This document shows, one piece after another, positions 1 through 64,000 of a stretch of 64,000 nt of DNA. The notes under the pieces are model-generated. The model had not been told where the DNA came from. It was given only the letters and a program-made list of their open reading frames with translations, and made no database searches. Numbering within the stretch: the first letter of the stretch is position 1; each line of letters begins with the position of its first letter. The stretch comes from Amphiura filiformis (taxonomy: Eukaryota; Echinodermata; Ophiuroidea; Amphilepidida; Amphiuridae), in NCBI RefSeq assembly GCF_039555335.1, contig NC_092628.1:33502965-33566964 (forward strand), given 5' to 3'. A program made the position numbers and the translations under genes.

Positions 1-697
1 TGGAATTTTCTAATTAAAATAACAAACAAAATCAAACATGAGATAGCCACTGTGATATTTTACATTTTAATTGCTAATTAGATGTGTACAATGCTGATGA
101 TGCAGACCATTTAACAAGTAATGATGTATTTTCTAAACATATTGTTTGAAACGATTTCAAATGGATGTTGAGGCAAAAAATAAAACTGATATTGGCCTAT
201 AAGAATATATGTTACACATGATTAGTGCTTGTTTTTTGATAAAACATTTTAATAGATGATTTATCATCTGCATCAAAATCATATAATTGCTTTGCAAATG
301 TCAACTTGATTGGAGAGGCGCAAATAGTTTAATTACAAAATCAATTAGTAAACAACATAATAGGAAGGTTATACAAATTCTATTATAAAAGCATTCTCCG
401 TGTGAAACGTGCAAAACACCCTTATTATGCTTATAGGTTTGGAAGATTTTAGGATTTTTTCCCTTCAAATTTCAAAAGGGTAATGAAAATCAATAGACGG
501 TGAATAGGTATACTTCCGAACCACATGACAGACCTGGAGATCTGAGAATGCGACATGTGAATTTCTTGATAATTTGCTGCATATTTATGATCATATTATG
601 TAAACTTCTTTCTTTTTTACGTTGATTAATAATTATTGGTTGTTTGTTTCTTTTTAGTTTTCTCTCAAAACGTTTTCAAGTTTTAATTAATGTATAC
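1..697. other. AT-rich stretch without a recognised gene
   Basis: No open frame of note, splice-bounded exon or clear repeat was recognised here on either strand. The stretch is AT-rich and ends where a TTAA-flanked repeat begins. Confidence 0.5.
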
Positions 698-940
698 TTA
701 AAGGAGTATTTCGTGATCATATAATAGCATCAAATTTCAGTTGATTCCGATTTTGCGTTTGAGAATTATGCATTACACTGCTCCATAGGTTGACTGTTGT
801 AATTTCGTCCTGGCACACCAGACCAGAACGTAATCCAAATTTGACGATATTTTTGCTAAACGAATTTATCTGCAAGAAATTTTTTTTGTACATTGTGTAG
901 CCAGAGGTTTCCAGAGGTATAAAAATCTCCACGAAATAGT
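698..940 (+). repeat. Partial copy of the TTAA-AAGGAGTATTTCGTGATC repeat family
   Basis: Begins TTAAAGGAGTATTTCGTGAT and shares long blocks with copies at 9478, 16458 and, complete but in the opposite orientation, 26157-26828. Shared blocks include GTTGATTCCGATTTTGCG and GCCAGAGGTTTCCAG. The terminal part found in the complete copy is missing, so this is a truncated, non-coding remnant. The right end is approximate. Confidence 0.7.
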
Positions 941-1644
941 GCTTTATCTGGAAAACTCCAGGCGAGATGATCATGATGAGCAAAGTGATGACCAACAAAG
1001 GATATTTGGCCTGAGTGATGATTCAATGCAAGAGGTCACTTCGTGTAAGAATCACTGAAATCATTATTTAAAGACACCCTGAAACAATAGACACTGTGTA
1101 TTATTTCTTTTCTTTTCCCCTTCTTTCTCGTTCTAATTCTTTTTCGTTCCTCTTTCTCTTTCTTCGTGCATTTTCTTCTTTCTCTCCGTGAAGTGATATG
1201 CTATATACGAGTATAGCCTATAATAGATCAACAAATCTTTGATTACCCTTTCCTGACCGTCCTGACCGACCCAAACAATCCAAAAATCACCTGCCATTTT
1301 TAAGAGGTACAGAAGTGAAAAAAAATGTATTTGTGAGATTATTTTGACCTTTAAATAAACCAAATAAGTGACAAAAATAAGTATTCATTATCATGTTTAT
1401 GACATCGGGTAAGCAGTTTGCTATTTAAAATATGGAAGTGCACATTCAGATTATTTCGCAATCTAGAAATAAAACCATGATCAGGATTGCCAAAAAAGTT
1501 AAATAATAAAATAATAATACAAAAATAGACCAATTGACCCTCTATTTTTAAGCCTTGAAAATTAGAACAAACTTTTTTAGACCTAATACCATGGCTCAAA
1601 CTTCAGAACCAATCAAAAACACATACAAACGATTGATGCATACA

Positions 1645-2102
1645 GGGGATGGGTAAAAGGCGAGTTACGGGATGGGTGAGTTACTGAGAATTGTTGTCAA
1701 GAGCGAAAGGCGAGTTGTGGTCAAGGGCGAAAGTCGAGTTGTGGATAAGGGTGAAAGGCGAGTTGTGGTCAAGGGCAAAAGGCGAGTTGTGGATAAGGGC
1801 TAAAGGCAAGTTGATGGCTGAGAATTATGTAATTCTACCTTATCAATCCCCCGTCGCCCTGTATTAATCTAATTGTGTAGGACATGAAGTCAGTGTTTAT
1901 TATTAGGGTATGAACATGTTAAAGTTCAAGCTAGTACTTTTTTGGTGTTGTCAGAGTCCACAACTCGCCTTGCGCCTTTGACCACAACTCGCCTTTCACC
2001 CAGTCTATAACTCACCTTTCGCCCTTGACCAGCACAACTCGCCTTGTTGCCCGTGGCTCATGACTCTCAATAACTCACCCGTTCAATAACTCACCCAATC
2101 CC
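1645..2102. repeat. Foldback element with tandem-repeat arms
   Basis: The left arm starts GGGGATGGGT and carries about six imperfect copies of a ~24 bp unit built on AAGGCGAGTTGTGG (about 1707-1812). The right arm (about 1955-2102) carries the reverse complement, CCACAACTCGCCTT, and ends CACCCAATCCC. The arms could pair as a long hairpin around a ~140 bp unrelated centre. No coding capacity is seen. Confidence 0.7.
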
Positions 2103-2877
2103 GCGTACATGATCGAATGGATGGATTGTCGGAACTTCATTTCGAATTATCATTATTGTAATCTCAGCTTTCTGTGTCAAGTCGGATGCACATAATAGTA
2201 TTTCCACTATCAATACAAATTGTATAATTATCATTTTTAAGTGCTTGTGATTACTGTAATTTCTATTTGCTTATAATACAATCGCATTTTGCAACTTTAC
2301 GTATCATTTAAAGTTGATAATGTAGTTAATGTTAATGTATGTTGATTACATATACAAATTTATCGGACGATTGAGTTTCAATGTTTTTGCAGAATTAGAT
2401 TTTTCACTAAATATAGCGATAAGTTAAAATGATGTTTTATGTCTATAGTTCTAGACCAGTAAGCGTGACAACCAATCCCTCCCTATAAATCAATAATCAT
2501 GTTGTGTCGTCATGTTGTCGATGTCTGATGCTGTCATTAGAATGATTAAACTTTCATCAAAATTAATTTAGCAAAAGATTATTGCTTTAAAAGAGTCTAT
2601 TTTGAATGATCTTAAAAGTACATGCAACCCGAGAAACTGCTTATACAATTACCCATCATGCATCCTCGAATAATAAACGTTTAATATTTAATTAGTCAAA
2701 ATTGGTAGTCTTTTCACAGATTTCGCTTTTGACAAAAAGAGTAACATTGAACTATGTTTTCTTTTCAAGTCATATTTAATTTTCATTTCGTTTTTTTTTC
2801 TAATTGCTGAATCATTAGAATAAAACTTTGGCTACATGGTTGTCGGTCTATATCTGTGCATATTGGCCTACCACTGG

Positions 2878-3162
2878 CAGACCCGTAGCCGGGGCCAACC
2901 CGGGAGGGGTGCGAATCATCTCCCGTAAATCGGCAAAAGGTCTGTTTTGTCTGTAAAACAATAGCAAAATTGAGACAAAAAATGTTTGATTTTGTATAAC
3001 CCAAATCATGAACTTTTTGTGATTTATTTTTTTAATTTAGGCTGGAGCTCCAACAATCAAGAGGGGTAAAGGCCTTCATACTTTTTGCCAAAATGAAGAT
3101 TTCTCTTGAAAAGGCATTTGGACAATCCGCACCCCCACGAAAATATCCTGGCTACGGGTCTG
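2878..3162. mobile_element. Short hAT-like non-autonomous transposon
   Basis: Terminal inverted repeats are CAGACCCGTAGCC and GGCTACGGGTCTG. The element is flanked by ACCACTGG (2870-2877) and ACCACTGA (3163-3170), an 8-bp target duplication with one mismatch. TIRs beginning CAG with 8-bp duplications are typical of hAT elements. It is 285 bp with no transposase frame, so it must be mobilised in trans if at all. Confidence 0.75.
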
Positions 3163-3170
3163 ACCACTGA

Positions 3171-6100
3171 TGACGGAGAAAAGGAAGGATCGAATATCTA
3201 TTTTGACACGGATATAGAATCGTCAGTGATTTCTTCATAACTTGCTTTAGTTATGGTCCACTCACGCTCAAATTAGTACGCATGCATGCTGTAACAGCTG
3301 CTTTCTTCTGCCATTCGGCGTGAAAATATCACTAAGACTCGTGAATTTGATAGTAACAAAGATGATATTGAGGAAGAAAACAGTTATTATATATAAACAT
3401 GATACGCAGTGTTACTTGGATTGAGACCTCATCTGATTAGGACAAAGACATTAGTTATTCATAGAGTTCTGCCCTGTGGGTTATAGGGACTCTTTCCCTA
3501 TAAAAGATACCAATGATATTCGGTCAAAATGTGTCAGCGGCACAACCCACAATATGTTTTAATACCAAAATTGATTTAATCGCACAAAAATTAAACAACT
3601 TATGCTTTAGGGCTTATAAAAGGTGCGTTTCAGTCAAGTGGTTTTATCCTAAATGATGTCAGATTTTACGCATTTTGTTTAATATAATGAAAATTGCTTA
3701 AGGGCTGTTGGTCTAGATCTTAAACAGCGGAGGACAAATAATTTTCTTTGAAGTTAATTATTTAACAATGAACACAATAGCTAATTTGTACGAAAGCTTA
3801 TTAAGGTAGATTGATATTTTCCTGATGGAAAAGAACGTCTCAGAACAATTTTGTATTAATTGACATTTCAAACTTTTGTGATTTCTGATGTTATCTTGGT
3901 ATGTTTAAAAATGGCGCAAACGTTTAATCTAAAACCCTATAAATATAATCATCAAATGCGTAATTATTATGCTTCATTAAAAAATGTGTCACATTTTATC
4001 TGAAAAGAAATATCTAATATGCCATGACAGTGGTGGCTGAAGCATTGAAATTCATATTTAGTGGCGCGCCAAAAATGTTCAATTTCAAATTAATTGAGCT
4101 AAAAATGAGGGTGAAATTTGGTATTTGATGGGCCAGTGCGCGATTGTCCGATTTATTTTGGCCCAAAACACTGTTTTCAGTCTGTACAGCATGATAGATA
4201 GGGCAATTGTTGCTTTAGTTTTTTCTTTTATAATGATTTTAAAAGGATACATTCTTCATCGAAAAATTTAGGGGACGACACCCCCTGCTTTCGCCGCCTA
4301 TTAGGATATGCGATATAGTTAAATGAAAGAGAAAAAGGTGCAATAATCATGATAATAAAAACCAGGGTTCTACTCCTAGAAGTCTTAAAAAGCTAGTTGA
4401 TGCACCTTGCTGAGTCCTGCTTTGTGGAGCAACAACCGATCTAGTTATATTGCACAGAAGGAAAGTCTTACAATAACGAATTTCATAATTCTTCAAAAGA
4501 TTTTATTTACCTCTCAATCGTGACAAATAACGTGTCTGCAATGATTAATTTCATATCAAGTTTTCAAAATTTGGAGTTGAATTATAGCTTCTCCCTTTAG
4601 TTTTATTTATATAGCATATAATTTGTTGGAAAATGCTCAAAAACATAATAACTTTCTTTATATACCTTTTGCTTCTTTGCATGAATTTTGCCCGTGTGAA
4701 TCTTTATTAATCGCATGCATTTTGCTGTTGTTAATTGCATAAAAACACATTGAAACTTTCAGTGATCTTTTAAAATCGGTTTAATTAATTTTGGCCACTT
4801 GGTGACATTTTTACACGGTCAGGTAATTTTATCTGATAGCCTCCGCGCACGTATAGCATTAAAACTTGGTGATTTGACTGTGGGAATTAAGTGAAGATGA
4901 GTATATTCTATAACTGATATAATCACTTGTTAATGACGTCAAGATGTTCAACACATGCAGATTAAATTACTATTACCAGAAATGATCAGATTCATTGGCA
5001 ACATAATATTAAGCTATGACATGCTGAAGCAGATTCAAAAGTTGATGAATCCTATAGCAATTACTTATCAACATGTATTTGATTAATAAAAACATGCAAA
5101 GACAAAAAAAAAAACATGACAAAAAAATTATAACAAAATTAAAGCAAGAAATAAAAAGAGAAAGGTGATGATTGTGAGCAATTGGCAGTCTTATAACTTG
5201 TTTTTGCTAAACTGGGTATTATTTGGATGAAATATGTACGGTAAAAGACAAAACATCACACACAATGTGTTTCATAAAATTCACACGGGCCGTGAACTTA
5301 ACTGTCACGGGGGTGCTCATACATAACAATTATGGTAGGATTTGCGTATAGAATATAGCTTATTAGGCATATATTCTGAAAAATTATATGAAAATTTTTT
5401 AAAATATTATTATTAACTTTCCGACACGTGCTTTTTTTTACTCTCACCTTTTGTTGCGTTACATGCCCACTGGCACATGAGCCGCTATAATATAGGGCCT
5501 AGGGCCTGCATTAAACATTGCTAAAGCTCAGCTTTGTCTAAACGTGGAAGATGGGGGGGGGTTATAAGATTGGTGTGAGTTGATGTAAGTTTTCTAACTA
5601 ATTTGTCGATAACCTTTCATATATCTAAACATAATTCATTTTAGACCAGGGTGGAAATAATATTGGTAAAAATGATAGCCGTTTGTGATGTCCCAAAGCA
5701 TGATCATTGAGATTGATAGCATGCATTTAAGTCAAAATGCATTTTACTTAAATACTATAAATTATGTAATATTATTCGTCCACAGAACAGAAAAATCATC
5801 TTGTCCTCGACTTCTCGTGCAATAGACTTCGATTTCATACAAACATAAAATATAGATGGTATATCCCCCGGATATGATGATATTATATGGAGTCATGCCT
5901 TAAAATCATAACAAAAGTAACGTTGGTTTCTTTCTCAAGTTCATCGTCCAGGGACCTATTGACTATAACCAGTTAAATCGTTCAAAAAACAAACCGCTTA
6001 ATGAGTCGTGAAGAGAGTCAATGTAGAACGAACGAACTTCAACGAAGGCACGAGGCTAGCTGAATGTGTCCCGATTGCTTAAGGGCGTTCGCACGGTGAA

Positions 6101-6989
6101 TCCGATGCGCTTGGTGGGCTCTGTGTCTTGAAAGATCATCGTGACTAAAGTGGCCCTATAATCGTCATACCATATCATTATATTGGGTCTGTCATTGTAT
6201 CAAAATCAGAAAACAAGGGAAATCTGTCAGAATAAGGAACTTTTGTCTTGTCTCCGATAGATCTGATACTTAACGTATTGTCTGATTAGGTACAGCCCTG
6301 ACCATAGTTTCAGGCGATGTTCTCATTCAGTGAGGAAGACTAAAATAACAGCCGTAAAGTTTATCATGTTTATAAGGGTAGCCAGTTTTAAAGGTAGCTA
6401 GTATACCATGTATTCATTAAACTGCAGCAAATACCTCTAAATTGATCCAATCAAAATTGAGTTTTCATTTAGTAGGTCTTTAAACAATCCAAAGATATGT
6501 CTTTACTCCACATAAGAAAACCAACGAAGTGTTGACCTGAAGGCTATAAAGGCATCATTTGGATTTTAATTTATTTCTAACATGTCTAAGAGGACCTAGC
6601 TGAAAAAAGAAAACCCGTGAATATTGAATGATTCAGTCACACTTACAGTAATACTATGAACTCAAGATTTCTTCCTGTCAGCGCGATTCTGTTGAACATG
6701 TTGAAGAGTTGGCTGTAGCTGTCTCACAACAGAGATAAAATAAATCTGATTCTTCAATCGTTAAACTGTAATCAGAGAGCTCATTTGATGTTAATCAAAT
6801 GCTCTTTAACTTCTACCATGACTGTCTACAGCATCTGTAGATACTCTCGCCTAACTTCATCAATTAATCATGTTTAACTCTTTATACATTGCCGATTTCA
6901 CACGGATAAGATTTTCTTTAAAAATCAGTGACATGAGAATAGAAGACAACGCGACAATAAAATATATTTATACATACTATCATACAAAA
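3171..6989. other. Long AT-rich intergenic stretch, no gene seen
   Basis: No frame with protein-family resemblance, no convincing exon and no strong repeat was recognised in this 3.8 kb. It is AT-rich with short homopolymer runs. Diverged repeats could be present that cannot be recognised by eye. Confidence 0.45.
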
Positions 6990-7181
<192 letters not shown>

Positions 7182-7525
7182 CATTTTTCATAATTCATTC
7201 ACAAACTACGATTTTCATTTTGGATGGACTATTGTTATTTTTAATTTTTATTTTATTAACGACATCGTTGAATAAGGGTAGCCCAGATCAATGATTTTCA
7301 TTTGGCAGGATCTAAATTAAATTTTCCGCAAATTAAGAAGGGCATAACTACATGGTAATCGGAAGGGACAGAATGCACCTCAGAAAATAATTTTGAATGA
7401 AATCGGGGATGGAAATTTATCGGGCCGTCGCAATGGCTCTCGCTTAGGTGGTTTACGTACCTGTTTGAGCTTTATTGAAGAGTTTACGAAATTATCTCTG
7501 GTTTCATTCAAATCCGTGACTATCA

Positions 7526-8060
7526 AAGGGAGTTCTACTTCACCCACAGGGCTATCAGAGGTACTTCATCTACAGTGCTATCAGAGGTACTTCATCTACA
7601 GTGCTATCAGAGGTACTTCATCTACAGTGCTATCAGAGGTACTTCATCTACAGTGCTATCAGAGGTACTTCATCTACAGTGCTATCAGAGGTACTTCATC
7701 TACAGTGCTATCAGAGGTAGATCTATTTCATCCATAGTGCTATCAGAGGGAGTTCTACTTCATCCATAGTGCTATCAGAGGTACTTCATCCACAGTGATA
7801 TCAGAGGTAGACCTACTTCATCCATAGTGCTATCAGAGGGAGTTCTACTTCATCCATAGTACTATCAGAGGTACTTCATCTACAGTGCTATCAGAGGTAC
7901 TTCATCTACAGTGCTATCAGAGGTAGATCTACTTCATCCATAGTACTATCAGAGGGAGTTCTACTTCATCCAGTGCTATCAGAGGTACTTCATCTACAGT
8001 GCTATCAGAGGTAGACCTACTTCATCCATAGTACTATCAGCGGGAGTTCTACTTCAGTTT
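7526..8060. repeat. Minisatellite block 1 (26-32 bp units)
   Basis: Tandem units of the type GGTACTTCATCTACAGTGCT (26 bp with ATCAGA) are intermixed with longer ~32 bp variants containing GTAGATCTACTTCATCC. Open frames across it only reflect a stop-free unit. The block is bracketed by direct repeats of about 40 bp containing TTTACGAAATTA and CTCTGGTTTCATTCAA (about 7482-7523 and 8056-8093). Confidence 0.92.
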
Positions 8061-8224
8061 ACGAAATTAGCTCTGGTTTCATTCAACTCCGTGACAATTT
8101 CTTAAATTTTTATACAAAATACAAGTATTGCACTCTTTTAGATGTTTTGTAAGTCACACATCTGAAGTAACATGATTAAGGTTAAGCTGGAGACGAATTA
8201 CATCTATGTATTCTTCGTTATAAT

Positions 8225-9395
8225 GTAACTTCAGAAAATGTGCTTTTTCAGAAGATAGCGTTACATTCTGTTTAGAAAAGAGCATTTTGACTATCTTCAG
8301 AAAACAACATTATTATCTTCAAAAAATAACATTTTATAATCTCCTCTTCTGAAGATAGCATTTTACTATCTTTAATAAGACATATCATTTTACAAAGAAG
8401 ATAGCATTTACTACCTTCAGAAGATAGTATTTAACTATCTTCAGAAGATAACATTTACTATCCTCAAAAGATGGTTGTTTACTCTCTTCAAGATATAGCC
8501 TATCGTTTTACAATCTTCCGAATACAGCATTTTACTGTCTTCAGATAATTTAACTATCACTTTACTATCTTCAGAAGATAGCATTTTACTCTTTCCAGCA
8601 GATGGCTTTTACTATCTTCATTAAATAACACTTTACTATCTTCAATAGATAGCATTTATGCTATCTTCAGAAGATAGAAATTTACTATTATCAGATGATA
8701 GCATTCAGTTGATATTAGTTTACTTTAAATAGCAATTTACTTGCATTTTACTATCCTCAGTAGATAGCATTTTACCATCTTCAAAAAAGATAACCTTTTT
8801 TTACCATCTTCAGTGGATAAGCATTTTACTATTTTCAAAAGACAACCTTTTTTACTATCTTCAGTATACGGTATAGCATTTCAAAAGATAACATTTCTAC
8901 CAACTTCAGTAGATGGCATTTTACTATCTTCAAAAGATAACATTTTTACTATCTTCAGTAGATATCATTTTACGATCTTCAAAATATAATATTTTTATTA
9001 TCTTCAGTAGATAGTTTTTTCCTATCTTCAAAAGATATTAACATTTTTAGTAAAATAGTACTATTGATCTCACCTCGGGCCCATAGTTTTAACCAGAACC
9101 TCTCATGGCAGTATATATTTGTATACTGTCTTCAAAAGATAACATTTTTACTATCTTTAGTAGCTACCATTTTACTATCTTCAAAAGATAATATTTTTAT
9201 TATCTTCAGTAGATAGCATTTTACAATTTTCAAAGGATAACATTCTTACTATCCTATCTTCAGTAGATTTTCTATCTTTAGAAGATGGCAGCTTCAGAAG
9301 ATAACATGTACTATATTCAAAGATACAGTAGTATTTTACCATCTTCAGAAGATAGCAGTTTACTATCTACTGAAAATACCATTTTTATAACCACA
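8225..9395. repeat. Diverged array of palindromic TATCTTC/GAAGATA units
   Basis: About 1.15 kb in which the core TATCTTCAGAAGATAGCATT recurs every ~25-40 bp with many variants (AGTAGATAGCATTT, AAAAGATAACATTT). Each core is itself nearly palindromic, so the array could form a series of small hairpins. No coding frame is present. A short unrelated interruption sits near 9060-9110. Confidence 0.85.
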
Positions 9396-9477
9396 TTTCA
9401 AAACCGATAATGGAATTATAAAATCTTACCCAATGAATAAATATATAAAGAAATAAATAAGTAAACAATTATTTTAA

Positions 9478-9765
9478 TTAAAGGAGTATTGCGTGATCCT
9501 AGCATTCTCTTTTTATGACATTTTCAGTATATATCCACGAAAAAGCTTATTCCCAAAAATTAAGTTGATTCCGATTTTGCGCTTGAGAGTTAAGCATGAT
9601 TATGTGTCTCACACTGTTCCATAGACAATGTGTTGTAATTTTGTTCTGGTATATAACGTAATTTAAATTTCATGATATATTTGCTGAACGAATTAATCTG
9701 CAAGAAATGTTTGGTACATAAACATTATGTGGCCAGAGGTTTCCAGTGGTATGAAAATCTCAATA
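9478..9765 (+). repeat. Partial copy of the TTAA-AAGGAGTATT repeat family
   Basis: Starts TTAAAGGAGTATTGCGTGAT and continues through ATATCCACGAAAAAGC and GTTGATTCCGATTTTGCG to GGCCAGAGGTTTCCAGTGG. It matches the complete element at 26157-26828 but lacks its far end. Confidence 0.75.
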
Positions 9766-9938
9766 ATAAAATTGAACAATCTTGTTATGCAGCACGTGAA
9801 CTTCGTTACAAATGCATAACAAACACGAGGGCATCCAAAAAGTATCTGTTCATGTGTACGTAGTATTATATGTGACTCTCTATGACTTGTGCACTTATTT
9901 TTAAGAGCCTACCATTTACCAAACTGAAGTTATGTGGG

Positions 9939-10605
9939 TTAAGGGATCTAAAATGAGCGTTTATTGCGTTTCGACAGTATTTTTTGTGGGACATGAGAGC
10001 ACCTCGGACCTATCGAATTGCATTCTGAATACGAAGCATGTCTTTCTGATATCAAATAATTTTCATTTTTGAAAATCACAATATAATACAAATTTTATGA
10101 CAAATTATAAAAATTTGATATTTTTCAAATTTTGATATATAACAGTCCTCGAAGTAAATTATATAAATCTAATGATATATTCTTAAAGTGTATGTAGCAG
10201 GGAGGAAAAAGCCGACGGTCAATTGAAAATTTTGACCTTTCATATTGAAGATATGGATTTTTTCCCAAAAAGACCTAATTTTTGTTGGTGTTTTGGGAAA
10301 AAAAATCCATATCTTCAATACGAAAGGTCAAAATTTTCAATTGATCGTCGGCTTTTTATCCCACCTACATACACTTTAAGTATAAATCATCAGATTTATA
10401 AAGTTTACTTCAAGTACTGTTAAATATCAAAAATATCAATTTTAATGATTTGCCATAAAATGTGTATTAAATTGCGAATTTCAAAAATCAAAATTATTTG
10501 ATATCAGAATGACATTCTTCGTATTCAGAATACAATTCGATATGTCTGATGTGCTCTGATGTCCCAAAATAAATACTGTCCAAACGTTCATACCCCAGCC
10601 CTTAA
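9939..10605. mobile_element. TTAA-flanked foldback MITE, copy 1
   Basis: A 667 bp near-palindrome bounded by TTAA at both ends (TTAAGGGATC on the left, CAGCCCTTAA on the right). The two halves pair throughout, for example AAAGCCGACGGTCAATTG against CAATTGATCGTCGGCTTT. The TTAA duplication is characteristic of piggyBac-type transposition, which is the likely but unproved source of mobility. It is the reverse-orientation relative of 11778-12445. Confidence 0.82.
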
Positions 10606-10835
10606 GGCAGAACTCTTTGAATGCCTCGTTTATTGACCCGTTTTTGCAAGTTAGAAATCTAAGGACAATCAGCCAACAAGGCAGATGATTACATATTTTG
10701 CTTTTTCTGAACATTGTGCATTAACTTTAGAAACAGCTGATAGAAAAAAATGTCAGGGAATTATAATGGACACATCCAAACAAGCCCCTTTATCCATCAT
10801 GTTCATAGGGATATCATATGTAGTTCTATACTTCT

Positions 10836-11191
10836 ACTTCATCCACAATGCTATTGCAGAGGTACTTTCTACTTCATCCATAGTACTATCAGAGGGAGTT
10901 CTACTTCACCCACAGGGCTATCAGAGGTACTTCATCCACAGTGCTATCAGAGGTAGATCTACTTCATCCTTAGTACTATCAGAGGGAGTTCTACTTCACC
11001 CACAGTGCTATCAGAGGTACTTCATCTACAGTGCTATCAGAGGTAGCTAGATCTACTTCATCCATAGTACTATCAGCGGAAGTTCTACTTCACCCACAGT
11101 GCTATCAGAGGTACTTCATCTACAGTGTTATTAGAGGTACTTCATCTACAGTGCTATCAGAGGTAGATCTATTTTATCCATGTAGTACTAT
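10836..11191. repeat. Minisatellite block 2
   Basis: Same unit family as 7526-8060 (GGTACTTCATCTACAGTGCT and GTAGATCTACTTCATCC variants). It ends abruptly at TAGTACTAT, where the CCCAGC-ended element begins. The array resumes at 12539, so blocks 2 and 3 were one array before that insertion. Confidence 0.9.
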
Positions 11192-12538
11192 CCCAGCTAA
11201 CACAAAAACGTGTTTAAAACGTTTAAAATAAGTTATATTTTGGGTTTTGGTTTAGGTAAAAACGTTTTAATAACATTAAAATGTCGGGTTATGTGAAGGT
11301 CATGAAATCGTTTTAAAACGTTTTGTATGAAAACACACTACAAAAATATTTTTAAAATGTTTTCGAAATGTCATTGTAAACTATTTTTGCACACATTTTT
11401 TGCCAAATATTTTGTCAACACTTAAATAACATTATGTTAAAATATTTGCACCAGGCAAACACAGAAATGTTCTTATAATGTTTTTTTACAAACCGTTTTA
11501 ATAACATTTAAATGTCGGGTTATATAAAGGTCGTGGAAACATTTTAAAAACGTTATTGTAAATATTTTGGGCAAACATTTTTGCAAAATATTTTTTCAAC
11601 CCCAAAATAACATTCTGTTTAGAATGATTTGCACCAAGTTTTCACAAATGTTTTTGGAATGTTATTAAAACGTTTTTATACCATTTATATAACCCGACAT
11701 TTAAATGTTTTCTGTAAAACATTTGTTTTTGTTGTGCAGTAAATTACCAACAAATGTTATGAAAACGTTTTATACCATTAAGGGCTGGGGTATGAACGTT
11801 TGGACGGTATTTATTTTGGGACATTAGAGCACATCAGACATATCGAATTGCATTCTGAATACCAAGAATGTCATTCTGATATCAAATAATTTTAATTTTT
11901 GAAATTCGCAATTTAATACACATTTTATGGCAAATCATTAAAATTGATATTTTTGATATTTAACAGTACTTGAAGTGAACTTTATAAATCTGATGATTTA
12001 TACTTAAAGTGTATGTAGGTGGGATGAAAAGCCGACGATCAATTGAAAATTTTGACCTTTCGTATTGAAGATATGGATTTTTTTCCCCAAAACACCAAAA
12101 AAAATTAGGTCTTTTTTTTACAAAAATCCATATCTTCAACATGAAAGGTCAATATTTTCAATTGACCGTCGGCTTTTCCTCCCTGCTACATACACTTTAA
12201 GAATATATCATTAGATTTATATAATTCACTTCGAGGACTGTTATATATCAAAAATTTGAAAAATATCAAATTTTTATAATTTGTCATAAAATTTGTATTA
12301 TATTGTGATTTTCAAAAATGAAAATTATTTGATATTAGAAAGACATGCTTCGTATTCAGAATGCAATTCGATAGGTCTGAGGTGCTCTCATGTCGCACAA
12401 AAAATACTGTCGAAACGCAATAAACGCTCATTTTAGATCCCTTAATGTACCCTTTAAATAACCCGACATTTAAACGTTTTCTGAAAACCTTTTATAACAT
12501 TTTGCGAATGATGTCGAAAACGTTTTGTGTTTGCTGGG
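11192..12538. mobile_element. CCCAGC-ended MITE inserted in the minisatellite, itself carrying a nested element
   Basis: The termini CCCAGCTAACACAAAAACGT and ACGTTTTGTGTTTGCTGGG are inverted. The interior has repeated AACGTTTT and GTCGGGTTAT/ATAACCCGACAT blocks in both orientations. Removing the nested TTAA element (11778-12445) leaves a host of about 680 bp. No target duplication longer than 1-2 bp is visible. The element is non-coding. Confidence 0.78.
11778..12445. mobile_element. TTAA-flanked foldback MITE, copy 2 (nested)
   Basis: A 668 bp near-palindrome with TTAA at both ends (TTAAGGGCTGGGG and GATCCCTTAA), inserted inside the CCCAGC-ended element. It is a close relative of 9939-10605 in the opposite orientation. 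Both carry the GATCAATTGAAAATTTTGAC arm and a centre of opposed A/T runs. Confidence 0.82.
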
Positions 12539-13310
12539 TCAGAGGGAGTTCTATACTCATCCACAGTGCTATCAGAGGTACTTCTTCCACAGTGCTGTCA
12601 GAGGTACTTCATCTACAGTGCTATCAGAGGTAGATCTATTTCATCCATAGTATTATCAGCGGGAGTTCTACTTCATCCACAGTGCTATCAGAGGTACTTC
12701 ATCTACAGTGCTATCAGAGGTAGATCTACTTCATCCATAGTACTATCAGAGGTAGACCTACTTCATCCATAGTACTATCAGAGGTAGATCTACTTCATCC
12801 ATAGTACTATCAGCGGGAGTTCTACTTCATCCACACACTATGCTATCAGAGGTACTTCATCTACAGTGTATCAGAGGTAGATCTACTTCATCCATAGTAT
12901 TATCAGCGGGAGTTCTACTTCATCCACAGTGCTATCAGAGGTACTTCATCTACAGTGCTATCAGAGGTAGAGCTACTTCATCCATAGTACTATCAGAGGT
13001 AGAACTACTTCATCCATAGTACTATCAGAGGTAGATCTACTTCATCCATAGTACTATCAGCGGGAGTTCTACTTCATCCACACACTATACTATCAGAGGT
13101 ACTTCATCTACAGTGTATCAGAGGTAGATCTACTTCATCCATAGTACTATCAGCGGGAGTTCTACTTCATCCACAGTGCTATCAAAGGTACTTCATCCAC
13201 ACCAGGTAGTTCTACGTCAGAGGTAGTTCTACGTCATCCATATAGTGCTATCAGAGGTAGTTCTACTTCATCCACAGTGCTATCAGGGGTAGCCTAGTTC
13301 TACTTTATAT
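12539..13310. repeat. Minisatellite block 3
   Basis: Continuation of the 26-32 bp array after the transposon. It shows higher-order structure: a longer block containing TCAGCGGGAGTTCTACTTC, CCACACACTA and runs of GTAGATCTACTTCATCC recurs at about 12795 and 13056. It fades out near 13310. Confidence 0.9.
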
Positions 13311-16244
13311 TTTGGGGCATTTAGGTTATAAACCTCTCTGCGGCATTTACTAAACACAATTTAAAATGAAAGTCATCACTGGATAGTATCAGTTCACACA
13401 CAATACGTTAAAATTATGTAATGGTAATTAATCAGAGTAACCATAGTAATCATATGCATCAAATTCTATGCAAACATGAAAATGGAACAATATACCATTG
13501 ATTCTCTGATTCCTTCACCTATAACAATGCCCCTATAATCGTGCTGGAACAAGAAATAAAAGTTCATTAATTTTATTGTAAGTATGGAAAAAGAGTCCAA
13601 AATAATAATAGAAATCGGTAATACAGTATTCACTAACGCGTTCTAATTAGATAATCCGTCTTCAAAATGATTCAAATTATTTTACGGTTAACATGACGGC
13701 TATTAAAGATTTCACCAAGTGTCACCGGTGATCTTTGCAATCTGTCACTTTCCGAAGCTTCTTGAGGCGATAGCAGGATAGTTAAATCACCCATAATATA
13801 ATCGTTATAATAATTTAAGAAAACTTACACACCTTCTTAATAATCTTGAGTTGACGAAAGGCGTAGAAGATGCTTCCCGAGAGATGAGTGTTAATTATTA
13901 TTTTATTCGTTTACATGTTCGATTAGACGAAATCTCACTGGGGTACTCGTGGCACACAAAAACGAAGAAATGAGAGGATTAAATAGATGAGAATGTATCC
14001 CTGGTTGGACTTGTGCACAATTCTTGTTAAGACGAGTTTCTTCTTGAAAATTCATGTTTTTCATCTCATCATCTTTTTCTTCTTATATATTTCTTCTACG
14101 AGATAGTGTAAATTTCCTCAAAGTTCATTTGAACTGCATCCGTATACAAACCTGCCCAGATTGTGCTTATCTGACCCCATGCTCACGTTTCCTTATTAAT
14201 ATTATACCGGAACTGACCATCGACTTTGAAGGCGAATGGGATGGCAGATACCTAATTCTACAAAACTACAGTGTACTTGTTAATATTAATACATTTATCT
14301 GATAGGAAGTGAGCCAAGGAAACCAATAAATGCATTTTTATTACGACACCCCGAAGTTATAACAAGCCTTAGGATCTCATCCCATAGCATTCATCTTTTG
14401 TGTCAGTTCATAGTTTGTCTCAATATTTGAATGCAGATATCGTTAGGTCATGCTCCGCTCCGACCCGCCTCAACGACTGATACCAAGTCACCTTATAGCA
14501 TATTGTGTTAATGATCAATATTCATATCGTGTCGTTATCAAATCACTATACCGCCTTTATTTGTCAAGAAATAGATACCTCTGGCTAATTTGACACGGTG
14601 TATTGATTTCAATTATCATAGAAACACTTCAGTTTAGACACCGTGTTTGGGCTAGAATAATAGCAAACCAAGACATTCGAATGCGAGAGATTAAAAAATG
14701 TGCAAGATTAAGAAACAGTTTCCCCGAAATGGGGTCAGGCTTCGAAATTTTTACGGGATGTGCCACGCCCACGTAGACTTTTGGATGCTGACTTTCTCTA
14801 TACCTTTTGTTTGCTGTTTTTGCCACCCATCAGTATACCAATTTTTCACAAAAAACACCCAAAAAGCACCAAAATGTGCCCTAATTGGGCGCTTTTGACC
14901 AAATGCACCCAATTGGGCGCATTATAGTCTTCACTGAAAACCCACTCATTGATATACCAAAATTGCTGAAAGGTATACCCCAAAACAGTGGCACATCCCC
15001 GTCCGTATAGGCCTACCTTCAACCAGAGAGAACCCCATCCGGACAGTTTGCCCGCAAATTTGATTTATTTTCAAATTTTTTTCAAAAGTGTTGAGATTAA
15101 AATCATGCTGAAAAATACATTGAGACCAAGTGCACTTTCTCATAGCCTACTTCGATTAGGTCTTCGAGAATGAAGAGTACGGAGCACAATGGGAGGTCGG
15201 AGGTGATATCGTACCGGTACATCATAATTGGAAACGCATGTGGTATAAAATCAGTTGATTTTTCAGAAAATCTTATTTTTTTAATGAGTTTTACTTTATT
15301 CCGAATTAAATTCCGTGTTAAATTATGAAAAACGGAAAAAATATCGCATCCCAGTTTTGAAAAAAAAAGGAAACCTGTCTGCGTCCATTTGGTTTGTGAA
15401 AAAAGCAACAATAATGGTTCAAAGAAAGGGTCTGTCAGAGTACGCTACAGCTACCTTTGTTCTTGCTTTTTGAAAACAAAATCTTTCAGAAGTTGTTTAA
15501 CAGCCACTTTGTTGTATTTTATTAATGGCCTTAGATTATGAGGGCACTATGCATTTATCCACCGTGGTGAAAGGTCCAAGTAAGTGGTTGTCACAAGTAC
15601 AATAACGCACTATAATGTATTAGGCCTACTAGTAGTGCTTTAGAGATAGCGTTTACTAGACAAAAGACAGGACAATTAAAGACGACACAGGACGAGACAA
15701 AGAAATATATTATGAATTGAAACACCACGCAGAGTATAGGCTAATCATTGTCATTTGTCAACCGTACAATCATAGGCGTAGATCCGCGGGGGACCGGGGG
15801 GGGTTAGGGGCCCAATATTTTGCAAGGGGGGGATGGTCCATACAATCATCCCCCCCCCAATGTTGACGCCTGTATGTGGGTTTCTGACCAAATTTACCTC
15901 ATATTTGACCATTTTAGCCCCCAAAGTGCAAATTCTTTCGAGCTTCGCGCGAATTTATTCCATTTTTGCGCCATATTAACGCATATTTCAACAGTTTAAA
16001 TTTGGAACAAAAATAATTCATTGGACAATATAGTTTATACCAAATGCCCCCTTTTTCAAAAATTGTACACCCACGACTCAGGTTATGACAATCATGTAAT
16101 CTTCTCTTTTATCAGAGTGTTTATTATAATCTTACTTTCATCAATGCCTGTCAATCGGCATCAGGCCTGATATGGCAGTAATATTTACGCCCTCTTCCCA
16201 AATTCGTCTTAATTGTATGACGGGCTGTGTATAGCTAATTAATC
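13311..16244. other. Intergenic region upstream of CENPX
   Basis: No gene recognised. A palindromic ATGCACCCAATTGGGCGCAT lies at about 14903-14922. A G/C-run segment near 15780-15860 (GATCCGCGGGGGACC followed by polyG/polyC) resembles the edges of dispersed repeats elsewhere in the window. The last part should hold the CENPX promoter, but no TATA box is obvious. Confidence 0.45.
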
Positions 16245-19200
16245 ATGGCGGACGACAACGACAGCGCAACTTTCAAAACTGTAAGTTTTTACAGATTTTG
16301 TGATGATTTACACAAATTATTCAGCACTGTTTAGTGTTTTTGGGGACACAGCCATGCCCACAAAGTATTCATGTATTTATGTACCCTTTTAAAGACATTA
16401 ATTAGATGCAAGTCGTTAACTACTGTCTAAAGTAACAATTTAGGCTTATGCCTTATTTTAAAAAGGAGTGTTTCGTGATTAGAGCATCCTCTTTTTATGA
16501 CATTTTTCAGTACATATCCACGAAAAAAGACCATTCCCAAAATTTCAGTTGATTCCGATTTTGCGTTTGCGAGTTATGCATGATTATGTGTATTACACTG
16601 CTCCATAGACAATACATTGTAATTTCGTTCTGGTGCACCAGAACGAAATTCAAATTTCACGATATCTTTGCTAAACGAATTAATCTGCAAGAAATATTTT
16701 GTACATAAACATTATGTAGCCAGAGGTTTCCAGTGAAACCTCAGTTAACACATTTGTTAGTCAGTCAAAATGGCCTAAACCGGCAATACAAATTTACATT
16801 GAAATTAAAAAGAAGCTTTTTAAGAAGGAAACCTTCATAAATATGTTGTCTATACTTCACTTGACCCAAATATATGATTTTTTTTTTGATTGAGAGACTC
16901 GCACATGGAATTTCAGAGAGATTTTGATAGCAGTTCCATTAAAAAAAGGTGCTATCGTCATGAGACTAAGATCTAGAAACACCCCCGTAATGCTGTTTTG
17001 GGGAATTTTGCTAGCAGAATCTTGTTGATGAAAGTCAATCTTTGACAAGATGTAACTTTGCTACGGAAAGTGCTATGACAAAAAAGGTTTTCAGTGTTGG
17101 CTTTCTTTACTCAAGGGCTTTAATTTGATATATAAAATGATGCAGTTTGTTGGCAAATTTGAATTCACCTGGCATACCTAATTTAAGGCCCATATGCACT
17201 TGATTATTAGTTTCCTGAAGATTTTGAAAAAGGGACGAGGTGACTTTTAATTATTAATTATTAAGTATCTTTTATTTTCTTTATTTAGTTTGAATTATTA
17301 CAAGCAACTATTGACTCGTTTTGACTATCTAGAGCAGGCATTTAATTATTTCACAACAATATTTGATTTTATAAATAAGTGAAGGTGGAGTTGTACTCTT
17401 TGTTCATTCATCATTATTGTTGATATTATTAAAGTCAGAAAATGGCAAGTAGAAGTAGTTGAAAGTTATTTTAAAGGAGAAAATTAGAAATAAAAATAAA
17501 ATAATTAATTATTTTGAGATTTTCAATTTTGGACGCGGGCGGTAAACAGGAAACTAATAATCAAGTGCAAAGGGCCTAATAATAATACCGTCTTATACCG
17601 GTTCGTCTTAATTTGATCGAGAAATCTATCTATAATCTACTATCCACGACGACACGATAGTTAATGCGTGGATAGAAGGTATAGTAGAGATTGCTAGTAT
17701 AACACGGTCAGTCATCGTAGCGTCTTCAGTTTTAAAATGCATCAAAACAATTTTTTAGATTGTCCAATTGACTTCAATTTAGCTTGCTAACATTTATGTA
17801 TCTTAGCTGAAGTGCTTGCTTACTTTTAACCGGAAACACAGGCGCTGAAGGGCAAATTCCGACCATATAATGAGTCCGTTTAATTCTGCAACCTTGCTTG
17901 ATCATAGTTGTTTTCAGCCCTCGAATTAAGGATCTGAAGGGGCACGGCAACTTTTTTAGGGCAAATTGATAATTGCCTTGGATTTTCACTGAAAAGGCAA
18001 GGCAGCACGGCAGTTTGTAGTATTTCAAGAGGGCATCATGGCAACTGTTGAAAATTTGAGAAGGGCACCAAGGCAATTTCTCAAAAGTGAAGAAAACACA
18101 CACAAACATAGATAGAAGATTTTATAATGAAGGATAGGGCTGGGGCACCGACTGCAACTTCATTAGAGGGCACAGCAAGTGACTGCCTTGGGTAAAGGAC
18201 ATATTTTGACTTAGGGCATTGCGGCAGTGGGGATGGGCACCCACGGCAAAATGCCATGGGTGCCGTGGGTTAATTCGAGGGCTGGTTGTTTTGACAACTG
18301 CCAACTGCGTCGGTGATTAAAGATTTTAGAAAATCCAGTGCTGGGCAAATCAATCCATCTCCCGATTTGCAAAGGTTGACTTGTCATTGCAAACTGATGG
18401 TGATACCCTTCCGGTTCTTGAACATATGAGCCCAGCACTACATGTGTTGATCACCTACTTACAATGGGGACTGTGTGATGTCTGGCGATCACTCGAGAAA
18501 AATTGACACAAAATGATGTTTTTCGTGAGTAACGTCATGGTGAATTGATGAAGGAATATAGCACATGTGTCACTAATATGTCAAGAACAATATCCTCATA
18601 TTTTTGAGACAATAATTAACTTGAGAAAGAAGTTTTTATTCATATGTATGACATTGGGCCCTGTATGGCAACTGTGTACATGTGCCAAACAAGGTACGTT
18701 ACATGAGCACGTATACTTCCACGTTCTAACTTTCGTATCACAAGCTATCGGTTGTTCATACGAAAGTTAGAAATTTTCGAACAAGTCTTAATATAATACG
18801 TCGTAGTAGTGGAAACATTCACATCCCACACCGTCATGTCTGTCGTGTCCTTTATCATATGTGACTGTACACGGCGAATGAGCTAAATGAACGGAACTCA
18901 GTCTGACATAGCGTGATGATTTTTGCGTACACTCACTGCGCGACTGTGAGAATCCAACCACATTGCCCCCAAGGTTGTGCATCCTGGGCAGCGTTCGAAA
19001 TTTTGGTTGTCCGGTTGCCCGGGACAACTAAAAAAGTCGCCAGACAACCAAAAGTACTGATTCGGTTGTCCGCCGGACAACCATAAATGTAACCAAAAGT
19101 CACATTTGTAGGCCTACGGACAACCAAAAAAAAAATGCCAATACGTTGCGCATACCCTTTTGTTCCTTTGTGTTGCTGAAATCTATGTCTTGAAGTTGAA

Positions 19201-19439
19201 ATATTGTTCATTTTTTCCAGGAGACTGTCCAGAAGCTGTTACAGCTAAGTTTTAGGGATGAAAAAACAAAAAGTGAGTATCCTTTTAGTTTATCAATATT
19301 TGGATCTATCAATTGAAAGAAAAAAAAGAAGAAAATTAGAAAGTAACCAGTTACCTTTCAACATTAGTTTACCAAATGATGACCATGAATGTGGACATAT
19401 TTTTCCATGCTTGTGCAACCCATCCATGGAACAAATTCT

Positions 19440-19488
<49 letters not shown>

Positions 19489-21794
19489 AATAAATAAATA
19501 AAAATAAATAAAAATAAAAATAAATAAACAAACAAACAAACAAACAAACAAACACAGTTATTGTAACCCTTGAAGCCAATATTTTCAAAAATCTTATTTG
19601 CACATTGTGCACTTGATGAAGATTGTGTTTGCTCTTATCGTTTTTTTGCAGTTAACAAGGATTCCTTAAAATTGACAGTTGAAATGCTCAGAATATTTGC
19701 TGCTGGTAAGTTTATTTAGCATTTTAGTAATCCCTTATAATTGGTAGATTAAATAAAAAAGGTGACTTTACAAAGGAGCAGTTTAATAGTCTCTGTCTGA
19801 TCAAATTAACTGGTTGTTCATTGTATAGATAAAGCTAGATAATAGTACCTCAAAAATGAATGTGAACATGTCTTTCTCTACCAGAACTGTTCTCCCAACT
19901 TCAATACTATGTCAATATTATTGTCGCTTAACTTGAATTATATCATACCATATTATCCTACACACACTCTATTTTAGTGGGTAACTAATATCTAACATAC
20001 ATTGTATGTTTTTTAGGTACCCAAGAATGTAAGAAATAAACCTCCTTGCCAGGAGGGGGTAAAAAAAAAAAAAACAGGCATTATCCTGATAGGGAACAAT
20101 CTTCAAGATCTTCTGTCATCCACTGCATACATGCAATCCCACAAGATTTTATTATCAATTTGGCCTTTATAAATTATTCTTGCTTGTTTAGTGGTGCAGC
20201 AGTTAGACAAAACTTTTGTTTTCTTGAAGAAAAGTGGCTTGAACATGTGGTAACTTAACTTAGACAATCATTATGATTGTCTTTAAATGAACTCATTAGC
20301 TCAGTCAGTAGAGCATTTAACCGGTAAACCAAAGATCCTGGATATGATGTTCAGTGGAATTTCTTTCACCTTTCAAGGTGTGTGGTGAGAAGTTTATCCA
20401 ATTATATCTAGGTAGATCTGATGTGTAGATTAAATCCAATTAATTCATTGTCTGTGTTTTCAGAGAGTGCAGGTAGATCTGCTAAGCAAGCCGAATCAGA
20501 ATCGGCGCCTGTAGTGGAGCCACGGCACTTTGAAAAGATTCTACCACAGTTGGTAAGTACTTTGGCTGGGATCAAATGTTCTGTTCCATTGTTAGGACTT
20601 TTTTTAAATTTCAGTGTTCATATCACTTGGAGTAGTGGGCCAGTAGTGTTGTATACATGTATGTAGTGGGGTGCTAAGGACTCTTGTCCACTACTCAGGG
20701 AATCACTTTTTATTCAAGTTGCCTTCAGTTGAAGTGTCAGTCAAGACCCCAATGAGTGACATACTGCATACCTATCTGAAATGAATAATAATGCATTGGA
20801 ATCTTTGTTTAATAACACAATATCTGTTATTAAACATTTTTCAGCCTGTTTTGGGCCTTTTTAAGGCTGAATTCACACTGTTTTCAGGCACTTTTCAAAA
20901 AAAGTCATTCTCATGCCTGTAAATAAAACAAATATATAAATGGCTAAATCTAAAGTATGAATAAATGAGTAAGTAAATATTATGAGAAAATATACAAAAT
21001 CATCAATTTTTACACAAAAGATACTGAATCACGCTTTACTACAGGGTGTCTCTGAAAGAACTGTATCGTCAGAAACTTAATTGTTTGGGTATTTTAACGG
21101 CACAACTAAACATAAGTAAATAACTGGTATGGTTGAGGGATGAATCAGCTATCACATACTTTTCATTTTGACAATTGACCACACCGCGGTTCATGAAATA
21201 TAAGAATTTGACAAAACTCCCTTATTTCCAAACCTTTCCACGGATTCAAATATCAATCAATGATCTGTATTCTGAGTGCTCTCTGCGCATCATCAGCGCA
21301 TGAGGTGTCTATTGTCATTGGTAGATATTTGACTCTGTGGAACGCATTGAAAATGATGTTGTTTCATAAAATTCTTTTATTTAAAAAAATGGAGCGGTCA
21401 ATTGTCAAAATTCAAAAAGTATGTGATACCTGATATATTCCTCAACCACATCGGTTATTTAGTAATAGTTATATTTGGTTTATGCATTAAGATACCAAAA
21501 AAATTAAGTTTCCGACAAAACTGTTCTTTCAAGGACACCTTGTAAACTGATTTACAATGGGCAAATATTGTGTACATGTTAAAAACGGGACTTTGACCAA
21601 AATTGAGGGTGCAATTTGTTTGAAATGCTCCTTTTAACCCCCACCCCACCCGGGCCACCCCACCCCCAAATAAAGACAAAAAACACACATACAGGAGAAA
21701 AACATTGTGGTGCCACACCACCACTGTTAACAGTATAACAGTTAAAAATTGGTTTCATATGAATTTTGTTCTATTTCAGTTGCTTGATTTCTGA
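16245..21794 (+). CDS. CENPX: Centromere protein X (CENP-X/MHF2), complete five-exon gene
   Basis: CENP-X is a small histone-fold protein. With CENP-S it forms the MHF complex, which binds DNA at kinetochores and recruits FANCM in Fanconi-pathway repair. Coding exons are 16245-16280, 19221-19272, 19652-19705, 20464-20552 and 21780-21794, all bounded by AG/GT with matching phases (0, 1, 1, 0). They give 81 aa, the family's usual length. The protein starts MADDNDSATFKT. It has a first helix with ETVQKLLQLSFRDEKTK and a second with LKLTVEMLRIFAAE, and it ends FEKILPQLLLDF, nearly identical to the vertebrate C-terminus as I recall it. The last exon encodes only LLDF plus stop. A possible AATAAA lies at 22428-22433. 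The partner CENP-S gene is not in this window. Identification is confident; transcript ends are not determined. Confidence 0.93.
16458..16738 (+). repeat. Partial copy of the TTAA-AAGGAGT repeat family in CENPX intron 1
   Basis: Contains AAGGAGTGTTTCGTGATTAG, GTTGATTCCGATTTTGCG and an intact palindromic centre, GTTCTGGTGCACCAGAAC, the site that is interrupted in the complete copy at 26157-26828. It ends near GCCAGAGGTTTCCAGTG. Confidence 0.75.
17915..18284. mobile_element. hAT-like MITE with perfect 8-bp target duplication
   Basis: TIRs CAGCCCTCGAATTAA and TTAATTCGAGGGCTG are perfect over 15 bp. GTTGTTTT is duplicated on both sides (17907-17914 and 18285-18292). The interior contains repeated GGCA-rich blocks and no transposase. 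It lies in CENPX intron 1. Confidence 0.88.
18724..18772. repeat. Perfect-stem hairpin
   Basis: The arms TTCTAACTTTCGTAT and ATACGAAAGTTAGAA pair perfectly over 15 bp around a ~19 bp loop within CENPX intron 1. No family was recognised. A run of GGTTGTCCG/CGGACAACC repeats follows at about 19000-19125. Confidence 0.6.
19441..19552. repeat. Compound microsatellite (CAAT)n-(AAAT)n-(CAAA)n
   Basis: About twelve CAAT units are followed by AAAT/AAAAT and then CAAA units, in CENPX intron 2. Pure simple sequence. Confidence 0.93.
20290..20356 (+). repeat. Degenerate tRNA-like sequence, probably SINE-derived
   Basis: TAGCTCAGTCAGTAGAGC matches the tRNA A box/D-arm consensus, followed by CCGGTAAACC where an anticodon loop (GGT, threonine-like) would fall. 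The B-box region (expected GGTTCGAATCC) is badly degraded, so it is not a functional tRNA. A tRNA-derived SINE or a tRNA pseudogene fits. It lies in CENPX intron 3. Confidence 0.45.
21042..21542. mobile_element. TA-flanked foldback element (CAGGGTGTC ends)
   Basis: The ends CAGGGTGTCTCTGAAAGAAC and its diverged inverse (GTTCTTTCAAGGACACCTTG) are flanked by TA on both sides. The arms pair over about 120 bp. TA duplications suggest Tc1/mariner-type mobilisation. Non-coding, in the last CENPX intron. Confidence 0.72.
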
Positions 21795-22707
21795 AGACTC
21801 AATGATGATTGATGTACAGGTTCCCTATTTGGCTTGGTTTCAAAAGACCAGCAGGAATCGGGTCTCTATACCCTACCAATTTATATAACGTTGAGTGCCC
21901 GCTAACCATGCTGACATTGATCCAAAGATTACAAGTGACAACATGCAAAGTATGACATCTCACTGTAACATTGAGAAACAAGGAATGTAGTCTGGCAAAC
22001 TTCAGGACACTGGGTGACCAGTAACTGGCCTGTAACAGCACCTCCCTTTATTTAAACATGCAGATGAGCCATATTTTGGGATAAAAAACAGGAAAAATGT
22101 TGGCAAACAAAACACCACCAACTGCAACAGAATGAGCATTAAAGCCATATTATAACATTTCCATAAGAAATAGAATTGTATTTTTTTTTTGGTATAAAAT
22201 ATTAGTTTTCACTGTCAGATATGTACTCGTTTAATTTGGGCCCAAACAGACGAGGCAATACAAAGAAAATCGCTATTTAATACCAGCGCATATGTCGCCA
22301 ATGCGAGCCACTCATTCGAACGTGAGCCGTGTTGGTTCTTTTGATCATCCCATGCCCGCACACTATGTATGTACTGTGTTATGCACATCGTGACGTGTAC
22401 GCGTTCGACTAATATTTCCCTCGTAATAATAAAACGACGATTCCTGCATTTTATTCAAAACTACAGTACTGTAGTCTTGATTTTTGCAGGGTATGTTAGT
22501 TTACTAAAGACATAACAATCGTGTTAAAAACAGAATTTTGAAAAATATTGAGGGCATCCTCCTCAGCAAATGTTATAATATGGTAGGTAATATCATGGCT
22601 TAACAGCACTATGGGTGTAATTTCCAAAATTGATTTTTAGGGGCTATTTTTTTAACAGTTCAACATGAAAAAAGTGGTCCCTTTGTTAATTTTTCTTTCT
22701 AATTTTT

Positions 22708-23069
22708 TTAAGGGGGTACTACGCCTATGGTAAATTTGTGTCTATTTTTGTATTTTTCTCAAAATATAATAACACACTGGTAACAAAAGTTGTGTATATT
22801 ATTGGGGCAAGGAATCCAATTACCACACTGAAATTTCAGTGACTCAAGACAAGCGGTTCAGTATATATGATAGGAAATGAGGTACATCCAAGCGGTACCT
22901 TGGCTCTGATCATAAATAACGAACCGCTTGTCTTGGGTCACTGAAATTCCAGTGTAGTAATTGGATTCCTTGCCCCTATAATATACATAACTTTTGTTAC
23001 CACTGTGTTATTAGTTTTTGAAAAAATGCAAAATAGACAAAATTTATTGAGGGGTGTAGTACCCCTTAA
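22708..23069. mobile_element. TTAA-flanked palindromic MITE, GGGGGTACTAC family, copy 1
   Basis: The ends TTAAGGGGGTACTAC and GTAGTACCCCTTAA bound a 362 bp near-perfect palindrome. ACAAGCGGTTC and GAACCGCTTGT sit as inner arms around a short centre. A second copy lies at 27609-27979 in GDE1 intron 1. Confidence 0.87.
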
Positions 23070-23801
23070 GTTGAAAAGACTGGGGATGTTTGGCTTTAGT
23101 GATAGAAATGAGACTAATAACATTGTGTACTGATTGTATACTGATGCTGTGCAGTTGGGCGCAGGACTTACGCTGATTGTACGTTAAATGTAATGCGTGA
23201 CTGGTGCACGCTTATGTGAAATTATGTGAGCATGATTTGGGACTTTATCAATGGCGTGTGTGCAGTTACAAAACGGAATCATTTTTGCCAATTATAAGTC
23301 AAACAAACTATACCCAGTCGATCAATCTGGTTTAGGATTATGTACATGCATTGTAAAATATGATTTTGTATATTAATATAAAGGTAGCACACAATAAAAC
23401 TAATAAACTTGTAAATATTGACAACATTTTCACTCTGATGTTTGATGCACAAGTGTACATGTTTTTGTGTCATCTGTATTATTTGCATAAGATTCTTCAT
23501 GGGACAAATAAATACTAATAGCACATTAACATTAACAGGGTAGGTGCACTAACCCCAAAATTTGCACCTCTGGTAATTCTTTTGATATTCATATTGTGGG
23601 TCCTTTTCATATCTTGAAATGTCAAGAAGATATGACAACCCCCCCCGCCAAGTGGGGTCAAATGAAAAAGATAAAAAGCACAGAATATAATAAATAATTT
23701 CCCCACTGGGGTGCTACTCCTCATAAGACTGGTAAATATTCATACTTTGGGTCTCTATCTCGAAATGCCGAGAAGATGTGATGGTTCAGCTATGGTGCGG
23801 T

Positions 23802-24551
23802 CCCGGGGGAGGCACTCCCTATCTGAAGTGGCAGGGATGTGCCTCGGCCATGTTAAAAGTAGGGGGCATTCAGGTAAAAACTAAATTTACAAAAATATGT
23901 GGTCATTCAGTACACAACCTGAATAAAAAATGGGGTCATTCGGTATGAAACTTTAAAAAAGGGGGGTCATTGGGGTAACAAACTGTTAAATGGGGGTCAT
24001 TGGGTACAAGATTGCCAAAAGGGGGTCATTTACACCCGCGTGCCCAGGATCTGTTCCTGCGAAGGGCTTTCAGAGTTATGCGGGGGCTTAATGGCTAAAA
24101 TCGCCAAAAAATGGCTGATTTTACGTGATTTTTAACAAAGTGCGGGGGCTTCAGCACCCAAAGCCCCCCCCTCCGGACATGCTACTGATTTAGTACAAAC
24201 ATGTAACGTAGGCCTAAGTGCCAAACTGTAACAAAATTGGCCACACTGGATAATTGATTTTATTTTTAGCGGGGATTTGAGATCCCATTATTTCTTGAGC
24301 AAAATACAAATACCACCTGAAAATTGGGTATTTGACATTTTGTAATAAAAAGGGGGGGTCATTGGGTAGCAGGAAATAATAAAAAGGGGGTCATTGAGTA
24401 CCTGAAATTTAAAGGGGGTCATTGGGTAATAGGTAGGCCAGTAGGCCTAACACAAAAAGGGGGGGCATTGGGTACAAGCCGGTTTGAAAAAGGGGGTCTA
24501 TCCCAAGGCACATGCTGCATATCCGCTATGGAAGTGCCCCCCCCTCCGTGG
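23802..24551. mobile_element. G/C-edged non-autonomous element with 8-bp target duplication
   Basis: GGTGCGGT is duplicated at 23794-23801 and 24552-24559. The ends CCCGGGGGAGGCACTCCC and AAGTGCCCCCCCCTCCG form an imperfect inverted pair. The interior holds many degenerate GGGGGTCATTGGGTA units in tandem. The ends are related to those of the element at 26336-26654. Confidence 0.75.
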
Positions 24552-24559
24552 GGTGCGGT

Positions 24560-25684
24560 ATAAACCGCTCTAGTTTTTTTAATGTTTTAAGCCAATGTTT
24601 TAGGCCTACATGTAATTTCAAGCGGGCATTTTAGGCGCAAAATATAAACAATGCTACTTGAGAGCTTTTGATCGTCGGAGAGCTTGATATTGATGATAGG
24701 CAGCAAAATAATAGAATTAAATTTTAACAAAGGTGTGGTGTTGGAGCCTTCTTCACTTTTCACATGAACAACACATGCAAAATTCCGGACCGGAATCTGA
24801 CCAATCACAACCGCGTATTCCACCAAGCCCCCGTCATACCCTAAATCGCCCTTTCCTTTGTTTACATTAGGACTAGTCTTGAAACAAATCTTGTAAAATC
24901 TCGAAACTACGTGATCTTGCTGAAAGGGCTGAAACTTGTACAGTCAATAACTTCAACGGGGGAAAAGTAATCTGAGGATCCTGATTAAATATTCCTTACC
25001 GTGTTTACCACGGTAATTTCATTTGGAGTATAATTGACGTGAAATACTAACTTTTGAGAATGGAAAATGTCCAATGCCCGGTCCAATGCCGGGGTCCAAC
25101 GGGCCAATGACGGTCTTGTTCTTGTTGTCTGGGTCACTACTGGTGCCAAGTCTACAGGCAAAACATTGCGAACCGGTTCTTGCTGGTGGCATTTCCATGT
25201 TGCCTGTTTTCATATCAGTCGCACAAATTTTGCGACCTCTACCGTGTTTTGGCTACCCGTGTCCCATTGCAAGGAAAGTTTGGCAAAACAGGGAACTGGT
25301 CTTTCGTTGGGGGGGTTAAAGTCGTTGATCATAAGTAGGCTATTTAAAATTTAATCAAAAATTCCGGTTTTAAGAGCTATGAAAATTTAATATAAGGCGC
25401 ATTTATTTATTATATTATGCGAGGAAGTAGCAACACTGCACTGTGCATGTGCCTCCCATTCGCATCGCATTATCAGCTGACTGGAAGTCTGGAACCGGTC
25501 GACCCAGACGGTTCTGACAGATCCACCTGCACATCAATATTTATTTGTGCGCGTACTGAAAATCTGGTTGGAAAGGAAGTATTATAGCATGCCATAGTAA
25601 ACGTTTTTTGATGCAATAATTGGCTTTTAAATAATTACATAATATTCCACTGTATTCACAATCACGACTGTATCACCAGGAAGT
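24560..25684. other. Upstream region of the first GDE1 gene
   Basis: No exon was recognised before the GDE1 start codon. The segment should contain its promoter and 5' UTR. No TATA box was identified. A frame at about 25067-25354 is open on both strands but shows no family resemblance. Confidence 0.45.
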
Positions 25685-28600
25685 ATGGCATTTCGCGTCA
25701 ATCTCGATTTTTCGGCGATGAAAAGTCGTACCGTTTGGTTCTGTGCATTAGCAAATCTGTGCAATGTTTTTGCTGTGACTTTCATAGTTTTATACTTAAC
25801 TTTCGGGCAGTATCTGACTGCAGAACTATGTATTTATATCACATCTACCTTCCTTGTCGGAGCTGTATTTGTTGTACTGATGTTGAGGAAGAGCCAACTG
25901 TCAAAGAATCGACTTGAAACATTCCTTGGACCGGTTAGAGAAGGACTGATAGCTCACCGTGGTGCGGCTCTGGAAAGTCCTGAGAACACATTACTTGCCC
26001 TTCGAGAGGTAAGCTTAGCTATCCATGCATTATTATTATTATGATTGTATCATGTTGAAAATGCTCATAATACATGTAATTTTCAATAAAAAAATAGTTT
26101 AAAATTTGTTTTTGCATTGAGTAGGCAGCGTGATGCGATTAGTTCGCAACACAAACTTAAAGGGGCATTTCGTGATCCACAGCCTCATCCCCCCACTTTT
26201 CTCAAAAAAAGTTGAGATTTTTATATCACTGGAAACCTCTGGCTACATAATGTTTATGTACAAAATATTTCTTGCAGATTAATTTGTTTAGCAAAGATAT
26301 CGTGAAATTTGAATTTCGTTCTGGTGCACCAGAACCCCGGGGGGGCACTCAACTTAAATTTTGGTAGGGGTGTGCGGCGCGGAGCGCCGAACTTTGGGAA
26401 CTGAGAACTGATTTTCGGGCAAAATAGGGGCTTGAAGAACTGAAATTTGGGCCAAATTATAGGCTGTTGAGCTAAAAAATTCCAAATTTTTTCCAAATTT
26501 GAGCTTAAAGAGCTACAATTGTCAGAGTTTGAGGCTCAAAGAACTGGATTAGATTCAAATGTGGGGCTTAAGGAACTGCCGGAGAGCCTGAAAAAGGGAC
26601 CCTTGACCGCCGCACATACCCGTACCACCTTAACATGTGAGTGCCCCCCCCGGGACCAGAACGAAATTACAACGCATTGTCTATGGAGCAGTGTAATACA
26701 TAAATCATGCATAACTCGTGAACGCAAAATCGGAAGCAAATGAAATTTTGGGAATAGGTTTTTTTCGTGGATATCTAATGAAAAATGACATAAATAGAGG
26801 ATGCTAGGATCACGAAATACTCCTTTAAATAACGGGCAAAACAGACACATCATTTATCGGTATGACATTTTCGTATTGGTGCTGCCCTATCTAAGTTTGC
26901 ACTGAAGTGCCATCTCAGTTTGGTGCGCCGATGTGGATCATGTGTTAATGAATTTTTATTTATTCTGGATAAATAAAGGGGTATTAATTACAATTACAAG
27001 CATAAAAGTTTAGACAAGAAGTACAAGAAGCTGTGTAATTAATATTAGGCCAATGGAACCCGATTATTAGTTTCCGATTGGATGTTTTAAAAAAAGGACG
27101 AGGTCGCTATTTCATTATTCATTATTCGGTCTCTTTTCATTATCCATTATGTCAACAAAATCAATGATTTTATGAACAGCTTTCTCCAAATTTAGGTACC
27201 CCACCAGTACCAAAGTATATAGGCCTATTGTTGATGAAAGACCATCTCAAAACAGGTATTAATGCTTAGAACATCTTTACAGAGAAAAAAGATTTGAATT
27301 TGTTTTCATAAAAATGAAAAGAAATTACCAATTTTTGTAATCAAAGAAACATGATGAGGTAATCCTTAAATTTCCATTATTTACTACATCCTCTACCCCT
27401 ACAACTAAGAAAAGGTGCTGATTATGATCAGCAGGGGATGTCAGACATTTTGAGAGTTTCAATTTTGATTATTTCCATTTCAATGTTCAGATAATTGACT
27501 TTTTTATGAAAATAATGAAAGTTTTGGTCAAATTGAAAAAGAGATGCGGGCGGTCAATAGGAAACTAACAATCGAGTTCCATTAGCCTTATGACAAACAT
27601 GCAACTATTTAAGGGGGTACTACATTGTACACCCCTGTCGTAAATTTCTGACTATTTTTGCATTTTTCTCAAAAAATTATAACACACTGGTAACAAAAGT
27701 TATGTATATTATTGGGGCAAGGAATCCGATTACTACACTGAAATTTTAGTGACTCAAGACAAGCGGTTCAGTATATATGATAGGAAATGAGGTACATCCT
27801 AACGGTACCTTATTTCTTATCATAAATAATGAACCGCTTGTCTTGGGTCACTGCAATTCCAGTGTAGTAATTGGATTCCACGCCCCTATAATATAACTTT
27901 TGTTACCACTGTGTTATTAGTTTTTGAGCAAAATGCAAAAATAGACACAAATTTATCGAGGGGTGTAGTACCCCCTTAAGCTACAGGAGCCTTGTATTTT
28001 TTATAGTGCAACATTGCACTAGCTTTTTGTATACACTTCATCCCATACCGTAATGCAGAGCTACTACGGTATGGGTTCCTCGTACTAGATGCGATGCTTC
28101 CTCTTTTGGGTGACCGCTACGGCGCGGCCACTATTTGGCACGACATTGTAAAAAGCTTCTAATTTCGGGCTTGCTAGATTTACTTCGCAACTGTTTAAGT
28201 GTTTTGCTTAAAAGTTTGCCCAGCTTAAATTAAAAATAAAAACACAACTTGCTTGGTTTTGATTTTGATTTTATTACTGTTTACTAATATGCATTGAATG
28301 CAAGTAAAGTATTTCTATACAGCGGGAATTAACGCTTGAAATACGACATTAATAAAACTGCTTTTATGTCTTTTAAAAACGCTTTTGAAGAGATGGCGCT
28401 ATTACATGTACGTTCGCAGAGTAGGCCTATGATCCAGGTGAAGGGTGACATGATTTGATTTGATGGGGCATTGATGGGGTCTTTGGGTGACAGTAGGGCC
28501 GGCGTCGGCACAGTTTTTTGATGTCAACATGTCGACATATTTCGTATCTTGACTTCATGATTTTAAAAGTTTTAACCTAAAAATATCTAGAAACACCATC

Positions 28601-31600
28601 GGCAATTTCAGCATAATTCAAGATGGCCGTCTTCATAGCGAGCACATAACGATAAAGTGTACAATTTACACCGGAAAACAAGATAAAGTGTACAATTTAC
28701 ACCGGAAAACAAGGCAAAATACTGCCAAAAGTATGACCCCCGAAGGAAAATAACATGAAAAGTTGGCGAAATAGTAGGAAAGATAAGATTTGGCATTGCA
28801 TTTTGTTGAAAATACATTGGAAATGGCCAATATTTTGAGTGAAAATGAGCTTCCCTGACAAAGTTTTACTTGGCCATTGCCTGAGCACTATGTCGCCATG
28901 GACGAAGTTCTGTTGATATGTTGACATTTAAATTCACTTTGTCGACAGGATTCCGACAGAGGACCTGTCGACGCCGGCCTTAGGTGACAGAGCATGTGCT
29001 GGTAATGGAGTCTTTGGGTGACAGCGATGGTAAAAAGGGGGGTCTTAATAGCCCTACATACGCATCACGTCCAAAGCGGATTTCAGCACATCATATCATA
29101 GCTCCCATTGGGTGCCCTATTCCTTTTTAAAGGAATTTTTATATGGTCATTCTGCCAACCAGCAGCCAATCACAACCGTGCACAGTTGCGATATCGCATT
29201 GCGATGTGAAAAGAACAAAATCCAAATCCATCGCTGACCGAAATTTTCACTGTGCGATATGTACCGCATCGGAGAGTCGCATCATGATTTTTGTGTTGTG
29301 GTAAGTACTTGAGAATCATGCTGTTGGACCTTGAAAGTCCTTGAATTTTAACGCTTCGGGGGACCCTGTTATTATAAAAAAAAAACATTTTAACAGCTTT
29401 ATTAGGTCACTGATGTTCATGGCACCAATAAGATGGCAAATTAAATTTAGGGATTTCAGACTGTCTTTCAGTGCATTATTTTGTATCACTCATTTAATAT
29501 AATCTTCCATTTTTCTTTTTGCAGGACTTTTCTTACTCATCTGTAGCCAGGTCGGTGTGATGTTGTCAACAAGATCATCAAGTCTAAAACCATATTTTGT
29601 ACCATATTTCACATTTCAGTCATAATGGTGGTGAATTTTGGTTTAAAAATACTGAAATGCACCTTGGTAAGTATCAGTTATTTAGGTCTTGAGGCTCTCT
29701 CCGCTTCCCTAGAGATGGAATGTTTGGGGTGGTACTCGCTGCTACATGTGCTGCGGAACTACATTTTGTCAATGAAAAACAGGCAGCAAGGAATCAATCA
29801 TAAGGAGGGACGATATGCGAGGGCTCATCTAATTCCATTTCATCTTTTAAATTGCCGTGTTATTCTTTCAGAGAGGAAGTTGATAAATATGGGCTTAATC
29901 TGGAGGTTACTCAGGATGAGGTGGTTACTGTCGTGACCATGATGTTGGATGCTCTACTGGTGTGTAGTTTACCAGTAGGCGGAACTAGAACAAATGCCAA
30001 TCAAAATTTTCTCCTTTAAAACTCATGTTGTACATGTAGATACTCCTGGTGAGAGTTGGATGTTCCACTAGTGCCTATTGCTACAGATTTAAATTTTTAG
30101 CTGAGTGAAAGTTTATTGAAGTTTGCTATTTAACAAAAGGTAAAATTTTTATTTTGTTTAATTTGATTAGTTGTAGAAGCTACATAGATGGGCGTAAAAT
30201 GACTGCCTCGACACATAAGATGCTCAAACTGCACTAGACTAAAATCCATGTCAAATCACTGGCCTCGCATATTTCAAACTACCGGCGTGATGGTCATGGA
30301 AGAAATACCGTAAAACCCCGTCTACAAGCATATAGTGTGCTTCTGATGAAAGCTACATTAATCCAGTCACCATTATAGAGTTTGAGCAAATAAATTACGG
30401 ATCCAAGCATATACAAACAAGTATTATTTTAAGACCGATCTATTGTATTGGTATATTAACGTTTGCTTAGAATTAATTAAGCTTTTATAAAAAACACTTT
30501 ATATGCTTGTAAACGGGGTTTTACGGTATTTGCCGACTATAAAAGAACGGGTTGGTGACAGTGCAAGTTACGCAGATGGTGAGATGCACAAATTTGAAAT
30601 TGATGACATTACTAATTGTTTCCCTTATTTCCAAACCAGGCCAAGAAGAATGGTGCCTCGTCAGTGGAATTTGATCTGGAGATGACCAGTGATGGTGTGG
30701 CAGTGCTCTTACATGATGATACAGTGGACAGGACTACAGATGGCATGGGAGAAATAAAGAACATGACATTTGAAGAAGTCAGGAAACTCAATGCTGCAGC
30801 AAACTTTGGACCAAAGTAAGTCAGGATTTCTGGGTCTTGAAGGGAAAGGCTACATGTTTGTAACTTAGTACAATGTATGACGCATGTGGGTGGAAGAAAT
30901 TTGAGGAATGGAAATGCCTATTGAACAAGTAGTCTTGTTGTACCTTCCATCTTGATCAGTGCAGTTTCATTGTTTTGTGCAAGCTATAGAAAAATTATCA
31001 AATTCGTGGACATCGTGGAACATACTCTTTGCGTGGCTGTGCGTAGTAAGCAGATGTACGCAGATAGCCTCGCTAATATGGACGTGTAGAGTAGCGTTGT
31101 ACGCGTGTGTAGTTAGCATGATTAGTCGCGGAGTAACAAGCGTAGTTGAATGTTCCACGATGTCCACGAATTTGAAAATTTTTCTATAGTGCTTCTTAAG
31201 GGGTTCTCAATAGGCAGCAAAATCAGAGCAAAATATTAGTGTATTTGGTCCTATAAAACACAAATCATTTAAATGATTTTGGCTCTACATTGTCCTTCAA
31301 ATAAATTTGAAGGACCCCTGTACCAGACCTTAATTTGTATTCTTTTGTGTCTTTTGCATGAACAGATCAAACAATAATTTTGAACAGATTCCAACAGTGG
31401 AGGAGGCAGTGCTGCTATGCAAAGACTTGGACCTGAACATCTTTTTTGACGTAAAAAACTATTCCAAAGAGGTACGAGTACAAACATAGATGCATTTTAC
31501 AAATAAAGCACTATAGTAAGAATTCCAATTGAATGAACGCAGCTTTTAACAGCTGCACTCGATCCAACCGCGATCGTATATTGCGTATTTCAAACTACAA

Positions 31601-34600
31601 CGCGAACGCACGACCTTTCATACATGCTATCCAATCACGAGGGCGTTGGCATGGTTGGATTTACTTCCGCGTTACTCACGCACAGTCGCACACGCTCGCG
31701 TACATCGCGCAGTGTACGCAAAAATTCGTCACGCTATTGAAAGCTGCGTTCATTCAATTGGAATTCCCACTATAGTCTTGCCACAATTTGTTTGGTCAGC
31801 CACAAACTGTGTATCTTGCAAGTCAAAGATGAGTGCAATATTTGACTTTCCCATGCAATGTATTCTTATATCACATGAAAGTAAGCCATTTAATATTAGA
31901 AATATATTGATCAGAGTGAAGCTTAAAGTATGTGCGTGCATGCATCATCTGCACACATAAAATATAATATTTGTTAAATAAATATTGTAATCATTCGGGA
32001 ACTTCGAAGAAATTATGCAATATGCGGATATTGTATCACTCAGGGAAGCGATTGAATTGATTCAATTATTTATATCAGCTTTCCAAGTGATACATTAAGT
32101 CTGAATGACATATGTTTCTTTGAAATTCTGGTACCCCGATGACTATGTTCAAATGATGTACGATCGTGTACATTTTTGCTCGGTTTCCACTCGCACCGAG
32201 TTAGGTCAATTCAGAAATAATATTGAATGGTTAATTGCAGTGTGATACAAGAATAAATTGCACTCGATGCATAAGTATACATTGCACTAGTTTTAACCAA
32301 TTGCATTGTTTTTATTTTGTTTAAAAAAGGCGAGCTGATTGTTACTTAATTTATCCATAACAATAGTATGTGTAGTAAAATTCATATAAGTTTTTAGTGG
32401 GCTAAGCTTTCAACTTTTAGACAGAATCTCTACAGATCAAAGGCAAAGTGACAAGACAGTTGTGGACAACACATACATGTAACCATATAAAAGACATTCA
32501 CCCATTGCCATATGCGAGGAGAGCCTCGATCTGGCAGCATGCATGAATGGGAATTGAACCAGTTATATAACATTGCGTAAAGTTACGTAATACTTCCTTT
32601 CATGTCTATTGCCAGTTCGAGGCTCTCCTCGCATATGGCGGAACCATGCAATAGGCAAATATAGGCATGTATGTGGTGACAATTAGACATGGGGGACAAA
32701 GGGCAAACGATAGAAACTATCACTTCCTGCTCTGGAGCAGGAAGTGATATGACATAGGTGGATATTAATAATAAACATGTTAACAGGAAGTACTTACGCA
32801 GACTAAAAGTAAGTGCCATTGCACATGACATGTGCCCTCCCCCCAAAAAAGAAAGAAATTGATTTGGTGTCCTGTTGTCGGATTAAAAAAAATTTACTGT
32901 AAAAATACTAAAAGTACATGTAGCAGAATTCAAGTCAGGAAAATAATTTATTAATTTGTAAAATTCTACCACCCCTGCAAAATATCTCCTAATTAACATG
33001 TTCACTGGTACTGCAAGACTGATTGACGAAAAGGTCACATACTAAAAGGCAAACATATTTATATGTACCCTAACAATATTGTTTTCAATTTATAATATCG
33101 CAATATAATGGTAAATAGTAATAAAGAACATGTATGTTTCGGGTTGGTGTCGATCCATTGATTGGCCATACAAGTTTTTGTTTCAAATGGCCTAAACATT
33201 ATCCTCCAAATATATACTTAAAATTTTATGCAAAAAGTGCAAATATTTTCCATGATGTATTAAATTTAACCAATACACTATTTTTTTGTTTCCTCAGATG
33301 CTTAACTTCCTTGAAGGTCTCTTCCAGAAGTACCCACACTTATATAACAGTGGCATAGTGTGTTCATTCTACCCGCAAGTTATTTACCAGGTACGGGATC
33401 AACTTGTTTTGGATGGTGCTTACAACTTAAAAAGGAATGATATTGCTTTTTCCCTGTGACACCTCCAATTTTGGATCTAATTTTATGTAATTTAACAATA
33501 ACATGGCATTCATATAACTTAAAACTGGCACAATTTATTACACATACCAAGATATAATCTCATGTTTAAAAATAACTGAACAAAGTGCTGTAAGTAATAC
33601 TTTTAGAACATGGCTGCATGTCACACTCTGTGTCCCAAACCCTATGGAATATGCCATGCATGCTGTTGTGTTTGTGCTACCAACTGTAGTGAACGTGTGT
33701 ACTGTATGACATGTGTAAAAAAGATAAAATATTCGGTCAAGGACATCCATGGGTATATATATACCTATCGCCCGAAACTAAAAAGTCTACAATCCAGGTC
33801 AAATTTGTTGGAACACTTTAACATGGGTACTTCAAATATGCCCCCTCCCCCAATCAATGTTTGCAGTTGTTGTTGTTTTGGTCATGCACCCCTAAAGAAA
33901 TTCAACATTGATTGGTGGGGCAGTGGGAGGTTTGTAGTAGCAGGAAACGGTACAGACTTCACACCAAAGAAAGCAAAATTTTAGTAAGTCAAGTATAACA
34001 CTATTTCTGTTTAACAGAAATAAGGTTTACAACAGCCATACTTTTACACAAGTGTTCCAAGTACTTTTGGCTGGGATTGTAGGTACTAAGGCTGGGATTT
34101 TTGGGTAATTTTGTGCCTGGGTACCATATATGTAATGAATGAAATCCAACGTGGCATTACTCTCAACTTGAGAGGAGACAGACTATAGGGACCAAGTATC
34201 AATTGATATTGAACTTTTCACCACAAACTTAGTTACAGAACAGGGCAAGGCTTATTAAAGGCTTATTCAGTGATCCCAGCAAAAGTCCCATTAAAATTGT
34301 GTATAAATGTCCTTAAAGTGTAGAATAAGTCATTAAAATTGCGATTAGGTATTTTTGAAATGGAAAATTGAGCAAAAACAGGGAAAGCAGCAGTACTGGC
34401 AAAGTTAAAGCCCAATTAAAATACATGAAGCTAACTCATGTAAAAAGTCTTATTTTGTCATAAATTTATGGCTTTTTGCTTAACCACTAGCAGGCTATGT
34501 TAGCACTATCTAATTCTATGTCACTAACCAAGGTGCCAAAAACTGAATTTTGATGATTTTTACAATCCTCCGGATGAGCAAATAAATCACTGAATATGCC

Positions 34601-35895
34601 TTTAATGAATGATCTTAGGGTGACTGCACCAGAAATTCAGACCCTAGTAACTGGTAAAAAATAAATAAAAATTGGAAATTGCTCTAATTAAAATTCATTC
34701 TCCAATGCATCATCACACGCTACACACAGCCGACTATCTCACTGTGGATGATGCCATTGACACTGTTTATCTCAATGCTGTTTCCTTTTAATCAAGAAGC
34801 ACCAGTCAATCAGTATGCAGTCAGATGGGGTTGAATGTGACATGTGTTATGTTACTTTCGTTTACAGCTATTTGTGTAATGTATTGAGAAACTACACGGG
34901 ATAATTCATGCCTAGTATGATCATGATGTGACAAATATGGCTATCATTTAAAATATAGTACAAAATAATAAATTGTTTGATAAGTTGCAGTGTCTTTCAT
35001 TTCAGCATTTACCGTAATTCTAAACAAGCAGTTGTACTATTTATTATTTCTCCTTCAGTTGCGACGATGTGATGATCAAATTCTGACAGGCCTAACTACA
35101 GAACCAAACTTTATTCAATCAAAATGTAAAGGTTCTTCAGTGTTTGGCTCTCTGTTGATAACAGTGCTTGATTATTGCTTGGCATGGTCGTTTTACAGCT
35201 GGCTCTGGTTCTTAGTGGGCAATTCAGCGGTTCTTCTCAAACATACAACGGTTTCACGGTGAGTTGAGAAATGGCGATTATTAATCATTTCTGGTGACCA
35301 TCTCAGACTGTATAAATGCAATATTTGTGAAATACTCCTTGGCATCTGATAAGAACAGCTGGGAGGGGGAAGGGTGGGTGGTGCTGAAAATAATTGCCAG
35401 CACAAGCTTTCATTTTGAGGGACCAATATCCTTGTGAAGAGCTAGGATGCAACGGTTGTAGTTGCCCAGTCGTAGCAACAAAAAAAAAAAAAACGGCTTA
35501 ATTTCACACTTAAAAAATGTAAAACTGCCCATTGAGCTTACTATGCTTCCAGGTATAAATACAGAGGTATGCATGTTACATGTACAGTATTCATTTGCAA
35601 CAAAATCTGACACTGCATTCCACCGTTTGATGGAATTGGCACGCGATGACTCTAAAATTGAGTTGTACAAGTATCATCTTGTTATGCAGCATACCAGGAT
35701 AAAGTCATTATCAAGTGACTTGTTTGACAAGTTGTCTTTCTTGTTATTGTTTACTTCCACAGGGATGTTGTCCAGTTCTGGCGAGAACGAGATGTTGCCG
35801 TAGTTACATGGACTGTCAACACCCAAGAGGGCAAGGATCACTTTACTGAACTACAAGTACCAGTCATAACCGATGCAATCAAACGCTCAAAATAG
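25685..35895 (+). CDS. GDE1: Glycerophosphodiester phosphodiesterase 1 (GDE1/MIR16-like), complete six-exon gene
   Basis: GDE1 is a membrane enzyme that hydrolyses glycerophosphodiesters (glycerophosphoinositol, glycerophospho-N-acylethanolamines) to glycerol-3-phosphate and an alcohol. Coding exons are 25685-26008, 30640-30815, 31366-31471, 33298-33390, 35059-35258 and 35763-35895, with phases 0, 2, 0, 0, 2, giving 343 aa (human about 331). Two N-terminal membrane segments (about 17-40 and 46-67) precede the GDPD TIM-barrel. The catalytic HRG motif is intact (H91-R92-G93), as are the ExD metal pair (E118, D120), H133 in LLHDDTVDRTTDG, and D195/K197 in FFDVK. A further hydrophobic stretch lies at about 264-293. 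The start is the first in-frame ATG before the first membrane segment. The introns carry many MITEs; an AATAAA lies at 36716. A tandem paralogue follows at 43164. Very likely functional. Confidence 0.92.
26157..26828 (-). mobile_element. Complete TTAA-flanked element of the AAGGAGTATT family, interrupted by a nested insertion
   Basis: TTAAAGGGGCATTTCGTGAT at the left and ATCACGAAATACTCCTTTAA at the right are inverted, with TTAA at both ends. This is the only complete copy in the window; others at 698, 9478 and 16458 are truncated. Its palindromic centre (compare GTTCTGGTGCACCAGAAC in the copy at 16458) is split by the element at 26336-26654. It lies in GDE1 intron 1. Confidence 0.85.
26336..26654. 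mobile_element. CCCGGGGGGGCACTC-ended MITE nested in another element
   Basis: ACCAGAAC is duplicated perfectly at 26328-26335 and 26655-26662. The ends CCCGGGGGGGCACTC and GAGTGCCCCCCCCGGG are inverted. The empty site is visible in the uninterrupted relative near 16640, which confirms the insertion. 319 bp, non-coding; the 8-bp duplication is hAT-like. Confidence 0.9.
27609..27979. mobile_element. TTAA-flanked palindromic MITE, GGGGGTACTAC family, copy 2
   Basis: The ends TTAAGGGGGTACTAC and GTAGTACCCCCTTAA bound 371 bp closely similar to 22708-23069, including the CAAGACAAGCGGTTCAG inner arm. It lies in GDE1 intron 1. Confidence 0.87.
28496..28980. mobile_element. Putative TA-flanked element with GGCCGGCGTCG ends
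   Basis: GGGCCGGCGTCG at the left and CGACGCCGGCCT at the right are inverted, each flanked by TA. Inside is an exact tandem pair of a 31 bp unit (28651-28681 and 28682-28712, containing GTGTACAATTTACACCGG). No coding frame is supported. Confidence 0.6.
30305..30529. mobile_element. TA-flanked MITE with TACCGTAAAACCCCG ends
   Basis: ATACCGTAAAACCCCGTCTA and the inverse AAACGGGGTTTTACGGTAT bound about 225 bp. Paired arms include CAAGCATATAGTGTG and CACTTTATATGCTTG. The TA at each end suggests mariner-type mobilisation. It ends about 110 bp before GDE1 exon 2. Confidence 0.78.
30984..31189. mobile_element. CTATAG-ended MITE 1 in GDE1 intron 2
   Basis: CTATAGAAAAATTATCAAAT and its inverse (ATTTGAAAATTTTTCTATAG) extend into ~40 bp arms containing TCGTGGACATCGTGGAACAT. 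The 206 bp element has a CG-rich centre with TGTACGCAGATAG-type sequence. Non-coding. Confidence 0.8.
31509..31775. mobile_element. CTATAG-ended MITE 2 in GDE1 intron 3
   Basis: CACTATAGTAAGAATTCCAA and TTGGAATTCCCACTATAG form inverted ends with arms containing TTGAATGAACGCAGCTTT. The centre is CG-rich with repeated GCGT/ACGC words. It begins about 38 bp after GDE1 exon 3 and resembles 30984-31189 in end sequence and composition. Confidence 0.8.
32507..32639. repeat. Inverted repeat, 23 bp perfect arms
   Basis: GCCATATGCGAGGAGAGCCT (plus CGA) at 32507-32529 is repeated in perfect inverse at 32617-32639. The ~87 bp spacer shows no other structure. It lies in GDE1 intron 3 and is probably a small MITE or a remnant of one. 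Confidence 0.7.
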
Positions 35896-36715
35896 TTTTC
35901 CACAAAATTGCTTATTTTTATGTATTTATGTTAAACATGTTTGTGTGGGTTGTAAATGCAATTGTGTATTTATTGAAATATTCATTTTTTAATAATTACT
36001 CCTGATTTTTTGGGCAGTTTCTTAAATGTATGGGTTTCTATAAAATATAGAAACAGTTTTTAATTTTTTGTACAGAATGAAAATGTAAACAGGGTTAAAA
36101 TGCACCAGTGTTGGAAGTTATTGTTCAAATTTCAAGTTCTGCATTTTTAAGTTAAGTTTTTTAGTTCCAAGTAAGAGGTTACATGTCAATATAAACTTAA
36201 AAAACTGTTTTAAAACATTAAACACAAGAAAAACATTCAAGGGGAAAAATATTGGAATTGTAAATTAGTATCTTGCAATTAGATTGTGATCGTGTGTGAA
36301 TATCAAAACAATGTTATAAACATTTGACTTGTAATATTTGTTTCAACAGCATGTAATTTCAGACAATTATTAAGACTTACATTACATGTAAGGCACAGAC
36401 ATTGATGTATGTGAGCATCCAGTCCACCATAAATGGTCTGTAAATGTTGGTGTTCTCAATGTTTTGAGACATTTAACAGAAAAATTCTGAAAATAAGCTT
36501 TACAATAATATTGAATGTCCCTGTTGCTTGATTGAGAAAGGAAGTAAAGAGAAAAGTAATGCATTGGGAAATTCTTTGCTTTTACGATGTTCAATGGACA
36601 AACCTCAACTTCTGTCAACATTAATGATCCTTTCATGGTGGATGGCATGCACGGATACTGATTTTATTTATTATTAAAAAAAAAATTGTGTTTCTTTTTT
36701 TTACAGAAAGGGTCC

Positions 36716-36721
36716 AATAAA
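36716..36721 (+). terminator. Possible polyadenylation signal of GDE1
   Basis: AATAAA about 820 bp after the GDE1 stop codon. It implies a long 3' UTR, and no nearer canonical hexamer was noticed. Confidence 0.35.
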
Positions 36722-36993
36722 TGTTTTGCATGTTAATTAAAAAAAAATGTTGGATGCAACCAAGCCTGAGGTTAAGGGGAAAACTGACCATGTCATGCCA
36801 TGAATAATGATAATAATTAAAATATATTCTTGTATGCATGGATAAATACAGTCAATTCTTGCTATGGATGCTAAATGTGGAACAAAAGCACATGGTCATA
36901 TTTTGCACTTTTTTATATTGGCTTTCTTTTTACCATGCTCATTAATCACTATTATGTAACGCCCATGATATCTGCTGTGTGCTTTGCTGTATG

Positions 36994-37145
36994 CAGGGCC
37001 TAGATTTCGACGAGAATCACAGAATCGATTCTCGTAAGATTTGGTTGTGAGAATTAACTTCTCTCATTGTATCATACAGTAAGTGCAGTGACTACATGTA
37101 TGATGGATTTTGATTCTCGCAAACCAAGACGAAATCTAGGCCCTG
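36994..37145. mobile_element. Short CAGGGCCTAGATTTCG MITE
   Basis: CAGGGCCTAGATTTCG and CGAAATCTAGGCCCTG are perfect 16 bp inverted ends of a 152 bp element flanked by TGTATG on both sides (at least 6 bp). Inner arms GAGAATC/GATTCTC also pair. Confidence 0.82.
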
Positions 37146-37865
37146 TGTATGTACTGTTGGGAAATGGATGTGTTTTAACATCCTTATTAAAGATATAGCC
37201 TATTCACTATTGCAGAAAAATACAGCACTATATTCTTGGTTTAAAAAAACCCATTTTGCCGAGTGAAACTTACATGAATCCTTTAGTTTGTTCTAACTGG
37301 GAATAAATGTCAAATGGTTTTGCAATTTGATGGAAAATGGGCCAGAAACATGCAATTTTGCATGATTTCTTATAATTGCAGTCACAAAATTCAATTACAC
37401 CGTATTTACTCTATACCCGGGACTCTATAGAGACCCCATTATAATATTTTTTTTAAATCCCAAGTACTGTATTTTTCTGGAATAGGGAGTAGCATTGTCA
37501 TCAATATATTAGGCTGATGTTTTTTAATCGGTATGGTTTCTATGTAACTCTCAACTGATGTGACTAATTTTGTCAACATTATGTAATTGTAATATCTTTG
37601 TGATGTGCATGCCCACTGCATGACAACACGCTGTTCTGGTGGCATGGTAATGAAAATTAATTAGATTTAATTACATTATCTGCTTGTGGACATGTCACTA
37701 GACTTGTTACCAAAGCTAAAAGTCTTTCATGTGTTTTGTACTAAAAACTGGGACTAAAAAGATATATACAATACAATATAATCAGGAAATTTGTATAGCA
37801 CTAGTATCATTAACGAAAGGTTATGTTCAGAATATGCATTATTTGCATTTTGAGAGTTTCTAATT

Positions 37866-38311
37866 GAGGGGCCAGAGCCAAAAGGCCCTAAGTGCATTTT
37901 TGGCCAAAATGAGACTTTGATACTAAAATAATATTTACAACATTGGACACCTTATGATTGTATAGCCATAATCAAGATATAGCCACAGAAACTGTTATCA
38001 ACGAAGTGCAACACTGCAAATGTGTCAGAGCCAAAGGCCCAAAGTACATTAAAATACCTGTATCTCAAAATGGCATTTTTGCACATAGGGCTGTCTGATA
38101 CCAAAATAATCCTTACAACACTGGGCACCTTATGATTGTTTACCATAAACAAGTGATAGCCACAGAAATGGTTATTAGCAAAAATCTAAAGCCCAAGTTC
38201 AACACTATGCATGAAATGTGTGAGAGCCAGAAGGCAAAAACGCCAAGTACAGAAACGCCTATGTCATTACATATCTTTTTTGTACTTTGGGTCTTTTGGC
38301 TCTGACCCCTC
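37866..38311. mobile_element. GAGGGGCCAGAGCC-ended element with internal duplication
   Basis: GAGGGGCCAGAGCCAAAAGG and the inverse CTTTTGGCTCTGACCCCTC bound 446 bp. A ~150-200 bp block (ACAACA, GGGCACCTTATGATTG, GATAGCCACAGAAA) occurs twice in tandem. No target duplication was recognised. It ends about 60 bp before the orphan exon at 38375. Confidence 0.72.
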
Positions 38312-38374
38312 GTAATGTCCAATTGCAAAGAGTTCCATAGAATTGGTGCAAAAAATGGCCGACTTCTATTTCAG

Positions 38375-38537
38375 GTGTAGCATTTCCACATGGGAACTCA
38401 AAGACGATTGTGTGACGATCACAGGTCACCTGATGGTAATGTTGATTATGGCTGGAATCATATCATATTTCTTATTATGGGTGGTGATATTTCGAGCAGC
38501 ACTGTCTGGAGCTTTGTTGAACGAGTTAAATTTGTGA
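38375..38537 (+). CDS. Orphan terminal exon encoding a membrane segment (candidate)
   Basis: A strong acceptor (CTTCTATTTCAG) opens a 163 bp exon that reads, from its second base, CSISTWELKDDCVTITGHLM, then a ~25-residue hydrophobic stretch (VMLIMAGIISYFLLWVVIF), and a stop. AATAAA follows at 38658-38663, so the segment looks like a 3'-terminal exon. It requires an incoming phase of 2, which GDE1 exon 5 (ends 35258) supplies. It could therefore be an alternative last exon of GDE1, replacing the end of the catalytic domain by a membrane anchor. It could also be a relic of another gene or a chance frame. No family was recognised. Confidence 0.35.
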
Positions 38538-38752
38538 TGATAGAAGGCCACTGATAAAAGAACTACAAAGAAGTTGCTCTACTACTACTGTTAGTTACTG
38601 TTATAATTGTGAATTTTATTTCTGTTTGTTAAAGTATTATGTTGATATCTTCACCTCAATAAAAACATAGCAGAATAAGACACAAGAAAACCAGCTATTG
38701 TCTTTTTTATGTGTACAAGTCTTACAATAAAATGTGTTTGAATATGGTGATG

Positions 38753-39590
38753 TTAAGGAATAAGATAGCGATAATTGCACAGTATTTTGAATGGGACCCA
38801 AATCACCCAAGAGTATATCGGACATACCAAAATGCATTCTGATTACGAGGAATGTCTTTTTGATACAAATACAAATTTTATGGCAAATTATTACAAATTG
38901 GTATTTTAAAAATTTTAACAGTTCTTGAAGTAAACTTTATAAATCTAATATGTTCTTTATAAAGTATATGTAGCTGGGAGCAAAGGCCAACCATTTGAAA
39001 ATTTTGACCTTCCGTATTAAAGATCAACCCCCCCAAAAAAAAAGACCTAAAATTCTTATTCTATTACCTGCACGACCCATTATTCAAAATCGCGCACTGT
39101 GATTTGTTGAAACGCGTCGCGTGAGAGCCCATTATTCTGCAATAATGGGTCAAGCGCCGTTAACACATTCTACGCACAGCATTACGCTTGGTTACGCGTG
39201 CAATATTTCCGCGATACGCGCTGTCACTTACGCGTACACGCGCTCCACCTTGAAAGTAAACAACTTAAAATATTTGTGCCAAAAATTGACATTTTCTCTT
39301 TAAATTGCACTATTTTCTGGTAATAGAATAGAAATAAAGGTGCAGCATTATCCTTTACATAAAATAATGTGTCCTCGGCAGTAAAAGCGTTTAAATAATG
39401 GGTTCTGGCTGCGCCTGCCCATTATTTACATTTTTACTGCCTCGGACACATTATTTGGGTGTAAAGGATAATGCATTACCCTTTATTTCTTAATTAGAAG
39501 TACATTCAGAGTGCAATTTGGTGTGTCTTATGTGCTCTCATGCAGGTCTCACAAACAATACTGTGCAAACATCGTTATCTGATCCCTTCA
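38753..39590. mobile_element. TTAA foldback MITE, copy 3, with the second arm mostly replaced by other hairpins
   Basis: Begins TTAAGGAATAAGA and ends GATCCCTTCA (a decayed TTAA). The left arm matches copies at 9939 and 11778 (ATGCATTCTGATTACGAGGA, AACAGTTCTTGAAGTAAAC). At about 39053-39480 the expected arm is substituted by ~430 bp with its own hairpins (CCCATTATTCTGCAATAATGGG; TTATCCTTTACA against TGTAAAGGATAA). Confidence 0.68.
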
Positions 39591-39839
39591 TGATGCAAGT
39601 ACTTCAGTATTCATGGAGGACAGAGTGAGCTAGTGAAGAAACACAGTTCTGGTATTCTGATGTGGAAGTTCTTATTGCAAGCAAACTCCAGTTACACCAC
39701 AGAGCTGTGTAATAATTGTGTGTACACCTGGGTGTTGAATTCTCTAGGAGGGGCGCATAATCTAAGCTGAATTGGTCAATTTGGCACCCCCCTAAGGGTG
39801 GTGCCCGGGGCATGTTGCCCCCTCTAATTTTGTTATTCT

Positions 39840-41280
39840 TTATCATGTTTATTCAAAATTTTGAAATAATATTAGGGAGTGTTCACTAATACTTTGGGGG
39901 CTGGTTTTCCTCTTTCCCTCAAAGACTTTTTTGCCCCCCTCCCTCGATGGACCGCTAACCCTTTTTGCCTCCCCCCTCTTTTGACAGACAAAACTTTTTG
40001 CCCCCCCCCTCCATTATCGTATACCAAACATTATACTTAAATAGTGTTGTTTCCAGTGGTGTGGTATCTGGATCACATGTCAAATTGCAGCGCACACAAG
40101 CACAAGGAAATTTTGATTTTATACTACATTAATTTAGATTTATCCCAAATTCAGGGTGTTTATCCGATCATACAGGAACGACTAGAGGATTTATTTGGAG
40201 GTTCATAGGCACAGCAGCATAATTTTAGGAATAGGACAAATTGAAGTTAATGGCCAAAAGCTACCAAATCATGGACGTATTGGAACTAATTTATGCAAAA
40301 AGCTATTAATTTGGTCAAAATCACACACACGTACACAAGCATGTTGCCCTACATACATGTCATCTCCAAAGTGAGAGTGCCCCCCCAGTTCACTGGATGG
40401 AGCTTGTTCATAATGCAGCTCATCTCATACGGCCTTTTCAGCCCGGGCTTTTCAGATCATGTGGGCGGGGACGTGGGTATGGGGGCACAAGCCGTTTTTC
40501 AGCAATAGTTTTCTATGATGGGATTTTCTAAATTTTCCAATCGATTGGGCCCCCCCCCCCCCCCCGCGGTGCCCTTTTACGCTATAGTGCTTGCACCACC
40601 CCACCACCCCCGGGCCCACCACCCCTTCTCCCAAAGTTACACCTATCACTGTGAATTTATATAGTGTTAGGCGCCCGAAATATCAATCAATTAAAGTTTG
40701 CTGGTCTCTTTTGGCTTTCATCTCTCGGCGCCGCATTCTGTACGTGTAACAATATCGACGCCTCACAATGCAGGGTACCAACAGCAAAGGTCATCGTAGT
40801 CTTCTGTACAGTCTGGTCCTGTCGTTCCTATCAATTCTCATATTATCATGTTCTTGAGTATGGCTTGAGACTAAAGGTCAACAATGTTTACAAATTATGC
40901 ACACACACGTTGGTACGGTCGTACCTTTCCGAGTTCAATCATTCATGCATTTCCACCCGTTCAATGCCATTCTAAAGTATTTAAGTGTACTTAAAGTGTA
41001 TGGTATTGGATATAGTATTGGTAAGATTATGTATTTTTTTACTCTAGCATGCTAGCTAGGCAGTAGGCACGTCATAGCTGATTTACATGTTTACACGAGT
41101 CGTGACATGATGTACAATAAAATATTTTATGTATGTTAATTGTTATTATAAACTTAGTCTTAAGCTTACCTATTTTTTTCTCAATACACACAATAATAAT
41201 AATATGATAATGATATAAATAATAATAGATCTATCATCTATGTACTATGAGTAATGTCGTGATCATATCAGACTGGGGGG
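39840..41280. other. Intergenic stretch with polyC/polyG runs
   Basis: Contains CCCCCC/GGGGGG runs (about 39920-40010, 40549-40566, 41275-41284) typical of decayed repeats, and otherwise AT-rich DNA. The frame at 40664-40975 has no family resemblance and no splice support. Confidence 0.4.
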
Positions 41281-41319
41281 GGGGCTCATAATTATTGCAC
41301 AGCCCCTTTTTTCAGGGCT

Positions 41320-42058
41320 ATTCATGAAAACCTGCAAGATTTTACACATGTCACTCATGTTGGAAGATCTCGGATGGGACATTCTCGCTGTCAGAAGGGA
41401 GAGAAATTGTTTAGCCATGTTTTACAAAATTCATAACGAGTTGGTGGGGATCAAAAAGAAGACTACATGCCCCGGTCCCCACACTCCTTGCATCCGCGGC
41501 CCGCAGGTATTCATGCTTGTCGGTGAACTTTAAAAACACCCCCCTTTTGCATCTCATTTAGCGAAATTTTTATGGGAAAGACACCCCTTTTTTTAGCGAT
41601 TTCGTGAATTATTTGCCCTTCGACAATACCCCTATTTTCGCTAAAACGCATCGATATTTCTAATATACCCTTTTCTAGTAGAAACGCGTAGTAGGCTGCT
41701 CGATGAAAATACCCTTTTTTTTTCAATTTCGCGAACACATTGTTTGAAAAACACCCCTTTTTGTGTGTTTCGCGAATCGCGCTTTCTTCATCTGAAAACA
41801 CCCTTTATTTCGCAAAATTTTTCACGAGCATGAATACCTGCAGAGATGCAAGGAGTGCGGGGACCGGGCTACATTCAAACATCAGCTGCAGCGGGTGCAA
41901 GAAGAAACCACCAGTTCCATATTAATGTTCCATTCAGCAATAAGGATGTCTACAAAAACTCTTTTTTCCAAGAACCAGTAAAGCATGCATGTAATTCTCT
42001 TAGTCAGGAAAACATTGCAGCCCCATCTTTAGAAATTTTCAAGAAGAAAAACCTCTAG
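41320..42058 (+). pseudogene. 3' remnant of a non-LTR retrotransposon ORF2 (broken)
   Basis: The frame from 41324 includes LEDLGWDILAVRRERNCLAM then FYKIHNELVGI. This matches the pattern LxWxSLxxRRxxxxLxxxYKIxxxLV near the C-terminus of many CR1/jockey-like reverse-transcriptase ORFs. After a 398 bp transposon insertion, the region from about 41895 reads NKDVYKNSFF, matching the downstream RTxxYKxSFFPR-type motif but one frame off. It is therefore 5'-truncated, interrupted and frameshifted, and cannot be active. The family assignment rests on motif memory. Confidence 0.6.
41471..41868. mobile_element. hAT-like MITE splitting the retrotransposon remnant
   Basis: The ends CCCGGTCCCCACACTCCTTG and CAAGGAGTGCGGGGACCGGG are inverted over ~45 bp, including GCAGGTATTCATGCT/AGCATGAATACCTGC. 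CTACATGC (41463-41470) and CTACATTC (41869-41876) form an 8-bp duplication with one mismatch. The interior has AAACACCCCxxTTTT units. A decayed relative lies near 53780-54060. Confidence 0.82.
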
Positions 42059-42160
42059 CATGCCAGTCACCTAAATGTTAGCGACATGCAGTTTTCGCCC
42101 TGCTGACTACCAACTTCAGAAGGTTCAGAAGGTTGTGTGACTCACTCTGTGGACTATCCT

Positions 42161-42633
42161 CCTGGCCCCCCAACTCAACACAAAAGTTGGCAACCATGAG
42201 AGTTACCAAATCTTTCAAAGACCCCCTTTTGCAATGATTTTTCATCAAATTTACCCCCCTTTTTCATACAAAATCGAGGACAAAATTTGGCCAAAAACAA
42301 CCCCTTTTTTGTGGTTTTCAATGACTAGAATTTCCAATCCCCCATTTTAAATGACTAGAATTTCAAACACCCCTTTTTCAATGACACTAAATATTGCCAA
42401 AAATTACTAGATTTTTTCTCAAGTAGGCCTACCCTTTTATCCAAATTTCATGGACAATGCAAATTAAATACCCCTATTTTGCTGATTTCACAGTCAAATT
42501 TCGTGGACAGTCCAACTTAAATACCCCCTATTTTGCCAATTTCGCAGTCCTTGCTACTGGTGAAAAAATTAACCCTTTTCCGCGGTTTTTGTTAACTCTC
42601 ATGGTTGCCAATTTTGGGTTGAGTTGGGGGCCG
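42161..42633. mobile_element. MITE with GGCCCCCCAACTCAAC ends
   Basis: GGCCCCCCAACTCAACAC and its inverse (GGGTTGAGTTGGGGGCC), plus inner arms TTGGCAACCATGAGAGTTA and TTAACTCTCATGGTTGCCAA, bound the element. GGACTATCCT is repeated at 42151-42160 and 42634-42643. The interior consists of degenerate ACCCCxxTTTT and TTTCxTGGACA units. Confidence 0.83.
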
Positions 42634-42965
42634 GGACTATCCTTCTGATACTTGAATGTTTGGACAACCGGAACAGTTTTGACAGTTCTTTAGTCTTCCT
42701 CTCTGTGAAACAGACAAGGATGTAAAAATTGGCATCCACCCTGATAGGAAAGTATCATCGTTATTAGTACGGCACTGGTGCTTGCCTTTATAATTATATA
42801 TATTGTCAATTTATCTTTCTTCTCTCAAAAATAAATTTAAATTAAGCTAAAATTAAGCTGAAAACGTGGAGGAGCAAGGGCATGGTTGATTGAAAACTGA
42901 AAAGTCTATCCTCAATCTCAATTTTAAAACAATATCACTTACGTTTTGTTCTTTGTCATTTGCAG

Positions 42966-43092
42966 GAATAATAGTTGTCTTAGTATTCAAAGATGAATTC
43001 AATTTGCAAAGAGGATATTCAGTATTACTAAATTGTACATTATTAGTGGCTGTGGATCTGCTGATGGGAGTGCTGATTGGTCTTGGATTGCT
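42966..43092 (+). CDS. Exon-like hydrophobic segment just upstream of the second GDE1 gene (weak candidate)
   Basis: An acceptor (TTTGTCATTTGCAG) and a donor-like GTGAGC flank a 127 bp frame reading IIVVLVFKDEFNLQRGYSVL, then a hydrophobic LLVAVDLLMGVLIGLGLL. The frame meets a TGA immediately if the donor is not used. Its phases do not join to the downstream GDE1-like exon by any short intron I tried. It may be an unrelated exon, a relic, or chance. Confidence 0.22.
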
Positions 43093-43163
43093 GTGAGCAG
43101 ATGACATAATCTTCAATTCAGAACATTTGCTACGTGGCAGATGTATTTGCTATTTGTAGCAGC

Positions 43164-46100
43164 ATGTTACCACAATTAGTTCTGTTCCGTCAAACGTGGC
43201 TCAAATGTCTCATTGATCTGTCGTTATTCCATGCTGCTATCTTTTGTGGTCTCATCTTGCTATTCAGTCACTGGATAACCTTTGCAGCATGCTTTCACAT
43301 CGCAATATGTTTTGAAGCTGTAACATTGATTGTATTGGTGCTGTTCAAGACTGCTGCACCAACAAAAGTTTGTGTGAAAGCCTTTTGTGAGGGAGAGTTA
43401 CCAATTACAGAACTTGGAAGTGAGAGTAATGATGTTGAGCCTAGTGATGTAGAGCCAAGTGATGTAGAGCCTAGTGATGGAGGATCTGTGAAGTGGGAGT
43501 TTGTCAGAAAGGCAGGTGGTGGACATGATGCACCAGAAAATACCTTGGCAGCAATTCTACAGGTGAGGCTATTAACCCAAACTGTTCCCAACATCAAAAA
43601 AACTGCAGTTCCAAAAGCATATATGCATGGGCAGGTTTCATATGTGATGCGATTGAGGCATCATGCAAACAGTCATATATGGCAACAGGAAGCTTGTCTG
43701 GCCAAATTACAGTATTTTTTTGTATCTTCAAGTGTTGTTTTGCAATGCAAAATTATTTTTTTTGTGTTTGAATTGCCATTTATTTCCCAGCATTCCAATG
43801 GCTGTATAAAATATGTTACCTTAAAAGGTAACTTAGTGTAATGTACAGTGCAGTTCTGCAACCTAAATATTTACAATTGTATGGTTGTTTTGATTTTGTT
43901 CCAGAGCAAACAATACAATGTATCAGGAATAGTTGCTGACCTGAGGGTGACTTTGGATGGGGTGATTGTACTTTGTCATGATGAGTGTGTTGTACGTACC
44001 ACAGATGGCACAGGACAGGTTGCTGAGATGTCATACGAGGAGATTAAAACACTTAATGCTGCTGCAAAATTCAAATCTGCAAATGGGTAAATAAAACTTC
44101 ATTATGTAAAGGGACATTCAGAGGTTTTGAATTTAACTATTTCAGTACTAGTGTTAGATTGTATGTACGTATCAGTTTGAAAAGTTTAGAGAGGATAAAT
44201 CTTCCTGGCATGTCACCGTGATCACATTGTTATTTAGTAGTTTCAATGAATGAGTTTCCTGCATAACCGAATAATACAGTGGAAACATGTTTCTTAACAC
44301 AAGGTACTGAAGCTTACTGATAAACACCAAGTGATTCTAAAGTCCCAAATTTATAACTTGTAACAAACCTGATAACACAAACTCCTGATAACACAAACTA
44401 AAATCATCAGCCCATGCAACTTTGTGTTAACAAGTTTCCACTGTAATTTGTTTCAATGAAATCAACAACAGATCTTAAAGTCACACCAAAGTCTGTATTT
44501 TTCCAATTACATACAGGGTATCGTTTGGTCACGAGTCTGTTCCAAGCCTTGAAGATGCAATCCAATTATGTGACACATTAAACCTCAACATATTAATGGA
44601 CCTTAAAGATACATCAATTAAGGTAAGTAATGGTCAAAAAACTAGTTCAATGCAGGTCAAGTGTCATTTAGTGTCACTTCAGATTGGGTAGATAGTTGAA
44701 AATTAGATGTACCATGACTTGTTTTTAGTTTTATCATGTTTTTATTTAAAGTAATCATGTTTCCATTAATATATGGCTGATAATAACTTTTTTCTAAGAA
44801 TGAACATGAATTATCATATAAGGGTATTCTAAATCAAACACTTGATATTTAATGCGCATTTCATGACTTCTTAGAGGTGTGACATGTGTCTTCCAAGTGC
44901 ATCATTCCACTATAGAGGTTGTGCGTACCATAATTGATTCGCTCCAAACAAAGGATTTGAACCAGTGTCCTTCACCGTAATCATGGCGCAGTGCAGTCAA
45001 TTCAATCAAATGTCATCAACCTATTTGTTCGTAGTGCATTTGTTATGTGTGTGAGACGAACTGTCACGGTAGATTGCAATCATGCTTTTGTTTTTGAGTA
45101 CTCCGCCATTTACGGTAAGATATGCCATATGCACAACCTCCATAAGAAGTTTACACATGCAAATTAGGAAATTAGGGTGGCTTGGAAAAGTTACACCTAC
45201 TGCACCGTAATCATTCACTTTCCATGCTATCCACCGACATGTTTGCGCTGCTGCATTAAAAAGAAATTCATATGCAAACTTCGTGTTATGGAATGATGCA
45301 CTTGCAATTGATCCTCGGGTAAAATTCAGTAGTTGGCTACATGTACATAATATGTTGCCAAGGTACACTGCCCTTCCTTGTATAATCATCTTAGTTCATA
45401 TTATTTCATTTTGCAGATGATGCATGCATTGCTGGTGCTATTTAAGAAGTATCCTTGGCTATATGACAAAGCTGTAGTATGTTCTTTTATGCCATTTGTG
45501 CTCTATAGGGTGAGTAAACAACCATATCATTGGTGTACAAGTGGAACCAAATTGGTCACTGCAGTACTGGATTGATTACAGTGGGAAGCAGCTTACAATA
45601 CTGATCCATTTATTTTCTTTGGCAGTTTCTACCAAAGGTTGCAGCTAATCATCAAGTGATCAAGCAACATGAATCATTTTTAGTCACAAAAAATTAATTG
45701 TAGTTTTGAACAAAAGAAGTCATGTTGTATTACATTTACATGTATACATCACAGCCATTTACCACCTATGTATGACAAACACTTTTACACTACAGGATTC
45801 CTGGCTACAGCGTACCTCTGCTGCCCTGATACTTTGCAGCTACTACCGCTGCTGCTACCGAGTACCATTACCCGTGGTGGCCTATGTCGGTACTACACTA
45901 AAGTGCTAACATCGGCCACCATACAGTAGATACCCCCATATAGCCGAGTACCTACATTGGTACTCCACCATGCGTCACCTAAGAGTCAACTGCCGTGTAC
46001 AGCTGAGCTGGTGACTTATAGGCACACCATAGTCTCAGGTACTTCGATGGTTATTCAGTGGAAGTACCTGCACCGTAATCACATCCATAGTGTACCCATG

Positions 46101-49100
46101 TGTCAGCAGTGAAGGCACTCTCCTGCAGAGGTACTCCGTCGTTAATGACCTTTATATGTGACACGATCTGGTCCATGGGGCCAAAGGAGGCATTTTTGAA
46201 AATTGAGTTACTGTAATTTTTACATTATATGGTCAATTCCAGCCAAAGCGGGTCAAAATTCTCTCTGGTGGCCATTTTGAAAATGTTTTCCTTTTCAATT
46301 CTAGACTTATCAAATGAGACGATCATGTCTAGTGAATCATCAGGTGGAAGTGCCATCGGATTGAAAAATAACTTTTCTTGCTAGACCAAATAAAGTGTTC
46401 AATGCGCATATGCATGTTACCCACAATTCAAGCATTTTTCACCTGTTGTACGCCATAAAATTTCACTTTCTTTAATATCTTTCAATATTTTATGTGTGAC
46501 TCATATACACTAGAAATCGGTGAAGACTTTGAACGTAAAATAGAATTTTATTACATATATCTACAAAGAAATATTTTGGTTATTACAAATTTTCAGAAAG
46601 AACCAGGTGTACAGTTAAGATTGTGTCAATTCTTCAAACTCTTTCCAAAGTGGCTGTCATTTAACATTACTGTATTATTTCGATAGATTAGAATAAATGC
46701 TTCATATAAATATAAAGTAAGATTGTGTATCTGGGCGCAGGATGAGGATCTCGGATGGATTCGTGGGTAACAGAGTCTGGAAAATAGCAATTCCTATTAA
46801 TTTTTTTTTAATAAAAATAAAAAATACTTTTCCGTATGTCAATAATTCAGGCTGCAATGGCACTAAAATGAATTTTAATCAAAATACAGACTACATGGAA
46901 TATTTAGAATGGATCATTATGGCATTTTGGGTATAAAAATTTTGAGAATAATGAAGTTGTCAAATTCAAATAGACAGAGCAAACAGTTTTATATTATTAT
47001 TTTAGTAAAATCATTCCATATTTTCATGCAGCAATATTCTATTAACTCGTGTTTGACAGTTCCTATGAACTAAAACACTATCAATACATTGTTAACTATA
47101 ATTTAAGTAGGGATTCGTGGGTAACCAAAATGTTCGTGGGTAACACATATTTGAAGGTATGTATTGGTAAGCGGCAAAATAGAAAATATTACAGAAGGTT
47201 GGAAACCACCATGCGGTTATTCCTCCATTGTGTTTCAATGATTCCCGCTTCTCTAACCAATTGCATTTACCCAAAAAATGGTAATTTAGGATAATCAATC
47301 AAAACTTCATGATGCAGCTTCAGTATACCTTCAAGAGGACGCTATTAAACAGGACTGTTTTGGAACCTATTTCGCATGTTTTCAAAATGTTAAGATGCAT
47401 AAGAAACATATAATTTACTTAGTAAATCCTTGGATTCGTGGGTAACGCCAATTGTGGGTAAAGCTATAAGTGCTATAGTACCGCTTTGGGGTTTGCGTTT
47501 CTTAGGTGTATAAACTGTAAGTACTGTCAAAATTATATCATACCCATGGCTTGAATATGTGCTGATTTAAACTTAAAATAAACAATCTCCTTATTTTTCA
47601 AGGTTAGCATCTATTCGGGATTCGTGGGTAACAAAAGTTTAAACCGTCAGAGATTCTTTTTTAAAGCGGTGAACGATTTATTACGATTTACAATTTTAAG
47701 CGCTTGTCAAACTAAATTCAGTGTCCAAAGTCATTTAAATGTTGATTTAAGTTATGGCAATTATATTTGCTGGACTCGTGGGTAACAGTTGATACGTGGG
47801 TAACGTCAAATTTGATTTTATGGAATTTTATGGGTAAAACGTATTTGCATAAAATAATCACTTGGACCTCAGAATTATAGAACGAAACTTCGTTTCATGA
47901 TATAGTCATTTATGGCATATTCACTTAACATTTTTCAGAACGATCATTTTATTTTTGATACGCTGGTAACAAAATTATTAGCCAAATTGACTTAATGGCC
48001 TCTAGAGTCCACAAACATTGGTGGAATTCAATCGTTTTACATATGATGAGAGATCATGCAAACGTCTTTATAACGGTAATAATTTCATTTTGATTGAAGG
48101 ACATTCAATGACATATATGGTGTTTTGTCTTTTAGTTCGTGGGTAACGCCAATTCATTTAAGCTATCATAACTTGTCCCCTGGTATGACTTGCTAGTAAA
48201 GGCCTATATGCACAAAGAGACCACATTGGACGTGACATGATATGCTCCATCAATAACGTGATTTCCTTTATTAATGACATTTTAAAGTGGAAAGTTAACA
48301 TAGAGAGAATTTTGTACCGCTTTCGCTGGAATTGACCATATACATACAATAGGCTATGACATTTACTGAAAACACCAAAGGTCTAGCATACTTGGTTCTA
48401 AAGTTATGAAGTTTTTAATGTCTATTTTCTTATGTATTTTATTGTTTTTATACTTTATATTTTTACCTTTATCTCAGTTTCAAATTTGCTGCCTTTAGCC
48501 CCATGGACCAGATCGTGTCACATATAACCCAACATTTAATCAAAAACGTTTGAATGAAACCAAAAAGTCATCAAAAATCCCACTTGTTTGGACAAGATTA
48601 TTTCCGCCTTCCCTCCGGGATTTCATTTTTGTTCTTCCATCATTGACCCTGTGGAAAAAATCATGATACTGCCACTGCACTGATCACATTGGTTCCTTGT
48701 TAGGTGAGTATATGTATATACACAGTTGCACCTTTCATTTTTTACACAAGCCAGTTAGGCAGGTGACCTACTAAAAGTTACTAGCCCAACAACTCTGACA
48801 CTCAGTCTGACAGAAAAGTTAACAGCCACCGCCTCTCGGGATGGTGTCAAAAGTACACTTAGTAGCATTAACCACTACAGATTTTATCTCTAAAGAATGA
48901 GATGCACCAGGAGAGGGGATATTAGAGGGAATGTTCTGATACCATACACCATGTGACTCTGGTTATGACACAGGTAGTTGAGCTTTCCCTCTTTTCAGAG
49001 AAGTGGAGCAAAACAACTAATTATTTAGTCACTAACCAGCCACTGTTATGACTATTATTTTTGATCAATTTCAGATAAGAAAGCATGATAGGAACATTAT

Positions 49101-50631
49101 GACAGGGCTACGAACAAGGAAGAACTACCTGGAGTGGAATTACATTGACCCACTGGATCCAAGCTGGTGGCAGTGGGCCATGGTAGTTGGAGACATGGCC
49201 TTAACATGGTCTGTGTATGCCTGGCTCTGGTACTTTTGTGGAATTTCATTTGTGTTGCTTTACAAGGATACAATTTCAAGGTAAAAAACTTGGAGAGTTT
49301 GTGTTTTTCAATTTTAAGTATAACTCTCAAAGCATTAGCAATTCAAATGATGAAGCAGCAGTAGTCATTTTAACATGTTTTAGTTGTATTCTACTGAGAT
49401 CACACCACTAAATCAGGTCCAACCCTATCTGACTGAAGAAATAATGACTGGTGTTTAATTTGCTGTACATATCAGGTACATTAAAATGGAAAAATAAAGT
49501 TTGAAATGAAGGCTGATATGCCAATTTTTGGTGATGTTAGCATAAAAAGATAAAAAATACTACAATTCTGAAATTTTATGAAGGTTTTTTTTGTTCCATG
49601 GACCAACTTATGTCACAACATAGAGGCGCTAAGCTGTAGAGTTTGGTATGGTTTACATCCTGTTCCATGCACCACTGCGAAAAATCGAGCCACTCTACTA
49701 CCAAAAAAATGCTGGTTCTAGGGTAGAATATATCATGAACTTTTGGAAAAATTGTGTTGTGAATGAACGATGATGTTATAGCCATGAGAAAATGACGATT
49801 TCTTGGGTACCTTTTAACACATAAAAGAATAGGAACTTTATTTAGTGGTGTGATCCCTACTACATAAGATGATAGATCCTTTAAATAAAATAAAAAACCT
49901 TCATTTGAATTGTTGCATATATGGCTATTTCCCACATTTCCATTCAAATTGGTTACAAGTCACATTAAATTAGTTTCTTCTACATGTTTCTTCTGCTGAT
50001 GATATTTTCAAGAAATTAAATCCAATTTCAACACCACTAAAATAGCAACACATACAAAACCTGGAAGACTAAGCCTTGAAGTGCTTTAATTTAATTACTG
50101 TGTTCATCAATCGAAATTATTATGATGGTTGAAATGTCTTGTGTATGAGTGAAACATTGATCATAGTTGGCAGTGGTGATTCAAACCCACCCTTTTTATT
50201 TCAAACCCACCCTTTTTATTTTATACCCTTCATACCAAAACACATCCTTTCTAAGCGTGATTACTAATAATGTAGATAAGTGGTTATGATGGTCCAGGAG
50301 GTGCAGATTTGCATCCAAAGAAAATTACATATTGAAGTTTTAGATGACCATACTGGTGGGTAGTGGGTACCAAAGTGTTATAATTTTCCCTCTTTTTTCC
50401 CCTGTTGTTCATTTCAGACAAGTGTTGGATTTGTGGAAGCAGCAAAATGTTTGTGTTATAGCATGGACTCTGAATGATGTCAAAGAGAAATACCACATGA
50501 CAAATGTGTTTGGTATACCAGTTATTACAGACTTGATGGGATCAGATGATGAACCGGACAGAAAGCGTAAAGGAAAGGCTTCTAAAAAAACAAGTAAACT
50601 CGAGACAATAAGGAAGTGCATGACGCGTTAA
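43164..50631 (+). CDS. GDE1-like paralogue with degraded active site (probable pseudoenzyme)
   Basis: Tandem paralogue of the gene at 25685. Coding exons are 43164-43562, 43905-44086, 44517-44622, 45417-45509, 49075-49280 and 50418-50631, with the same phases (0, 2, 0, 0, 2) and near-identical internal exon sizes, giving about 399 aa. Two or three N-terminal membrane segments (about 12-62) are followed by an acidic linker with DVEPS repeats and the GDPD domain. The HRG motif reads K116-A117-G118 and the first metal Glu is V143. D145, H158 (LCHDECVVRTTDG), D222 and K224 remain. The segment WSVYAWLWYFCGISFVLL matches the family's C-terminal hydrophobic region, and the tail (after about 370) is rich in Lys/Arg. 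No frameshift or stop is seen. ATG 43164 is the first in frame; an upstream exon is possible (acceptor at 43121). AATAAA lies at 51527. The phosphodiesterase activity is probably lost. Confidence 0.85.
43431..43475 (+). repeat. In-frame 15 bp coding minisatellite (DVEPS x3)
   Basis: Three tandem copies of GATGTWGAGCCWAGT encode DVEPS repeats in the linker between the membrane segments and the GDPD domain of the second GDE1-like protein. Being a multiple of three, it can vary in copy number without frameshift. Confidence 0.9.
44275..44445. mobile_element. TA-flanked CAGTGGAAAC MITE
   Basis: TACAGTGGAAACATGTT and AACAAGTTTCCACTGTA are inverted ends of a 171 bp element with TA on each side, consistent with Tc1/mariner-type mobilisation. 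It lies in intron 2 of the second GDE1-like gene, about 70 bp before exon 3. Confidence 0.82.
46153..48526. mobile_element. 2.4 kb inverted-repeat element with repeated TTCGTGGGTAAC motif
   Basis: TATATGTGACACGATCTGGT at the left and ACCAGATCGTGTCACATATA at the right are exact inverses, probably TA-flanked. The arms extend about 200 bp (TGGTCAATTCCAGC against GCTGGAATTGACCA). Between them lie eight same-strand copies of TTCGTGGGTAAC or a one- to two-base variant, at about 46760, 47114, 47133, 47435, 47631, 47775, 47793 and 48136, in otherwise AT-rich DNA. No transposase frame is visible. It occupies much of intron 4 of the second GDE1-like gene. A fragment of a similar end (TTCCATGGACCAACTTATGT) lies near 49595. 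Confidence 0.82.
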
Positions 50632-52200
50632 TCATAATGAGGTGTGTACAATGTGTCATCGTGGTTGTTAGAAATGGACAACTGAACAGCCATTGAAAGT
50701 AAAATTACAGTATTTTGCAAATATATGATATACCAGATAGTGCCTCTTCACTTGGGAGACGGATTTACGTGAATCAGTCTACAGTACACCCAATGTAAAA
50801 AAATGTATCCTCGTCCGTTGGATTCATCATTACCTATGCAGCATTTGAAATATTTACTGATGATGTTTTTAAATATGTTTATCTCCACTCTGACACAAAG
50901 AGCGCTTGCATAGCCTGCAACTTTCTGCAAGGTATTGATCCATGCCTTGGCAATTTTGCTAGAGGACAAACAATGCACTGTATGTGCACTGCACTGAGCA
51001 ATAGGGGAAACTCAGGTTCATGACACCCTAGCCCTGAAACTGTTTAATTATCTCCACTTAATATTAATTTTTCACCCAAGGAATTGTTCAAAATTATTTC
51101 TTTATTTTTTCGGCAAAAATGTACAATTTTAATGATGAAATTGTGTTTCAGAGACAAGTTTTCCTGTCTCAGTCAGAGCATGACCATGCATTGAAACAGT
51201 GCAGAAAACTGTGCTTGCTTGTCCTCCACCACGCTTGACTGACTTCAACATATGTTGTTTAGTTTGACCAGAGAAGATGAAAATAGACTATTCTCTTCTT
51301 CTCTGGTTTGAACTACTGTGCAAGGGCCCTTAGGGTTACTAGTTTCTCAATGGTCAGATAAATAACAAATACTTTTTGGTCAGTGGGCTAATCCTACCAA
51401 TGCAAATACTTTTCTTGACTCAAATGCATAATATAGTTGTTTTATGTTTGTTTATTGTAGCGGAAAGGAAAATTAAAGTCCAATAGTAGTTTTGTTATAG
51501 TTATAGTGCATTTAGCCAAGGTGACAAATAAAAAAAAAACTGTTTTACTGGTTCAATCCACCCATACTTAACATGTTTGGGATTTTTTTTATGAAAGTAA
51601 AATGGATTGATTTTGACTGAAAAAATGCAAGCAAATTGTTTGTTTGTTTTTGCCTCATTTGCAAAAAAATAACACATGCCAGATGGCAGATGGATAGATT
51701 GTACTTGAAACTCTGTATGCCCGTAGAACAGAAGTTAAGCTAGAGAATTACTTTCCAACACCAAAACGGGTAAATTTAATTGTATATTTGTAAAAATATC
51801 CAGTATTGTTGTTCACAACATCACCTACAATATATAATGGTTCTAGGAAGTTAATCCCATCTATAGCTAACACAGAATGGGTCTGTTGTATATTGTATTA
51901 ACTTTTATAATTTGCAGTATTTTTGATCTAATATTATTTTTCACAATGAAGTAAGGCTATGTACATTTTTCAATTTTTTTACATCTATTTAAGTGTAGAA
52001 TGCTTTCAAAATTATATTTTTTTATGCTTTCCTCCTCAGTACCAAATGAAAAGTGGAAAAAATGTTTGTCTCAAAGCTCATGCACAACAGTAAAAACATG
52101 CCAATTCTTTAATAATTCCCAGAAAAATTGTCACATTAGCCAATCTATGTATACACAAATCTGACTTGACACATTCCTACACCTCACTGGCAGCCATAGC
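50632..52200. other. 3' region of the second GDE1-like gene and intergenic DNA
   Basis: Probably holds the 3' UTR up to AATAAA at 51527, then AT-rich DNA with no recognised gene or repeat. Confidence 0.45.
51527..51532 (+). terminator. Possible polyadenylation signal of the second GDE1-like gene
   Basis: AATAAA followed directly by an A run, about 900 bp after the stop codon. Not confirmable by sequence alone. Confidence 0.35.
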
Positions 52201-52368
52201 TGGGGGCCTTCCATCCATTTTACGCGATGCCAGTAATACAGGCGTGCTGCGTTTACCGCTCCCGTGACGCAGCGCAAGTGCTACACGCTCCAAAGCGCTT
52301 GTGATAGTGGGCGTCTTGGATCGCAATCCAAACAAACTAAGCTAGTTTGGCGCGGATGGCCTCCAGTT

Positions 52369-52709
52369 ATGGCCGACTTAATTCTGACCGTCACTTTGCT
52401 AGTCGGATTCGTCTATAATTATACAAAATATCAAAATGATTGGAACCAGGATACATGTATGTGACATTTACAAAAATTACAAAATTGCTAATTGTTATTT
52501 TTGTGGTGCTAACAGAAAGCGGTATAATGTGATAATCTGAAGCCAATGGGTTGTTGCATCTGAGAGTTATTGTCATTTAAATGAAGATTGACATATTCAT
52601 AGTTTAACTCTCACAAATTCTGTAATTCTTAAGTTATTTTCCTTGATTTTGTATCTAGTTTCTTGTCTTTTGTTCAGTTTTTGATTAAGTGGATATGTGC
52701 CTTATTGCT

Positions 52710-52748
<39 letters not shown>

Positions 52749-53052
52749 GGGTTTTGTGGCTAGGGACCACCGGAGCCAGGTTTATCAGTTTATGATGCCA
52801 AAAAACGTTTCTGGTAAGCTTTTACAGCAAACTGGGCCAGAGCAATTATGCTTGTAAATATATTATATAATGCCCTTCCGGGAAGTTCCAGTATGGAGCA
52901 GCTGGTTTTTATACACGGGTACTAATTATTGTGTTGTCATCAAATACAGTATAGAACCCAAATTGTCATTTTCTCAGCTTCATTCCATAGTGGCATCATC
53001 AATGCTTTGAGAAAGCCAGAAGGTTTTTGGCGAAACTGTCAGCAGAAAAAAC
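52369..53052 (+). CDS. Candidate small membrane protein gene, first two coding exons
   Basis: Not a recognised family. After a locally CpG-rich stretch (about 52220-52370), an ATG opens MADLILTVTLLVGFVYNYTK, a short hydrophobic N-terminus, to a GTATGT donor (exon 52369-52456). A good acceptor (ATTTTCTCAG) and GTAAGT donor bound 52978-53052, whose phase matches and which reads SSFHSGIINALRKPEGFWRN then CQQKK. Two downstream acceptors (53467, 53560) would each lead to a stop within about 10-25 codons, giving a protein of roughly 57-75 aa; later exons are also possible. The start of exon 2 overlaps a ~22 bp inverted repeat (partner about 53386-53407). Matched phases and strong sites favour a real gene. 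An alternative is an out-of-frame upstream ATG at 52356. Confidence 0.42.
52711..52749. repeat. (TTG)n microsatellite
   Basis: Thirteen TTG units in the putative intron of the candidate gene at 52369. The poly-Leu frame across it is an artefact. Confidence 0.95.
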
Positions 53053-54243
53053 GTAAGTTTTTCATTTGGTCTTGACAAATAAATAGCATAGTGGTGTAAG
53101 ATGATTTTTGGTAAATGAAAAAAAAAATTGGCGTATATATTTTTAATAATATTCTTTCATTTTACTAAGTCTCAACAGCCAGAATTAGCTAATTTATTAA
53201 TAATTAATTAATTAATTGAATTTGGCGTATGGTTACAAAGGTTACAGATTTTGTGTTTTCCTTCCAAGTGGCATATCAGATATACACGATAATACACCTT
53301 ACGTTACTTTTTAAACACATTTTATAATAGTTAACAAACTAAGAAAAAATAAATAACATTGCACTGCATAAAAGCGTATCACCTTATGCCACTATGGAAT
53401 GAAGCTGAAGTAAATGCCAAGTTGGCATAAGGTTAGGGACATGTGCTTTGTGTGTTTTCCATCCAGATGTACTTATTGTTTTCAATTTGCCAGTAAGAAT
53501 ATGTCTTTATTTCTTTTGAAAGTTATGTTAGGATAGAATCTGTTTATTCTACTACAGAAACTTGACATCAAGTACAAAATACATGTATAATGAATGTCTG
53601 ATTTACACAACACAATTTTATATTGCCATTTCTTCAAACCTGAATTTCTCGAATAGTTGTTTATTCATGGTGCCCCACCTTACATTACTACAAAATGGCG
53701 CCGACAAGCATTTAATTTGTAACATGCTCACATAAAACAGGGATTTAGGCATCAGATGGATTTTTCCCACTCCCGCACTATGTGTAGCCTACCCGAAGGT
53801 AAGCATGCTTGTTGGAAATTTTTGCGAAATATGGGGTTCTGTTTGAAAAATGCTATTCGCGAAATGCACAAAAATGGGGTGATTTTTCAAAAGTGTATCT
53901 TCAAAATATCTTTCACATTTTTAGCCAAAAAAAGGGGCACTATTGAAGGGCAAAAAAAATTGTGAAATAGGGTATTTTTCCTCTGAAAAGTTTACGAAAT
54001 GAGATGAAGAATGAGGTGTTTGCAAAGTTTGCTGACCAGCATGACTACCTGCATACACCGAGGGGGGGGGGGGTTGGGAGTTTTTAGTTAAATATTTTGG
54101 AAATAAGGGCCAAAAACATGCAATTTTGTATGTTTTCTTACAATTACAGTCACAACATTCAAAGACTTGACTAAGGATTCAGAATATGAATAGGGTATTA
54201 TAATAGGCTAAGTTATTACTAATCTTACTGTTGATGTTTAGCA

Positions 54244-54746
54244 TACTCCCTATTCCAGAAAAATGCAGCACTAATTTTTTGGAATATAAAATATCCGGTT
54301 TCCTTTATTTAGTTCTAACTGGCAATTAAAGTAAAATATTAATATTTTTGAAATTTGAGAGAAAATGGTCTGAAACAATGCAATTTTGCATGTATTCTTA
54401 CAATTATAGTCACAGAATTCTAAGACTTGGCACAAGGTCTAAGCCTGATTATAGGCTAAGAATTAGCTCATAAAATGTGTTTTCTAAAAATTAGAATGCA
54501 TAAATTGAAATTAGTCTTTGATAAGTCTGTAGGCTTGATTGTCACAGAATGCAAAAAAGCTAAAAAACGCCCTAAAAACGCATGTTTTGGGCACTTATTT
54601 CCATAAATTGACCAAATACTAAAATTTGACTTTCATTGCCAGTTTAAACTAAAGAATTAAGATATAGGCCTATGTTTCATTTGGCAAAACGGTAATATTT
54701 TTTGAATCCAAAAAATTAGTGCTGTATTTTTCTGGGATAGGGAGTA
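54244..54746. mobile_element. TACTCCCTATTCCAG inverted-repeat element
   Basis: TACTCCCTATTCCAGAAAAA and the inverse TTTTTCTGGGATAGGGAGTA lie at the two ends, each adjoining GCAGCACTAATTTTTTGGA or its inverse. The interior shares CATGCAATTTTGCATG and TAGTTCTAACTGG with related copies near 37212-37492 and 60062-60240, so it is a dispersed family. No coding frame. Confidence 0.75.
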
Positions 54747-55628
54747 ATTCCTTTTATAAACGAGGCATACAACTTACCGTCCAGCTCATACTAGTATTAT
54801 TTCCTCACGCTTGACTTTCGCAATGACAAATTGACTTGCCAGAACATTTAAAAAAAGGACTTGATGCAAATTTAATAATAATTGGTCACACAATAAAATC
54901 GAAATTTTGTATTGAGTGCACAGACTGAAGTGATATTCGGGCAAATCAGGAAAAAAAGAATTCCAAAAGATGAGTGATGTATTTTTCTGGAATTTGGAGT
55001 AACTACCATTTGCCCTTCATATGAAATCTTAATGGTGCATCTCTTGTGTTTACCTCCCATGGATACATTATGTTTGCTCTTAGCGTCCACATGACATGAT
55101 CTACTTATTTTTTATTTTTTTAGTTTCAGTATTTTGCATCCTATAAATTTATCATTAATATTGTAACCCACCTTTTGCAATAAAATATGGTGCATTCAAA
55201 CAATAAGAATATTAAATAATTTACATTATACAAATTGCTTTTGTCTCCTTGATTTATTTGTCATTCCTTCTTCATCAATACACTTCTAGTGCCCGTTTCT
55301 ATTCATCGTTATGTATTCTTCTCCCGTGCATTATTTTCGCGAACTACCCTTCACAGCCCAAATTATATAAACCTGCACGCTAAACAATGCATTATCTAAA
55401 ACCTGCACGCTAAAAAATAGATTCTAGATAATACGTGCACGCTCAAATACTAGAAATACTACTTTCACATAACCATATAGTAGAGTTAGGGGACGCTTTC
55501 GACACAGAGGTCACATAACTATATAATTGTCTGTTCGATATATATACCATCAAAAAAGTACGAATATACATTCTGTGGTGTTAAAATGGTATAGTTACAA
55601 ACGTTGTTCTATAATAGGGTACAATTAC

Positions 55629-55740
55629 CGAATAGGGTGCAACTCGTTAGACTTGAGTCCAGTCCTCGTTTACGGAGTTTAGGGTTAGGGTTGGGGTAGG
55701 GCAGTCTTGTAATAAGACTAGTAGAGTTGCACCCTATTCG
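55629..55740. repeat. Hairpin enclosing telomere-like repeats
   Basis: CGAATAGGGTGCAACTC and GAGTTGCACCCTATTCG are perfect 17 bp inverted arms. The loop contains TTTAGGGTTAGGGTTGGGG, close to the animal telomere repeat. The inverse copy is in A' at about 56976-57088 with small changes. It may be a small MITE captured inside segment A. Confidence 0.75.
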
Positions 55741-56002
55741 GCAATCGCTCGTGCAAAGGGCAGATCATTGTCATCAATTATGATTAATGACCTCAAATAA
55801 ATCAAACATCAAATGAGAATAATCGAGCTTCTATTAAGGAAAAAGGGCCAAAAACAGGTGGATCATAATTATACAAGATGACACCATTGCAAAATATTCA
55901 GCATTTTACAAATGAAATACATGTAGGCCTATATCTAAAATAACATAGCCGGGCCTGGAAACACACACTAGCGCATAATATCATGATCATGCTTTATAAT
56001 AC

Positions 56003-56038
56003 CATAGGCCTTCAAACACATGTGTTTGAAGGCCTATG
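56003..56038. repeat. Perfect 36 bp palindrome in segment A
   Basis: Each half is CATAGGCCTTCAAACACA or its exact reverse complement, with no spacer. The A' copy (56692-56727) is identical except at the central pair. Confidence 0.95.
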
Positions 56039-56115
56039 ATAATACTGAACAAATTGTTAAATCCCAATGTCGTGTGTTTTAATATAAGTAGATTTTAAAG
56101 TTCAAATTATGATAA

Positions 56116-56273
56116 GGATAATGAACTGAGTGCAATGCATTCGTCAAGATAATCGCACGCGCCGTGGAGTTATTGCATTTAGCTTGAGAGCCGATAGGCT
56201 CGAAAGCTAAATGCAATAACTCCATGGCAAGTGCAATTATCTTGACGAATGCATTTGCACGAGTACATTATCC
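56116..56273. repeat. 158 bp hairpin in segment B
   Basis: Outer arms GGATAATG/CATTATCC and long inner arms (GTGCAATGCATTCGTCAAGA through GGAGTTATTGCATTTAGCT) pair over ~55 bp with few mismatches. The ~20 bp loop GAGCCGATAGGCTC is itself self-complementary. The same hairpin recurs in B' at 57803-57960. Confidence 0.9.
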
Positions 56274-57802
56274 GTCATACACTTTGAGTGTAGGCCTATT
56301 AAAACAATAGGCAATATTAATTGCTGCATTCATTATATTAGTTTTAATATTAGGAAAATATCTTACATTTTAAAAACACCGTCAGGACATTGACCAGCTA
56401 CGTAGCATTTAACTGGTAAAGAAAATCAATCCCTGTAATCAATGGTATCGATTGCGCCATACGTCATACTTAGGTAACTTATTCACGCATGGTTTAATTG
56501 ACTTGACTTTATGTTGTGATCATTTAATATCGTGGTTTCGAACACAGAGAGCACTGAACCAGTTGGAAACGATCGATTTAGATGTCAGACTAGTACTACG
56601 GTGAATATCAACTGGACTTTATAGCTCTATAATTTGAACTACTTATATTAAAACACACGACATTGGGATTTAACAATTTGTTCAGTATTATCATAGGCCT
56701 TCAAACACACGTGTTTGAAGGCCTATGGTATTATAAAGCATGATCATGGTATTATGCGCTGGTGTGTGTTTCCCGGGCCCGGCTATGTTATTTTAGATAT
56801 AGGCCTACATGTATTTCATTTGTAAAATGCTGAATATTTTGCAATGGTGTCATCTTGTATAATTATGATCCACCTGTTTTTGGCCCTTTTTAATTAATAG
56901 AAGCTCGATTATTCTCATTTGATGTTTGATTTATTTGAGGTCATTAATCATAATTTATGACAATGATATTTGCAAGGGTGTAACTCTACTAGTCTTATTA
57001 CAAGACTGCCCTATCCCAACCCTAAACCCTAATCCTAAACTCCGTAAACGAGGACTGGACTCAAGTCTAGCGAGTTGCACCTTATTCGGTAATTGTACAT
57101 TATTGAACACCGTTTGTAACTATACCATTTTAACACCACAGAATGTATATTCGTACTTTTTTGTTGGTATATATATCGAACAGACAATTATATAGTTATG
57201 TGATCTCTGTGTCTAAAGCGCCACCTAACTCTACTTTATGGTTATGTGAAAGTAGTATTTCTAGTATTTGAGCGTGCACGTATTATCTAGAATCTATTGT
57301 TTAGCGTGCAGGTTTTAGATAATGCATTGTTTAGCGTGCAGGTTTATATAATTTGGGCTGTGAAGGGTAGTTCGCGAAAATAATGCACGGGAGAAGAATA
57401 CATAACGATGAATAGAAACGGGCACTAGAAGTGTATAGAGCTATAAAGTCCAGTTGATATTCACCGTAGTACTAGTCGGACATCTAAATCGATCGTTTCC
57501 AACTGGTTCAGTGCTCTCTGTGTTCGAAACCACGATATTAAATGATCACAACATAAAGTCAATTGGTTACAAACCATGCGTGAATAAGTTACTAAAGTAT
57601 GACGTATGGCGCAATCGATACCATTGATAGCTAACTTATACGGGATTGATTTTCTTTACCAGTTAAATGCTACGTAGCTGGTCAATGTCCTGACGGTGTT
57701 TTTAAAATGTAAGATATTTTCCCTAATATTAAAACTAATATAATGAATGCAGCAATTAATATTGCCTATTGTTTTAATAGGCCTACACTCAAAGTGTATG
57801 AC

Positions 57803-57960
57803 GGATAATGTACTCGTGCAAATACATTCGTCAAGATAATTGCACTTGCCATGGAGTTATTGCATTTAGCTCTTGAGCCTATCGGCTCTTGAGCTAAATG
57901 CAATAACTCCACGGCGCGTGCGATTATCTTGACGAATGCATTGCACTCAGTTCATTATCC
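57803..57960. repeat. 158 bp hairpin in segment B'
   Basis: Inverse copy of 56116-56273. The loop reads CTTGAGCCTATCGGCTCTTG, still self-complementary, although the loop sequence has changed. This copy lies about 220 bp from the lipocalin stop codon. Confidence 0.9.
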
Positions 57961-58179
57961 TTATCATAGTAACTGTTTTTCTTTAATAGTAACTATTCTC
58001 TTATCAGGGCTTCAAGTGCTCAAATATTGTTGAGACATAATTGGGCAGGCGTATCAGAAGCCACTTGACCATACCCAAGACCTTCTCCTTTTAGTCTCGG
58101 ATCATGTTCATACTGAATAGGATTGAATGGTCGTGATTTTTTACGCCAATGTTATGATTTATGTTTTCATCCTTATAGG

Positions 58180-61100
58180 TTAAGCTGTGCGAAATAAAAT
58201 CCTGTCCAAATCTTCCATTTCAACCTTCCTGGTAGAAGTTGACTTTTCTTCGGATGGCACCCCAGCATATTTGCAGTCAGGCGTTTGAACTGTTTGTTTA
58301 GGTGCGTTGTAAAAGCGGGTAAACCCTTCCTCCTCGATAAAGCTTAGAACTTCATCTTTGAATCGTGCATTAAACTCTTGTACGTTACGAGCCAGAACAA
58401 AGAGGGTTAGTCGATTTGAATCTGTCACAACTGCATATTGGTAGAGAGGAACACTGGGGTAACTTTCTTCAAGTGGTCCAAGTTTTATAATCCAATCTGA
58501 AACGAAAGGTGCAAAATAATAAATAAGAAAGTATACAATGTATGTCAAGTTTCAAACTGAAATACATGTAGTAACTCTGGCGCTTAGCTATAATGGGATT
58601 GAGACGCACATTTGCAGGTTTACGTGTCTATAACTCTGTGTATCGATGATTTGCTCAAAACCCTTTACACTTTTGTGGATGGAGCTCTTCATGTTTGCAT
58701 GTTTTAAAAGCGTTCGATAGTAAGCACATAATCATGCTAACTGTCGAGTTTTTACAGTAGAGGACTGGATTTTGCCGGTTAGTATCGGTTTTGGTCACTG
58801 TTACACCAACCCGAATCTTATTACAGCTCATTCAAATAATCAGCAAAGACTACACTGTCTAGAGGGGCTCTGCTCACTGCCGGCTTTATCCATTTTAAAC
58901 ATTAAATGTGGGATCGCTGTGTGTGTATATATATTTATGTGCAGCGGAAAATGTTAACCTTTTGTAAAAAAACGTTAACTCTTAAGCTTCTTTGTCCCGG
59001 GTTCTTTGTATCCCCCTCCTCACCCCTTCCGACTGATACCATATCCGGCTTGAAATGTAAGGGGGGGGGGGGGGTCTGCCTGAATTGTCAAAAAGTGGCT
59101 GAAAAGAACAAAAATGGGTAATTTTGCCGGGGGATACATACGCGTCCCCTTGCCCTGCCCCACCCTACCCCCGGGATCGACGCCCATATGACTGATACGC
59201 CATGCACTGATATTTAAAGGGAAGATTGGAATGCCATCTTTCCCAGGGAAAGCAACCAGCAGGTCCAGACCATGGCCAGATAACATGAGTAGGTTTATTT
59301 TACCTTGAAGGCATGGACACTGACAGTCTTGCAAAAATGGGCCAACTTTCCCTAGACCATCCAATATGCTATGAATTAGTAGGACTACAACTGCTCTACT
59401 GGTCAGTTTATACTCTTATTTTTACATCTGTTATTTTTATATGAAGCTTTAACTTACATTCGCCAGGTGGTCCTCCAACACTCGGAAATATAACGGCGAG
59501 TTTTGCTGGTTCCTTGGGGTCAGGCATGTAAGCAAATCCATTAATTACTGTGCTATTCTCACTCTCTGGGCTTCCGAGTCGTGCGTTGTTTTCTACGGAA
59601 ACAGTACCATCAAGGTTCAAACCATCTAGCGAAAGAGAAAAAAAATCCTCAATTCATTTCAAATTTGAAAAAGTTTCAAGATAATTTTAATACGTTACAC
59701 ACACCTTTATGTTTCTTAAGCATTGAGGGGGTACGGGACAAAGTGAACTAGATTACTACATGACATATAATAAGCACTAATGTGCAAAATTTATAGGAAA
59801 AAAAACCGCTTCCACGGTTTTTCTTTTTTACTACGAGCTTAAAACTGAGGTAGTGATAGTAGGGGAGGGAACACTCAACACAAATGACCCCGGCAAATGA
59901 CCAAACGGGCGGCTCCCTGAAATACCCTGTGTTTTTACATTTAGGGAGAGTGGGGTTAGTATAAAAATCACGGAAGAAGCCTGGAATTAGGCAGTATTTT
60001 TGTCTAATTTATTATACAAATGGGTCATTGTGTGGATTTCTACTATTATACTAGGCCTACCGTTTATATTCCAGAAAAATACAGCACTAATTTTTTGGAA
60101 TTAATGAAAATATCATCTTATTTTGCCAAATGAAACATAGTTTAATCTTAATCCTTTAGTTAGTTCTGGCAATAGAAATGTTTGGAAATAAGGGCTAAAA
60201 ACATGCGTTTTTAAAGTTGTGCAAAGAGCCAAAGACTAATTTCAAGTTACGCATTCATAACCAATTATCAAAAATAACCTAAAATATTTGAAGGCTACGA
60301 TATGAATGGGTCATATTCTACGGTACTGTAAATTCGGCTATTACCCAGTTTCACAAACTTACAATCGGCAGTTACACACACGTTGTCCCTTTCAAAGGTT
60401 GAAAACACAAACCGATTGGCATACATCTATAATTAAAAGAAAATAACGCAAATTAAAAAAATGAAGGCAGTTGCTAAAAAGAAGAAGAATAGAAATTCCA
60501 TTTAAAAGGGAAAGCCGGGTTCATTGGGTAGTACTATTGATTTGTTGGGAGTGGCCTTTCTTTTCCTTGTTCTTCCCTTAATTCTTTCTGTTCTCTTCAT
60601 AGGCCAACATGTTTATATAAGCTTTTAAGGCTTGGCTTAAGCATTTTGCTTGAGCCTGGTCCAATCAGGACCCAAGCGTGGGTCCACCCAGACCGACCGG
60701 TTAAACAAAGAAGAAACAAACATACAGAAAAGGGACCGCTATATATTATAGGCCTATTATTCATATATCGATTTTGACTTCGCTGCCGGATTCGCTGCAC
60801 GTGGTAGGGCTATCGGTCAATGCAAAGTATATAGGGAGCCTTTTCTACATCGAGTCTTTTCTTGTATAGACGTTCTGGGTTTTTTCCATTTATATAAAAA
60901 GTCCACATTAGACACCAAAGTTTATTTTAGAAAATAAAACATTAGATTACCATAAAAACGATACAGTAAAGTTTGGCGGGGTCTAATATAATTTTTACAT
61001 AGATTATCACCATCTTTTCAATCTTAATTTTCACTAAAATAAAAAAATGGCGTATAGGCTATAAAATTAAAATAAAACGCCTACTTTACCTTCTAAACCA

Positions 61101-61767
61101 CATCAACTGTACCACGATTGGGTATATCGCGAATCGTTATATATGATGTTGATGTATACAGTTACTACATATAGGCCCTACTAGTATTCTTTTTATACAT
61201 AATGTTTCAATTTTCAGTTATACAAAATTTAACGAAAACCCTCCCACTCGGCTATTATATTTAGAGATCCTTTGACTGTTCTTTGAGACAGTGACGTGGC
61301 CAACGGAGGCAGAAGAAAATTAAAGTTAAAAGTGCCCCCTGACAAAAAATGAAAGAGAGAATCAGAAACTTGAGGCAAAGGAAAAGAACATTTTCCACCA
61401 AAATGCACAGTGAACCCGATAAAAGGCCAAAATATTGTAAAATGCCAAATTTTAGCATGTTTCTGTACTGTCTGCACCCGGGGTCTGCACACAGAAAAAT
61501 TATCAAGTGCACATTCATCATGTTCATCCGCCATGTCTATAAGAGGTTCGTAGATATGCTTAGACTACCAACTATCATTTATTTAGAACATAAAATGGCA
61601 CTTACCTGGTACCATCTTCCAAGATAGTTGGGTAAATCTACACTACTAACGGTAACAGGTGGTGCAGCGACGTTGATATCAGATGGAGAAACCGGCATCA
61701 AGTTATCCAAAGGTTTGGCATTTACAATACCGAGATACAGAACTAAAGCAAGTATCTGTGCTTTCAT
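58180..61767 (-). CDS. Secreted lipocalin (apolipoprotein D/Blc-like), complete four-exon gene
   Basis: Lipocalins are secreted beta-barrels that carry small hydrophobic ligands. Coding exons on the minus strand are 61767-61606, 60426-60363, 59625-59458 and 58496-58180, with phases 0, 1, 1, giving 236 aa. Residues 1-17 (MKAQILALVLYLGIVNA) form a signal peptide. The lipocalin signature GRWYQ is at 50-54. C71 (NVCVTAD) and C206 (TPDCKY) are placed to form the usual disulfide. YWIIKLGP, YQYAVVTD and LFVLARN mark later strands and the conserved C-terminal Arg region. The ~30-residue linker before the barrel and the ~30-residue charged tail (STSTRKVEMEDLDRILF) make it longer than typical lipocalins (about 170-190 aa). 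The start is the first ATG, preceding the signal peptide. ATTAAA at about 57982 (complement) could end the transcript. The ligand is unknown. Confidence 0.9.
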
Positions 61768-61820
61768 GGTGGACTTATTTGCAGCTATACTATTTGAAAT
61801 TTAAAATGTCTAAGGAACAG

Positions 61821-61828
61821 TTATATAG
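61821..61828 (-). promoter_or_regulatory. TATA-like box of the lipocalin gene
   Basis: CTATATAA on the minus strand, 54-61 bp upstream of the lipocalin ATG. That is consistent with a short 5' UTR and a TATA-dependent, possibly tissue-restricted promoter. Inferred from position and motif only. Confidence 0.55.
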
Positions 61829-62039
61829 GGCATACACTTAAACGACTGGTTCGTACTGCTCCTTCTTGACAATAAATAGACAAACCGTATAACGTCTTTA
61901 ATCACGTGTTTTATAACCGAATCAACGATTAAGATAAAACAGATTAAGCAAATAATGTACATGAGATTGGAAAACTGTAATCACGTTCAGACTGTCGGTG
62001 ATAACTTGTATAACTTGTTATGTAAGTAGCTGTAAGTTA

Positions 62040-62365
62040 TGAGGTCTTTTTGAGAAAAAAACCGCGTACCTTCATTACGAAAGGTCAACATTTTTAAATG
62101 ATCGTCGGCTTTTACTCCAAGTTATATACACTTTAAGTACATGTCATTAGATTAATTAAGTTTACTTCGAGGAATATTGAATATCAGAAAACAAATAAAT
62201 AAATATCAAATTTTAATAATTTGCCATAGAATTTGTATTATATCACGAATTTCAAAAAATCTAAAATATTTTATATCAGAAGGACATTCCTCGTATTCAG
62301 AATGCAATTCGATATGCTATGTCCAATAAAAATACTGTGCAAACGTTGCTATGTGAGCCCTTTAA
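62040..62365. repeat. Half copy of the TTAA foldback MITE
   Basis: Matches one arm of the elements at 9939 and 11778 (GATCGTCGGCTTTTACTCC, CATTCCTCGTATTCAGAATG) and ends near CCCTTTAA. The opposite arm is missing, so the copy is presumably immobile. Confidence 0.72.
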
Positions 62366-63940
62366 AGCTATTTTAATACATCATTTTAAGCTATTTTAAA
62401 TAGGGCCTACATCATGTTAAAACTTAACATTTAAAAATGTTTTAATACATCATTTTAACCTATTTTAAATGTAGACGACACATAATCTCTTGAACTGGGC
62501 GTATTTATGTACAAGAATCCCATACACAGATGCATGAGATGAGCTACCTAATACATTTTAATTAGTATTTTGCAAAACGTTCTGTTATCCATGACTAACC
62601 AGACAACACAAATTAATGATATCTAACAGTGAACAAAAAATAAAAAGAACTTTTCCGACCATTACATTCGAATGAGCGGGCCCATTCTTTGGAAATCTCT
62701 AGAGAAGAAAATAAAAAAGCTCAAAGTCCGTAAAACATTTCTGCAAACAGCTTAAACAAAATCTTATCTCTAAGTACAATTAGACCCTTCTCGAGCACAG
62801 TCATGTGCCACAGTCATGGCTGTTAGTCCTTCAAATCACTGTGTTAGTCTTTTGGGGCGCCCGCTACGGCAGCGTAGCGTGCCTGAACTTTTTGTCGGGA
62901 GAGGTGCAAGAAAAACAACTGACCAATGATCATTATCCACATATCAAATGCAACCCCGGCCCCTGGGTACCCGGGGATGGCCGGGTCAATCGAGATGATA
63001 ATAGCAACCATAGTGGAAGGCTTGTATTTGACCTTCTTATGAATCCAATTTTGTGGCGAGAAGTTGAAAAGGTAAGGTATATTTCAAGGAATTTGGGTTC
63101 AAAAATTCCACAAAAATCATCATTTCCGTAGATATGCCATATAGGAGCACAACTTGACAATAAACTGAACTATTTAAACCCAAAGGACGCGCTGAATACA
63201 CATAAATGTGTGTTTCCTTTCTAACGGAGTGGTTGCAGAACTCTTTTTTGTCAAAGAAAAGTTGGACAATTTATGAATTTTGATTGGCAAAATAGCGAAA
63301 GGAAATAGACTTTTCCAACCATGTAAAACTACACTGCATTGTTGACATGGTCGACATACATTAAGGCATATGCACGTCCTCAAAGTGGGAGGTAAGTACT
63401 ATAATTATTTGTTTAAAGTGCTCAACATACCAGCAAAAAGTCATGGGGTAATCAGAGAACAGGGACTTTGTGAAATAGTGGGTACAAAAAAAAGTGCGTG
63501 AGCCGATATGCAACATCAAATATACAAGCCGATTTACGTAATTTCCCATGACCTTACAGAAGTGATCATACTCAAATCCCGGGACTCAACTATAAAACTA
63601 TAGAGTTTGGTCATTGATATGCACCATCAATTGTGTAATTGTGATCAATATTGCTAGGCAAACAATCACAGCAAACATGCCAAAATCCTCCCATTTCTCC
63701 TCAATTTAAAAATAAATTTCCCCACTCCTAGGCCTTAGTGAACCAGGTGCGTACTTTCATCAAGTTGTAGCTAATAAAACTAACGACATGTCAATATTAT
63801 TTAAGTGATTTATATTAACCTATTACCTATCATTCTAAATAAATTGTAGGCACCTGTGTGCATTTTGTGCAACTTTGCAGAGTTTTATCCGTGTTTTTGC
63901 ACTCTGATTAACAGTTTTAAATCGTTAACTTCGCACTAGC
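62366..63940. other. Intergenic region, no gene supported
   Basis: The longest frame (about 62784-63131, +) has no in-frame ATG near its start and no family resemblance, although a GTAAGG donor-like site lies at 63072. Nothing else was recognised. Confidence 0.4.
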
Positions 63941-64000
63941 CAGGCCCGTACGCAGGATTTTTTTGGGGGTGGGGGTGCTGATTTGGTAAAAAGTGGACTT
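63941..64000. repeat. Start of a CAGGCCCGTACGCAGG dispersed repeat, cut by the window end
   Basis: CAGGCCCGTACGCAGGATTT followed by a T run and G-rich sequence resembles the CAGACCCGTAGCC-type termini seen at 2878. The rest lies outside the window. Confidence 0.5.

Follow-up and report, generated by a model that had tools for sequence, protein, structure and literature searches.

The window, a stretch of 64,000 nucleotides from contig NC_092628.1 of Amphiura filiformis, contains two tandem six-exon genes for GDE1-type glycerophosphodiesterases. Both lie on the plus strand and are separated by approximately 7.3 kb (Table 1). Rebuilt exon by exon, copy 1 spans positions 25685-35895 and encodes 343 amino acids, and copy 2 spans 43164-50631 with 399 open codons. 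The five introns of copy 2 are all of the GT-AG type, leaving its ten splice sites intact, and the introns of copy 1 are likewise GT-AG. Intron positions and phases (cumulative 0, 2, 0, 0, 2) are identical in the two genes. The rebuild confirms the claim of an earlier sequence-only reading that six exons, splice sites and phases remain open in copy 2. The two proteins are only 34% identical over 359 aligned positions and therefore do not represent two alleles. A tblastn search with the six exons of copy 2 as queries found no further GDE1 copy in the window.

Table 1. Coordinates of the two GDE1-type genes and of other features of the window.
Feature	Position	Strand	Content
Copy 1 exon 1	25685-26008	+	H91-R92-G and PENT intact
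Copy 1 exon 2	30640-30815	+	E118-x-D120 and H133-D134 intact
Copy 1 exon 3	31366-31471	+	D195 and K197
Copy 1 exon 4	33298-33390	+	
Copy 1 exon 5	35059-35258	+	
Copy 1 exon 6	35763-35895	+	Stop TAG
Copy 2 exon 1	43164-43562	+	Two hydrophobic N-terminal segments, D-V-E-P-S repeat linker, then VRKAGGGHDAPENTLAAILQ
Short tandem repeat, copy 2 exon 1	43430-43479		15 bp, in frame, 3.3 copies; DVEPS units
K116-A117 in copy 2 exon 1	43509-43514	+	Replaces His-Arg; part of VRKAGGGHDAPENTLAAILQ
Copy 2 exon 2	43905-44086	+	V143 (43932-43934) for metal ligand Glu; D145, H158 and RTTDG kept
Copy 2 exon 3	44517-44622	+	K224 retained, with D222 at the third metal ligand position
Copy 2 exon 4	45417-45509	+	VCSF motif
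10-mer CGTGGGTAAC in copy 2 intron 4	46762-48147	+	Eight occurrences
Copy 2 exon 5	49075-49280	+	WYFCGIS segment
Copy 2 exon 6	50418-50631	+	ITD with D367 retained; extra basic tail at the C-terminus; ends in TAA
C-terminal tail of copy 2	50539-50628		30 residues, including the basic run RKRKGKASKKTSK
Minisatellite, three arrays	7536-8056, 10832-11165, 12557-13292		Consensus TACTTCATCCACAGTGCTATCAGAGG
Probable CENP-X exon	20460-20555 (approximate)	+	Reads ...VEPRHFEKILPQL, then GT donor
Probable lipocalin exon	58180-58551	-	Part of a minus-strand gene downstream of copy 2

Several other features were observed in the window. Two exon candidates score below their Pfam cut-offs: the CENP-X candidate matches PF09415 with an E-value of 0.001 and 19.8 bits (curated cut-off 25), and the lipocalin candidate matches PF24976 (Lipocalin_10) with 25 bits (cut-off 27). 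The three minisatellite arrays belong to a single family with units of approximately 26 and 32 bp and higher-order repeats of approximately 90 and 247 bp. All eight occurrences of the 10-mer in the window fall within intron 4 of copy 2 and on the plus strand, compared with 0.06 expected by chance; their spacing is irregular. An Rfam search of the window found no family.

Both proteins match the Pfam GDPD profile PF03009 (cut-off 23.6), copy 1 with 125.4 bits and copy 2 with 80.6 bits, and the copy 2 match begins at profile position 3, past the H-R positions. Kyte-Doolittle windows place a hydrophobic stretch at residues 13-71 of copy 2. This stretch suffices for two segments, making a membrane placement like that of mammalian GDE1 plausible. 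The mammalian protein carries two membrane segments and has its active site on the luminal side (PMC10188492), and glycerophosphoinositol and N-acylethanolamine synthesis are among the substrates and pathways assigned to it in the cited part of PMC11314389. Copy 2 has in common with GDE1/MIR16 the domain order, the N-terminal hydrophobic segments and the VCSF motif. In blastp comparisons with a provisional human GDE1 sequence, copy 2 gave 40% over 260 residues and, in the reverse direction, 37% over 323. It aligns along its length with copy 1 and with the provisional human sequence, in a comparison that covered these GDE1-type proteins alone. The repeat linker and basic C-terminal tail are features of copy 2 relative to GDE1/MIR16. 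The linker joins the membrane segments to the GDPD domain; copy 1 contains neither the repeat nor the tail.

GDPD enzymes are characterized by the motif HR...EN...ExD...HD, in which two histidines are catalytic and three acidic residues bind the metal (PMC4926365). In pfGDPD numbering, His17 and His59 act as general base and acid, and Glu44, Asp46 and Glu111 bind the metal; changing any of the three metal ligands to Ala inactivates ttGDPD from T. tengcongensis, according to the cited passages of the same paper (PMC4926365). Arg18 and Lys121 stabilise the transition state (PMC9842563). PI-PLC and GDPD fall within one CATH superfamily, and PI-PLC has an Arg at the GDPD metal site while keeping the His equivalent to His17 (cited passages of PMC9842563).

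The active site of copy 2 departs from this arrangement. Copy 1 has H91, R92, E118, D120, H133, D195, K197 and D337. Alignment of the two proteins places K116, A117 and V143 of copy 2 opposite H91, R92 and E118, the replacements that the sequence-only reading had described. Its retained pairs D120/D145, H133/H158 and D195/D222 were also found at the numbers it gave; the constant offset it assumed is actually 25, then 27 past a 2-residue gap, a trivial slip. In all, copy 2 keeps E125-N126, D145, H158-D159, D222, K224 and D367. The family motif is incomplete, with EN, D and HD present and H, R and E replaced, and two of the three metal ligand positions are acidic (D145 and D222), the Glu having given way to V143. 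The H-R pair and ExD are kept in human GDE1 (provisional sequence) and in copy 1, but not in copy 2. Two basic residues of copy 2, K116 and R147, are absent from copy 1. When copy 2 alone is aligned by phmmer with the enzyme of PDB entry 2PZ0, K-A falls on the H-R of this enzyme and V on the E of its ExD. An alignment of 80 prokaryotic relatives agrees, and the register at the HR site is therefore independent of pairing the two copies.

The lost positions are encoded by AAG, GCA and GTT. By a count on the genetic code, each codon lies at least two base changes from any codon of the residue it replaces (His, Arg or Glu), amounting to at least six changes in nine bases, so that a one-base sequencing error is not the cause. 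Reading the sequence by eye at the HR site of copy 2, we found no HR in the other two forward frames. Copy 2 combines an intact gene with lost catalytic residues.

The prokaryotic sample consists of the best 80 of at least 564 relatives, ranked by similarity to copy 1 and found by a scan that used four PDB fragments together with the core of copy 1; plasmid searches do not enter the counts. An initial prokaryote scan that used the two-copy alignment found no relative. Among the best 80, the positions lost from copy 2 are occupied by His in 80/80, Arg in 79/80 and Glu in 80/80. Since E-x-D and HD...DRT were among the scan patterns, the way the sample was found accounts in part for the 80/80 of Glu and likewise of the second His; no scan pattern contained the H-R pair. 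At 20 columns, at least 95% of the sample (at least 76/80) agree. Copy 1 departs at one of these, a conservative Glu to Asp change (D195); copy 2 shares this change (D222) and in addition deviates at H, R and E. Losses confined to copy 2 thus affect three of seven catalytic columns and none of the 13 others (one-sided P = 0.03, a post hoc test in which the seven columns, H, R, E, D, H, E/D and K, were our choice). At the 34 columns conserved in at least 80% of the same sample, there are 28 matches for copy 1 and 23 for copy 2. The further departures found only in copy 2 are S134 (Ala in 73/80), N138 (Gly in 68), V163 (Asp in 72) and D207 (Glu in 66). The lower count indicates that copy 2 has also lost conserved residues outside the active site and that the rest of the barrel has changed as well.

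The two copies share 127 identical residues at 337 aligned positions. Fourfold sites in conserved codons match in 23/60 cases, and aligned third positions match in 33% compared with 26% by chance, indicating that the pair is old and near saturation. In an LG+G4 tree, the path from the common node is approximately twofold longer for copy 2 (1.05) than for copy 1 (0.50). Copy 2 therefore appears to be evolving faster, which is compatible with relaxed constraint. Even with the catalytic columns removed, 66 of the 80 prokaryotic outgroups are closer to copy 1 (mean matches 21.9 vs 17.1), a count biased by the use of similarity to copy 1 in ranking the sample. Rate counts with the provisional human GDE1 sequence as outgroup gave 40 vs 30 sites, which is not significant (chi-square 1.43). 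In a tree of the two copies, the provisional human sequence and 25 of the 80 relatives, copy 2 groups with human GDE1 (UFBoot 87). None of the three branching orders of copy 1, copy 2 and the provisional human GDE1 was rejected in three samples of 20 of the 80 relatives, with AU replicates too few for a firm test. The pair may accordingly date from about the time when the vertebrate line diverged, or it may be younger, with a copy 2 that evolves fast.

One way to explain away the lost residues is a gene-model artefact, in which the true copy 2 transcript starts with a different first exon and a normal HRG. Exon 1 is indeed predicted from sequence and carries the repeat at 43430-43479. The sequence-only reading had named an alternative HRG exon among the observations that would count against it, and none was found in the window: the sole HRG...PENT match in six frames is that of copy 1, and tblastn found no other, in a scan that would miss an HRG interrupted by an intron or located beyond the window. 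K-A moreover lies in one exon with PENTLAAI, and the E-to-V change falls in exon 2, which bears the rest of the motif, so that we regard an artefact as highly improbable. Nor do we expect copy 2 to be catalytic by altered chemistry, with Lys or Arg replacing the metal in the manner of Arg69 of PI-PLC. H158, D145, D222, K224 and D367 would be available to such an enzyme, as would the basic K116 and R147 that copy 1 lacks, and PI-PLC offers the precedent of an Arg where GDPD has metal (PMC9842563). However, PI-PLC keeps the equivalent of His17 (PMC9842563) and copy 2 has lost it, making this a very unlikely account.

A more serious competitor is an early pseudogene, in which the function of copy 2 has been lost and stops have yet to accumulate. 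The apparently faster evolution of copy 2, its 23 vs 28 matches at the 34 conserved columns and the loss of active-site residues are all in its favor. Against it, the ten splice sites and every phase are intact, as are 13/13 non-catalytic columns conserved at 95% or above, and simulated neutral drift sufficient to alter the catalytic codons leaves stops. The simulation was neutral and substitution-only, with our own parameters, and started from the present copy 2 coding sequence. At 0.05 substitutions per site, the probability of no stop was 0.043 and that of at least five of nine catalytic bases being changed was 3e-5. The corresponding values at 0.1 substitutions per site were 0.002 and 7e-4; at 0.2, 0/1000 runs remained open and the probability of at least five of nine changes was 0.013. 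Neutral decay, so simulated, fits copy 2 badly. The result argues for long constraint, as a simulation and not as a dN/dS test, and decay that set in recently, following a period in which selection was relaxed only on catalysis, would leave an open frame as well. On balance, we consider an early pseudogene unlikely.

We favor, with a probability of roughly 0.7, the reading that copy 2 is a membrane-anchored GDE1-type pseudoenzyme kept by selection, with a pocket that perhaps binds a ligand or partner without cutting it. Catalytic loss in an intact, probably selected gene was also the view of the sequence-only reading, and the gene models, the alignment of relatives and the decay simulation bear it out. 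Copy 2 keeps most of the conserved residues of the GDPD TIM barrel, and its active site lacks the first of the two catalytic histidines, the Arg that stabilises the transition state and one acid of the three that bind the metal. Judged from these residues, normal two-histidine, metal-assisted hydrolysis should be beyond it. The basic pocket residues K116, H158 and K224, whether kept or gained, could hold a phosphate head group; candidate ligands include a glycerophosphodiester, the head group of a lysophospholipid or a partner of GDE1. Copy 2 might then shield substrate from its active neighbor, modulate that neighbor or bind GDE1 partners. The sequence-only reading had suggested lipid sensing, control of the active paralogue or a scaffold function as possible roles. 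Its product thus probably binds or regulates rather than cuts.

Inactive members of the superfamily are already known, namely PRIP and fungal GDPD-like sequences. PRIP has a PH domain and other domains, is cytosolic, and differs from copy 2 in belonging to another family. As an inactive relative of PLC-delta1 that keeps PI(4,5)P2 from metabolising enzymes, according to the cited part of PMC6726632, it provides a working analogy for copy 2. In fungal GDPD-like SMaseD/PLD sequences, the active-site His and Glu are replaced non-conservatively, and the authors think these proteins functionally diverged (PMC6299612). The replacements seem to fall at the same motif positions as the losses of copy 2. 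The fungal sequences form a distant branch that is not GDE1, and the cited passages describe no tandem active copy (PMC6299612). Arabidopsis SHV3/SVL1 are GDPD-like proteins for which a signaling role has been proposed (PMC9412048, cited part). They are GPI-anchored plant proteins, unlike copy 2, and the likeness lies in the GDPD-like class and the proposed signaling role. No report of a GDE1 pseudoenzyme appeared among the literature matches listed, which come from a coverage that excludes most subscription journals.

A bolder proposal, which we consider doubtful, is that an old, selectively kept pseudo-GDE1 lineage in tandem with an active GDE1 forms an enzyme/pseudoenzyme pair, possibly a heteromer or a substrate decoy, in glycerophosphodiester or N-acylethanolamine metabolism, and, going further still, that vertebrate GDE1 has its orthologue in copy 2 rather than in copy 1. 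In that case, the orthologue would be dead and its neighbor would do the chemistry. As pseudoenzymes go, the loss seen in copy 2 is an ordinary kind of event. A natural twin that has the fold residues without the chemistry, beside an active-looking copy, would offer a direct means of separating GDE1 catalysis from binding.
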